From: Bacteroidaceae bacterium
GTDB taxonomy: Bacteria > Bacteroidota > Bacteroidia > Bacteroidales > Bacteroidaceae
Assembly (NCBI GenBank): GCA_017408685.1
Contig: JAFQUE010000006.1
Span: forward strand, 1 to 53,862
Reading direction: 5' to 3'
DNA: 53,862 nt
In this document: in pieces, positions 1-53,862 of the stretch
Position numbering within the stretch: the stretch's first letter is position 1
How the letters are laid out: each line of letters starts with the position of its first letter
Notes under the pieces: generated by a model
What the model was told of the DNA's origin: nothing
The model's input: only the letters and a program-made list of their open reading frames with translations
The model's database searches: none
Program-made: the position numbers and the translations under genes

Positions 1-819
1 ACAGTGTTGTACAAGAATAGTATGTCCCTTTTCTGTGGTGATAATAGAACTGTTCATATTCCCTTGCAGGCTGTTGTCGCCAACGGTCTTGGAGGAGCAG
101 GAGACGATACTCTTCATCCGGTCACCACGGTTTATGCCCATAGCCAATGCTACAGGTCCAAGACCATGAGTAGGGTAGGGATTGCCGTTGTGTCTGTTCA
201 TGAATTCTACCTGCCAGTTGCTCCATTTGCGCCCGCCGTCGTCATTGGTGGCAATGCGGTCGCGCAGGTCGTGCAGGTATGAGCCCTCGGCATGTATTAT
301 CTCACCAAGCATGCCTTGCTGCGCCATGTTCAGCGTGCACAGTTCAAATTCATCGTAACAGCAGTTCTCGAGCATTATGCAGTGGCGCTGTGTCTCCTCG
401 GCGGTGTCGACGAGTCGCCAGCAGTCGGCAACGGTTGTTGCTGCGGGTACCTCGGTGGCAACGTGTTTTCCGCACTGCATGGCATACACGGCAATGTCGG
501 CATGGCTTGCCCAGTCGGTGCATATGTAAACAAGGTCAACATCGCTCTGCCGGCACAACTGTTTCCAACCTTCGTTGCCGCAATAGCATGCCGGCTTCTT
601 TCCGCCAAATTCCGCTATAATCCCCTCGGCTTCGGTTATGTTCTCTTCAACCAGGTCGCAAAGGGCCGTTATGCAGCAACCTTCAATATTCATCATGCGG
701 TGTACGGCACGCTTGGCACGTACTCCCAGGCCCACGAAGCCTATACGCACGCATTCAATAGGTTCGCACTGCAACTGCAGCACGTTCTTCCTCTCCTTGT
801 TGTTGCTGTTGTTGACCAT
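1..819 (-). CDS. GH109-like Gfo/Idh/MocA-fold glycosidase, partial (runs off left edge)
   Basis: The minus strand is open from an ATG at 819-817 to the window edge: 273 codons with no stop. An in-frame TGA directly precedes the ATG, so the start is secure. Residues about 22-30 (VRIGFVGLG) are the Rossmann NAD-binding loop. ATEVPAATT lies where GH109 enzymes carry EVPAA-type sequence, and YPTHGLGPVA matches the conserved PTHGLGP segment of the family. GH109 members use bound NAD to hydrolyse terminal alpha-linked N-acetylgalactosamine, as on mucin or blood-group A glycans. Unlike many GH109 proteins, no Tat or Sec signal is visible at the N-terminus, so it may be cytoplasmic or exported another way. 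The C-terminal third lies outside the window. A generic Gfo/Idh/MocA oxidoreductase is the alternative. Confidence 0.8.
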   Translation of the reverse strand, partial: MVNNSNNKERKNVLQLQCEPIECVRIGFVGLGVRAKRAVHRMMNIEGCCITALCDLVEENITEAEGIIAEFGGKKPACYCGNEGWKQLCRQSDVDLVYICTDWASHADIAVYAMQCGKHVATEVPAATTVADCWRLVDTAEETQRHCIMLENCCYDEFELCTLNMAQQGMLGEIIHAEGSYLHDLRDRIATNDDGGRKWSNWQVEFMNRHNGNPYPTHGLGPVALAMGINRGDRMKSIVSCSSKTVGDNSLQGNMNSSIITTEKGHTILVQHC

Positions 820-904
820 TCAGTTTGTTCTTTGATTACAAAATAACAAAAAATGTATCTGCTTTCAAAGCATTTTAATGTGAATTAACGCAAAGTATAT
901 TATG

Positions 905-1009
905 AAAGAGCAAAGAGCAAAGAGAAAAGAGTAAAGAGCAAAGAGCAAAGAGCAAAGAGAAAAGAGTAAAGAGCAAAGAGTAAAGAGCAAAGAGCAAAGA
1001 GCAAAGATG
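905..1009. repeat. Purine-rich 7-bp tandem repeat (AAAGAGN)n
   Basis: Fourteen head-to-tail 7-bp units of the form AAAGAG followed by C, T or A run from 905 to 1002, and a degenerate fifteenth unit reaches 1009. The tract fills the space between the 5' end of the GH109-like gene and the stop codon of the MG2 gene at 1021. One strand is all purine apart from the variable seventh base. The remainder of the gap (820-904) shows no gene. Confidence 0.9.
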
Positions 1010-1020
1010 AAAGGGATACC

Positions 1021-4000
1021 TTACAGTTTCTTCAGAATCTCCTTTGCCTCCTCATTGCCGGCATTTGCCGCGTCGCGGTAAAGGTCCTTGGCAAGACTCT
1101 TGTCGCGGTCTACGCCCTTGCCGCTGTAATAGCAGTCGGCCATACGCCTTGTGCCTTCATGGTTTTTCTTCAGGTGTAACTCCTTGGCATACATGTATGC
1201 TTGTCTGTAGTTTCCTTCTTTCGCTTCGTGCTCATACATATATATCAGCGCCTCGTCGAGTTTGCTCTCGACTGCAGCCTTTATATAGCCAATGCCGTCA
1301 CGCCCGTCATCTGTAAGCAGTTTGCCATATTCAAACATTGCTTGCGGGTGTTTCTTTTCTGCTGCCCTAAATAAGAATTCTTCGGCTGCGCATTTGTCCT
1401 GCTCAACCATCTTGCCGGTCATGTAGCGGCGGTACATCTCAAGCAGGGCGCGAGGTTCTTCTTGCTCTGCTGCACTGATAAAATTCTCATGCGCCAGTTT
1501 GCTGTCTATTTCAGTTCCTGTGCCATTGTCGTACATTACGGCAAGGTCGTACTGTGCCCCGGCATGCCCGCCCTCTGCGGCCTCGCTCATGAACTTGAAG
1601 GCCTGCGAGTCGTTTCGGGTGAGTCCCGTGCCATTGAGATAACATAATCCAATGTGGTATATTGCGGGAGCATAGCGGTATTGTGCCAGTTCAATGAACA
1701 TTGTCAAAGCCTCCTTATAGCGCTTTTGGTTATAGTATATGAGGGCTTTTTCGTGGTGGAACTCACATGACGCGAGTGTCGCGGAATCCAAAGGTGCCTC
1801 TTCCGGTTTTGTGACCTTTGGTTCCACTCGCTGTGCTCTTTCTCTCTCGGCGAACCTTGTGCATGTGATGTTGTCGTTGCTGAACATAATGTCATTGTCG
1901 CGTCCTGTAACGTCAACTGTTATATTGCTGCAGTTGCTGCTGTTGTAGAACTCTGCAATGGCAATGCCTTCTGCAATCCTTACCTCGGGCACCCAGCACA
2001 GTGTGCGGCGGTAGTCTTTCTCCTGCGGTGTCATGTTGCTGTAGTCGGGCGAGTAGAACTGCTTGCTTTCGCTGTATCCCTGCACCGACGTGTAGCGCAT
2101 TGTACTGCCGGGTGCTGCGAATTCCGGGACAACCCCCTGTGTGCGTTCCTCTTGGGTGTAAGGGATAAGGCAGGCTACGTAATTGGGGTTTATGGGATAG
2201 TTTATGCCGCCGCCCTGTACATTGCAGAGATTTTCCCAAAATGCAGTCGCGTCGGGGCAACCGTCTACACCATTGCCGCCATAAAGGTAACTCTGTGACA
2301 GGAATCCGCGGTAGAACTTCTGTATGGGAATCTTGTTCTCGAGCATTCTTGTGAGCGGTGTCCAGTGCGTTCCCCTGTTTTCGAACTGCAAGCGGGTCTT
2401 CTCATCACTGCGTATCACTATCTCCTTGAAATTGGTCATCTTGTCGGCGTCTGGCAGTCCGCGCAGGTACTCCATGTCGGGTTCGGGTGTCTTGTTGTGG
2501 TCATATTCTCCAAGCACAACCATCAGCTGAACCCAATAGGCCCAGTTGTAGTTGTGGCGGCGCATTGCACTCAATACCACATCGTTTGCAGTGAGGATGT
2601 GGTCGTAATCGTGGTTTACAGGTATTGTAATGCCTTCGTCACTGTATCGTATATTACCGATGTAACGGTTGTTGCTGTTATTGCCGGAATGTCTTATCAT
2701 GGAGGTGACATCCTCGTTCCTGTCGTTGTGCACTGAATATGCCTCGTGTAGTGTATTTATTATGTTATCCAACTTTATATTATCTTCATTGTTGGCCGAT
2801 ACCAGATAGAGTTCTTTATCTATGAGGTTGTTTTCCTTGAGAATATTGTATTTTTCGTTGAACGACATGCTTTCGCTGTTCTTCATTTCGTCCAAGAGTG
2901 TCAATATGGAATGCCCTTCACTCTTTACGTTATTGTATATTTCATCCTCATAGGTGTTGAACATGTTCAGGTATGTTACATCCTGGGCATACTCCCATTC
3001 GTCGAGGTAGTTGAAACGCATTTCGCTGTGCGGCGGGCGTGCATTGAACTCATGTTTCTTTTTGGCAACGACCTCAAGTGAAGAGAGCATGAATTCGAAC
3101 GGGTTAAGTTTTACAAGGCTGTCACTTTGGCTCTTGCTCATTGGCTTGCCAAGGTGGTTCTCCCAATAGTCATAGAGACGGAATGCGGGCGAGTAGTAGC
3201 GGTCGAGTGCGAACCGGTAGGCTATGCTGCCATGTTGCCTCATTGCTGTCTGTGGTTTGAACGATGCTACGCGCGTGCCGTAGAAATCATCGGTTTCAAT
3301 CACAAAAGAGCCGGTACTGTCGGTGCGGAATGTTGTCGTTGTCACCTCCTTGCCGTTGGGGGATATGTCCATTCTTGTGAGCACATCCTTCTGCGGAATG
3401 ATATTGACTTTACCGAGTTCACCGAACTTTTTGTTCACTGCTTTAAGGAAGAAGCGTCCCTTTATGGTTATGCCGCGTTCAATGGGTTGGAAATCGTCAA
3501 TGTGGGTACGGGTGAGCATGCTCCAGTCATATGATGTCCATCCATGAGTGAGCATTATAAGGTCGAGGTGCTCTTTGCGTGCGGTGTTTTGCGGGTCAAA
3601 GTATTGCGCAGCGTCGGGTATGTAACCTTTAAGTTCTGAACCCAACAGCATGTAGGTGTAGAGGTTGTGACTGTATGATGTCGTCTGCCTGCCAGTGGCG
3701 TCGCTAACGGTGAGCGACAGGTCGCTCATGCCGGTAATTGGCTTGCCGTCGTCACGGCTCACTTTTATTGTCACCTTTTCATGCGGTGAAAGTGTCGCAT
3801 TGTCCGGTTGGTTGCCATTGGCCGTTACATTCAGTTTCACGGTTCGGGTGTCGGTTCTCTGCAACGAGTCGTGTGTAACAAAGAAGTGACGTTCGGCAAG
3901 CGGTGTTTCACTGCCGGTGAAGATTATGGCACGGTTTACGCCTTCGCGCAGGCTGTCCTTGGCAAATGTAAAGCTGTTGCTCCCTGCAGCGGTACCGAAT

Positions 4001-4935
4001 TTTCTGTAGTAACCCATGGTGCCACGGTGCAACACCACAAACCCCAGTTCCTGTATGTGGGGCAGGTTACTGCGGATGTCTACCGTTACGTTGCTGCCAT
4101 TTTCCGTTACACGCATTGTTACACCGTTATCTTCGGCTTTGGGCAACTTGAAGCGGTGCGTCTTCTCATTGCCCTTGCTGTTTTTCATTGTAACCTCGGC
4201 ATGGTACTTTGAACCCTTCCGTGGTGTAAAAGTGAATGAACCCTTTCCCATGTGTTCAGGAGTGCTCTCAAGCAACGGGGTGTTGTCTTCGAATATTGTG
4301 ATTTTCCCCTCGCCGAACAGTCCGTTTTCACCGCGCAACTCATATGCAACGCGGCTCTCCAAACCCGCTACAAGGTTACCGCCTTCGGGGAAGAATGTGA
4401 GGGACGCCTCGGGCAGTTCTGCGCTTATCCACTTTCCGTCGCTCTTGAAGCCTCTGCGGCGGTCGAGCATGTTCTTGAAGTCCCAGTTGTCGGCATTTAC
4501 TTTATCGAAAACAGCGAATACGCGGCTGAATATTGCACTCTTGTCCCAATTGAGCATGTAGCGTGTGTAGGCACGTACCTCGTAGTAACCCGAAAGCAAG
4601 AGCGGGTTGAGTTCAAATTCTCCGTAACAACTGCCGTCTTCGCCAATCTTGTATTTCTTTGTCTCCACCACATACCCTTCAGGTGCAACCAGTTCCACAT
4701 AAAGCACTTTGCTGAGCGTGCTCGGACGGTTGTCGCTTCCGAATGAGACGTATGCCTTGAACCACATTGTTTCGCCAAGATAGTAGGCTGTATTGTCAAA
4801 GTGCAGGAATACACGTTCCTGCTGCATGACCTGTCCCACTTGCATTGCGCGGAAAGCAAGACTGTCAATTCGTCCTTGGGCGGTACCTCGGATGACCAAT
4901 GCGAGAAGGATGAATGATAATATGGCTTTTTTCAT
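1021..4935 (-). CDS. Secreted MG2-domain protein with C-terminal Sel1 repeats
   Basis: This is a 1304-residue protein. I chose the start MKKAILSFILL at 4935 because it begins a clear signal peptide (to about residue 20, ending TAQG); the frame is open 14 codons further upstream. The N-terminal 800 residues resemble large Bacteroidetes MG2/macroglobulin-like envelope proteins: QERVFLHFDNTAYYLGETMWFKAYV is the usual opening, with later beta-rich segments. The last 200 or so residues change character into Sel1-like tetratricopeptide repeats (for example IYHIGLCYLNGTG, AQYDLAVMYDNGTG, MADCYYSGKGVDRD). Such proteins are periplasmic or surface-exposed and the exact role is unknown. The combination of MG2 domains with Sel1 repeats in one chain is unusual. 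It is separated from the upstream operon by a terminator and carries its own promoter. Confidence 0.85.
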   Translation of the reverse strand: MKKAILSFILLALVIRGTAQGRIDSLAFRAMQVGQVMQQERVFLHFDNTAYYLGETMWFKAYVSFGSDNRPSTLSKVLYVELVAPEGYVVETKKYKIGEDGSCYGEFELNPLLLSGYYEVRAYTRYMLNWDKSAIFSRVFAVFDKVNADNWDFKNMLDRRRGFKSDGKWISAELPEASLTFFPEGGNLVAGLESRVAYELRGENGLFGEGKITIFEDNTPLLESTPEHMGKGSFTFTPRKGSKYHAEVTMKNSKGNEKTHRFKLPKAEDNGVTMRVTENGSNVTVDIRSNLPHIQELGFVVLHRGTMGYYRKFGTAAGSNSFTFAKDSLREGVNRAIIFTGSETPLAERHFFVTHDSLQRTDTRTVKLNVTANGNQPDNATLSPHEKVTIKVSRDDGKPITGMSDLSLTVSDATGRQTTSYSHNLYTYMLLGSELKGYIPDAAQYFDPQNTARKEHLDLIMLTHGWTSYDWSMLTRTHIDDFQPIERGITIKGRFFLKAVNKKFGELGKVNIIPQKDVLTRMDISPNGKEVTTTTFRTDSTGSFVIETDDFYGTRVASFKPQTAMRQHGSIAYRFALDRYYSPAFRLYDYWENHLGKPMSKSQSDSLVKLNPFEFMLSSLEVVAKKKHEFNARPPHSEMRFNYLDEWEYAQDVTYLNMFNTYEDEIYNNVKSEGHSILTLLDEMKNSESMSFNEKYNILKENNLIDKELYLVSANNEDNIKLDNIINTLHEAYSVHNDRNEDVTSMIRHSGNNSNNRYIGNIRYSDEGITIPVNHDYDHILTANDVVLSAMRRHNYNWAYWVQLMVVLGEYDHNKTPEPDMEYLRGLPDADKMTNFKEIVIRSDEKTRLQFENRGTHWTPLTRMLENKIPIQKFYRGFLSQSYLYGGNGVDGCPDATAFWENLCNVQGGGINYPINPNYVACLIPYTQEERTQGVVPEFAAPGSTMRYTSVQGYSESKQFYSPDYSNMTPQEKDYRRTLCWVPEVRIAEGIAIAEFYNSSNCSNITVDVTGRDNDIMFSNDNITCTRFAERERAQRVEPKVTKPEEAPLDSATLASCEFHHEKALIYYNQKRYKEALTMFIELAQYRYAPAIYHIGLCYLNGTGLTRNDSQAFKFMSEAAEGGHAGAQYDLAVMYDNGTGTEIDSKLAHENFISAAEQEEPRALLEMYRRYMTGKMVEQDKCAAEEFLFRAAEKKHPQAMFEYGKLLTDDGRDGIGYIKAAVESKLDEALIYMYEHEAKEGNYRQAYMYAKELHLKKNHEGTRRMADCYYSGKGVDRDKSLAKDLYRDAANAGNEEAKEILKKL

Positions 4936-4954
4936 GGGCTTCCGTATTTCTTCG

Positions 4955-4985
4955 CTAAGATACAGAAAATGGCGCAAGTGTACAA
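4955..4985 (-). promoter_or_regulatory. Putative promoter of the MG2-Sel1 gene, overlapping a terminator hairpin
   Basis: Read on the minus strand this is TTG (4985-4983), 20 bp, then TATCTTAG (4962-4955), one base off the Bacteroidetes TTG-N19-21-TAnnTTTG consensus. It lies 20 bp upstream of the ATG at 4935. The -33 TTG sits in the loop of the hairpin at 4968-5000, so terminator and promoter share bases. Confidence 0.5.
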
Positions 4986-5000
4986 CACACTTGCGCCATT
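4964..5000 (-). terminator. Rho-independent terminator of the RiPP/GT2 operon
   Basis: A perfect 14-bp inverted repeat (arms 4968-4981 and 4987-5000, five-base loop) is followed on the minus strand by TTTTC. It lies 27 bases after the stop codon of the glycosyltransferase gene and so closes the long operon that begins near 13.1 kb. Confidence 0.8.
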
Positions 5001-5027
5001 ATGGTACAGTTGCTTTCTTCTGTCATC

Positions 5028-5897
5028 TCATTTGTATGCGGCAAAGGCCGCTATCTGCTCTTTGAGATATTCCAACGCCGGGTAATCCTTTATGCGTTCA
5101 TTCCATTCTGCTATTATCCTTTCAATGTATAACCGGCATATAGGTTTGCCTCCAAAGTAAGAAACGATTTTTGAAACAGCCAATATCTCGGTCTTGAAAT
5201 CGGTCAATATCGTTTCTTCGCATTCCGGTGCAGCCATAATGGAACCGGGGCGGTGCCTGTAGTAGTATAGCACATCGTCGGTGAAAGCAATCTTTTTGAC
5301 TTCGGACATGTAGTCGACCAGTGCAATAAAGTCCTGCCCCCGGCGTAGAGCGGTCGACGGGTGTCTTTTGACAATGTCGCTCCTTATCAGTTTGTCCCAC
5401 AACACCGGACTGCATTCATTGTTGAGCAAATCGTTGTTCAGGAACTCTTCTCTGCCGATGACTGCATTCCCATATTTGTTCCAAATATCCAACCTTCTTC
5501 CGGTCACCCCGTTCATGTCTACAGCCCTGGCTTTGCATACTGCCATGTCGGCATTGCTGCCGGAAACCAGCGTATAGAGTCGCCTGTACATCTCCTTGTC
5601 TACATAATCGTCAGAGTCGACAACCCCGATATATTTGCCGGTGGCTGCCGACACGCCTGAATTCCGGGCAGGGCCTTGCCCTTGGTTTGTTTGATGTATG
5701 ACCTTCAGGTTTGCATGCATTGCGGCATATTTGTCAAGAATCTGTGCGCAACCGTCTGTGGAACAGTCATCCACGGCAATTATTTCAATTTCTTTCATTG
5801 TCTGGGCCAGTAATGAGTCCAGACATTCCCTCAGGTATGGTTCTGTATTGTATACAGGAACTACGATACTTATAAGGCACTCTCCCGGCCCGTTCAT
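5028..5897 (-). CDS. Family 2 glycosyltransferase
   Basis: This 289-residue GT-A fold glycosyltransferase shows the family 2 signature: ISIVVPVYNTEPYL at residues 9-22, the nucleotide-binding DDCSTDG at 43-49 and the metal-binding DSDD at 94-97. GT2 enzymes move a sugar from a nucleotide-sugar donor onto a saccharide, lipid or peptide acceptor. No membrane segment is evident, so it is likely cytoplasmic or peripheral. The start codon overlaps the stop of the M42 peptidase gene by 4 bases (ATGA), so the two are translationally coupled and the gene belongs to the radical-SAM operon. It could glycosylate the peptide product or simply be a passenger; acceptor and donor cannot be read from sequence. 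Confidence 0.9.
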   Translation of the reverse strand: MNGPGECLISIVVPVYNTEPYLRECLDSLLAQTMKEIEIIAVDDCSTDGCAQILDKYAAMHANLKVIHQTNQGQGPARNSGVSAATGKYIGVVDSDDYVDKEMYRRLYTLVSGSNADMAVCKARAVDMNGVTGRRLDIWNKYGNAVIGREEFLNNDLLNNECSPVLWDKLIRSDIVKRHPSTALRRGQDFIALVDYMSEVKKIAFTDDVLYYYRHRPGSIMAAPECEETILTDFKTEILAVSKIVSYFGGKPICRLYIERIIAEWNERIKDYPALEYLKEQIAAFAAYK

Positions 5898-6931
5898 GAA
5901 AGGAAGGCTTTAAGGAGTGATACGCAGTTCTTTATATCGGTGATGGATACCACTTCCGATGGGGAGTGCATATACCTTACGGGGTATGAGACGATTGCAG
6001 TCTGTATTCCCCTGCATTGTATCTGTATGGCCCTTGCTTCGGTTCCGCTGGCATTGGGGTGTCCCTCCATCTGGTATGGAATTCCTGCCTTGACGGCTGT
6101 CTGCTTCAGTTCCTCTATCAGTTCCCTGTCGGTGTCGGGGCTGACACACAATGAAGGTCCGTTGCCGAGTCGCACATCGCCATAAAGTTTCTGGTTAACG
6201 TTGGGGTAGTCTGTGGCATGAGTGGCGTCTATCACTATTGCAATGTCGGGATGTATCCGGGCCGCAGCCGGCATTGCCCCCCTGAGCCCTATTTCTTCCT
6301 GGACCGTAGATACAAAGTATATGTCATATCCTGTGTCGCAACCGTGCAACTCACGCATTAAATCCAGAAGAATCATGCTTCCAATCTTGTTGTCGGCGGA
6401 ACGGGTGGCAAAGTAATCGTCGCTCATTTGCACGCATTCGGTAGAAAAGGTTACCGGGTCACCTATGGAAACGCATTGCAGCGCGTGTTCTCTTGAACTG
6501 AAACCGAGGTCGAGCCAGGTGTCCTCAATGGAGAACGAAGCGCGCTCTTTTTCGTTCAGCAGATGTATGGGCTTGCGTCCCACAATTCCCAGGAACGAGT
6601 TGTCGCCATGATGGACTGCAAGTCTTGTGCCCGGCAGCAACATGAGGTCTATGCCGCCTATGGGGACCACATACAGCATGCCGTTCTCATCGATGTACTT
6701 TATCATAAAGCCCACCTCGTCTATGTGGGCGGTAATCATCACTCTCTTTTTGCCGTCGTTGCTCTTGTGGGCCACAATGTTCCCGAGCGTGTCGGAATAG
6801 ATTTCGTCAACATACTTTTCCGCATGTTTCCTGAATAGTTCCTGCCCTTGTTTCTCGAACCCCGAGGGGGTAGGGATATCCAGGACTTCTTTCAAATAGA
6901 GTGCGCTATCTTTGTTGAAATGATTTTCCAT
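5894..6931 (-). CDS. M42 family zinc/cobalt aminopeptidase
   Basis: This 345-residue protein has the dinuclear metal-site motifs of M42 peptidases in order: TAHIDEVG (His69, Asp71), RSADNKIG (bridging Asp), QEEIGLRGA (catalytic Glu and a metal Glu), IDATHATD (metal Asp) and YMHSPSE (metal His). Length is normal for the family. M42 enzymes are cytoplasmic aminopeptidases that form large tetrahedral complexes and trim peptides from the N-terminus. The gene starts 3 bases after the upstream radical SAM gene and overlaps the GT2 gene by 4 bases, so it is embedded in the operon. Trimming of leader peptide or of a modified product is a reasonable guess from context; general peptide salvage is the conservative alternative. 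Confidence 0.92.
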   Translation of the reverse strand: MENHFNKDSALYLKEVLDIPTPSGFEKQGQELFRKHAEKYVDEIYSDTLGNIVAHKSNDGKKRVMITAHIDEVGFMIKYIDENGMLYVVPIGGIDLMLLPGTRLAVHHGDNSFLGIVGRKPIHLLNEKERASFSIEDTWLDLGFSSREHALQCVSIGDPVTFSTECVQMSDDYFATRSADNKIGSMILLDLMRELHGCDTGYDIYFVSTVQEEIGLRGAMPAAARIHPDIAIVIDATHATDYPNVNQKLYGDVRLGNGPSLCVSPDTDRELIEELKQTAVKAGIPYQMEGHPNASGTEARAIQIQCRGIQTAIVSYPVRYMHSPSEVVSITDIKNCVSLLKAFLS

Positions 6932-6934
6932 AAG

Positions 6935-7879
6935 TCATTTAAAAGGAATAAAAGAGTTATCACCTAATACTTCTGCTGTCTTTTTCCATGTTCCGGGACA
7001 TTGTGGCTGCACAAGGCACTCCTTGCAGGGCTTGAACCCGGCTCCGCCGTCTCCCTTGAGGTTGAAGCGTATCCTGTTGTCTGCCGGGTTCTCATATGGC
7101 AGGTAGAGTGCAGCCATCTCTTCCTCACTCTCATACTTCTGCAGGAAGGGCCAATAATAGGGGTCGATACAGCAGAACGGAGTGTTGAAAATCCTTACGG
7201 TTCTGTTCCTGCCGCGTTTTCTGTATTCAATTACCTTGTCCAAGGCCTCCTCAAGATAAGGCCTTGAAACGGAGAACGGTACTGCGCTGTCCTCCTCGTT
7301 AGTCAGTGCGGTTCCGGTGAGGTCTATGTTGCAAAGGACCCATGGGACATTGTCGGGGAATGTCTCATACAACCAATCGGTATATTCCGGGAGTCCTTTA
7401 TATGTCCTGTTGTTGATTATGTGTTTTATGGTAACATTGACTCCCGCCCGAATAAGGTTTCTCACTCCAAGCAGTGATTTCCTGAAACTGCCCGGCACCG
7501 AAGTCACTCTGTCGTGCTCCTCCTCCATGAAACTATGAAAGGCTGTCGTCAGTTCGAAACCGCTTCCTGCAACCTCTATGAAACTCTCCAGGAATTCCTG
7601 GTTTGAGAATTTCAATGAATTCGACAGGATACCGAACTTCAGTCCTTTCCCTTTGATGTATGATATGAGATTTAGAATGTCCTTGTAGATTGTAGGCTCT
7701 CCGCCGGAAATAAGAACCATTTCTATTTTCTCCTGCTCTGTTGCCAGGTCTACGGCGCGGCACAGTTCTTCTATTGTCAGTTGTGTGTATTTCCGTGCGT
7801 TCAATGCGCAGGGGCAGAAAATGCATTTCTCATTGCATACATATGATGGTGAAACAAATAACGTTCTCATGGATATCAT
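6935..7879 (-). CDS. Radical SAM protein with CxxxCxxCxC motif (second copy)
   Basis: This is a 314-residue radical SAM enzyme. The cluster-binding cysteines are C15, C19 and C22 in YVCNEKCIFCPC, with an unusual extra cysteine at C24. SGGEPTIY is the SAM-binding GGE motif. The C-terminus carries a short Cys set (PCKECLVQPQCPGTW) that could hold an auxiliary cluster. It is a clear paralogue of the 9632-10567 protein: both share the CPC motif, TYKxLPEY, LCNIDxxGTA, DPYYWxF and the CPGTW ending. Each copy follows a SPASM-type radical SAM gene. The reaction is unknown; a role in modifying the precursor peptide encoded at 9320-9520 is inferred from linkage. Another methionine 9 bases downstream could be the true start. 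Confidence 0.88.
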   Translation of the reverse strand: MISMRTLFVSPSYVCNEKCIFCPCALNARKYTQLTIEELCRAVDLATEQEKIEMVLISGGEPTIYKDILNLISYIKGKGLKFGILSNSLKFSNQEFLESFIEVAGSGFELTTAFHSFMEEEHDRVTSVPGSFRKSLLGVRNLIRAGVNVTIKHIINNRTYKGLPEYTDWLYETFPDNVPWVLCNIDLTGTALTNEEDSAVPFSVSRPYLEEALDKVIEYRKRGRNRTVRIFNTPFCCIDPYYWPFLQKYESEEEMAALYLPYENPADNRIRFNLKGDGGAGFKPCKECLVQPQCPGTWKKTAEVLGDNSFIPFK

Positions 7880-7917
7880 GATTTAACTATTTCTACAGCA
7901 CTTTTTCAAATCTCTTC

Positions 7918-9243
7918 TCAAGCCAACAATATATTCTCAAGGATTGACAGTGTCTGCTTGCAGAACCTCGCGTCGGGTTTGTGTATGGTTCCGTATTTCC
8001 TTTCTGTATTTATGACGCAACCACCGCCGCAGATTCCCAATGCCGGGCACTTGCGGCACTCTTCCATATACAGGGGCGAGCGTTTCTGCCACTCCTTGTA
8101 TTCCGGTGACAGTGCGGGGTTGAATTCTTCGTTGCAGATGTCGGTTATGAAATGTTTCTTGTCCATAATATGCTCATGGCAAATGCCTACAGCACCATCG
8201 GGTGCAATGGCAATCTGTCTGCCTCCGGCAGCGTTGCAGTCGAACAGGCATGGATGTTTCCTGTCGAACACCTGAAGGCGTCGGCCTGTCCTGTTCTCGG
8301 TTATTCCATGCCTCTTCAATTCAAAGTATGCCGATGATACAAACTCTGCGGCAGCATTGTCGTAGTCATTGTCAAGTTGTATGATGTCATTGTCTATGAT
8401 TACGTTGAAACCGATATTGGTTGCTCCTGCAGTGTTTATGAAGTAATCAAGGACCTGGGATTTTCTTGCAATGGTCTGCGGAGTCAAGGTGCAGGCTACG
8501 TTCAGGTCAATGCCGGCCTCCTTGCACTTTCTGAAGTTTTTTGTGGCGAGTTCCCATGCGAGGGTCTTGAAGTCGGGGAATACCCTGTTTACCGAAGCCT
8601 CTCTGTCGCCATCGAGGGAAAATGTAAGTGTTATATCGTGTTTTTTGATGAAAGCAATGTCGCTGTCATCGAGCAATGTACCGTTGGTCACAACCAGCAT
8701 TTTTGTCCTTTCCGGCAGAATCCCTTCGGCAATAAAAGCCGTTATCCTTTCTATTGCATGGTACAGTACTCTTTTATTGTGAAAAGGTTCTCCGCCATAG
8801 AAAATTATGCTTTTCCTTTCGTCAAACCTTTTTTTGTCAAGGTTTATCAGCCGCACAAAGAAATCAAGTCCTTTGTCGAACGTCTCGCCTGACATAATCC
8901 CTGCCTTGCTGTTCTTGACCTCGGATTGCCTCTCGAAACAATATCGGCATGCGAGATTGCAGTTCTTTGTCAAGAAGAAGTATGCTGTTGATATATATGG
9001 CTCCTGTATTTCACTCCTGCACTTCTGGAGCAGTTTCTCGTCATCCTCGTGCGAACAGATGAAACCGCCATCGGAAAGTATACCGTACATCTCTGAACCC
9101 GGTTCGAGGTCGATTCCTCTTTTCTCCATGTCTATTTCACAGTCACCTATGTGCACAGTTCCCATCTTGAGGGAGTGGTACAACATGTTCTTTCCGTTCC
9201 TGTGGAACAGATGTGCATATTCCGATAGTCTGTATTGGGCCAT
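7918..9243 (-). CDS. Radical SAM/SPASM peptide maturase (second copy)
   Basis: A 441-residue radical SAM enzyme with C95, C99 and C102 (CNLACRYC), the GGEPF motif, a VTNGT segment and a C-terminal SPASM domain with multiple cysteines (CLFDCNAAGG, CHEH, CRKCPALGICGGGC). Residues 1-80 resemble the small recognition domain found at the N-terminus of peptide maturases: LSEYAHLFHRNGKNMLYHSL aligns with LSQHVEYSVNGRDIMFYNTL of the stand-alone protein at 11967-12251. SPASM enzymes typically bind two auxiliary 4Fe-4S clusters and install C-C, C-S or other links in peptide side chains. It is the first gene after the precursor peptide, separated from it by a hairpin, and is the best candidate for the main modifying enzyme. 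Confidence 0.9.
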   Translation of the reverse strand: MAQYRLSEYAHLFHRNGKNMLYHSLKMGTVHIGDCEIDMEKRGIDLEPGSEMYGILSDGGFICSHEDDEKLLQKCRSEIQEPYISTAYFFLTKNCNLACRYCFERQSEVKNSKAGIMSGETFDKGLDFFVRLINLDKKRFDERKSIIFYGGEPFHNKRVLYHAIERITAFIAEGILPERTKMLVVTNGTLLDDSDIAFIKKHDITLTFSLDGDREASVNRVFPDFKTLAWELATKNFRKCKEAGIDLNVACTLTPQTIARKSQVLDYFINTAGATNIGFNVIIDNDIIQLDNDYDNAAAEFVSSAYFELKRHGITENRTGRRLQVFDRKHPCLFDCNAAGGRQIAIAPDGAVGICHEHIMDKKHFITDICNEEFNPALSPEYKEWQKRSPLYMEECRKCPALGICGGGCVINTERKYGTIHKPDARFCKQTLSILENILLA

Positions 9244-9269
9244 AATATAATATGTTTTCTTAAATTAAA

Positions 9270-9299
9270 GGATATGGGTATCCTGGGATACCCATATCC
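9270..9299 (-). terminator. Hairpin after the precursor gene (likely attenuator)
   Basis: A perfect 14-bp inverted repeat (arms 9270-9283 and 9286-9299, two-base loop) lies 20 bases beyond the precursor stop codon. On the minus strand it is followed by TTTAATTTAAG, a weak U-tract. Such hairpins commonly stabilise precursor mRNA or let only part of transcription continue into maturase genes. Partial termination is inferred, not shown. Confidence 0.75.
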
Positions 9300-9319
9300 G
9301 GTTGATAGGGTTTTGCGAA

Positions 9320-9520
9320 TCAGTTGCAGATTGCACCCCAGTTGTTCCAACCGTTGTTGATCCAAGACTCCCACGCACGGTTCTCGAACTTTGAAGCCAA
9401 AGAACAGTTGCTTGACTCGTTGTTTGAATCATACATAGCAGTGATGCTGGCTGCATTACCCTCGAGTTCGATACTTACCTCAGTACCCAACTTCTGTGAA
9501 AATACTTTTACAGTCTTCAT
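9320..9520 (-). CDS. Putative RiPP precursor peptide with aromatic-x-Asn core
   Basis: This is a 66-residue peptide from the ATG at 9520; an upstream methionine 11 codons earlier is possible but less likely. Residues 1-34 look like a leader (MKTVKVFSQKLGTEVSIELE then a hydrophilic stretch). The C-terminal third is packed with aromatic and Asn residues: FEN at 45-47, WES at 50-52, WIN at 53-55, WNN at 58-60, WGA at 61-63, plus Cys39 and Cys65 near the end. Repeated aromatic-x-Asn triplets are the known substrate pattern of radical SAM enzymes that make three-residue cyclophanes (triceptides). The gene is surrounded by five radical SAM genes and an RRE-like gene on the same strand. I do not recognise this precursor as a member of a named family. 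There is no double-Gly leader cleavage site. Confidence 0.82.
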   Translation of the reverse strand: MKTVKVFSQKLGTEVSIELEGNAASITAMYDSNNESSNCSLASKFENRAWESWINNGWNNWGAICN

Positions 9521-9551
9521 AAGGATTAATATTAAATGGTTAAACAAATTC

Positions 9552-9584
9552 ACATCTCTCCTTCCTGTTGTCCGGAGAGGATGT
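9552..9584. promoter_or_regulatory. Hairpin upstream of the precursor gene
   Basis: ACATCTCTCC (9552-9561) pairs with GGAGAGGATGT (9574-9584) with one bulged base and a 12-base loop. It lies 31 bases upstream of the precursor ATG on the minus strand. In the plus direction it is followed by seven Ts, but no plus-strand gene precedes it, so a 5'-end stabilising or processing structure for the precursor mRNA is more plausible than a terminator. Confidence 0.55.
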
Positions 9585-9631
9585 TTTTTTAAAATTCAAT
9601 AAAAATGTTTGTTGCAGTTTCGGTGTGTGTT

Positions 9632-10567
9632 TTATCCCGCAACAATGCTTTTCAGCATTGACTCGTCATAATTGTTTCTGAAACTGCTCCATGTCCCGGG
9701 ACAATGCCTGTTTAGCGCGCATTTCTCACAGGCCTTGAACAATGGGCCGCTGTCGCTGCTTACATCCCACATCAATTCACTGTCGGGAACCCTGTATGCC
9801 GTTACGTTCTCCTGTGTTGAACTCTCTATGAATCCCCAATAATAGGGGTCCAGCAGGCAAAGCGGGGTCGTAAGTACCTTCACATTCCGCTTGTGTCCCT
9901 GTTTCCTTTGTTCAATGACAATGTCAAGCGCCTGTTGCAGATAGGGGATTGAATCCCTGAAGTCTACTGCCACATTGCTCTTGTTTGAAGCGGCTGTGCC
10001 GTTTATGTCTATGTTGCATAACAACAGCGTGACGTTGTCCTTGAATACGGATGTTGCCCATTTGATGTATTCTGGCAAATCCTTGTATGTGTAGTTGACA
10101 ATGTTGTTCTTTATTGACAACCTTACATTGTGCTTGAGCATGTTGGCAACCCCTTTCATGCTCCTCTCGAAACTTCCCTTGTGCTGTGTAAGGAAATCGT
10201 GCTTCTCGGGTATATGGCTGTGGAAGGCTACCGTTACATCAAGTTCCGGCCCGTCGATTATCGAGAACATGCGTTCCGCAAATGCCTCATCGGCAAGGCG
10301 CAGGGCATTTGTGAGCATGCTTATATTCACGTTGAGTCCCTTGATGAATTCCAGTATCCTGAAGAATTCGGGATGAATTGTAGGTTCGCCGCCCGACAGC
10401 AGTATGTTTTCCACACCCCGTTCCTCTATTGCCCGGCGTATTGTTGAACATATCTCGTCGTATGTCAGCGACGGTACGTTCACAGAACCCTCGGAACATG
10501 GGCAAAAGCGGCAATGTTCGTTGCATACATATCCTATTGCACAGTATAGTGTCTTCATGTCTGTCAT
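9632..10567 (-). CDS. Radical SAM protein with CxxxCxxCxC motif (first copy)
   Basis: This is a 311-residue protein from the ATG at 10567, chosen because it overlaps the upstream SPASM gene by the 4-base ATGA junction. The frame is open further upstream but inside that gene. Cysteines C15, C19, C22 and C24 (YVCNEHCRFCPC) form the radical SAM motif plus one extra Cys. SGGEPTIH is the SAM-binding segment. The C-terminus has a compact Cys set (CEKCALNRHCPGTW). It is the paralogue of 6935-7879. Such small radical SAM proteins lack a full SPASM domain. The function is unknown; paired occurrence with a SPASM enzyme twice in one operon suggests the two act as partners. Confidence 0.88.
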   Translation of the reverse strand: MTDMKTLYCAIGYVCNEHCRFCPCSEGSVNVPSLTYDEICSTIRRAIEERGVENILLSGGEPTIHPEFFRILEFIKGLNVNISMLTNALRLADEAFAERMFSIIDGPELDVTVAFHSHIPEKHDFLTQHKGSFERSMKGVANMLKHNVRLSIKNNIVNYTYKDLPEYIKWATSVFKDNVTLLLCNIDINGTAASNKSNVAVDFRDSIPYLQQALDIVIEQRKQGHKRNVKVLTTPLCLLDPYYWGFIESSTQENVTAYRVPDSELMWDVSSDSGPLFKACEKCALNRHCPGTWSSFRNNYDESMLKSIVAG

Positions 10568-11970
10568 CTGTTTAACTTGACTCTGCCTCTTGTCAATGAC
10601 AATATTGAGTCTGGGTCGGTGAGAATAAGTCTTATCAATTCGGGATAGAGTGTCCTGTTTGCAACACACTCCTGGTTGTCGACACCCTCGACACACCCTT
10701 TCTTGTACTTTATGGCCGTTGTGCAGCCGCCTTTGCAGTAGAACCGGAATGGACAAGTATCACACTCTTCAATATGTTTCCTGTTGAAGAAGTCTCTGCA
10801 TGACGACTTGGCTTGCGCTACAAGGGATATGAGGTCCTGCCTGTCATGTACCGAACCTATTGATTCTTCCTTGTAGTCGGTGACGTCGCACGGGAAAATC
10901 AGACCGTCCTGGTCAAAGGCAATCATCTTTGTTCCGCCCATGCAACCCCGTGAGGTGCATATGTTGGTTTTGCTCCTCACAAGAAGGTTCATCAACTTCT
11001 CCTGTACATTCAATTCGGTTATCCGGTATCCTCTCCTGTTCAGTTCAACCAGTTTGGCCAGTAGCGTCCTTTCGGCCGCTTCCACCTGCTCCTGTGTCAG
11101 GCATAGTCCCGCGTCTTTCATTACCGGATTGTCCTTTACCAGGTTCAGTTTGAAACATGGTGCCTTGACTTCTGTTGCAAGGAACTCTATTATCTCTTCA
11201 AGATAGGGGAAACTTCTGCTTGTAAGCACCGTTACAACACCGAAGTTCTTCAGTTTCTCATTCTTCTCGAGAATTCTCACACCCCGCATCATCTTATCAA
11301 ATGACGGTTTGCCGCTCATCAATGGCCGGTGCATGTTCTGTACAGTCTCAATGCCGTCAATGCTTATGCCCAGGCGAATATTCCTTGCCGCGCACTCCCT
11401 GGCCAACTCCTCGGTTATGAGGCTTGCATTGGTCTCAATGGAAATCAACGGGTATAATCCGGCCTGCTTGAACATATCGTCCATCCTCTTTATCTTGTCG
11501 AACGCTATGAGCGGTTCCCCTCCCCAAGGCTGCACGCAGAAGTCGGTAATCCTGTATTTGGTACAATAATCTATGATATAGTTGATTATGGCGTCAAGGT
11601 TCTCGTCGGAAATGGTGCGCACTTTCTCTTCAAGGTGTCTGAAACAGTATATGCAACGGAAATTGCATGCCTGTGTCAAATCGAATATGAAGAATGTGGG
11701 CTGTACCTTCTCGCTTGTCTGACACTGCATGCAGGCGCTGTTCTCAATCAGACCCCTCTGTATCAGTTTGAACGCAAGTGCGTCGTCAATCTTCTTTGTT
11801 TCCACTTGCTCATACAACTCCTGCGAGAGTATGATTGAACATCCGTTTTCCGGGTTCAACAGGAACCCGTTCCTGCCGCTATTGTCCTTGAAAAGGTAAC
11901 CTCCGGCAAAACGGCCGGTATTGTCGCCGGCGTCAAATGGGTTTATGTGTGTACAATCTATCGTGTTCAT
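10564..11970 (-). CDS. Radical SAM/SPASM peptide maturase (first copy)
   Basis: A 468-residue enzyme. The radical SAM cysteines are C102, C106 and C109 (ACNFRCIYC). QPWGGEPLIAFDK is the GGE motif, and ISIETNASLI and GISIDGIE are typical strand motifs. The C-terminal SPASM region has many cysteines (CTSRGCMGG, FPCDVTDY, CDTCPFRFYCKGGC). The first 80 residues lack cluster ligands and may be a substrate-recognition domain. SPASM maturases form cross-links or other changes in ribosomal peptides. Four-base ATGA overlaps link it to the RRE-like gene upstream and the small radical SAM gene downstream, so the three proteins are probably made in fixed ratio. Confidence 0.9.
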   Translation of the reverse strand: MNTIDCTHINPFDAGDNTGRFAGGYLFKDNSGRNGFLLNPENGCSIILSQELYEQVETKKIDDALAFKLIQRGLIENSACMQCQTSEKVQPTFFIFDLTQACNFRCIYCFRHLEEKVRTISDENLDAIINYIIDYCTKYRITDFCVQPWGGEPLIAFDKIKRMDDMFKQAGLYPLISIETNASLITEELARECAARNIRLGISIDGIETVQNMHRPLMSGKPSFDKMMRGVRILEKNEKLKNFGVVTVLTSRSFPYLEEIIEFLATEVKAPCFKLNLVKDNPVMKDAGLCLTQEQVEAAERTLLAKLVELNRRGYRITELNVQEKLMNLLVRSKTNICTSRGCMGGTKMIAFDQDGLIFPCDVTDYKEESIGSVHDRQDLISLVAQAKSSCRDFFNRKHIEECDTCPFRFYCKGGCTTAIKYKKGCVEGVDNQECVANRTLYPELIRLILTDPDSILSLTRGRVKLNR

Positions 11971-12251
11971 TCAATAACTTTCTTTTGTGCCAATAATGTA
12001 TATACCGACTCCGGGTCTTTGTCAAAACATTCTTTGATAAGGGCATGTATGTCGTGACATCCCTTTTCCAGTTCTTTTACAAACCGTGCGGCTGCCTCGT
12101 CGCTTATGGCGCTTGCCAGCAGCAGGGAGTCGAACAGCGTGTTGTAGAACATTATATCCCGTCCGTTTACGGAATATTCCACGTGCTGCGACAGGTAATA
12201 GAGACCTATGTTCTCTTTGTTGAAAAAATTGGAATATAAGATGTTTCGCAT
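11967..12251 (-). CDS. Stand-alone RRE/PqqD-like peptide recognition protein
   Basis: This is a 94-residue protein from the ATG at 12251; an open extension upstream would run into the preceding gene. The sequence YLSQHVEYSVNGRDIMFYNTLFDSLLLAS followed by helices and a final short strand matches the pattern of the small winged-helix recognition domain at the N-terminus of many radical SAM peptide maturases, and it aligns by eye with residues 6-27 of the SPASM enzyme at 7918-9243. Such domains bind the leader peptide and deliver it to the enzyme. It starts 20 bases after the first radical SAM gene and overlaps the SPASM gene by 4 bases. Assignment rests on pattern and context, so moderate certainty. 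Confidence 0.62.
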   Translation of the reverse strand: MRNILYSNFFNKENIGLYYLSQHVEYSVNGRDIMFYNTLFDSLLLASAISDEAAARFVKELEKGCHDIHALIKECFDKDPESVYTLLAQKKVIE

Positions 12252-12271
12252 AGTAAATCTGAATAGTCTGT

Positions 12272-13120
12272 TTAAATGTTTTTGCTGCACAACCCGTTGC
12301 ATGCATGCTCGCAGGTCTGTGATACGGGTAAGGTCACGAGTCCCGTTGTCCTTATGTTCCCCAGCCGTTTTCCGTCGCAATATATAATATCTCCGTTTTC
12401 GGTAATCCTTATGTATCTTGAACCGTCGAAACAGCGTGTACCTTTAATCCCTTTTGTGTCGAAATTCCACCAGTTGTCAATGCTGACATTGTTTTCGCAC
12501 GCAATCCTGAACTTGTCACGTTCGTCGGGAGACATCTTCTCTATTGCCGAGTCTACGAGTTCCTTCATTATACTGTTCTGCCTGTCATCATACGATTCCG
12601 GGTATCTTTGCCCCTGTTCTGTCCCACGCATGAGTTTCGGTAACAGTATTATTCCATGGTTCTGATACTCCTTTATGAACTCTGTAATCTCTTCAAATTT
12701 GCCGGGAATCATTACCACTGTCGAATAGACAAAGAAACCTGCTTCCATCAACTTCCTGTAATGTCGCATGAACGGTTCCATGTGCTGTTTCCTGTAAGGA
12801 TAATGCACGCTGGCGTTTATGAACAGGAAATTGTCGGGGCTCACTTGCTCTATGAATCTCTCTACGGGCAAAGTGAGATTGGTGTTCATGCTTATGTAAT
12901 GTCCTTTCTGCTCAAGTCTGTTGCATAAGGCATGAATCTCCGGCACCAGAAAAGGCTCGCCGCCGGTCAAATGGAACAATACAGGTTCATTGACTTTGTC
13001 AATGAATGAAAAGTCAACCGGAGTGCATTCGACCTTTCTTGTATCGGCATTCTGCAGGCAATAGTAACAGTTGAGGTTGCACCTCTCTGTCAATATCCAG
13101 TCGACTACGGTTGTTACCAT
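12272..13120 (-). CDS. Radical SAM protein, first gene of the RiPP operon
   Basis: This 282-residue protein carries C14, C18 and C21 (ERCNLNCYYC) and LTGGEPFL as the SAM-binding motif. The C-terminal region has a reduced cysteine set (TRCFDG, IYCDGKRLGN, CEHACNGLC) like a trimmed SPASM or twitch domain that would hold one auxiliary cluster. It is not closely similar to the four other radical SAM proteins in the operon, so it probably catalyses a different step. As the promoter-proximal gene it is likely essential to the pathway. Substrate and reaction cannot be read from sequence. Confidence 0.88.
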   Translation of the reverse strand: MVTTVVDWILTERCNLNCYYCLQNADTRKVECTPVDFSFIDKVNEPVLFHLTGGEPFLVPEIHALCNRLEQKGHYISMNTNLTLPVERFIEQVSPDNFLFINASVHYPYRKQHMEPFMRHYRKLMEAGFFVYSTVVMIPGKFEEITEFIKEYQNHGIILLPKLMRGTEQGQRYPESYDDRQNSIMKELVDSAIEKMSPDERDKFRIACENNVSIDNWWNFDTKGIKGTRCFDGSRYIRITENGDIIYCDGKRLGNIRTTGLVTLPVSQTCEHACNGLCSKNI

Positions 13121-13213
13121 TCTCGCTATCGGGTTTTAAGTGTATCGTCTATCGTGTTGCGGGAATGTCATCCGTGTCTGTAAAAATTACCAGACTGTGT
13201 TTTCCCAATTTTG

Positions 13214-13221
13214 CAAATATA
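13214..13221 (-). promoter_or_regulatory. Putative -7 element of the RiPP operon promoter
   Basis: The minus strand reads TATATTTG followed by C, a perfect TAnnTTTG match, 93 bases upstream of the ATG at 13120. No convincing TTG lies at the usual distance. The rest of the 306-base gap 13121-13426 holds only this element and the terminator at 13387. Confidence 0.5.
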
Positions 13222-13386
13222 GAACTATGCTCTGTATTTTACCTCCCCTCATTGTTAATTTATGTTAATAGAGCGTGGAAGTTTGTAACAATTTATGCTA
13301 CAAAGGCGCAAAATGCATGTTGTTGATTGATAAACGATTTGTCAGGTGTTGAATGTTTTTCAACACTTTTGCGAATAATGAATTGT

Positions 13387-13413
13387 AAAAAAAAGGGACC
13401 GAAGTCCCTTTTT
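13387..13413 (-). terminator. Terminator of the sialidase gene
   Basis: The stem GGGAC/GTCCC with a TTCG tetraloop (13395-13408) is flanked by eight As on the left and five Ts on the right, so on the minus strand the stem is followed by TTTTTTTT. It lies 13 bases after the sialidase stop codon. Confidence 0.88.
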
Positions 13414-13426
13414 AAATAGTGTCAGG

Positions 13427-16360
13427 TTATTTTATCAGAACCTTTTTACCGTCGATAATGTAGATGCCTTTGTCGGGCTTTTCTACCTTGCGGCCATGCA
13501 GGTCGTAGATGGCTTTCTCTTTGACAATGCCGTCTTGCGTCTCTTCTATTCCCGTGATATCTTTCTTGGGTATCGAGAATGCTCCTTTGGTTATGGTTTC
13601 AATGGAGAAGTTCTTGTACACAATGGTATAGTCGGCGCCATGGGTGTTCTCTTCGTAAAGGAAAGCGATTGTCGAGTCTTTCCGGAAACACATTGTAGAG
13701 TATGCCGATGGCAGGTACGATACCTGATAACGACCGTCCCAATCCTTTGCGAAGTTGGCGGGAGTGTTGTAGTCGCTTTCGCCGGCAAGTTCCTTGTAGT
13801 AGATTCCCACGTTGCTGCGTCCGCCGCCCAACGGTAGTGACTGCAATGCGAGCCATGTGTCGGCACCGTCCTCGTTGCGCACCACGGGAAATATCATAAT
13901 TTCGCCGTTTGTAGAGTTGTCCTTTGCTACAACACCGTTGACACTGCTGTTTGATGTGGCATGTGTACCCCATGAACCTAATGCTTTTTGAGGGTCGGTG
14001 AAGGAGAATATGTTGAAGTGGCGTCCGCCATTGCAACGTGAACTTATCACTACATTGCCGTTTGGCAGTTCTTCAACTTTGGGCTCGTCGGCACCGTTGG
14101 GTATCGGGGCTGTGTTTGTGCCGCCAAGCACATCCCATGTGCCACCGAAATCATCACTGTATAGCACAAAGTTTGTATATGTGGCATTCCTGTTCTTCAA
14201 GAGTACTGCACAGTAAAGGCGGTAGTAACCGTTTACCTTTACATAGCGGCTCTGGTGAATCTTGCCCGAACCTACGAACATTGACATGACAGGCCCGTGT
14301 GAACTTCCGTCCCATTTCGAGTATATCGGTTCGGCAATGTCAACAGGTCCGCTCCATGTGGCGCCGTTGTCCTCGCTGTAGAACCGCGTAATGTTCTGGT
14401 GGTTGTTGCGTGTGCCGTTCTGGAACGAAACGTTGCCGGCGCAACTGAGTACAAGCACGCGGCTGCTTTCGCGGTCGGCTACAATGCAGGGGTCGCCGAA
14501 GCCCACATGCATGAAGTCAGGCGAGTCTGCACCCTTTCCCTCTATTATGGCGAACCGGTTGCCCCATGTGGCACCGTTGTCCTTGCTTATGCGTGCCAGC
14601 AGGTCTATGCGCCCGTTCTTGACCACGCCAATGTCGGCGCCGCTGTGCCGGTAGTCGGCAACTGCAATCAGGTCGCCGTTGTTTGCCATGGCAATGGCGG
14701 GAATGCGGTAAGGAATACCTCCTTTTTCTGTCACAAAGATTTCCTGTGACTCCTCGGCAGCGGCACCGCGTGCAATGGTTGCATAGAAATCCATGGTGTT
14801 GGCAAACATGTTGCTTCCCGATGTCACGGTGAACGAGAGTGAATTTTCCTTCTGGTTGCTCACCTTGACACTCTGTGCTGTTGCCTGGCTCGCGGTCACT
14901 CCATTCATGCCGGCAGGTGTTACGGTTACATCGCTTGTTCCCGAACTCTTGAAACTGAAACGGTAACCGGCAATGCAGTAACCTTCGTCGGCGCTGATAT
15001 TGTATGTTGCGGTATGCACTCCATTCACCTTGGCCGAGGCAAGGCATGTAAAGAGTTGTATGTCACCGTCGGCGTTGTAACTTGCCATGTTGTTGCGTGC
15101 CTTTGATTCGGAAAGGTTTATGTGTGGAGTTGCGGTCGATTGCCAGGTCGACGCCCATGTCTTTTCCTTGTTGCTCGAGGTCCAGTCACCGCTGCCGGTG
15201 TTTACCGGGTACTCGATCTGTGCAAAGCGCACGTTCAGGGTTGAACCTGCGTCGGCACCTTCATCCCAGAATGCAAGCCTGTTGTCACGGTTGTTGACTT
15301 TGTTGGCAGGGAATCCTTTTTCATGCATGTAAAAGTAGGTTTCGCCATTGCCAAGGTCACTTGACGGGGTGAACTGCCAAAGGTCGGTATAACCTGCAAG
15401 GATGTTCGTGGTTTCCAGCAGAACCGGGTATGAGTTGCTGCCGGTGGTTCCGGTCATGGCAGTAGGTGCTGCAAGCACTCTGGTGGTACCTGCCTGTTTG
15501 TTGTAGAGTCTGTAGCCGGTAGTGTTGTTGCCTACAAAAGCCCACAACTGGCTGTCGTCGGTGGCGTCGGAAAGAACGTCGTCAAGTGCAATGTAATCGG
15601 CACTCCTGTTGTCGTCAATTACGAATCCGCTGGCGGCAATCTGCATGGTATACCAAACGGTACCCTGCGCGAACTTGCCGTCAACAATTCTTGTCGGAGT
15701 GAACAACTGCTCCGCTTCGCCTTGCTGCGGGTCGGTTACCTCAAGCATGAAATCTACAATGTGCCCGCCGTTTGCCATGAAGTCTCCGAATTTGCCGTCT
15801 TGGTCGCCGTTGGGGTCAATGTTGCACCAATCGAGTTTCACGCGCACGCGGTACGTACCTTTCTGTCTTGGTATTATAAATTGCGGCAATGCAACCGTGC
15901 TGCGGTCATTGCCGGTGATTGTGGCACCTGTGCTGTTCTTGCCGTTCTCGTCGCTCGACGCACCGTTGTTGTAGAACGAATAACTCACAAGGTCACCGGT
16001 AGGGGTGTAACCGTCTGAGGCAATTCCTGCCGTGAAGCCGTTATTGTCGCTGTCGATATAAACATAACTATTTATCCAACTTCCTGTTATGTCTGTAACC
16101 AGCGTTACAAAGTCGCCCGCGCCGGCCATCATCACCACGTTGCTTTTGTCTACATAGCATTGCGAGAAATCGCTCCTGTTTATGTTCAGGGTGTTTATGG
16201 CATGGTCGGGGTACGATGTGCTTGTAAGGGTAATGGAGTTGATGCCGCGGCCACTATCTGTTCTTGCTCCTGTGAATCCGGGGGTGTAATCGATGTCGGC
16301 CAAGACTGATAAAGGAATGCATAAGGCCAATATGAGTACAATGCTCTTCACTCTTTTCAT
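13427..16360 (-). CDS. Secreted sialidase (GH33) with N-terminal accessory domains and C-terminal sorting tail
   Basis: A 977-residue protein. I chose the start MKRVKSIVLILALCIPL at 16360 because it opens a signal peptide. The catalytic beta-propeller is marked by YRIP near residue 548 (the arginine of the triad that binds the sialic acid carboxylate) and Asp-boxes SKDNGATWG, SEDNGATWS and SDDFGGTWD. About 540 residues precede it, including a beta-rich module and a region (GTVWYTMQIA through LAFWDEGADAGST) also present in the sialidase at 45169-48531. The last 40 residues (IYDLHGRKV, GIYIIDGKKVLIK) are a Bacteroidales C-terminal sorting-type tail. It releases terminal sialic acid from host glycoproteins at the cell surface or outside. 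It lies directly downstream of the GH2 gene, possibly one transcript. Confidence 0.95.
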   Translation of the reverse strand: MKRVKSIVLILALCIPLSVLADIDYTPGFTGARTDSGRGINSITLTSTSYPDHAINTLNINRSDFSQCYVDKSNVVMMAGAGDFVTLVTDITGSWINSYVYIDSDNNGFTAGIASDGYTPTGDLVSYSFYNNGASSDENGKNSTGATITGNDRSTVALPQFIIPRQKGTYRVRVKLDWCNIDPNGDQDGKFGDFMANGGHIVDFMLEVTDPQQGEAEQLFTPTRIVDGKFAQGTVWYTMQIAASGFVIDDNRSADYIALDDVLSDATDDSQLWAFVGNNTTGYRLYNKQAGTTRVLAAPTAMTGTTGSNSYPVLLETTNILAGYTDLWQFTPSSDLGNGETYFYMHEKGFPANKVNNRDNRLAFWDEGADAGSTLNVRFAQIEYPVNTGSGDWTSSNKEKTWASTWQSTATPHINLSESKARNNMASYNADGDIQLFTCLASAKVNGVHTATYNISADEGYCIAGYRFSFKSSGTSDVTVTPAGMNGVTASQATAQSVKVSNQKENSLSFTVTSGSNMFANTMDFYATIARGAAAEESQEIFVTEKGGIPYRIPAIAMANNGDLIAVADYRHSGADIGVVKNGRIDLLARISKDNGATWGNRFAIIEGKGADSPDFMHVGFGDPCIVADRESSRVLVLSCAGNVSFQNGTRNNHQNITRFYSEDNGATWSGPVDIAEPIYSKWDGSSHGPVMSMFVGSGKIHQSRYVKVNGYYRLYCAVLLKNRNATYTNFVLYSDDFGGTWDVLGGTNTAPIPNGADEPKVEELPNGNVVISSRCNGGRHFNIFSFTDPQKALGSWGTHATSNSSVNGVVAKDNSTNGEIMIFPVVRNEDGADTWLALQSLPLGGGRSNVGIYYKELAGESDYNTPANFAKDWDGRYQVSYLPSAYSTMCFRKDSTIAFLYEENTHGADYTIVYKNFSIETITKGAFSIPKKDITGIEETQDGIVKEKAIYDLHGRKVEKPDKGIYIIDGKKVLIK

Positions 16361-16390
16361 GGTTGCAATATGATACTGTTTAATTTCATA

Positions 16391-16420
16391 CGAGGGGCAT
16401 GCTGTGCTGCACACCCCTCG
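16391..16420 (-). promoter_or_regulatory. Intergenic hairpin between GH2 and sialidase genes
   Basis: CGAGGGG (16391-16397) pairs with its complement at 16414-16420 around a GC-rich loop. No U-tract follows on the minus strand, so it may be an mRNA processing or stability element within a GH2-sialidase transcript rather than a full terminator. Confidence 0.5.
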
Positions 16421-16455
16421 CTGTCGCTCTTGTCAGAAGCGTTTAATGTTGTCGC

Positions 16456-21910
<5,455 letters not shown>

Positions 21911-21959
21911 ATACAAACGGAAAGTGGAAAACTGAAAGTTTTCATCTTTCATCTCCCCA

Positions 21960-22388
21960 TTACACCTTCTTTATAATATAAGTCACTATTCCCCAAATGC
22001 AGAAACTGTTGTCGGCTGTTACTTTTATTGGCTTGAATTCTTTGTTTGCGGGAACGAGCAGTCCATGGTCCTTGTGCTTCTCGAAACGTTTAAGAGTGAA
22101 TTCCCCGTCGATGTAGCACACTGCAAGGCAACCGTCAAACGGTTCTATGCTTTTGTCAATTACAAGCAGGTCGCCGTCGTTTATTCCCTCGTCAATCATT
22201 GACAAACCGCTTACTCGGGCATAGAATGTGCTTGCGGGGTTCTTTATCAACTCCTTGTTAAGGTCAAGACTCAATGACGCGTAATCCTCGGCCGGCGAAG
22301 GGAATCCTGCCGCCACACGCTCGCCCGATAGCGGCAGTTCAATGCCGCTGTTGTCATCGGGGGTGAAGATGTCAATGCTGTCGCTCAT
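21960..22388 (-). CDS. umuD: UmuD-like self-cleaving mutagenesis subunit
   Basis: A 142-residue S24 peptidase. The self-cleavage site is Ala27-Gly28 in [12 protein letters not shown], the catalytic serine is Ser63 (GLSMIDEGI) and the general base Lys100 ([10 protein letters not shown]). All three are intact, so it should cleave after SOS induction and form polymerase V with the downstream UmuC. It begins 17 bases after the stop of the alpha/beta hydrolase gene and may also be read from that operon. No clear LexA box is visible in the short gap. Confidence 0.95.
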
Positions 22389-22405
22389 GTATACAAACTC
22401 AATAT

Positions 22406-23350
22406 TTACCTGTTCAACAAAAAACGGACAATGTGTTCTATAAGTTCGTCTTTTATGGGCAATGCGGGACTCTTGTATGTTTCAAGTTGGGTGAGCATGT
22501 CGTTGCTTTCGCAATGCTTCAATACATGGTTCATGTTCCCTATTATATGGTACGATGAGAATATGCGCGCCGCCAACAACTTCTCGGCCTCTTTCACGTT
22601 CACTTGAATGTCCCTGTCGCCCTGAAGAATGAGGACCGGAATCTTCAGTTCGGCAATCTCCCGGGCCGGGTTGTATCGGAACCACGAGATGAGGTAGGGT
22701 TGTATGCTCTTGCGGTAAAGTGCCGCAAGGTAATTGGGTACATTCTCTACCGTGCGCCCCAGCAACAGTTCCTTGTTTATCTCTGCGGCCTCACGCTGCA
22801 CCTGCTCGGGTTGTGCGCTCAATTGCTCTTCAATAATCTCATGTGCCGGTCGACCGCAACCGGCAATTGAAATGTATGCCTTGACTGCATTGCTCTTGCG
22901 AGCTGCTACCATGCCAATGAGCGAACCTTCGCTGTGCCCCGCAATGGCGATTGTACTGAACCGCTTGTCGTTTGCAAAAAGGTCGGCCCATGCCGCTGCG
23001 TCATCGATGTAGTGCTCAAAGCGCAACTCCTCCTCGCTTGCTGCTGCCGCCCGGCTCTTGCCAATTCCCCGCTTGTCATACCGCAGGCTCGCAATGCCAT
23101 TGGCAGCAAGCCCCTCGGCAAGCATTTTCAGCGAATTGTTCTGCAGTTCGCTTCCCAGGGTGTTGCCGTTCATGTCGGTTGGACCGCTGCCGGCAATGAT
23201 GATTACAAGCGGGCAGGGTTGCTCCACGTCGGGCATGAGCAGTACGCCTTGGATGTCCCCTGTTGCGGTAGGGAGTATAATATTTTTCTCAACAGCCTGA
23301 GCGGTTGAGAAAAATATAAGGGTAAGTATGGTAAAGAGTACTTTTCTCAT
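22406..23350 (-). CDS. Secreted alpha/beta hydrolase
   Basis: A 314-residue protein from MRKVLFTILTLIFFSTAQA at 23350, a clear signal peptide, so it acts in the periplasm or envelope. IIIAGSGPTDMNG forms the oxyanion region, AGHSEGS the nucleophile elbow (Ser), LQGDRDIQV supplies the acid and NMNHVLK the histidine. It belongs to the broad serine aminopeptidase S33/dienelactone-hydrolase-like group. The substrate is unknown. It starts 13 bases after ddl and is followed closely by umuD. Confidence 0.85.
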   Translation of the reverse strand: MRKVLFTILTLIFFSTAQAVEKNIILPTATGDIQGVLLMPDVEQPCPLVIIIAGSGPTDMNGNTLGSELQNNSLKMLAEGLAANGIASLRYDKRGIGKSRAAAASEEELRFEHYIDDAAAWADLFANDKRFSTIAIAGHSEGSLIGMVAARKSNAVKAYISIAGCGRPAHEIIEEQLSAQPEQVQREAAEINKELLLGRTVENVPNYLAALYRKSIQPYLISWFRYNPAREIAELKIPVLILQGDRDIQVNVKEAEKLLAARIFSSYHIIGNMNHVLKHCESNDMLTQLETYKSPALPIKDELIEHIVRFLLNR

Positions 23351-23363
23351 TATGATGTATGCT

Positions 23364-24575
23364 TTATCCCATCTTTCCGCCCATCTTGCTGCCGAACTTG
23401 CCGCCGGTCTTTGCGCCGCCGCTGCTCTGTGCCGCAAAAATGTTCTCGCCATAGTTCACAGCCTTAAAACCTGCGTCCTGCTTGCGGCGGAAGGCTATCT
23501 CAATGAGGCGGTCGATGAGTGCAGTGAAGTTCATGCCGCTGTACTCCCAAAGGTAGAACGAGAGTGAACCGGGGATTGTGTTTATCTCGTTCACGAATAT
23601 TTCTCCGGTAGCCTCGTCTATTATAAAATCGATACGTGCAACGCCGTCGCATGAAAGGGCGCGGAAAGTATCGCAAGCAGCCTTCTGAATGAAGTCAGTG
23701 CTCTCCTTTGGCAGGTTGGCGGGGATTTCGCGCACTGTAGACTGCATGCCTTGTGACTGCTTGCCGCCACTGTTCATGTATTTGTCCTGGTAGGAAAGAA
23801 TCTCGCCGCTGCGCACGGGAACCTCGCAAACCGAAGCCTCGCACTCGTAATAGTTTCCAAGCACTGCGCAGTTCACCTCCTTGAGTTTCTGCACATACTT
23901 TTCAATGATTATGCGGCTTGTGAATGATATTGCATAATCCACGGCGTCAAGGAACTCCTCGCGGTTGTGCGCAGCACGTATACCCACGCTGGAACCGCTG
24001 TTGGCAGGTTTCACAATCACGGGGTAACCGAGTCTCTTTTCAACGGCAGCAACTGTTTCCTCCTGTCTGTCGGCCCACTCCTTGTCGCTGAACCAGCAGT
24101 AATCAATCACGGGAATACCGCACTCCTTCAGAATCATCTTCATGGTAATCTTGTCCATGCCGTTTGCCGAAGCCAATGTGTTGCAGCCTGTATATGGAAT
24201 GCCGCTGAACTCCATAACTCCCTGGAATGTGCCGTCCTCGCAGTTGGTGCCGTGAAGCGCCGGCATAATTACATCGAGCCTTGTTACAACATCCTTCTGG
24301 AACAACCCCTTTTTGGTGCGGTAGAGGTTGGTGTCGCCGTATATGGGTTTCATGTAGACCTCTTCGCACAGGCTTGCGAGTTTCTTCATGTCGCGGTAGT
24401 TCGCTACATTGAAAAGTGCCTCACCTGTGTACCACTTACCTTCTTTTGTTATGTATATGGGGGTAATGTCATATTTCTCCCTGTCCATCGCTGCCATTGC
24501 CTGGTTTGCGGTGATTACTGAAATCTCATTCTCGACGGAGCGTCCGCCGAATACTACTCCTACGTTGGTCTTCAT
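23364..24575 (-). CDS. ddl: D-alanine--D-alanine ligase
   Basis: A 403-residue ATP-grasp enzyme. VGVVFGGRSVENEIS is the N-terminal Ddl signature (usually GGxSxEHEVS). PALHGTNCEDGTFQG, GYPVIVKPANSGSSVGI (ATP grip), ARIDFIID and VNEINTIPGSLSFYLW (metal and substrate loop) follow in order. It joins two D-alanines for the peptidoglycan stem peptide in the cytoplasm. The MurF-like gene that would use the product lies just upstream. Odd feature: the last 20 or so residues form a Gly/Lys/Met-rich tail (GGAKTGGKFGSKMGGKMG) beyond the usual end. Confidence 0.95.
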   Translation of the reverse strand: MKTNVGVVFGGRSVENEISVITANQAMAAMDREKYDITPIYITKEGKWYTGEALFNVANYRDMKKLASLCEEVYMKPIYGDTNLYRTKKGLFQKDVVTRLDVIMPALHGTNCEDGTFQGVMEFSGIPYTGCNTLASANGMDKITMKMILKECGIPVIDYCWFSDKEWADRQEETVAAVEKRLGYPVIVKPANSGSSVGIRAAHNREEFLDAVDYAISFTSRIIIEKYVQKLKEVNCAVLGNYYECEASVCEVPVRSGEILSYQDKYMNSGGKQSQGMQSTVREIPANLPKESTDFIQKAACDTFRALSCDGVARIDFIIDEATGEIFVNEINTIPGSLSFYLWEYSGMNFTALIDRLIEIAFRRKQDAGFKAVNYGENIFAAQSSGGAKTGGKFGSKMGGKMG

Positions 24576-24628
24576 TTTATAGTTAAGGGTTAATAAGGGT
24601 TACTAAAGTAATTAAGGGTCAAAAGGGC

Positions 24629-24678
24629 TCGTCTATAATACCCCTTCCAATTTATTTAAAATTGTCAGGTAAATCATT
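24629..24678. repeat. 50-bp direct repeat, downstream copy of the murF 3' end
   Basis: These 50 bases are identical to 24752-24801, which contain the last codons and stop of the MurF-like gene plus its 3' flank. The two copies bracket the palindromic element at 24679-24751. This copy encodes the same terminal residues (DLPDNFK and stop) but is detached from the gene. Confidence 0.92.
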
Positions 24679-24751
24679 GGCTCGCTTTGCTTTTCGCGAC
24701 CCGCACGGCATGAACTACGTCCACGCTTCGTGCGACCAACCGCTGCAAAGT
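24679..24751. repeat. Palindromic intergenic element, copy A
   Basis: This is a 73-base GC-rich insert between two perfect 50-bp direct repeats. Outer arms CTTTGC (24685-24690) and GCAAAG (24745-24750) and inner arms CGCACG (24702-24707) and CGTGCG (24729-24734) can form a nested stem. The loop contains AACTACGTC, and GCGACCAACCGCT lies between inner and outer right arms. Both motifs recur with few changes in the element at 52571-52642, while the stem sequences differ but remain complementary. No open reading frame is present. It could be a REP/MITE-type element or a structured RNA. Confidence 0.7.
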
Positions 24752-24801
24752 TCGTCTATAATACCCCTTCCAATTTATTTAAAATTGTCAGGTAAATCAT
24801 T
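24752..24801. repeat. 50-bp direct repeat, genic copy (3' end of the MurF-like gene)
   Basis: This is the partner of 24629-24678, identical over 50 bases. It includes the final eight codons and stop of the MurF-like gene. Confidence 0.92.
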
Positions 24802-26319
24802 TTCATAAAGTACCACATCGCCGGGGCGCAGAATCTGCGCCAGTTGCCGGTGGGCGTGGTTCAGCGAGTCGGCAAGGAAATACTTCTCTGCAGGCATGCA
24901 GCCCTCTTCAATGCCGCTCTTTATGGCCTCGCGGTTAACTGCATTCACTATTATGGCATAGTCGCAACTCACGGCAATTGTGCGCCCGAGTTCCATGTTG
25001 GCCGCGGCCTGGCGTGCGCCCATTTCTACAAATCCGGGGGTGATGACAATGCGTTTGTTGCCCTCGCCCACGGCAAAGTTCTTCAACACCTCGAGGCTCA
25101 TCTTTGCTCCCTGCGGGTTGGAGTTGTAGGCGTCATCAAGCACTGTTATGCCGTTCGCTACTTTCATTGACAAGCGGTGCTCAACGGGTTGCAGTCGCGC
25201 AATGGCATTCTTCTGCTTGTTTGCGGGCACGCCCAGGTGGTCGGCTACGGCAATGGAGGCCAGAATGTTTAGCAGGTTGCCCGCTCCAAGCAGGCGGCTG
25301 CTGTACTGCTCGTTGCCAAGGGTGAACGATACGCCACCGGCACCGTAAACAACATCCTTTGCCTTGTAATCACCTTCGCCTTCAACAGCATATTTTGTTA
25401 TCCTGCAACGACTTGTTATGCCATTGTAGTTCTTTATGTATTCCGAATCTATGTTTATCACTCCAAGACCGTCGGCCGGCAGTGAGTTTATAAGTTCGAA
25501 CTTGGTGTCCTGTATATTCTCTACACTCTTGAATGTCTCGAGGTGCATTTCACCCACCGCCGTAACAATGCCTATCGTGGGGTGCACAAGGTCGCATATC
25601 TCCTTTATGTCATTCTTCTGTTTTGCGCCCATTTCCACAATGAACACCTGATGATAGGGGCGCAAATGCTCACGTATTGTTCTTATTACGCCAAGCAGGG
25701 TGTTGAAGTTGCCCGGGGTCACAAGCACATTATATTTTTCAGCAAGCACGCTTGCAAGGTAGTTCTTTGTGCTTGTCTTGCCGAAACTGCCTGTCACGCC
25801 AATTACAATGAGTCCTTTGTGGCTCTCGATTATGCGCTTGGCGTCGTTGTAATAGTGGCGGTTTATGGCCTTTTCAATGGGAGTATTCACCATGTTGGCA
25901 AGCAACATAATAAAGTTGGACAGCAGCAACTCTGCTCCAATGATAACCGGTGCCCATTTCCCGGCGAAAAGCAGTGACAAAGCGGTTATCGCGGCAAAGA
26001 GTATGATGTTTGTCGCAAACAGTCTTTTTACACGCATTGTGTACACAAGCGGTGTCTTGAACTTCTCGCCCAAGGAGTATATCCATGCACCTATGGTTAC
26101 GCCGGTTGCAAACCCCACACCCAAATAGTTCGGGAAAAGTGCCGGCACAAGCATAAGTAGCGCAAGAACTCTATACTTTGAAACAATGTTCCCCGGAACC
26201 AACCAACGGGAATAACGGTTGTAGCGGTAGGAACTCAACTGGAACATGTGTATGTCGTACCTTGCTATCATTACAAAGAATGCAACGGCAACGGTGGTGT
26301 AAATTATAATGGTTCCCAT
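24775..26319 (-). CDS. Membrane-anchored MurF-like UDP-MurNAc-tripeptide:D-Ala-D-Ala ligase
   Basis: A 514-residue protein. Residues 1-145 contain about four hydrophobic segments (near 4-20, 50-82, 100-118 and 124-142). The Mur ligase core then starts with the P-loop GVTGSFGKTS (174-183), NTLLGVIRTI, VEMGAK, HLETFKSVENI, the LQPVEHRL segment and DDAYNSNP. This order and the DAYNSNP motif fit MurF, which adds D-Ala-D-Ala to the peptidoglycan precursor. The normal soluble N-terminal MurF domain is replaced by a membrane region. It lies upstream of ddl, which makes the substrate. Whether it is the cell's only MurF cannot be told from this window. Confidence 0.85.
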   Translation of the reverse strand: MGTIIIYTTVAVAFFVMIARYDIHMFQLSSYRYNRYSRWLVPGNIVSKYRVLALLMLVPALFPNYLGVGFATGVTIGAWIYSLGEKFKTPLVYTMRVKRLFATNIILFAAITALSLLFAGKWAPVIIGAELLLSNFIMLLANMVNTPIEKAINRHYYNDAKRIIESHKGLIVIGVTGSFGKTSTKNYLASVLAEKYNVLVTPGNFNTLLGVIRTIREHLRPYHQVFIVEMGAKQKNDIKEICDLVHPTIGIVTAVGEMHLETFKSVENIQDTKFELINSLPADGLGVINIDSEYIKNYNGITSRCRITKYAVEGEGDYKAKDVVYGAGGVSFTLGNEQYSSRLLGAGNLLNILASIAVADHLGVPANKQKNAIARLQPVEHRLSMKVANGITVLDDAYNSNPQGAKMSLEVLKNFAVGEGNKRIVITPGFVEMGARQAAANMELGRTIAVSCDYAIIVNAVNREAIKSGIEEGCMPAEKYFLADSLNHAHRQLAQILRPGDVVLYENDLPDNFK

Positions 26320-26325
26320 GGTCGG

Positions 26326-27108
26326 TTATTTGATGTTAAAGAAATTCTTCATTACAGCGGTGAACAACCCGGGGTTTTCAAGGAACGAGAAGTGTCCTGT
26401 GCCGTGTGCAATCACAAGCCCTGCGTCGGGGATGAGTCTCTCCATTGTCTTTGCGTCGCTCAACGGTGTGGCTGTGTCCATGTTGCCCCAGAAGAGCAGG
26501 GTGGGGGCCTTTATGCTTGGCATGAGGTGAGTTAGGTCTTCGTTCACTACCTTCGAGAGTATCGCACGCATCATGGGCGAGGCGTTGTTGTAGTCGCTCG
26601 AACCTGCACCCTTGCGTCGCTTGTCGATAATTGCTTGTGCCTTCTCCTTTGGCAGGAATGTGTTGCACAGCCACTTCATTGCCTTGAATGTGTACACTTT
26701 CCAATAGTACTTCAGCGGGCGCTTGGGTTTTATTCCGGCTGCGTCCACCAGCACCACGCGGCTAACCTCGTTGCGCGAGGCGAATACAATGCTTACCCTG
26801 CCGCCAAAAGAGTGCCCCATGAGTGCAGGTCTTTCAATCCCGTTCTCCTTTACAAAAGCCTCCACCATGCGGGTGTACTCCTCTACACCCCACACTTCAG
26901 TGGGCTCGTCCGACGCCCCGAACCCCGGGAAATCGAAACTGTATGTCTTGTAGGTTGTTGCAAGCACGGCCTGTATGTTCTTGAATATCTCGCCCGTGCA
27001 GCCCCAACCGTGGAGCAGAAGGATTGGCTCGCCCTCTCCCGCAACGGTTATGTTCACATTTATGTTGTTGTAACGGAAAGTCATTTCCTCTTTAAAATAT
27101 AATTTCAT
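26326..27108 (-). CDS. Alpha/beta hydrolase (cytoplasmic)
   Basis: A 260-residue protein with the classic fold motifs: LLLHGWGCTGEIF (oxyanion hole), MGHSFGGRVS (nucleophile Ser), WGNMDTATP (acid) and HGTGHFSFLE (His). No signal peptide. Met at position 9 (27084) is an alternative start. It sits 6 bases upstream of the MurF-like gene, so it leads that operon. Family members act on small esters, peptides or ring compounds; the substrate here is unknown. Confidence 0.88.
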   Translation of the reverse strand: MKLYFKEEMTFRYNNINVNITVAGEGEPILLLHGWGCTGEIFKNIQAVLATTYKTYSFDFPGFGASDEPTEVWGVEEYTRMVEAFVKENGIERPALMGHSFGGRVSIVFASRNEVSRVVLVDAAGIKPKRPLKYYWKVYTFKAMKWLCNTFLPKEKAQAIIDKRRKGAGSSDYNNASPMMRAILSKVVNEDLTHLMPSIKAPTLLFWGNMDTATPLSDAKTMERLIPDAGLVIAHGTGHFSFLENPGLFTAVMKNFFNIK

Positions 27109-27172
27109 GCGAAGATAGTGAATTCTGCCATAATATTCCCGATAGTCGGTGAGGAAATGTTGGCATGTCGTA

Positions 27173-27208
27173 CAAAAATTCTCCGCCCTCGTTCAAAGGC
27201 GGAGAATT
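27173..27208 (-). terminator. Terminator of the GH31 gene
   Basis: An 11-bp stem (27177-27187 with 27198-27208) followed on the minus strand by a T-run (27173-27180 gives TTTTT). It lies 21 bases after the GH31 stop codon. Confidence 0.85.
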
Positions 27209-27228
27209 CTTGTGTAGTCTGTATCCTT

Positions 27229-30200
27229 TCAGAACCTGATTGTGTTCAGGTGTTTGTCTACAATCACGCCGTCAACAGCCTTGATGTTGAACTTTACATT
27301 CTTTTTGGACTTCATGGTAACCTTCACAAGTTCGATGTCGCCGTTTAACGTGTCCTGGTTGCCCTCATTAATGAAGGTCGGATATACAACGGTCTCGCCG
27401 TTGGTGTGCAGGCGGTTCTTGCTGTAGTTTGCCATGCTGCCTGTGCCAATAGTTTCAATTCCTACATAGTCATATTCGGCAGGGTCGTATGGGAGTGCAA
27501 TGCCGAACGCGTTGACGTTTGCAAGGTCCCGGCCGCTTATTGTGATTACAACCTCCTCGCCCGCCTTGTAGTTCTTCTTGTCGGCAGCAACGGTTATTGT
27601 GCCGGCAACAGTGTTATCCGCTTTCTCGTACACGCCATCGCCAATACGTGTGGCAGCAACAGAGATATCCGCTGCGTCAATGCGGCCGTTCTCGTTCACG
27701 TCGCCAATGCTTACGTAGTCGAAATCACTGTCTCCCTTGCGCAAACCGTTGTAGTTGAGGTAAGATGTCAGGTCGTTTTCATCAACCTTCTTGTCCTTGT
27801 TGATATCGCCGGATAGGTATGTTTCGCTGCCTGGGAACTTGAAAATATACATTTCGCGACCTGAACCGAAGTTGCCTACAGCCTCCGTGACGCTTATCTT
27901 TATGTAACGCGCCTTGGGGTTGTCATCGAAAGTGAATACCTTGGTGTCGGGTGTGCGTGCCCACTCAAATGCTACCGGTTCGCTCCATGTCTCTTTGTTT
28001 GTGCTGTAGCAGATGGTGGCTTTTGTGATGGTGCCGTTGCTTGCGTCCTCGCGGCCAAGGTAGTGTATTTTGTCGAGTGTCGATAGACCGTTAAGGTCAA
28101 TCACGAGGTCGAACGGAAGAGCATTCCGGCCATATGCAGTGTGCCAAATGTTACCCTCCTCAAAATCGAAGAGGCGGTCAGGCCCCTGACCGCCCTGGTT
28201 CTCGCATGTGGTTGAGCCTTTGACACCGGTGAGCGCCCACTCGAGCGGGTTACTCTTTGTGGTAGCACTGATTACGCTCCACTCGCTTGCGCCGCTCTTG
28301 TTCACAGCGCGCACTGCGAATGTGTAGTCTGTGACAGGGGTGAGGTCCTCGAACAACAGACTTGTTCCCTTTATGGTGCTGTATATGCGGTTCTGGAACT
28401 TTATTTCGTAGTAGTCGGCATTTGCAACCTTCTCCCAACTTGGAGTAATTGTATATGCCTGGCAGTTCTCGTCCGAAACTGTTGCCTTGGGAGCCTCAAG
28501 CGCGCCCTCGTTAGCAAGCAGACTGCTCTTTACATTTAACCGGTGCCCCTTGATTGTAACTGTAGTAGCGGCCGCTGTAACATTGCTCTTGGCAATCTTT
28601 ACCATTACGACAGGGTTCTTTATAATCTCCACATTCTCGAACTCACTGTCCTTTGTGGCAAAGCGGTTCATGTTGGGTGTTGCGTTATAGAACCACACGT
28701 TCTCACCCTTGTTGAAATCTTCAATGGATGTTACCTTTCTCAGTTTGACATTCTTCTTGCCTATCTTGGCTGCAACTTTCAAAGGCTCGGTACTTGCATT
28801 GACTTTCAATATGGTAACCTTCTCCTTTGTAAAACCGTTGAAGTTGCCCTCTGTGGGGTTTATTGTTACTGTAACATTGCCCTTTGCGTCACGTCTCTGC
28901 TCAATGATGGTTGTCGTGTACTCGCCGGCGCGGTAGAGTTCTGTCACACCGTCATCGTCATACTCGACGAACGAAGTCTCGCCTTGCGGGTATATTTCGT
29001 ACATGCGCAGTGCATTGTCAATTCCCTTTACATTGTTGTTGGGAGCAGTCATAGGAATGATAGCCCCGGCCTTTACAAATATGGGAAGTTTCCACAGCGG
29101 GGTGTCGAAATTATTGATTACACGGCCGCCCTCGTACTTCTCACCTGTAAACCAGTCGTACCAGTCGCCCTCGGGCAGGTATATGTTGTTGCGTATGTCG
29201 TTTCCCTTTGCGTCCATTGCTGTCTCCTGATATATTGGAGCAACAAGGAAGTAAGGGCCATACATGTACTGGTAGCGTGTTGCTGTACCCATAGTGTACT
29301 CGTTGGCTTCGTCCTCAAGGAACATTGCGCGTATCATTGGCTTGCCGTCAACAGCCTCACGGGCAATGCTGTATGTGTATGGCATGAGTTCCGACTTTAA
29401 CTTCATGTATGTACGGTTGATTGAAGTGGCGGGCTCGCCAAGCGCGTGCGGGTATTTTTCGTTAGAACCCCAGCCGTCCATGTTGAGCATCATGGGGGTG
29501 AAGGTCTTCCACTGGTACTCGCGTACGAATACCGGAGCGTTCTTTCCGCCGAAGATACCGTCTACATCGGATGTTATGTTAGGTTGTCCCGAAAGGCTGG
29601 CGCCAATGAAAGTAGGTATGTGGAAACGGATATACTCCCACTCGCCGCCTGTCTGGTCGCCGCTCCATATTGTGGCATAGCGCTGTGTGCCGGCCCAGCC
29701 GTCGCATGAGATTATGTAAGGGCGTGCATTGCTCCCGTAGTAGGTCATGATGTTTGCCGCGTCGGCAACGCCCCTGAGCCCGAACGAGTAACCAGGCCCC
29801 ACCCATGCAACGTCGGTTTTGAGCACGCGTACACCGGCGTCGCGCACTTCCTTGGTAAGGTCACGCTGCAATAATGCGCTTACACCTTCTCGCGGTAATA
29901 GGTTAGACTCGGTCCAAAGACCAATCTCCACTCCCTTTGCACGAGTATATTCGCCGAATTCCTTCAAATTCTGTATGTTCCCGTCGAGTGTCTCAGCCTG
30001 ACCGTAGCCGCAAGCGTATCCGTCGTTGGGAAGGAACCAACCGAGTGGCATGTCCTGGTCAAGGTAGCGGTCAACTGCCGCGCGTGCCGAGAACTGGTGA
30101 GGACCGTTTTCGCCGTTGAGTGACTCCCTTGCACCGCCATTGTCGGTCTGGCTTTCGCGGTAGCGCTTGCCGTCCTCGTATAGCATACCACTGCCATCCT

Positions 30201-31074
30201 TGCTCTCGGTCCAGTAGTCGCGGTTGTAAGCGTTGAGGTGACCCATGTAGAAACCGAACTTTGGCATGAGTACAGGGTTGCCTGTCAACTGGTAAAAGTC
30301 GTTGAGCAGTGCAATGCCGTCTTCATTTATCATAAAGAACACATCAAGGTAATTCTCCTCATGCATAAGAGTGGTTGTTCTGGTTTCGCCTGCCCCGAAA
30401 TCATATTTGCCCTTGCGGAATGTGTGCCACATGAAACCGTAGCCGTTTGATGACCAGAAGAATGGTGTGGGCGACGCCACGCCTCCATCGGTCCAACTGC
30501 TCTGGTTTTCAATGTCTATGGCCTTGCCCGCGTGAGAGAAACGTCCGTTCTGCACACCGCCACCATAGAAGAACTCGCCTTCGCTTTGCTTGAGTGTCAC
30601 AATTGTCTTGCCGTTCTTGAAAAGCACCGGTGCAGCCTCCTCAAAGGCAATCTGTCCTGTCGTAAGGTTCTTTACTCTAATCTGCCCGGTTGCCTTGCAC
30701 ACACTCAACTCAATCTTTGCTGTAGTTACAGTGTAGGTCTTATCGCTCTCTTTAATGTTAAGGTTCTCTACCGCCTTGCGTGGGTTATCGACAAGAATCT
30801 GCGCTTCGGGGTAACCCGCCATTGGTTCCGGGTCGCGCACGATACCGCCATTGTTGTCCTGGAACATACGGAAAATGTTGTCACCGTAGAAATCAAGTGT
30901 AACTCTTCGGTTGTCACTCAGGCGCAGTTCCACAGTGGTGGGGTTTATCTGCACCACACTCTCCACTTTCTCCTTATAAGTGTTGTCATTTGTGGCCTGC
31001 ACCGGAGCGCAGCATGCAAAAACCATTGCTGCCGATAGAGCAATTGTCTTCAAGTTCTTTCTGTTGAGTCTCAT
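27229..31074 (-). CDS. Secreted GH31 glycosidase, probably alpha-N-acetylgalactosaminidase type, with FN3, F5/8C, dockerin and cohesin modules
   Basis: A 1281-residue protein with a signal peptide ending near PVQATN. The GH31 barrel shows YMGHLNAYNRDYW, MPLGWFLPNDGYACGYGQ, GLWTESNLLP and RVLKTDVAWVG; Asp near residue 418 is the expected nucleophile, and WSGDQTGGEW near 471 likely supplies the acid. The PNDGYxxGYGQ and TDVAWVGPGYSFGLRG pattern resembles the GH31 subfamily of Bacteroides/Enterococcus alpha-GalNAc hydrolases rather than alpha-glucosidases; this assignment is from memory of the family. Accessory modules: fibronectin III about 865-955, F5/8 type C about 960-1080, dockerin-like with two Ca-binding repeats (GDINKDKKVDENDL and GDVNENGRIDAADI), then a cohesin-like domain to the end. 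It would cleave alpha-GalNAc from mucin-type or blood-group glycans. Confidence 0.85.
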   Translation of the reverse strand: MRLNRKNLKTIALSAAMVFACCAPVQATNDNTYKEKVESVVQINPTTVELRLSDNRRVTLDFYGDNIFRMFQDNNGGIVRDPEPMAGYPEAQILVDNPRKAVENLNIKESDKTYTVTTAKIELSVCKATGQIRVKNLTTGQIAFEEAAPVLFKNGKTIVTLKQSEGEFFYGGGVQNGRFSHAGKAIDIENQSSWTDGGVASPTPFFWSSNGYGFMWHTFRKGKYDFGAGETRTTTLMHEENYLDVFFMINEDGIALLNDFYQLTGNPVLMPKFGFYMGHLNAYNRDYWTESKDGSGMLYEDGKRYRESQTDNGGARESLNGENGPHQFSARAAVDRYLDQDMPLGWFLPNDGYACGYGQAETLDGNIQNLKEFGEYTRAKGVEIGLWTESNLLPREGVSALLQRDLTKEVRDAGVRVLKTDVAWVGPGYSFGLRGVADAANIMTYYGSNARPYIISCDGWAGTQRYATIWSGDQTGGEWEYIRFHIPTFIGASLSGQPNITSDVDGIFGGKNAPVFVREYQWKTFTPMMLNMDGWGSNEKYPHALGEPATSINRTYMKLKSELMPYTYSIAREAVDGKPMIRAMFLEDEANEYTMGTATRYQYMYGPYFLVAPIYQETAMDAKGNDIRNNIYLPEGDWYDWFTGEKYEGGRVINNFDTPLWKLPIFVKAGAIIPMTAPNNNVKGIDNALRMYEIYPQGETSFVEYDDDGVTELYRAGEYTTTIIEQRRDAKGNVTVTINPTEGNFNGFTKEKVTILKVNASTEPLKVAAKIGKKNVKLRKVTSIEDFNKGENVWFYNATPNMNRFATKDSEFENVEIIKNPVVMVKIAKSNVTAAATTVTIKGHRLNVKSSLLANEGALEAPKATVSDENCQAYTITPSWEKVANADYYEIKFQNRIYSTIKGTSLLFEDLTPVTDYTFAVRAVNKSGASEWSVISATTKSNPLEWALTGVKGSTTCENQGGQGPDRLFDFEEGNIWHTAYGRNALPFDLVIDLNGLSTLDKIHYLGREDASNGTITKATICYSTNKETWSEPVAFEWARTPDTKVFTFDDNPKARYIKISVTEAVGNFGSGREMYIFKFPGSETYLSGDINKDKKVDENDLTSYLNYNGLRKGDSDFDYVSIGDVNENGRIDAADISVAATRIGDGVYEKADNTVAGTITVAADKKNYKAGEEVVITISGRDLANVNAFGIALPYDPAEYDYVGIETIGTGSMANYSKNRLHTNGETVVYPTFINEGNQDTLNGDIELVKVTMKSKKNVKFNIKAVDGVIVDKHLNTIRF

Positions 31075-31127
31075 TGTGATTATTGTTTGAATATTTTATT
31101 GTTCTTTTGTCGTAAACTTAATAATTA

Positions 31128-31135
31128 CAAAGGTA
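31128..31135 (-). promoter_or_regulatory. Possible -7 element of the GH31 gene
   Basis: The minus strand reads TACCTTTG, matching TAnnTTTG, 54 bases upstream of the ATG. No clear -33 TTG at the right spacing. The remaining intergenic DNA to 31301 shows nothing else I can name. Confidence 0.4.
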
Positions 31136-31301
31136 TTAAAAATATTCATATGGAACTGTTAAACGTTTCCCGAATTATAAAACAGAAAGAATGAAATTTG
31201 ATTGTGGAACGATAATGCCTTGTCATGTTGAGTAGGTGTCAGTCTCAGCATTAAGTCATTAGTGCTCCTTAGTCATCTTTGGTTCCTCTCCCAGGTTTGC
31301 T

Positions 31302-32024
31302 TTACAGCAGTGCAACTCTCCGCTCCTGCAGGAACTCCATTATGGCACTTTCAATGAGTCCATGTCCTTTTTCGTTGGGGTGTATGCCGTCCTCGCATAT
31401 GTAGTCGCTGTAATCCTTCTTCTCAAGAAAAACCGATGTTATGTCAATTACCGGCACTCTCTTCAATGCACCCAGGCGGAACACTGCCATGTTGTACATT
31501 TCGTGCCAACGGTCAATGGACAGCACTGTGCCGCCCAACCACTTGAGTACATTGCTCCTGTTCAGTCCCTGTGTCACGAAATTGAAGAACTTGTTGGGGT
31601 CGAGCACCGGCAATGATAGCAGTACCGGCATTGACCCCAATGACTTCACGGTATCAATCATCGAGGAGTATATTCCCATAAACTGCTCCATCGGTGTCTT
31701 GGGCCGGTGTATTTCGTCAGGCTTCTCTGCAATGGCGCCCCAGTCGTGGTCGCAGTCGTTGCCGCCGAACTCGAACAGCACAAAATCGCACTCCTTGATT
31801 TTCTCCTTATACCGTTCCACCAGTTTTGTACCTTGGGAAACAACGCCACCAAAGCGTGCGAAGTTTTCCACTTCTATATTTAGGTTCCTGCGGCAGCGTT
31901 CGGCAAACCCCATTTCGCTTATCCTGTATTTAAGACCTCTTCCTGCGCTGTTGTCTTTGTCGGCAACAATACCTTTCATTACAGAGTCGCCGAATGCGCA
32001 CACGTTGTTCAGTTTGATTTCCAT
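31302..32024 (-). CDS. SGNH/GDSL-family hydrolase
   Basis: A 240-residue protein with the SGNH blocks: AFGDSVMKG (block I Ser), FARFGGVVSQG (block II Gly region), FEFGGNDCDHDW (block III Asn) and CEDGIHPNEKGH (block V Asp and His). No signal peptide, so it is probably cytoplasmic. SGNH enzymes remove acyl groups (for example acetyl) from sugars or lipids. Location near sialidase and GalNAc-active genes makes a carbohydrate esterase plausible, but the substrate is not evident. It is transcribed divergently from mutS2. Confidence 0.88.
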   Translation of the reverse strand: MEIKLNNVCAFGDSVMKGIVADKDNSAGRGLKYRISEMGFAERCRRNLNIEVENFARFGGVVSQGTKLVERYKEKIKECDFVLFEFGGNDCDHDWGAIAEKPDEIHRPKTPMEQFMGIYSSMIDTVKSLGSMPVLLSLPVLDPNKFFNFVTQGLNRSNVLKWLGGTVLSIDRWHEMYNMAVFRLGALKRVPVIDITSVFLEKKDYSDYICEDGIHPNEKGHGLIESAIMEFLQERRVALL

Positions 32025-32187
32025 ATATTTCTCGTTTCTTGAATTTTCGGCGGCAAAGATATGAAGCCCGCAACTGCGGGAACAATTCTTGGGTCCTACA
32101 GCCGTTTTTCTTGGTGGAAAGGTTGCATTTGGGGCGAAATTCTTTCATTTGGTGGCGAAATAGGAATACTTTTATGGTTATTTGCAC

Positions 32188-32195
32188 TATCTTCG
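32188..32195 (+). promoter_or_regulatory. Possible -7 element of mutS2
   Basis: TATCTTCG, one base from TAnnTTTG, lies 27 bases upstream of the mutS2 ATG. A purine-rich AGAGGAAAG (possible ribosome site) lies about 10 bases before the ATG. Confidence 0.4.
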
Positions 32196-32222
32196 CGCAG
32201 TGAAACAGAGGAAAGTGAAAAT

Positions 32223-34742
32223 ATGATATACCCCCTGAATTTTGAATCAAGAATAGAGTTTGACGCTGTGCGCCGCATGCTCAAGGAAGAGTGTCTATGC
32301 CAGTTGGGAAGGGAACGTGTCGACGACATGCAGTTCCTTGCCGATTTTGCGGTTGTGGACACCCGCTTGAATGAGGTGGTTGAGTTCGTGCGCATTATGC
32401 AGGTGGAGGAGGGTTTTCCCGCTGATTTCTTCTTCGATGTGCGCGAACCGTTGCAGCGCATACGCATTGAGGGTATGTACATGGGCTCCGAGGAACTTTT
32501 TGCCCTTCGCCGTTCACTCGATACCATTGGGCGCATTCTCTCCTTGCTACGCAAGCAGGGCGGCGATTCGGCCGACGGCGAGGACAAACCTCTTTACCCT
32601 AACCTCAGAGCCCTTGCCGGTGATGTGGAGGTATTCCCGCGCATAATACGCGACATCGATTCCATAATAGACAAATTCGGGGCCGTGAAGGACAGCGCTT
32701 CGCCCGCACTGGCGCGCATACGTAGTGAATTGTCGCGTACATCGGGTAGCATATCGCGTACTTTGAACACAATCCTGCGCCGCGCACAGGCCGAGGGGCT
32801 TGTCGAGAAGGACGCCTCACCCACAATGCGCGACGGTCGCTTGGTAATTCCCGTTGCTCCGGCCCTCAAACGCAAGATGGGCGGTATTGTACACGATGAG
32901 TCGGCCAGCGGAAAGACCGTGTTCATTGAACCGGCCGAGGTGGTCGAGGCCAACAACCGCATACGCGAACTCGAGGCCGAAGAAAAGCGCGAGATAATAG
33001 CCATTCTATCGGCATTTTCGGCCGAACTGCGTCCGCAGGTGCCGGCATTGCTGCAGGCCTATGATTTCCTCGGTGAAATGGACTTTATCCGTGCAAAAGC
33101 CGAAGTCGCCGTGCACATGAATGCCATTAAACCTTCGCTCGTCGACCGCCCAATGATAGACTGGGGTACAGCATATCACCCGTTGCTTGAATTCTCCTTG
33201 CGCAAGCACGGGCGCAGAATGTCGCCGCTTGATATTGAACTCGACGGCGAGCACCGCATACTACTTATCTCCGGCCCCAATGCCGGCGGAAAGTCGGTGT
33301 GCCTTAAAACTGCAGGCCTGTTGCAGTACATGCTGCAGTGCGGCATGCTCATTCCCGTCCACGAGCGCAGTCGTGCAGGCCTCTTCAAGAGTCTGTTTAT
33401 TGATATTGGCGACCAGCAGAGCATTGAGGACGACTTGAGTACCTATTCAAGCCACCTGCTCAACATGAAGCATACCCTGCGCAATTGCGACAGGCAGTCG
33501 CTCATTCTCATCGACGAGTTCGGCGGCGGTACCGAACCGCTTATAGGCGCAGCCATTGCCGAGGCGTTGCTCAAACGTTTCAACGAGCGCGGTGCCTATG
33601 GCATAATAACCACCCATTACCAGAACCTCAAGCATTTTGCCGACTCCACGCCGGGTATTGTCAACGGTGCAATGCTTTACGACCGTGCCGAAATGCGCCC
33701 CCTCTTCCAGTTGCAGATAGGCAATCCGGGTTCTTCGTTCGCTGTTGAGATTGCACGCAAGATTGGCCTTCCCGAGGATGTCATTACCGACGCCTCGCAA
33801 ATCGTAGGCAGCGACTACATACAGAGCGACAAGTATCTGCAGGACATTGTGCGCGACAAGCGCTACTGGGAAAGCAAACGCAAGACCGTGCACCAGAAGG
33901 AGAAGGAACTCGACGAAATCCTGGGCAAAGTGCAGGAGCAGGGCAATGAACTCAAAACCAGCCGCAAACAGATTCTCAAAGAGGCGCGCGAAGAGGCCGA
34001 ACGCCTGTTGCGCGAGGCCAACGCAAAGATAGAAAATACAATACGAACCATAGTAGAGGCAAAGGCCGAAAAGGAACGCACCCGCCAAGCGCGTCAGGAA
34101 CTCAGCGACTTCGGCAAGCAACTCGAAGAACTCGCGCGTCAAAAACAGCAAATGCAAACCGACCGCGAAATGGCCAAAATTCTGGCCCGTCAGGAGCGGA
34201 AAAAGAACGGTAAAAAGGAGAAAAAGAGTCCGACACAGCAGGGTAGTGCCCCCGAGCAGCATGCCGAACCCCGCTTGCCCAAGATTGAGCCGGGCATGCA
34301 TGTGCGCATTGCAGGGCAGCAGGCTGTGGGCGAGGTGATGTCTGTGAACAAATCGGGCGCAACAGTACGCTTCGGAGCAATAAAGTCCACAGTATCACTC
34401 GACAGGCTCCAGCCTTGCGAAGCACCCAAGGCCGAAGTGCGCAAAGTATCCTTCCTCACGAGCGAGACACAGGAACAACTGCACCGGAAGCGCCTTGAAT
34501 TCAAGTCCGACATCGACATCCGCGGCATGCGTGGTGAGGAAGCAGTGCAGACTGTAGGCTATTTCATCGATGACGCCGTTATGTGCAACGTGCACCAACT
34601 TCGCATACTCCACGGCACAGGCAACGGAATACTGCGCACCCTCGTGAGGCAGTACCTCAGCACCGTACCCTTCGTGAAGAACTTCCACGACGAGCACGTC
34701 CAGTTCGGCGGCGCCGGAATAACTATTGTTGAACTGGAATAA
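32223..34742 (+). CDS. mutS2: MutS2-family ATPase with Smr nuclease domain
   Basis: An 839-residue protein from ATG at 32223 (MIYPLNFESRIEF); 54 further codons upstream are open but lack family similarity. Walker A is SGPNAGGKS near residue 350, Walker B SLILIDEFGGGTEP near 430 with the signature THYQNLKHFADS following. A coiled-coil rich in Glu/Lys/Arg covers about 530-670. The C-terminal Smr domain carries DIRGMRGEEA and LHGTGNGILRTLVR. MutS2 proteins act on branched DNA or, in some bacteria, on stalled ribosomes. The CRISPR array begins only 5 bases after its stop codon, with no terminator between, so read-through into the array is possible. Confidence 0.96.
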   Translation: MIYPLNFESRIEFDAVRRMLKEECLCQLGRERVDDMQFLADFAVVDTRLNEVVEFVRIMQVEEGFPADFFFDVREPLQRIRIEGMYMGSEELFALRRSLDTIGRILSLLRKQGGDSADGEDKPLYPNLRALAGDVEVFPRIIRDIDSIIDKFGAVKDSASPALARIRSELSRTSGSISRTLNTILRRAQAEGLVEKDASPTMRDGRLVIPVAPALKRKMGGIVHDESASGKTVFIEPAEVVEANNRIRELEAEEKREIIAILSAFSAELRPQVPALLQAYDFLGEMDFIRAKAEVAVHMNAIKPSLVDRPMIDWGTAYHPLLEFSLRKHGRRMSPLDIELDGEHRILLISGPNAGGKSVCLKTAGLLQYMLQCGMLIPVHERSRAGLFKSLFIDIGDQQSIEDDLSTYSSHLLNMKHTLRNCDRQSLILIDEFGGGTEPLIGAAIAEALLKRFNERGAYGIITTHYQNLKHFADSTPGIVNGAMLYDRAEMRPLFQLQIGNPGSSFAVEIARKIGLPEDVITDASQIVGSDYIQSDKYLQDIVRDKRYWESKRKTVHQKEKELDEILGKVQEQGNELKTSRKQILKEAREEAERLLREANAKIENTIRTIVEAKAEKERTRQARQELSDFGKQLEELARQKQQMQTDREMAKILARQERKKNGKKEKKSPTQQGSAPEQHAEPRLPKIEPGMHVRIAGQQAVGEVMSVNKSGATVRFGAIKSTVSLDRLQPCEAPKAEVRKVSFLTSETQEQLHRKRLEFKSDIDIRGMRGEEAVQTVGYFIDDAVMCNVHQLRILHGTGNGILRTLVRQYLSTVPFVKNFHDEHVQFGGAGITIVELE

Positions 34743-34747
34743 TTAAT

Positions 34748-35558
34748 GTTGTTATTTGTATTTGAATTTGTATCTTTGAATATCGGAAACATCAGTTGGG
34801 TGCAGAAACTCATCGACAAGGGGTTGTGATTTGCTTTCAATTTAGTATCTTTGAAATATCGGAAACATCCCGAAGGATAGTGCTTTCTCATCATCTGACG
34901 TTGTGATTTGCTTTCAATTTAGTATCTTTGAAATATCGGAAACATCCGCTTTTCCTCGTTCTCCAGTGTACGCTCTGTTGTGATTTGCTTTCAATTTAGT
35001 ATCTTTGAAATATCGGAAACATCTATATATGATGAATTATATGTAATATACTGTTGTGATTTGCTTTCAATTTAGTATCTTTGAAATATCGGAAACATCA
35101 TTTACTGAAAAATTGAATCCATTCTTAAGTTGTGATTTGCTTTCAATTTAGTATCTTTGAAATATCGGAAACATCTATCCTTGACTAATTGCCAAGCCAA
35201 TAGCAGTTGTGATTTGCTTTCAATTTAGTATCTTTGAAATATCGGAAACATCCAAGATTTCAAACGTTTGTCCAAAGTTGGTGTTGTGATTTGCTTTCAA
35301 TTTAGTATCTTTGAAATATCGGAAACATCTTCTTTGTCGTTTAAACCGAGGTACAATGGTTGTGATTTGCTTTCAATTTAGTATCTTTGAAATATCGGAA
35401 ACATCAAGACATTTCAACATCATACTTCCCCGATGGTTGTGATTTGCTTTCAATTTAGTATCTTTGAAATATCGGAAACATCACATAAGTTTTAGAATCA
35501 CTCATTTTGTTGTTGTGATTTGCTTTCAATTTAGTATCTTTGAAATATCGGAAACATC
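34748..35558 (+). CRISPR. Type II-C CRISPR array, 11 repeats of 47 nt (first degenerate), 10 spacers
   Basis: Ten identical 47-bp repeats start at 34823, 34900, 34977, 35053, 35129, 35206, 35283, 35359, 35436 and 35512. A degenerate 46-bp copy lies at 34748-34793. Spacers are 29 or 30 nt (29, 30, 30, 29, 29, 30, 30, 29, 30, 29). The repeat begins GTTGTGATTTGC and ends GGAAACATC. The plus strand is the crRNA strand because its repeat pairs with the tracrRNA anti-repeat at 42600-42620. Repeat positions 2-4 (TTG) and 24-31 (TATCTTTG) with 19 bp between form a Bacteroidetes promoter in every unit. The degenerate copy lies at the end away from cas2, so the growing end is probably the cas2-proximal side. 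No spacer resembles other sequence in this window by eye. Confidence 0.98.
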
Positions 35559-35628
35559 TCAATGTATGTATATTGTTGTGTTGTAACGATTTATGAAGTG
35601 TTTTAGAAGTAAAAAAGTTTCCCGATAA
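35559..35628. other. Putative CRISPR leader region
   Basis: Seventy AT-rich bases lie between the last perfect repeat and the hairpin before cas2. They adjoin the conserved, cas2-proximal end of the array, where leaders sit in II-C loci. The assignment is by position only; no motif was recognised. Confidence 0.5.
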
Positions 35629-35660
35629 GTAAATCCAGCCTTTTGCAAGGCTGGATTTAC
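35629..35660. terminator. Hairpin between cas2 and the array
   Basis: A perfect 14-bp stem (35629-35642 with 35647-35660, four-base loop) lies six bases after the cas2 stop codon. U-tracts are weak on both sides. It probably ends the cas operon mRNA and separates it from transcription of the array, which runs toward it. Confidence 0.65.
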
Positions 35661-35665
35661 GCATT

Positions 35666-36927
<1,262 letters not shown>

Positions 36928-36950
36928 AAGCAATAGTCTTTATATGTGTA

Positions 36951-37952
36951 TTATTTCTTTTCGAGTTTCTTTCGCTCTTTTTCAAAGTCCTCGATGAAAT
37001 GTAGTTCAACAGGTGATAAAGTATTGAGTGTTCTCTCCTTGAATTTATTGTACTCAGTATTGGCTTTCATTTTTGCGATCTCTGCCGAAATTGTACCTGC
37101 GTGTGTCAACAGTTCCTTCCCCGATAACTTAAGAAAATCATCTAACTTTTCAATCCAATCTTTCATGTACATTGGAGTGTGGCTTTTTGCCTGCAACTCT
37201 GCAAAGTCTAAATACAGGTTCACAATGCGGTTTAGAATATCTAATTCGTCCTTTGTCAGATAGTTTTTGGCGAATTCTGCGTCGGTCTTTTTAGGAAGCA
37301 TGCCAGTCCATGTTGTCAATCCCATAAAATCCTTGTCGGCATTCGCTCTGTTATAGATAATCTCTGCCGCAGTGTGCCCGTGAACAGAGTAATGCATTTT
37401 ATTCTGTACAGTTGCAAAAAATTTTTTTGTCGCGTCTGTGCGAGGGTCATAATCAATGCTTAATGCATATATTTCCAGGATTTTCCTGTAGAAAATCTTC
37501 TCTGACGAGCGGATATCACGTATACGTGAAAGTAGTTCATCGAAATAATTGCCTCCGCCGGCGTTCTTTAGCAATTCGTCATTCAGGACGAATCCTTTTA
37601 TTAAATATTCTTTTAATACTTGTGTCGCCCAAATGCGGAATTGTACACCGCGGTACGATTTTACGCGATAGCCGACACTGATAATCATATCAAGGTTGTA
37701 ATATGCAACTTGATACACTTTTCTGTCAGTGGCAGTTGTTGCAAAAAATGCAACAACTGCATTTTGCTCTAATTCTCCATCCTCAAAGATATTCTTAATG
37801 TGTCTTGAAATGGTTGATTTGTTGCGTTGGAACAACTCCGCCATTTGGTCTATGGTTAACCATACAGTTTCATTGGCAAGGGTTACTTCAATTCTGTTTT
37901 CTCCATCTTGTGTTTTATACAGAATTATTTGACCTTTATCATGTTGTGTCAT
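36951..37952 (-). CDS. RhuM-family (virulence RhuM-like) protein inside the cas operon
   Basis: A 333-residue protein. VWLTIDQMAELFQRNKSTISRHIKNIF (about 29-55) looks like a helix-turn-helix segment. YNLDMIISVGYRVKSYRGVQFRIWATQVLKEYLIKGF and the later ALSIDYDP, FFATVQNKMHYSVHGHTAAEIIYNRA segments match the RhuM family. Length is normal. RhuM proteins are widespread near defence and mobile genes but no biochemical function is established. It begins 1 base after the cas9 stop and ends 23 bases before the cas1 start, on the same strand, so it is transcribed with the cas genes. This is not part of the standard II-C gene set (cas9-cas1-cas2). It may be a cargo gene, a regulator, or an added defence module. 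Confidence 0.85.
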   Translation of the reverse strand: MTQHDKGQIILYKTQDGENRIEVTLANETVWLTIDQMAELFQRNKSTISRHIKNIFEDGELEQNAVVAFFATTATDRKVYQVAYYNLDMIISVGYRVKSYRGVQFRIWATQVLKEYLIKGFVLNDELLKNAGGGNYFDELLSRIRDIRSSEKIFYRKILEIYALSIDYDPRTDATKKFFATVQNKMHYSVHGHTAAEIIYNRANADKDFMGLTTWTGMLPKKTDAEFAKNYLTKDELDILNRIVNLYLDFAELQAKSHTPMYMKDWIEKLDDFLKLSGKELLTHAGTISAEIAKMKANTEYNKFKERTLNTLSPVELHFIEDFEKERKKLEKK

Positions 37953-37953
37953 A

Positions 37954-40900
37954 TCAAAAGCCTATTTTTGTAATATTACCTAATCTGTCAACTTTTACAG
38001 GAATACATACTTCTTTAATCATTTCACCCGTTATTGCACGCTCCATTTTGTTTAAAGATGAAAATTCAACTTTGTCTATAATTGAACTTGCAACATTCGC
38101 TTTTATATAAAAGCATTGATTGCCTGATGATGATACCATTTTATATAATCGCTCAACATTTAATGAGTTATGACTTCCCTCATTATCCTTTTCTTCCTCC
38201 GTTGGTACATATACCAAATCATTCGGGGATAATACAAATTTAGGTTCGTTGCCGTTATTGTCTGCCGGTACCGGCGGTAATCCTTGTTTAAGTCTTTCTA
38301 TGACAATATTCAACGGAATTGTGGCAAATCTTCTTTCTTTAATAAGTTCGCCTGTACGGTTGTTTAGTTTCTCTATTTCATAAATCGCAAAATAGAGATT
38401 CGTTCCTTTGGCAGCTTCAACGAATTTTGCTGATTTGTTACCCTTTTTGCCAATTGCAAATTTATCGGCTTTCTCATAGACGCGTACTTTAAAGATTGGT
38501 TGATGAAATTTTCCATTGTTTAGCATGACAATATTCTTGTTCATCTCATCAATACCGTCGGGCGAGAATGCCAATTTAGGGTCATTATCCTTTAGTTCTA
38601 AATGACGTAGCAATATTTTTTGAATACCGGTATCGGTAATGCTCTCTTCAATCTTTTTTTTGTCAAAACTTGTATCAAGTGGTTTCCTGGTTGCAAAGAA
38701 TCTGTCCTTTGTCTCTTTTGTGAAATAGTAGACTTTGACTTTTGAAGGGTTAATGTCTTGCCAAACATCTTTGTTCTCTTCAAGGTATTTTTTTATTTTC
38801 TTTACATCATATCCCTCTTTTAGCAGTTCTTGCAACTTGTATTTGAACTCCTTGTTGACTATTCGTGATGGCTCCTTTATTGCTTCATTCAATGAGACTT
38901 CTTTTATCTTGCGCAGGTTTACCTCGCCAAAAACAGTGTCCTTGTGCATTGGCTTGCGTATAGCCCAGTTACAGCCGATTTGTTTGGTCGGTGCCTTTCT
39001 CCCGTTCTCTATACGTGTATATGTGTTGGTCGCTTTGTTTATAATACGTAAGTTCTGTTTGAAACTGACAATGATATCATTGATGGTATGATATACATCT
39101 TGTGTGAATGTGTTCCAAGGTTTCTTTATTGTCCATTTGTAGTTACCATTTTCTTCTTTTATCTTGTCACATAGTAGAATCTGCAAATCATAACGGGATG
39201 TTTTTGACTTTGCACTTGCTGCCTCATTGTTAAGGTAGTTGACTATGTTTCTGTTGGCGCATGCAATTACAATGGCGTCCATCGCGTGGTGGCGGTGGTC
39301 AATACGTTTTTTATTGAAGCCTCTGTGTAATTCCAGAGGCATAGACGGTATTTCGTGCCCGTTTGCGGTCCTGGCCGTAAACAGTGTTGTGTCCAGTTTT
39401 TCGTTTAAACGTATGAAACGAGGTAGTATAATCCTGTTCCAAACATCATTAATGCCCCAATCCTTTTTTAGCCTGTCTGTAATGCCACCGGTGCAGGTTA
39501 TTACATTCTTGGAAATAGCCTCTTCTTCACCTTCTTCGCGTACTATGTTTGATAATAGACCTTTTACAACCTTGCTTATGTATCGACTGTCATTCAATTG
39601 CCGGGCAATGAAATCTTCGGGTATTGTCTCCATCATAAGTTTGCGCATCTTTACCCGGTTCTGGCTGTAATTATCTTTTATAAATTGCTCGTACTCGCCA
39701 ATGGTAAAAATTTTAACAACCTTACCGTTTGATAGTTCAACTTTTCTCCCATTCTCCTCTTTAATGAATTCAAGACCTAATCGCCTGTCCTTTAGTTTGT
39801 TAATTTCAGATTCACAAATGACCTTATTCGATAGGGAATCGTCGAAATAACGCGACTGTGGAATTATATGCTCTATTTCATATGCTGGTGTGAACAATTT
39901 AGCCAATGGTATCGGTTGACCGGTGTAGGGGGAACGGTATTTCTGTTCCAACCATAGTTTGTATCTTAAAATTTCGTTTCTTGTTGGTTGTTTTTTTGTG
40001 TCGTGTTCTTTGAATTTCTTTAGAATGGTCTCAATCTCTTCTGGGAGATTGTTTGTTGAGTTCAGGACTCCATCTTCATATATACGCAGTATCTCTTGTT
40101 GGCTTGGTGAATATGGGTGTACATTCTCAATTTTAAATTCAGGATTTGCAAACTCCATCAACAATGTTTTGATGCGCAGGTTGGCATTCTCGTTCTCTAA
40201 GATCTGTTGCGTCATCTTTTTGCGCTTGTCCGCAGGGTTCTTCATCTCTCGCCCAAGTTCAAGATGTATTTCGTCAATATTGCCGTGCTTTTCCCAAATA
40301 TCCCGTACAGTGCGAAGGGTCTCTGTTATGACTTGCTCTACAATAGGGTTGCGCAAGGAGTGTTGCTTGAATGAATCCAAATATCTTTGCAAATCTTCAG
40401 GTGTGTCCCATTTTGTTATATCTTTTGCTTCGGAATGTCGGTTGTATACAATGTAGCATGCAAGCCAAAGCGGCAATGCTTTGAATTCCGATATGTTTGT
40501 AAGGTTAAATGCCTTTTCCCTAACACGGTTCTTTATATTTTCATCATATTCTCCGGTTATAATCCTGTCAATTCTTTCAAGAGTTTTATTGTCAATGTTT
40601 GTCTGTGACCAATACTTGCCCATTCTCATTAATGGTAGCAACTTCTTAATGGCCTTGGCAGAATATGCACCATATTCTTTCGGGAATGGTGGAAATTTCT
40701 GGAATGTAGCGGTGAAGGAATCCTCCAAACCGTATGTGTCTGCAAATTTCTGCAATGCTTTTGTCAGTTCCTGTTTATCTTCTACAGAATACAAGATATG
40801 CCATAACCATTCTTCTGCTTCCGGTGTCAGGAATTCGGGTTCCACATTGGCTTTGGATAGATATGATAGTATCTGTGCGTGGGTTTCGTTGCAGGGATAT

Positions 40901-42444
40901 TTCTTTTTGTCATCTTCTACATAATTCCAGCGATAGTCTTCGGTGTTTTTCTTTATACCGAATGTCGGATATTTCAAAAAATCTTTCTGGTTTAGTTCCT
41001 TTTTGTCATTTAACCAATCGAATAAAGCTACATAATCATCTTCGTTCCTCAAGAAATCTCTTGTAACATCCTCGTCATTGCTCAAACCTTTCTTGTAGAT
41101 ACGTAAATTGCAGATGAATTGCCAAAGCCGGAATTCTTGATACAGTGGATGGGATTTTGCAATACATTTTATACCGTAGTTCTTTTTCTCGCCTGTTCCC
41201 TTGTCAATAACGGTGTATTCTTCGTATGGGCAATTGTCTATCAACGATTTTTTTGTCTTTAAAGGGCGTTGATAGAATATAATGTCTTCAACAAACAAGT
41301 ATGTGAAATTTCTATTTGCTATGTTCCGCCTATAGGCTTCATTGCTCGGATATAGTTCCTCTATGCAGTGATTGTATAATTCCCTGTCTTGTAGTTCGGT
41401 GTGAAACTCGATTTGTTTTTCAATAATTTGGATTAATTCATCTTTGTAGAATTTCCTTTCTATTGTACGTACTAATTTGCCTCGTACTTTTTGATTCGGG
41501 TTCTGGAGGATGATGTCATATATATATGCACCGACGGTCTTGCCGGAACGCTCAATGTCTGATTGCGTCCTTTCTTTTATGAGTGTCCAGTCATCTTCGT
41601 TCGGTGAACGGAATGAGCGTTTGATATTGCCCTCTTTGTCTATTTTAGGCGTACCATCCTCATTCAAATCAGTTGTGACAATAAATTCTTTGATTTTGCC
41701 AACCCAATCTAAATAGACGTTACTTGGGCGCCGATATATCCATCCGTTTTCCAAATGGACATTGTACCATACATCTTTTCCTTTCTTCTCTCCTGAGTCT
41801 TCTACCGATACTACTTTTAAGGCAAAATATTCAATTTTTTTATTCTTGTCTGTATCGTTTTCTTCTCCTCTCAGTTGGTAATATCCACGTTTCTGGTTGA
41901 AATTCAATAACACCCATGCCAACTCCTCTTTTGATATCTTCTGGGTTAGGGCCTTTTTACGTAAATAATAGATTGTCCAATCGTATGGAATTTTCTTGTT
42001 GGCGAAATCAGGATGTTGTACTTTGAAATCCAGTAGCATCTCATTGAAAGAGTCCTGGAACAAGAAATAGTATTTGCCTGTGTAATCTTTTGCCCATGCC
42101 AATTTGGGCTCTTCTCCATCTTTTATCTTTCCATAACGGGTTATCGCTTGTGAATAGTGCACAGGTAAGAAACCAATTGTGTCTAGAACTCTGTGTAGAC
42201 GTTCTCTACGTTGTATGCATCGTTCTTTCAGGTGTCGTACTCCTCGTAGCCGTGTCCTTTCTGCAGTCTGCGAGATTGTATTGCCACGGTCAAAATCGCC
42301 GAGAACCGCCGCGTCCATTGGGATAATGCGACTGCCGGCTGCTTCAATTTCCTTCAAAAGAAAACTATTATCTCTTTTCTCTGCCAATAATACAGCCCAG
42401 CCAATACTATTTGTTCCTAAATCTAAACCTAATATCCTTTTCAT
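37954..42444 (-). CDS. cas9: Type II-C CRISPR effector nuclease Cas9
   Basis: A 1496-residue protein from ATG at 42444 (MKRILGLDLGTNSIGWA); the open frame before it is unlikely to be translated. RuvC-I has the catalytic Asp8 in LGLDLGTNS. The Arg-rich bridge helix follows (RTRLRGVRHLKERCIQRRERLHR). RuvC-II is IDEIHLELGREMKN near residue 725. The HNH site is EIEHIIPQSRYFDDSLSNKVI near 860 (catalytic His). RuvC-III is HHAMDAIVIACANR near 1050. All catalytic residues appear intact. The C-terminal 400 residues include the wedge and PAM-interacting region. The size is at the long end for II-C, as in other Bacteroidetes. Base composition is clearly more AT-rich than mutS2 next door, consistent with horizontal gain of the locus. 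Confidence 0.98.
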   Translation of the reverse strand: MKRILGLDLGTNSIGWAVLLAEKRDNSFLLKEIEAAGSRIIPMDAAVLGDFDRGNTISQTAERTRLRGVRHLKERCIQRRERLHRVLDTIGFLPVHYSQAITRYGKIKDGEEPKLAWAKDYTGKYYFLFQDSFNEMLLDFKVQHPDFANKKIPYDWTIYYLRKKALTQKISKEELAWVLLNFNQKRGYYQLRGEENDTDKNKKIEYFALKVVSVEDSGEKKGKDVWYNVHLENGWIYRRPSNVYLDWVGKIKEFIVTTDLNEDGTPKIDKEGNIKRSFRSPNEDDWTLIKERTQSDIERSGKTVGAYIYDIILQNPNQKVRGKLVRTIERKFYKDELIQIIEKQIEFHTELQDRELYNHCIEELYPSNEAYRRNIANRNFTYLFVEDIIFYQRPLKTKKSLIDNCPYEEYTVIDKGTGEKKNYGIKCIAKSHPLYQEFRLWQFICNLRIYKKGLSNDEDVTRDFLRNEDDYVALFDWLNDKKELNQKDFLKYPTFGIKKNTEDYRWNYVEDDKKKYPCNETHAQILSYLSKANVEPEFLTPEAEEWLWHILYSVEDKQELTKALQKFADTYGLEDSFTATFQKFPPFPKEYGAYSAKAIKKLLPLMRMGKYWSQTNIDNKTLERIDRIITGEYDENIKNRVREKAFNLTNISEFKALPLWLACYIVYNRHSEAKDITKWDTPEDLQRYLDSFKQHSLRNPIVEQVITETLRTVRDIWEKHGNIDEIHLELGREMKNPADKRKKMTQQILENENANLRIKTLLMEFANPEFKIENVHPYSPSQQEILRIYEDGVLNSTNNLPEEIETILKKFKEHDTKKQPTRNEILRYKLWLEQKYRSPYTGQPIPLAKLFTPAYEIEHIIPQSRYFDDSLSNKVICESEINKLKDRRLGLEFIKEENGRKVELSNGKVVKIFTIGEYEQFIKDNYSQNRVKMRKLMMETIPEDFIARQLNDSRYISKVVKGLLSNIVREEGEEEAISKNVITCTGGITDRLKKDWGINDVWNRIILPRFIRLNEKLDTTLFTARTANGHEIPSMPLELHRGFNKKRIDHRHHAMDAIVIACANRNIVNYLNNEAASAKSKTSRYDLQILLCDKIKEENGNYKWTIKKPWNTFTQDVYHTINDIIVSFKQNLRIINKATNTYTRIENGRKAPTKQIGCNWAIRKPMHKDTVFGEVNLRKIKEVSLNEAIKEPSRIVNKEFKYKLQELLKEGYDVKKIKKYLEENKDVWQDINPSKVKVYYFTKETKDRFFATRKPLDTSFDKKKIEESITDTGIQKILLRHLELKDNDPKLAFSPDGIDEMNKNIVMLNNGKFHQPIFKVRVYEKADKFAIGKKGNKSAKFVEAAKGTNLYFAIYEIEKLNNRTGELIKERRFATIPLNIVIERLKQGLPPVPADNNGNEPKFVLSPNDLVYVPTEEEKDNEGSHNSLNVERLYKMVSSSGNQCFYIKANVASSIIDKVEFSSLNKMERAITGEMIKEVCIPVKVDRLGNITKIGF

Positions 42445-42466
42445 TGTGAAAACTTTTGTTGTTCTA

Positions 42467-42498
42467 CAAATATAAGCACAAACGAGCAAGACAGTCAA
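42467..42498 (-). promoter_or_regulatory. Putative promoter of the cas operon
   Basis: Read on the minus strand: TTG (42498-42496), 21 bp, TATATTTG (42474-42467), 22 bases upstream of the cas9 ATG. It matches the Bacteroidetes consensus. Confidence 0.7.
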
Positions 42499-42530
42499 AG
42501 TCACTCTGACATTTCACAGCGAGTGCAGTA

Positions 42531-42554
42531 TATATTTGAGTTGCCTCAAATATA
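42531..42554. promoter_or_regulatory. 10-bp inverted repeat between the cas9 and tracrRNA promoters
   Basis: TATATTTGAG (42531-42540) and CTCAAATATA (42545-42554) form a perfect inverted repeat with a 4-base spacer. Both arms contain TATATTTG, the -7 form, on opposite strands. It could be an operator for a dimeric repressor or a bidirectional promoter. Confidence 0.55.
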
Positions 42555-42565
42555 ACCAATTATTG

Positions 42566-42595
42566 TTGCAAATCCAAATAAATTGGTTATCTTTG
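42566..42595 (+). promoter_or_regulatory. Promoter of the tracrRNA
   Basis: TTG at 42566-42568, then 19 bp, then TATCTTTG at 42588-42595. The element and spacing are identical to those inside each CRISPR repeat. The anti-repeat begins five bases later. Confidence 0.82.
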
Positions 42596-42599
42596 CAGA

Positions 42600-42684
42600 A
42601 CTAAATGAAGCAAATCACAATAAGGATTATTCCGTTGTGAAAACATTCAAGGTGGGGCGTAAATGCCTCGCCTTTTGTGTTTTT
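42600..42684 (+). ncRNA. tracrRNA of the II-C system
   Basis: The anti-repeat at 42600-42620 (ACTAAAT, GAA, GCAAATCACAA) is complementary to repeat positions 2-24 apart from two single-base bulges. A small GGA/TCC hairpin (nexus-like) follows near 42623-42632. The RNA ends with a stem GGTGGGGC (42651-42658) with GCCTCGCC (42665-42672), allowing G-U pairs, and a T-rich run to 42684: a good terminator. It lies divergent to cas9, 155 bases upstream of its start codon. Exact 5' and 3' ends are estimates. The span 42685-42736 to the LRR stop codon holds nothing recognisable. Confidence 0.88.
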
Positions 42685-42736
42685 ATGAGCCGTTGCCGGC
42701 AGAATTCAATTCTTGGCATATTTATTCACATTAATT

Positions 42737-44827
42737 TTATAACCCTATTTTTACAGCCTTGCCATTTATTCTCACAATCAGCACTTTCTCTGTTGTGTCT
42801 ATCCTTACCGTGCTGTCTGGTTCTTTCAGTGTACCTTTGTACATGAGTCTGCCGTCAAGTGCGAGAATCTCTATTGCTGCATTTTGGGGTGCGTTTTCAA
42901 TGTGCAGGCAACCGTCTTCAATGGAGAATGCATAGTCTCTGTCTGTTATTTCATTAATGCCTGTGATGTCGAATTCGACAATGTTTGCAAACTTTTTCCA
43001 ATGTTCTGCGTTCTGATACTCCTTTTTGCTGCCTGTAGGCACATACAGGGTTACGCTGTCATACAATTGCTCATCTTCAAATATGTAACAATAGTCTTGT
43101 CCGTCGTACATCTTTATAGGGTCAATCTGCGGCGGGGTGGCACTCCTCATGCGCAGTTCTTCGAGAGAGGTGGGGAAGAAATAGGTTTGTATGTTTTTGG
43201 TATTCTTGCCAATAGTCAATCTTTTCATACTGTTCATGCTTGAGCCTATAATTGTATAGGCTTGCAATGATTTTATATTGTCGGATAATACCAAACCGGT
43301 AATGCTGTCCTCTATAAAATATCGTGGCAGTTCTTCAACGCTGTTGGGTATTACAAGTTCTGTTATTTTTGTTGAACAGAAGATACTTCTGCCAAGTTCT
43401 TTTACACCTTCCTCCATTGTCGCTTCTGACAAATCGTAACAATAGCTGAATGCACCGTCTCCCACCTCTTCCACATTGGATGGTATGGTAACATTTCTCA
43501 AGCCTGTATAGGAGAATGCGTAACGGCCAATCTTCTTCAGACTTCCTGGGAATGATATTGTGTCAATGTCTGTGTCGGAGAATGCTCCATAGCCTATTGA
43601 ATCGATACCGTTTCCAAGGTCGACACTTTCTATTGATATGTTGTCGAATGTATATGCGCCAATTCCCTTGGTGCTGGCGGGTATCTTGAGTCCCTTGACA
43701 ATCTTTCCGTTAAGATAAAGGTCTGTTAATCCTCTGGGGGAACCCGGCATCGGAACTTTTCCGTTGTTGGTGTAGCGTTTTGAATGATTCAGACTGCACC
43801 AGTGGGCAAGGTTGTCGATATGTATCGATACCAGAGGGCAATCGCCTATGGCGGCCTCTCCTATTACCGAAATTGATGTAGGGAATACAAGAGTTGCGGC
43901 ATTTGTTCCATGTAAACAGTAGTCGCCAAGGTATTTTACGCCGTTCTTCAGTGTTATGCTTTTAATGCTCTTGCAACCTTTGAATGCATAGGGTTTGATG
44001 GAATCGACAGATAGAACCAAATCTGTAACAAGTTCATTGCCAAGATAAAGATTTCCTGCAACCGATAGCGGGTTATTGTTTTCGGCTCTTCCCCAAAACT
44101 CATTAAATGAATCAAATTTTACCTGTGAACACCATGCGGTCATGTCAATTATATGTACACTCTTCAGCGAGGGGCAATCCTTGAATGCCAATTCCTTGAT
44201 TTCTCTCAATGTCGACGGTAATTTAATGCTCTCAAGGTCCGGCATATTTGCAAATGCGTATTCCCCGATAGTCGTGGCTCCTTCAAGCAGTTCTATTTCC
44301 CTTACCCTTGAACCGGCAAAGTAAGAAGAATAGAATATCTCTGATGATGGCGGTACACTGCCGGCGAAGATGACCTTGCCGCTGTAATCCTGAAAAGCAA
44401 ACTCGCCCAAATATTTTACGCTTGAAGGAATCTGAATACTGCCCAACGAGGTGCATTCGCAAAAAGCGTATACGCCAATCCTGTCTATGCCATAGTTGAG
44501 TTTTATGCTTGTAAGTGCATTGCAACCACTGAAAGCGTAGTCTTCTATGGTTTCAATGGTATTCGGCAGTGTTACTTTAGTAACCCCGCACCCGGAAAAT
44601 GCATGCTTTCCAATAGAAGTAACCTCGTATTCTTTCCCATCGTACATAACTTTGCTCAAAACTGTTACTTCGCCGCTTGCATGGCAACGCGAAACCTCCA
44701 TGGTCCTGCTTCCTATAATGCGGTATTCTACCAGGTCGACTATGTAAGTTGTCTCTTCGGCAAACGAAGGTACTGTGCCTGTCAAAGCCATTGCCACGAA
44801 CACCAGTCTCAAATAAAGATTCTTCAT
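42737..44827 (-). CDS. Secreted BspA-like leucine-rich-repeat protein
   Basis: A 696-residue protein with a signal peptide (MKNLYLRLVFVAMALTGTVPSFA). From about residue 65 to 600 it consists of LRR_5/BspA-type repeats: IGKHAFSGCGVTKVTLPNTIETIEDYAFSGCNALTSIKL and many similar units with the AFxxCxxLxxIxLPxxVxxIGxxAF pattern. A C-terminal domain (GINEITDRDYAFSIEDG to the end, with IEILALDGRLMYKG) resembles Bacteroidales C-terminal secretion/anchoring domains. BspA-type proteins bind host matrix or other cells. It converges with the tracrRNA and is unlikely to be part of the CRISPR system. Confidence 0.92.
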   Translation of the reverse strand: MKNLYLRLVFVAMALTGTVPSFAEETTYIVDLVEYRIIGSRTMEVSRCHASGEVTVLSKVMYDGKEYEVTSIGKHAFSGCGVTKVTLPNTIETIEDYAFSGCNALTSIKLNYGIDRIGVYAFCECTSLGSIQIPSSVKYLGEFAFQDYSGKVIFAGSVPPSSEIFYSSYFAGSRVREIELLEGATTIGEYAFANMPDLESIKLPSTLREIKELAFKDCPSLKSVHIIDMTAWCSQVKFDSFNEFWGRAENNNPLSVAGNLYLGNELVTDLVLSVDSIKPYAFKGCKSIKSITLKNGVKYLGDYCLHGTNAATLVFPTSISVIGEAAIGDCPLVSIHIDNLAHWCSLNHSKRYTNNGKVPMPGSPRGLTDLYLNGKIVKGLKIPASTKGIGAYTFDNISIESVDLGNGIDSIGYGAFSDTDIDTISFPGSLKKIGRYAFSYTGLRNVTIPSNVEEVGDGAFSYCYDLSEATMEEGVKELGRSIFCSTKITELVIPNSVEELPRYFIEDSITGLVLSDNIKSLQAYTIIGSSMNSMKRLTIGKNTKNIQTYFFPTSLEELRMRSATPPQIDPIKMYDGQDYCYIFEDEQLYDSVTLYVPTGSKKEYQNAEHWKKFANIVEFDITGINEITDRDYAFSIEDGCLHIENAPQNAAIEILALDGRLMYKGTLKEPDSTVRIDTTEKVLIVRINGKAVKIGL

Positions 44828-45168
44828 AAACTAATAATTAGAATATAGTTACACATATATGTAACCGCGAAACTACATAAAATATTGATAATTACAAATA
44901 TTTGACAAAATATATTCAGAGACTGTTTGAATTTTCAATAATTTTTTTCTTATATAGGAAGTCTTTCTATATAAAACTTAACGATATAAATTTAAACAGT
45001 TTCTCAAAGTGGAGTGTTTCTTTGAGCGTCGGTTGTCAAAATCCACTTCATTTATTTTCCCTTTAACTCTTTTTTATATAATTATAGTAATAGTTAAACA
45101 AAAAAGTTGTATTTTTGAAACGTTTTGATTAATATAGGAAGAATATTAACTTTTAACTATTACATTTT
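44828..45168. promoter_or_regulatory. AT-rich divergent intergenic region with sialidase promoter
   Basis: This 341-base gap lies between divergent genes. TATTTTTG at 45110-45117 on the plus strand is a good -7 match 52 bases upstream of the sialidase ATG; no TTG at the expected distance. GTTACACATATATGTAAC near 44849-44866 is a near-palindrome 22 bases upstream of the LRR gene and could be an operator. No further structure recognised. Confidence 0.45.
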
Positions 45169-48100
45169 ATGAAGAAATTTACTACATTTTTGCTTTCGCT
45201 CTTTGCTGTGGCAAGTGTGTGGGCGCAGGTGCCTTTTAAGGTGACCACCATTGAGAATGGCGAGTTTGCCGAGGGTACAACTTGGTACACCATGGGCATT
45301 GGCGAGGGTGCAAAACTTATCAAGGACAACGATGGTGCCGAGTTTATAACGCTGGGTTCATCAATATCCAAAGGAACCGATGACGAACTATGGTGCTTCG
45401 TTGGTAATGCAACCGACGGCTATGCCGTGTACAACAAGCAGGCCGGTCCAACCAAGGTGCTTGCTTCAAAGAAAACAATGAGCGCCATTGCGGGTTACGG
45501 CGGAACCGGTGGTTCAACCTATCCTACAATGCAGGAGGCTGCTAACTTGCCTGAGGGTTATGTCGGCCGTTGGGATTTTGCGACATCCGATAAGATTGCC
45601 GATGTTGCCGGTTATTTCATGAGAATTCACGGAACGAACTATGCTGTGAACAATTTTGGCGGCATAGGCAAACTTGCATTCTGGGCCGAGGGTGCCGACG
45701 CCGGTTCAACAATTGTTTTCACTGCTGCCGAAACCTCTGTTGAGGTCCTTGTTTCCAAAGGTAGTTTTACTGCCAGCAACGCAAACGGCACATGGCACTC
45801 AAAGTGGGAGAGTAGCGAACTTGCAGGTTTCTCTCTTTCAACCAACGCCAACAACATGACAACATCGGGCGACTACATCGCCGGTTATTCAGGCCTGTCA
45901 GGTTCCTCTACATACACCATTACTGCTCCCGAGGGCCTTGTTGTCAAGGGTTACAGTTTTGATTATGTCAACACAAACAACGACGGCAGTTACACCCTCA
46001 CCCTCACAGTCGAGGGCGGAACATATACCTCTTCGGCCGGGGCTCAGCATTTGAGTGTAGAGGTTGCCGAGCCTGCGCGCACTGTATCATTCACACAGGC
46101 AGGTGCCAACAAGGGTATCACATTCTCGAACTTCGTTGTTCACTTGGGGCTTGATATCCGTGTTCCCGAACCGTCGGTCGATGTGTTCACAACCACTCCT
46201 GCTACAATCCCTTACCGTATTCCTGCAATCGCTACAGCAAGCAACGGTAACATCATTGCTGTGGCCGACTACCGTCACAGCCGCGCCGACATAGGTATGG
46301 CTACCAACGGCCGCATTGACATCCGTGCCCGCATAAGCAAGGACAACGGTGCAACCTGGGGCGACATCTTCGATGTTATCCAAGGTAAGGGTGCCGATGG
46401 TGTCGACCCTTCGAACAATGACATGTATGTAGGTTTCGGTGACCCAGCAATCGTTGCCGACCGCGAGAGCAACCGTGTGCTGTTGATAACATGCTCGGGT
46501 AACGTTTCGTTTCCCAGCGGCCAGCGCAACAACCACCAGGGTATTGCCCACTTCTACAGCGAGGACAACGGCGAGACATGGAGTGTACCCGAAGACCGTT
46601 CGGAGCACATCTATGCTCAGTTCGACAATACACAACACGGCCCCGTGCGCGCAATGTTCGTGGGTTCAGGTAAGATTTCACAGAGCCAGTATATTAAGGT
46701 AGGTGACTACTACCGTATCTACTGCGCAGTGCTTGTGAAGAACGTGAACGCCACACATGTGAACTTCGTTCTCTACAGCGACAACTTCGGCGACAGTTGG
46801 ACTGTGCTTGGCGGTGGCGAGGTATCTCCAATCCCCAGCGGCGGCGACGAGCCAAAGGCCGAGGAACTCCCCGACGGTTCTGTAATCATCAGTTCACGTA
46901 CACAAGGCGGTCGCATTTACAACATCTTCTCATATACCGACAGCAAGAAGGCCGAGGGCTCATGGGGCACAGCACAGTACTCAAATGCCAGCAACAACGG
47001 TACAATAGCCGTGAACAACTCAACCAACGGCGAAATCCTGTTTGTTCCTGCAAAGCGCACAGCCGATGACAAGAAGGTTTACCTTGCATTCCAGTCAGTG
47101 CCTCTCGGTTCAGGTCGTGCCAATGTAGGTATATATTACAAGGAACTTGAGACACTTGCCGACTTTGTTACCCCACAGGCAATCGCAGCCGACTGGGACG
47201 GTCGTCACCAGGCAAGTTACCTCTCCGGTGCATACTCTACAATGTGCCTGCAGAAGGACAACAACATCGGTTTCATCTACGAGGAGGATACCTATGGCGG
47301 TAACGGCGGCTACACAATCGTCTACAAGAACTACAGTGTAGAGTACCTCACCGACAGCGCCTATGTATTTGACGCCGATGTTGACAAGACAGCCATTGTG
47401 GCTGCCGGTCTCGATTCAAAACTCGACGCCTTTGACGCCGACGCTCCTGCCTATGTAGGCGTTGCCGACAAGAACTCTGTCGACGCTCTTGGAGCGCTAA
47501 TCGAGGCATACAAGGCTGCTCCGTCATACGAGGCCTATGAGGCAATCAACGCTGCCATTGCCAACCTGCCTAAACTCGAGGTCGAGGCCGGCAAGTGGTA
47601 CAGAATCCGCAACACCGAGCGCAGCAGTGCGACTCTCTACCTCAACCCCGAGGCAAACCGTGTATCTACAGCTGCATCCAATGTCGAAAATGCCAACCAG
47701 TTGTTCTCTTTCGTTCCCACAGGCAACGACAAGGAGTATTACTTGTACAATGGTAACTTCAAGTACTATCTTGGTCCTCTCGGTGCTAACGAAACACAAC
47801 CGGCCGTACTTGCAGAGACGACATCTGCCGGCAAATGGACAGTCAGCAGCACTGCCGATGGCAAGAGTTCTATCATCTGCCAGAACAAGACTGGCAGCAA
47901 CACAGGCCTTCACCTTGCCGGTGACAACCAGCGCCTTGTGCCCTGGACGAACAATGCTCCGGCCTCTCTTTGGTACATTGAACCTGTTGACGAGTTCGAA
48001 CTCGCAATCGACGGTTATGCTGCAGTTTGCATGCCTTTCGCAATGACAATGCCCGAAGGTGTTACTGCATACACAGCCGGCGTTGCACAGGAGATTGATG

Positions 48101-48531
48101 GCGTTACGGTAGCACCGTTGACCGAATATGGCAAGAGTGTTGTTGCTGAAGGTGTTCCTGTAATCCTTGCGGCCGACAACGGAACATATACAATAGGTAT
48201 TGGCGATACAGCGGAACCGTTCGAGGGTGACAACCAACTTCTTGGCGTGCTCAAGAGTGAGGCTATAAGCGGTTCAAACGTATATACCTTAAACGGCAAT
48301 ACTTTCGAAAAACGCACGGCTTCAGGAGCGATGAAGGCCAATACGGCATATTACACTGCCGAGAGCGAAGCCGCTTCAATAGCACTGCAGCCTGGTGTGT
48401 CAACCTCTATCGGCAGCATTGCAACAGAGAACGGCAAGGTCAAGTTCTACGACCTCAAGGGTAACCGTGTGGAGAACCCCGTTCGTGGCATATATGTGAC
48501 TTCAGAGGGTCGCAAGGTGCTTGTGAAGTAA
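45169..48531 (+). CDS. Secreted sialidase (GH33), second large paralogue
   Basis: A 1120-residue protein with signal peptide MKKFTTFLLSLFAVASVWAQ. Residues about 25-180 (GEFAEGTTWYTMGIG through LAFWAEGADAGST) match the module preceding the propeller in the sialidase at 13427-16360. The GH33 propeller has YRIP near residue 349 and Asp-boxes SKDNGATWG, SEDNGETWS and SDNFGDSWT. After the propeller come about 350 residues with a coiled or bundle segment (VDALGALIEAYKAAPSYEAYEAINAAIANLP), a lectin-like domain (WYRIRNTERSSATLYLN) and a C-terminal sorting tail (KFYDLKGNRVENP, GIYVTSEGRKVLVK). It is expected to release sialic acid outside the cell or at its surface. A strong terminator follows. Confidence 0.95.
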   Translation: MKKFTTFLLSLFAVASVWAQVPFKVTTIENGEFAEGTTWYTMGIGEGAKLIKDNDGAEFITLGSSISKGTDDELWCFVGNATDGYAVYNKQAGPTKVLASKKTMSAIAGYGGTGGSTYPTMQEAANLPEGYVGRWDFATSDKIADVAGYFMRIHGTNYAVNNFGGIGKLAFWAEGADAGSTIVFTAAETSVEVLVSKGSFTASNANGTWHSKWESSELAGFSLSTNANNMTTSGDYIAGYSGLSGSSTYTITAPEGLVVKGYSFDYVNTNNDGSYTLTLTVEGGTYTSSAGAQHLSVEVAEPARTVSFTQAGANKGITFSNFVVHLGLDIRVPEPSVDVFTTTPATIPYRIPAIATASNGNIIAVADYRHSRADIGMATNGRIDIRARISKDNGATWGDIFDVIQGKGADGVDPSNNDMYVGFGDPAIVADRESNRVLLITCSGNVSFPSGQRNNHQGIAHFYSEDNGETWSVPEDRSEHIYAQFDNTQHGPVRAMFVGSGKISQSQYIKVGDYYRIYCAVLVKNVNATHVNFVLYSDNFGDSWTVLGGGEVSPIPSGGDEPKAEELPDGSVIISSRTQGGRIYNIFSYTDSKKAEGSWGTAQYSNASNNGTIAVNNSTNGEILFVPAKRTADDKKVYLAFQSVPLGSGRANVGIYYKELETLADFVTPQAIAADWDGRHQASYLSGAYSTMCLQKDNNIGFIYEEDTYGGNGGYTIVYKNYSVEYLTDSAYVFDADVDKTAIVAAGLDSKLDAFDADAPAYVGVADKNSVDALGALIEAYKAAPSYEAYEAINAAIANLPKLEVEAGKWYRIRNTERSSATLYLNPEANRVSTAASNVENANQLFSFVPTGNDKEYYLYNGNFKYYLGPLGANETQPAVLAETTSAGKWTVSSTADGKSSIICQNKTGSNTGLHLAGDNQRLVPWTNNAPASLWYIEPVDEFELAIDGYAAVCMPFAMTMPEGVTAYTAGVAQEIDGVTVAPLTEYGKSVVAEGVPVILAADNGTYTIGIGDTAEPFEGDNQLLGVLKSEAISGSNVYTLNGNTFEKRTASGAMKANTAYYTAESEAASIALQPGVSTSIGSIATENGKVKFYDLKGNRVENPVRGIYVTSEGRKVLVK

Positions 48532-48552
48532 GGCAAGTATTCCATTATTCAA

Positions 48553-48597
48553 CCAATCAAATGCGGCTTAAAGCCGCATTTGATTGGTCTTTTTTTC
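48553..48597 (+). terminator. Terminator of the sialidase gene
   Basis: The inverted repeat CCAATCAAATGCGGC paired with its complement spans 48553-48587, followed by TCTTTTTTTCTT. It lies 21 bases after the sialidase stop. Confidence 0.93.
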
Positions 48598-48619
48598 TTA
48601 TCCACCCCTCCGCCTTATC

Positions 48620-49051
48620 TCATCTCATCCTGCGTATTATCGAGTCGATAGAGAACTCTCCCGGGCCGCTGAAGAACATGAGAGCGAATATTGTGAGGTA
48701 CATCAATGCCGGCTCCACAACATTCAGCGGGTCGCCACCATGTATTATGAACACGGCAACACACATGCTGAATATCATTGGAATGAGGCTCAGGCGGAAC
48801 AAGGCGCCAAGTATGAACCCGAACGAGCAAAGTATTTCGGCAAACAGCACCAGCCAGAACGATAGTGTGGCTCCAATGCCTATTGGGTCATAGAACGCCT
48901 CGGTAATGTCCTTGAACATTATCCATTTGGCAATTCCGTGGCTCATGAAAAGGAAGCCGAAGATTACACGTGCGGTAAGTAGGATGAGCGACTCGCCTGT
49001 CGATACCTCGGGAGTCACCAGAAAGAAATTCTTGATTTTTTCAATAGACAT
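48620..49051 (-). CDS. DoxX family membrane protein
   Basis: A 143-residue protein with four hydrophobic segments (about 22-40, 62-80, 85-103 and 112-130). LLTARVIFGFLFMSHGIAKW is the typical DoxX opening, and the FAEILCSFGFILGALFRLSLIPMIFSM segment follows. DoxX proteins are small inner-membrane proteins linked to redox or sulfur metabolism in some species; the role here is unknown. It lies downstream of the SIMPL gene with a hairpin that touches its start codon. Confidence 0.88.
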   Translation of the reverse strand: MSIEKIKNFFLVTPEVSTGESLILLTARVIFGFLFMSHGIAKWIMFKDITEAFYDPIGIGATLSFWLVLFAEILCSFGFILGALFRLSLIPMIFSMCVAVFIIHGGDPLNVVEPALMYLTIFALMFFSGPGEFSIDSIIRRMR

Positions 49052-49090
49052 GATATGCGGTATTTCTCATTTCAAGAAACACCGCATATC
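49052..49090 (-). promoter_or_regulatory. Hairpin ending at the DoxX start codon
   Basis: GATATGCGGT (49052-49061) pairs with ACCGCATATC (49081-49090); inner pairing of AGAAA with TTTCT extends the stem. On the minus strand the hairpin ends at the base before the DoxX ATG and there is no U-tract. It could end SIMPL transcription or control DoxX translation by hiding the ribosome site. Confidence 0.6.
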
Positions 49091-49114
49091 ATCAGTTTGT
49101 TCAAGGCTGTGCTG

Positions 49115-49825
49115 TTATAGCAATTCAAAGCGCACGTTTACATTTAAACTGTATGTTATCTTGCCAATGCTTATAACAGTAGCCTCGGGTGCTGCTTCGG
49201 GCATGGCGTCTTCGGCAACACTGTTTGCACGTGACTTGTATATGCGTGGCATTATCTGCCCATTGCTCAGCCATGAACTTATGCTCACAGCCTTCCCTAC
49301 CTGCTGCCCAATTGCACCTGCAAGAGCCGCCGCCTCGGCCTTGGCCTGCTGTATTGCCTCAATGCCCATCTCCTGCCTCAGTTCGTTCTCCTTGGTGAAC
49401 TTCACCTCGGCAAGTCCTATGTCCGATATCCCGCGTTTTTCGAGTGACGCAATTACCTGTTGCATTGTTGCCGCGTCGTAAAGTTTGAGCATGTATGTGG
49501 CTTCGCTCTTTGGTTTTATTTTCTTGGAGAATGTGGCGTAACTGATTTCGCTGCCCATGTAGTTGAGCGTGAGACATTCAGGAATGTCAATCCTGTTCTC
49601 TTTGAGTGCGCCCATCATTGCCTCCTGCAACTGCTCAAGACTCTTCTTGCCCTTGTAGTCTTTCTCGTTTATGGTAATCTTCAGGTAAAGTTCGTTGGGC
49701 GTAACCTCACGCTTTACCGTAGTGCTCATCTCAATGTACGGTTGCGTGGTCTGTTGGGCAAAACTCTCGGCCTGTACAGCAAGCAACATTGCTGCTACAA
49801 TTGTGTGGAAAATAAATCTCTTCAT
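49115..49825 (-). CDS. Periplasmic SIMPL (DUF541) domain protein
   Basis: A 236-residue protein with signal peptide MKRFIFHTIVAAMLLAVQAESFAQ. The SIMPL/DUF541 pattern is visible: PYIEMSTTVKREVTPNELYLKITI near the start, the Ala-rich helix AIQQAKAEAAALAGAIGQQVGKAVSISSW and the final strand ISIGKITYSLNVNVRFELL. Homologues are envelope proteins of unclear role, some linked to stress tolerance. The frame is full length. Confidence 0.88.
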   Translation of the reverse strand: MKRFIFHTIVAAMLLAVQAESFAQQTTQPYIEMSTTVKREVTPNELYLKITINEKDYKGKKSLEQLQEAMMGALKENRIDIPECLTLNYMGSEISYATFSKKIKPKSEATYMLKLYDAATMQQVIASLEKRGISDIGLAEVKFTKENELRQEMGIEAIQQAKAEAAALAGAIGQQVGKAVSISSWLSNGQIMPRIYKSRANSVAEDAMPEAAPEATVISIGKITYSLNVNVRFELL

Positions 49826-49908
49826 ATTGCTGCTTCTAAAATTATGACAGGTCCAAATGTGGGCAAAAAATCTCTTTATACCAAACAGATTAGCAATAGT
49901 TAACCTGT

Positions 49909-50823
49909 TTAAAGTTTTTTTGTACCTCTCTTGCGGAATTCAAGCGGGGGAACGCCCACTTTCTTCTTGAAGAATGTGGAGAACTGCCCGATACATTCGA
50001 AGTTCAGTTTCTGTGAAATCTCGGCAATGCTCATGTTGGTGGAGTAGAGCAGTTCCTTTGCCTTCGCGAGTTTCAGTTCCTGACGGTACTGCCCTGGGGA
50101 TATGCCGCATTTGTTCTTGAACTCCCTGCGGAAGAGCGAGTAACTCACGTTCAGTGTCTTTGCAATGCTCTCAAGGTCCATGTTTCCTCTCATATCCTCT
50201 TTCATAATGACCTTTGCCTGGTTTATTACCCGCATTATATAACTGTCGTCCGAGGAGTGGTTCAAGTCCTTGTAATATATTCTTCCTATCAGCGACATGG
50301 TCAGTCCTGCCGCAATCTGCTGGAATCCCTTCTTCTCGTCGGCTATTATGTCAAGAATCTCATGGTATGTACCAATTATACGGTCGTCGATACCTGTGCG
50401 GAACACGCAGTTCTTGAAGGTGAAGAATCCCGATGTTATCTTGTCGTCCATGAATGAACCGTTGAACCCTACCCAGTGGTCGTCCCATCCCGTCTCGGGG
50501 TCAGGGGCGAAAGTGTGCCACTCGCCGGGGAAGAGCATGAACATCATGCCGGCTTCTATTTTGGTTCTTGAACATGAAGCACTCTCGAAATAACCCGAAC
50601 CGCGAGTAATGTACACCAACTGGTATTCGTTGAGTACGCGGCGTTTGTTCTCGGGGAAATTGTATCCGTCGGGGTGCGATGACAAGGGATATGTCTCTCC
50701 GGCATGTACATGCTGGAACCCCGCTGTGGTAACTGCCAACCCCCATGACTTGTCGCGTGGAGATATCTGCAGATATTTGAAATTCTCTACTTTCCGGTCT
50801 TCAGTAATAGTGTTTCCTTTCAT
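49909..50823 (-). CDS. AraC-family transcriptional regulator
   Basis: A 304-residue protein. The N-terminal half is an AraC-type cupin arm (YQLVYITRGSGYFES, GMMFMLFPGEWHTFAPDPETGWDDHWVGFNG), likely to sense a sugar or other small ligand. The C-terminal 100 residues hold two helix-turn-helix motifs (DLESIAKTLNVSYSLFRREFKNKCGISPGQYRQELKLAKAKELL and IAEISQKLNFECIGQFSTFFKKKVGVPPLEFRK). It is divergent from the porin gene and could control it. The target is not shown by sequence. Confidence 0.92.
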   Translation of the reverse strand: MKGNTITEDRKVENFKYLQISPRDKSWGLAVTTAGFQHVHAGETYPLSSHPDGYNFPENKRRVLNEYQLVYITRGSGYFESASCSRTKIEAGMMFMLFPGEWHTFAPDPETGWDDHWVGFNGSFMDDKITSGFFTFKNCVFRTGIDDRIIGTYHEILDIIADEKKGFQQIAAGLTMSLIGRIYYKDLNHSSDDSYIMRVINQAKVIMKEDMRGNMDLESIAKTLNVSYSLFRREFKNKCGISPGQYRQELKLAKAKELLYSTNMSIAEISQKLNFECIGQFSTFFKKKVGVPPLEFRKRGTKKL

Positions 50824-50872
50824 TCAGTAAATGTGTATAGTGTTTTTCTGTCCAGTCTGTTTTAGCAGGTTG

Positions 50873-50880
50873 CAAAGATA
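50873..50880 (-). promoter_or_regulatory. Possible -7 element of the AraC-family gene
   Basis: The minus strand reads TATCTTTG followed by C, matching TAnnTTTG, 50 bases upstream of the ATG. No TTG at the normal distance. Confidence 0.45.
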
Positions 50881-51011
50881 TAAAAAAATGTTGACATTTG
50901 GCATATTTTGCAATGTTTGTTCATTCTGCTTAATTCCATATTCCCTCTTTGTGCTGCAAACAAAAGCCTCCTCTTCATGTTTATACTCTGTAAACCCAAA
51001 AATGAAGTGTT

Positions 51012-52295
51012 ATGGATAGGACATTTAGAAAAATTGCTTTGTCGGCACTCCTGTTGTCGGCTTTCGGCGTGGCCAGTGCGCAGCGCTGGGTAGAGATTAC
51101 CGATGATGTGGTGCCAATGATATGTATCAGCGAGACGGTGAACGAGGCGCCCGATGTGGTGGAAATCTTCCAGAATTCGCAGAGCAACTATCACCACGAC
51201 CCGCGTGCACCGCGTTTTGTTCTTGTTGACCAGGAAGGCAAGTGGGGCCTTGGAATTGGCGGTTATCTGCAGACGAAAATCGAGTACGACTTCGACAGGG
51301 CCGTAAACAACGTCGATTTCCTGCCCTCGGCAATATACCGCAGCGGCGGTCCCTCGAGCCAGTACAGGATGGACATGAGTAACTCCACGCTTTTCCTCAA
51401 ACTTGTGGGTTCGAGCCGTTGGTTGGGCGATTTCACAGTGTACACATCGGCCGACTGGCGTGGCAGCGGGCTGGGCCTCAAATTGCAGAATGCTTATTTG
51501 AGTACAAAATACTTTACAGTAGGTTATGGAATAGGTACATTCATGGACATTAATGCAATACCCACAACAATTGACTATGGCGGCCCTTGCGGCATGACTT
51601 TCTACCGTTCCACACAATTGCAACTGAGGTATGGCTTTGATTTCGGTCTTTCGATGGGTATTGCCGTTGAGGCTCCCGATGTCAACGCTACAGGCAACGA
51701 GACTGTGAGCGTGGGTGCCCAGCGCTGTCCCAACGTGCCTATGTTTGTGCAGTACTGCTGGCGCAACAATATCAACAACCATGTCCGCATAGGTGCCATA
51801 ATGCGCGATATCTCTTATACCGACAAACTCAAGGGCATTGATACCGACAAGGTTGGTTGGGGCGTGCAGGCGAGTGCTCTTATCACCATGGGCAAGTTCC
51901 AGTTGAAAGGGCAGTTCACTGCCGGTGAGGGTATCGGTTCCTTGGTGAACAACATATCCAACATTGGTGTCGATGTGGTGCCCGACCCTCATGCTCCCGG
52001 CAAAGCAATGCTGCTCACCAGCGAATCGTGGTATGCCGGCATGCAGTACAATTTCAATTCAAAGTGGCTTGCTTCGGCAGCCTTCAGCCAAACGGCACTC
52101 TTTTCGCGTCATGGCTATGCTGCAGCGCACCCCACCCAGTTCCGTAAAGGACAATACGCTGTTGCCAATGTCTTTTACAATGTAAGCAACAACCTGCAAG
52201 TAGGCATAGAATACCTGCATGGCTGGCGTCACGACTTCGACGGTCATACATCCAACGCCAACCGTGTGAACCTCTCGGCAAGGTACGATTTTTGA
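51012..52295 (+). CDS. DcaP-like outer-membrane porin
   Basis: A 427-residue protein with signal peptide (MDRTFRKIALSALLLSAFGVASA). A short N-terminal segment is followed by GKWGLGIGGYLQTKIEYDFD and repeated amphipathic beta-strands through to a terminal NLSARYDF, ending in Phe as expected for an outer-membrane barrel. The pattern matches DcaP-type trimeric porins common in Bacteroidetes, which admit small, often charged, solutes. The long frame on the opposite strand (50862-51992) is a shadow. Confidence 0.85.
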   Translation: MDRTFRKIALSALLLSAFGVASAQRWVEITDDVVPMICISETVNEAPDVVEIFQNSQSNYHHDPRAPRFVLVDQEGKWGLGIGGYLQTKIEYDFDRAVNNVDFLPSAIYRSGGPSSQYRMDMSNSTLFLKLVGSSRWLGDFTVYTSADWRGSGLGLKLQNAYLSTKYFTVGYGIGTFMDINAIPTTIDYGGPCGMTFYRSTQLQLRYGFDFGLSMGIAVEAPDVNATGNETVSVGAQRCPNVPMFVQYCWRNNINNHVRIGAIMRDISYTDKLKGIDTDKVGWGVQASALITMGKFQLKGQFTAGEGIGSLVNNISNIGVDVVPDPHAPGKAMLLTSESWYAGMQYNFNSKWLASAAFSQTALFSRHGYAAAHPTQFRKGQYAVANVFYNVSNNLQVGIEYLHGWRHDFDGHTSNANRVNLSARYDF

Positions 52296-52317
52296 GAACT
52301 GAAATCAAGTTCGCTTT

Positions 52318-52358
52318 AAACCAAGATGGGCACGCCGGGCGTGCCCATCTTGGTTTTG
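52318..52358 (+). terminator. Terminator of the porin gene
   Basis: A perfect 19-bp inverted repeat (52318-52336 with 52338-52356, one-base centre; in practice a short loop), ending in TTTT. It lies 22 bases after the porin stop codon. Confidence 0.92.
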
Positions 52359-52379
52359 TATTGTCAGAACATCTGTGTT

Positions 52380-52460
52380 ACATGTTCTCCCAAATGTTGT
52401 CCCAATCTGCGCGGCACTACGCTTGACCTATTGCTGCCGGCATTATCGAAACTATTTACG
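52380..52460. repeat. Degenerate palindromic element, copy C
   Basis: This stretch keeps pieces of the element at 52571-52642: TTGTCC, then GACCTATTGCT (compare GACTAATCGCT), then TTATCGAAACT. Stems are no longer obvious. With the adjacent sorting-tail fragment it looks like the older half of a tandem duplication of tail plus element. Confidence 0.45.
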
Positions 52461-52463
52461 ACT

Positions 52464-52568
52464 TTATTTTATTAATGTCTTCTTGCCATTAATGATGTAA
52501 ATTCCTTTGGTTGGGGTTTCTGTTTCTCTGCCTTGCAAGTCATAAACAGTTTTCACCTTTCCGCTTTG
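52464..52568 (-). pseudogene. Orphan C-terminal sorting-domain fragment
   Basis: The minus strand encodes SGKVKTVYDLQGRETETPT, KGIYIINGKKTLIK and stop in one frame, nearly identical in DNA to the last 34 codons of the C10 protease gene (52689-52790). It has no start codon or upstream domain: about 80 bases of palindromic element separate it from that gene. It is therefore a detached duplicate of a gene 3' end, not a gene. Confidence 0.85.
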
Positions 52569-52570
52569 AC

Positions 52571-52642
52571 AACGTGCGTTGTCCGCGCCCCGCGGGGCAC
52601 AAACTTCGTCTGTGCTGCCCGCGACTAATCGCTACGCACGTT
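52571..52642. repeat. Palindromic intergenic element, copy B
   Basis: Outer arms AACGTGCG (52571-52578) and CGCACGTT (52635-52642) and inner arms CGCGGGGCAC (52591-52600) with GTGCTGCCCGCG (52612-52623, one bulge) give a nested stem-loop. The loop is AAACTTCGTCT; GCGACTAATCGCT follows the inner stem. The loop and linker match copy A at 24679-24751, but stem bases differ in a compensating way. The 46 bases from here to the C10 protease stop are AT-rich with no recognised feature. Confidence 0.72.
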
Positions 52643-52688
52643 ATCGAAACTTATACTCTTTATATTAAAATTTCTGCTTTCTGCAGAG

Positions 52689-53862
52689 TTATTTGATAAG
52701 AGTCTTTTTACCATTTATGATGTAAATTCCGTCGGTTGGGGTTTCTGTTTCTCTGCCTTGCAAGTCATAAACAGTTTTTACCTTTCCGCTTTTCGTTTTC
52801 ACATTCTCAATGCCTGTGGTGGCGAGTTTTTCGAAGTTTGCAGTTATGGTTGCGGCTTCCCTTGCAACGGTGTTGTAGACGGGCTCTGTGCTGACAACCT
52901 CGTTGCCACATGTCCAGTTGACGAAATGGTAACCGTTGTAGGCCTTTGCCTCCAGTATAAGCTTGCTGCCAAGAGCAATGGTCTGCTTCTGATCGCCATA
53001 AACGGTTGCCTTGCCACCTGTGGTTGCCGCAGTCTCAATTGTCACGTTAAGGTCTGTGTCTTCGGCCACAAAATTCGCATAGAAGGCAACATCTTCGGTA
53101 ACGGTGAAAGAGTAGGGGTTTTCATTTGTGAATATTGTTCCGCGGCCGCTTGCCATGGTGTTGCCTGTTGACCAGTAGGCGAATTTCTTGCCTGTGCCTT
53201 CGGCGGTTTCGGCGCGTATGAAGGCTGTACTTCCTCTCTCTACTTCAAGTTTTCTGTCTGTTCCGCTGCCTACAAACATGTAACCGCCGCTGCCTTTTAC
53301 TTCAATGATGACTGTTCCGGTGTTCTCTACGAACACAGCTGTGTACACTCTGTCGTTCTGTGCCGATGTGGCAAAGAATGCGTCGGTGCTCACCACTTCT
53401 GTGCCTGCTCTCCATTCCACAAAGGTATACCCGGCGTCAGGGGTGGCAAGTAGTGAGAGTAACTTGCCCACCGGTGCAATAATCTCCTTGTCACTGTTCA
53501 CGGTTGCCGTGCCTCCTGTGGTCGCTTCGGCCTTTATTGTCACTTCGGCAGGTGTGCCGCCCTCTTCGTTGTTCTCGTTGTTACCGTTGTTGTCATCTCC
53601 ATCCTCGATATCCTCGGGCTTGTCGGGCTTGAGCATGAAGTATGCCCTGTGCGATTTTGAGTAGTCGCTGTATGCGTCGGGTCTCATGTCGTCCAGTTTG
53701 AACCACCCGTTGCCCTGTCCGCCCCAACCCCAGTTGAAGTGGAAGTAACCGTTGTCGGTGTAACCGTCGAGGATGAAGATGTGTCGTCCGCCGCTTGTGG
53801 TTGTAGATGAGTATGGTATTGGGCATCCGGCATCAAGGCTCTCTTTTATGTATTGTACCCAT
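52689..53862 (-). CDS. C10 (streptopain-like) cysteine protease, C-terminal part, runs off right edge
   Basis: The frame is open from the right edge to a stop at 52689; about 391 codons are visible. Near the edge, SGGRHIFILDGYTDNGYFHFNWGWGGQGNGWFKLDD carries the catalytic His and the NWGWGG motif of C10 peptidases; the catalytic Cys would lie outside the window. An acidic Asn/Glu linker follows (EDGDDNNGNNENNEEGG), then two or three beta-rich repeats of the 'GGTATVN...GYTFVEW' kind (bacterial repeat type), and a C-terminal sorting tail (VYDLQGRETETP, GIYIINGKKTLIK). It is a secreted or surface protease. Confidence 0.88.
   Translation of the reverse strand, partial: WVQYIKESLDAGCPIPYSSTTTSGGRHIFILDGYTDNGYFHFNWGWGGQGNGWFKLDDMRPDAYSDYSKSHRAYFMLKPDKPEDIEDGDDNNGNNENNEEGGTPAEVTIKAEATTGGTATVNSDKEIIAPVGKLLSLLATPDAGYTFVEWRAGTEVVSTDAFFATSAQNDRVYTAVFVENTGTVIIEVKGSGGYMFVGSGTDRKLEVERGSTAFIRAETAEGTGKKFAYWSTGNTMASGRGTIFTNENPYSFTVTEDVAFYANFVAEDTDLNVTIETAATTGGKATVYGDQKQTIALGSKLILEAKAYNGYHFVNWTCGNEVVSTEPVYNTVAREAATITANFEKLATTGIENVKTKSGKVKTVYDLQGRETETPTDGIYIINGKKTLIK

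Follow-up and report, generated by a model that had tools for sequence, protein, structure and literature searches.

A nine-gene, multi-radical-SAM cassette of Bacteroidales with a fixed Trp-rich peptide: a probable new RiPP family

Based on our analysis, we propose that a cassette of nine genes in the window, the whole 53,862-nucleotide stretch of DNA from a gut Bacteroidaceae bacterium analysed here, represents a new RiPP family that probably makes one fixed, Trp-rich product. The case rests on a short peptide that is conserved beside modifying enzymes in seven loci, the window and six others, and that neither Pfam nor NCBIfam models match at E values up to 0.1. This agrees with the first-pass annotation, which had described a RiPP cluster whose precursor looked new. 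That annotation had not mentioned the relation of the B/C pair to HxsB/HxsC, the existence of a minimal form, the hairpin behind the precursor gene or the empty site in a sister species. Our estimate covers any RiPP with a single fixed product and overlaps with a rival explanation, an exported antibiotic, that shares the first three steps of the pathway proposed below. A literature search found no description of the system, in keeping with the claim that no named RiPP class has such gene content. To our knowledge, it is very unusual for a RiPP pathway to have five radical SAM enzymes.

Layout of the cassette and its relatives

All nine ORFs that had been assigned to the locus are present on the minus strand (Table 1). 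Five of the encoded proteins score above the Pfam Radical_SAM cut-off and carry CX3CX2C, the peptidase and glycosyltransferase were likewise matched, and no transporter was detected by Pfam among the nine genes; the protein families and the lack of a transporter are as previously claimed. The pairing of a SPASM enzyme with a small radical SAM enzyme does occur twice, around the precursor gene; the small enzymes are 40% identical to each other and the SPASM enzymes 26%. The description of the genes as mostly touching or overlapping by 4 bases holds for half of the junctions and fails for gaps of 20, 38, 76 and 111 bases. Three of the eight junctions are 4-base overlaps, provided that C1 starts at the ATG at 10567 (311 aa); a start at the second ATG, 10558 (308 aa), would instead leave a 5-base gap. 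The shortest remaining gap is 3 bases, and the precursor gene sits between the two largest.

Table 1. Features of the cassette in the window
Feature	Position	Strand	Remarks
Whole cassette	13120-5028	minus	nine ORFs, all on the same strand
rS_E, small radical SAM protein, 282 aa, first gene, expanded form only	12272..13120	-	Radical_SAM 43.2 bits (Pfam), CNLNCYYC
94-aa partner, candidate stand-alone RRE	11967..12251	-	ATG at 12251
B1, radical SAM/SPASM protein, 468 aa, distant HxsB homologue	10564..11970	-	hhalign 99.4% to HxsB
C1, radical SAM protein, distant HxsC homologue, C-terminal CX2CX5C	9632..10567	-	hhalign 99.6%
Predicted precursor peptide, 66 aa	9320..9520	-	conserved C-terminus F..R.WE.W.[ND].GWNNWGAICN
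Predicted RNA hairpin, gap after precursor gene	9270..9299	-	20 bases past the stop codon; z -5.22
B2, radical SAM/SPASM protein, 441 aa, FibroRumin-maturase-like	7918..9243	-	TIGR04136 287.3 bits, below cut-off
C2, HxsC-like radical SAM protein, 314 aa, C1 paralogue, expanded form only	6935..7879	-	TIGR03977 119.7 bits
M42 aminopeptidase, 345 aa, expanded form only	5894..6931	-	Peptidase_M42 281.9 bits (Pfam)
GT2 glycosyltransferase, 289 aa, expanded form only	5028..5897	-	Glycos_transf_2 133.8 bits (Pfam)
Stretch without counterpart in sister-species locus L081	4933..13492		

The gap that follows the precursor gene folds into a strong hairpin, and none of 200 shuffles was as stable. A strong hairpin is found in the same gap in all seven loci (z -3.99 to -7.26); its sequence diverges widely among them, with similar stems in the window and L037. 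Gaps upstream of the precursor show no comparable folding (z +0.88 to -2.65).

The recurrence of this gene set with the precursor in six other loci is beyond chance. Three of these loci hold all nine genes and one holds the last seven, its contig being cut inside B1. The other two, L045 and L084, present a minimal form that consists only of the partner, SPASM enzyme B1, one HxsC-like C enzyme, the precursor and SPASM enzyme B2; here no rS_E match extends beyond the generic radical SAM part, and neither M42 nor GT2 is found on the available stretch. B2 and a C-type partner occur in all seven loci. Judged from gene content, the minimal form appears to separate core machinery from tailoring genes. 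Among the five expanded loci, no gene outside the nine is common to more than two. L034-L037 and L045 were retrieved through the C enzymes (at least 45% identity) and L084 through the precursor. Absence of the small ORF from relatives had been named as grounds for refutation; all five relatives found through the C enzymes carry it beside the enzymes. No precursor was detected at E 1e-3 next to two more distant C enzymes, those of L038 (36% identity; the contig ends soon past C) and L039 (25%). Relatives of the L038 enzyme were found in one of 200, namely its own genome.

The cassette is sporadically distributed, in a few other Bacteroidales-type genomes. In a sister-species locus (L081) the flanking genes are adjacent, about 0.4 kb apart, and the cassette is absent. 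In the five loci for which GC content was measured, cassette and flanks lie within about 0.03 of each other, with no sign of recent transfer. The borders (window 4933-5030 versus 13100-13500) have no word of at least 9 bases in common, whether direct or inverted. Viral contigs yielded no confirmed relative of the precursor or the C family, and for B2 one relative at 22% identity together with two weak phage records. Among plasmid records the precursor has no match; C1 matched 375, all below 60% identity, the best 20 of the 375 lying at 22-28% and mostly annotated as HxsC, and B2 matched one FibroRumin maturase. A FibroRumin search in the family of the Ruminococcus genome gave 0 of 100 and is uninformative, because its controls gave no match either.

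The precursor, its fixed core and the partner protein

Variable core peptides had been expected in the relatives; instead the core surpasses all other parts of the locus in conservation, and GWNNWGAICN is identical in all seven. Precursor identity to the window is 95, 88, 85 and 97% for L034-L037, 64% for L045 and 57% for L084; 32 of 67 alignment columns are invariant, and length stays at 66-67 residues throughout. Precursor conservation exceeds that of every enzyme in each of the seven pairs tabulated. Of the 22 core codons, 15 differ among five loci, yet only a single residue changes. Over ten pairs dN is 0.006-0.093 and dS 0.89 to 3.5 (dS not computable in two), so that synonymous sites are near saturation. 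By these sequence measures the peptide is genuine and under purifying selection. Its predicted leader conforms to MK.V.VFS.KL.....I.L.GN..SIT, the most variable stretch (residues 32-40) resembles a leader-core linker, and the conserved C-terminal stretch of about 18-22 residues contains four Trp and Cys65 and ends in ICN. Two motifs of triceptide type lie within it, W53-x-N55 and W58-N-N60; residue 55, Asn in the window, is Asp in L084.

The 94-aa partner is present in all six loci, window included, whose contig covers its place, and no Pfam or NCBIfam family matched it at E up to 0.1. Against a PqqD profile it gave a weak signal that was equalled by 4 of 300 and 11 of 300 column shuffles, and a second, larger profile did worse. 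Its solved-structure matches were limited to designed proteins (best E 0.0003) and, more weakly, unrelated chains. These data point only weakly to an RRE-like, leader-binding protein. Identification as HxsD was rejected (hhalign probability 0.1%, no NCBIfam match).

Affinities of the radical SAM enzymes

B2 is the sole protein above the Pfam SPASM cut-off of 21.5 bits (23.7; B1 17.0). By profile comparison the paired small radical SAM enzymes share distant homology with HxsC, and B1 shares it with HxsB: the alignment of the C family to HxsC spans 269 columns and includes the C-terminal cysteines, and that of B1 to HxsB spans 357. The kinship of B1 is not very specific, because B2 matches HxsB too (97.6%). 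NCBIfam equivalog scores of B1 are all under the cut-offs: 102.5 of 370 bits for HxsB, 106.1 of 450 for DynA (123 for L045), 90.5 of 445 for YhhB, 86.8 of 310 for GrrM/OscB, with B2 lower on the last two, and 61.5 of 265 for MftC; DarE gave 67.2 (91.1 for L045). The same holds for C1 against TIGR03977, the HxsC model (115.0 bits, cut-off 267.9, which C2 also misses), and for GT2 against MftF (TIGR03965; 53.8 of 280). The best curated match of B2, to the FibroRumin model, is similar in L045 (288.4 bits) and lies below the cut-off of 400, and its score against the quinohemoprotein maturation protein TIGR03906 is 87.0 bits (91.5 for L045) with a cut-off of 453.

In a solved-structure search B1 and B2 matched sulfatase-maturase entries as well as 5wgg, a protein annotated as having a radical SAM domain, which we take to be CteB. 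For the C family the matches were SkfB, a cytosylglucuronate decarboxylase and YydG, with alignments that cover the radical SAM core. The C tree, which leaves out L084 and in which L038 is a long branch, groups the C1 sequences (support 73/49) and the C2 sequences (85/100) with moderate support and gives L045 no firm place. No reaction assigned to HxsC-type or C enzymes was found in the literature searched, as far as its accessible portions go.

Between the window and its relatives, B1 is 52-85% identical to L034-L037 and L045 and 54% to L084, rS_E is 69, 48 and 70% identical to L034, L036 and L037, and identities to the other four expanded loci are 58-83% for M42 and 43-64% for GT2. A viperin-type antiviral role for rS_E was considered and rejected, because the pVip matches (only residues ~4-95) are confined to the generic radical SAM core. 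PADLOC gave no other defence-system match for the seven proteins tested, B1, B2, C1 and C2 not among them.

A model for the pathway and its rivals

What might such an assembly of enzymes make? In our model the 94-aa partner would hold the conserved leader while B1 with its C partner, and B2, the enzymes of the minimal form, modify the C-terminal block. The most likely chemistry is side-chain cross-linking on the four Trp, possibly via Cys65; in the part of the triceptide literature available to us, Asn and Asp are both acceptors of Trp cross-links made by OscB (PMC11002830). In the expanded form C2 and rS_E may add further radical chemistry. The M42 peptidase would then trim the leader from the N-terminus until halted by the modified block, and GT2 would attach a sugar. 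M42 and GT2 were not seen in two of seven loci, and trimming and glycosylation would therefore not be universal. According to the available portion of PMC7491314, the mycofactocin chaperone MftB, radical SAM enzyme, peptidase and GT2 act in this manner, and its authors considered an aminopeptidase in theory sufficient to release the core. As a last step, the product, for which the cassette has no exporter, may remain inside the cell and act like a cofactor or a signal; we regard this step as possible but somewhat doubtful.

A bolder version of the model is offered tentatively, as rather unlikely: a new peptide-derived cofactor of gut anaerobes, Trp-based, multiply cross-linked and glycosylated, made by five radical SAM enzymes on the logic of mycofactocin and PQQ but unrelated to both, its minimal form being three radical SAM enzymes and a partner. 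The likeness to mycofactocin lies in the kinds of parts, namely a precursor with a modified C-terminus, chaperone, radical SAM enzyme, peptidase and GT2 (PMC7491314, as excerpted). However, the core here is not Val-Tyr and ends in ICN, five radical SAM enzymes stand against one, M42 takes the place of MftE, no MftD-like gene occurs among the nine, B1 and GT2 score far under the MftC and MftF cut-offs, and mycofactocin keeps a far shorter piece than the conserved C-terminus. With no additional gene shared by three or more of the five expanded loci, no partner oxidoreductase, as expected for a redox cofactor, is seen. A fixed core is also compatible with an antibiotic against one fixed target.

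In darobactin and dynobactin a SPASM enzyme cross-links a core that contains Trp. An exported antibiotic of that type, its core held fixed by one essential target and its export and leader removal encoded elsewhere, would still be a RiPP; we judge it unlikely. The Trp-rich core, the scores of B1 against DynA, DarE and cyclophane-forming enzymes, and the sporadic, cassette-like distribution speak for it, but these scores all fall far under the cut-offs, several radical SAM enzymes are present, and the precursor has no NCBIfam match. No exporter or exporting peptidase occurs among the nine genes, although flanking genes of the relatives are only partly annotated, so that an exporter may lie nearby there. 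What is conserved in place of these is an aminopeptidase and a GT2. As no further gene is found in more than two of the five loci, no common immunity gene is seen. In the accessible part of a survey of Bacteroidales RiPP loci, a PCAT exporter was present in all but two of nine (PMC10352776), and the cassette, unlike most of these, has none among its nine genes. With the triceptide systems (XncB, OscB, MscB, YhhB, HaaB) it shares SPASM enzymes and W-x-N / W-x-D motifs, as far as the portion of PMC11002830 at hand describes them; unlike them, it has a C-type partner in all seven loci, and B1 is far below the family cut-offs. FibroRumin (TIGR04136) is alike in being the best curated match of B2, whereas the FibroRumin peptides annotated on a plasmid of Campylobacter are rich in Cys and seem to have no relation to the Trp-rich precursor.

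The gamma subunit of quinohemoprotein amine dehydrogenase is a small subunit with Trp-derived cross-links, and the 66-aa peptide could by analogy keep its length and serve as a subunit with a built-in cofactor. The constant length and the TIGR03906 match of B2 are in favour of this; yet that score is far below the cut-off, the variable residues 32-40 behave like a leader-core linker, and no dehydrogenase subunit is seen among the expanded loci, since no further gene is found in more than two of the five. We consider the proposal improbable. Still less credible, and very improbable in our estimate, is membership of the His-Xaa-Ser (Hxs) system (HxsA-D; TIGR03977, TIGR03978) with a diverged peptide. 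Both have adjacent large and small radical SAM enzymes that are homologous by profile, a small protein gene ahead in the order small protein, B, C, and a short peptide gene nearby. The cassette differs in its second SPASM enzyme, invariant Trp-rich core, M42 and GT2; its precursor has no His-Xaa-Ser repeats, its small protein is not HxsD by profile, and the HxsB and HxsC scores lie below the curated cut-offs. In a tree that carries a long-branch warning, a fully supported branch separates the 12 C rows from the four HxsC rows.

What are the implications of a single-product RiPP family? Were the product a cofactor, it would be of a new kind, and one would have to ask which gut metabolism relies on it; were it an antibiotic, the fixed core would point to one conserved target. 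An HxsC-like enzyme is paired here with a short, fixed substrate, and L045 and L084 offer a natural minimal system of four proteins and a peptide that makes the HxsC-like reaction directly testable.

A conserved and rare RiPP-type locus

The nine minus-strand genes at window 13120 to 5028 form a RiPP-type locus that is real, conserved and rare, with unusually many radical SAM enzymes and a core, the C-terminal part of the precursor, that is almost fixed. The Pfam Radical_SAM domain is found in five of its proteins (rS_E, B1, C1, B2 and C2) and CX3CX2C in all five. The large radical SAM/SPASM proteins B1 and B2 are 26% identical and the small HxsC-like radical SAM proteins C1 and C2 40%; the precursor and the 94-aa protein have no family match among Pfam and NCBIfam models. 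Counting C1 from its first ATG, three of eight gene junctions overlap by 4 bases (in most searches the C1 query began at 10561, one residue ahead of the second ATG). One gap is of 3 bases and the others of 20, 38, 76 and 111 bases, the last two bordering the precursor gene.

Genes of the window cluster
Gene	Position	Strand	Order	Pfam
rS_E (small radical SAM protein)	12272-13120	minus	1	
94-aa protein	11967-12251	minus	2	
B1	10564-11970	minus	3	
C1	9632-10567	minus	4	
Precursor	9320-9520	minus	5	
B2	7918-9243	minus	6	
C2	6935-7879	minus	7	
M42	5894-6931	minus	8	M42
GT2	5028-5897	minus	9	GT2

A genome_contigs scan of one genome per species (84,980 species) with patterns common to C1 and C2 confirmed six loci, four of which (L034-L037) hold the precursor locus. 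L034 (Bacteroidales, water deer), L036 (Candidatus Gallipaludibacter merdavium, a genus in Bacteroidales) and L037 (Bacteroidales, water buffalo) carry all nine genes in the window's order, and L035 the last seven, its contig beginning within B1. As L035 is filed under a Clostridia MAG although its closest relative is L036, we suspect a misplaced contig. Neither distant match yielded a precursor: L038 (Ruminococcus MAG), whose contig stops soon past C, has B1 and C proteins 40% and 36% identical to ours and a possibly related 95-aa ORF (24% identity to the 94-aa protein), and in L039 (Parcubacteria) the match is a distant radical SAM gene array.

A C-family profile detected three of 393 genomes in the order (the window's own, G500 and G772, the genome of L034, contig identical) and one of 395 in the phylum (the window's own), counts that may run low since five candidates were scored in most genomes listed. 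C1 alone found one of 399 family genomes, again the window's own. G500 is not among the loci of the first scan, being either overlooked or outside its genome set. Among 57 genomes of the family to which L037 belongs, a precursor profile detected two, the one carrying L037 and G1413. The precursor alone matched 57 of 399 family genomes at E up to 1; the best besides the window reached only E = 0.016, and these matches are therefore taken for chance. A search of open-licence papers returned none recognisable as treating this system.

G500 (locus L045) and G1413 (locus L084) contain a minimal form: a 94-aa-type protein, B1, one C, the precursor and B2. No second C gene and no M42 or GT2 match was found in the 20.0 kb stretch of L045 or the 14.6 kb stretch of L084, where rS_E gave generic radical SAM matches only. 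The single C is about equally near to C1 and C2 (45.6/47.8% identity in L045, 46.8/46.0% in L084). Because these loci are minimal, the 94-aa partner, B1, C and B2 are probably the working core and the other genes added tailoring. The genomes of L037 and L084 share a family yet carry the expanded and minimal forms respectively, so form does not track host family.

An almost fixed core and its possible chemistry

The window precursor, MKTVKVFSQKLGTEVSIELEGNAASITAMYDSNNESSNCSLASKFENRAWESWINNGWNNWGAICN, is 95, 88, 85, 97 and 64% identical to those of L034, L035, L036, L037 and L045, and 57% to that of L084 (tblastn); in 7/7 pairs tabulated it exceeds every enzyme in conservation, with synonymous sites near saturation. 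The first-pass annotation had expected variable core peptides in relatives, an expectation that the sequences contradict: across five loci, 15 of 22 codons vary in residues 45-66 but only one residue, Met/Ile 54, whereas variation in residues 1-44 reaches 36 of 44 codons and 11 amino acids. With core codons varying and residues nearly fixed, one product is probably maintained across loci. Over seven loci, 32 of 67 alignment columns are invariant and the C-terminus reads F..R.WE.W...GWNNWGAICN, Ala replacing Ser at position 52 in both minimal forms and Asp replacing Asn at position 55 in L084.

Each of the four core Trp has a possible acceptor two residues after. The core W-x-N/D and W-N-N match the Trp-Asn/Asp cross-link sites of XncB/OscB, while W-E-S/A and W-G-A would require Ser or Ala acceptors, which are reported there with Phe and His (PMC11002830). 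By analogy with mycofactocin, as described in PMC7491314, M42 would be an N-terminal trimmer and GT2 a glycosyltransferase. The product may be a cofactor, a candidate reading.

Enzyme kinship and the 94-aa protein

Among curated NCBIfam models, the closest to C1 and C2 is HxsC, at 115.0 and 119.7 bits against a cut-off of 267.9, and the closest to B2 is the FibroRumin maturase (287.3 of 400 bits); B1 does best, at 102-115 bits, against sulfatase maturase, PapB, DynA and HxsB, each below cut-off. Profile-profile comparison relates the C family to HxsC (99.6%), in an alignment that takes in one internal Cys and the CX2CX5C at the C-terminus, and B1 to HxsB (99.4%). Since B2 matches HxsB (97.6%) and B1 (98.1%) too, the B1-HxsB link is less specific than the C-HxsC link. 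The 94-aa protein occupies the position of HxsD in the Hxs system but is not HxsD by profile-profile comparison. Against PqqD, 4/300 shuffles score as high with six sequences and 11/300 with seven; the match lies in the expected helix region, which is suggestive of a candidate RRE.

At L039:632-15037, one strand carries eleven CX3CX2C-bearing ORFs of at least 150 aa. Next to them is a 102-aa ORF (2934-3242) with a long Gly-Ser-His repeat at its end, and the array looks like an enlarged Hxs-type system. In L085, a FibroRumin locus on a Campylobacter plasmid, a gene annotated hypothetical (8388-10481) overlaps the maturase gene; its product resembles a UvrA/ABC-like ATPase.

Empty site in a congener, precursor hairpin and neighbouring genes

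In L081 (congener G1383) the genes that flank the window's cluster, 1021-4977 past it and sialidase-like 13427-16414 ahead of it, adjoin about 0.4 kb apart without the cluster; synteny extends to about window 26.5 kb. In two other congeners (L079, L080) the match is limited to the flanking gene and the contigs end soon, so they are uninformative on the sialidase side. G599, the only other genome of G500's family in the collection, lacks the precursor, and other sequence fills the interval between the two genes flanking the L045 cassette. Cassette GC tracks host GC in the five loci measured, and the gains are therefore probably not very recent. No shared repeat of at least 9 bases was found at the window cassette borders, and no integrase among the nine genes (Pfam). 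Beside the minimal cassette, L045:6688-6793 is about 87% identical, inverted, to the matching place in G599 (L055), against about 69-73% for the surrounding genes; this stretch may be a small element, invertible or mobile, at the edge of the cassette.

A strong RNA hairpin is possible in the gap 3' of the precursor gene in 7/7 loci (z -3.99 to -7.26; 0/200 shuffles as stable at each), while the 5' gap does not fold in this way (z +0.88 to -2.65). Hairpin sequences diverge widely, although the window and L037 have similar stems; in L084 a seven-T run follows, like an intrinsic terminator, and the T run is weaker elsewhere. The hairpin may be an attenuator or an mRNA stabiliser lifting the precursor above the downstream enzymes.

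Proteins with a hydrophobic N-terminal part and TrkA_N (RCK-like) domains, 34% identical, adjoin cassette genes at differing places in two of five expanded loci (L034:5294-6442, L035:5955-7034) and are possibly a channel-like partner. L037:9028-9483 encodes, between B2 and C2, a 151-aa ORF that has no Pfam match and lacks a counterpart in the remaining four expanded loci. Elsewhere in the window, a 1516-aa minus-strand ORF (37954-42504), with MKRILGLDLGTNSIGWAVL near the start of its translated sequence, is adjoined by a 333-aa ORF (36951-37952); we take them to resemble Cas9 and a RhuM-type protein, respectively.
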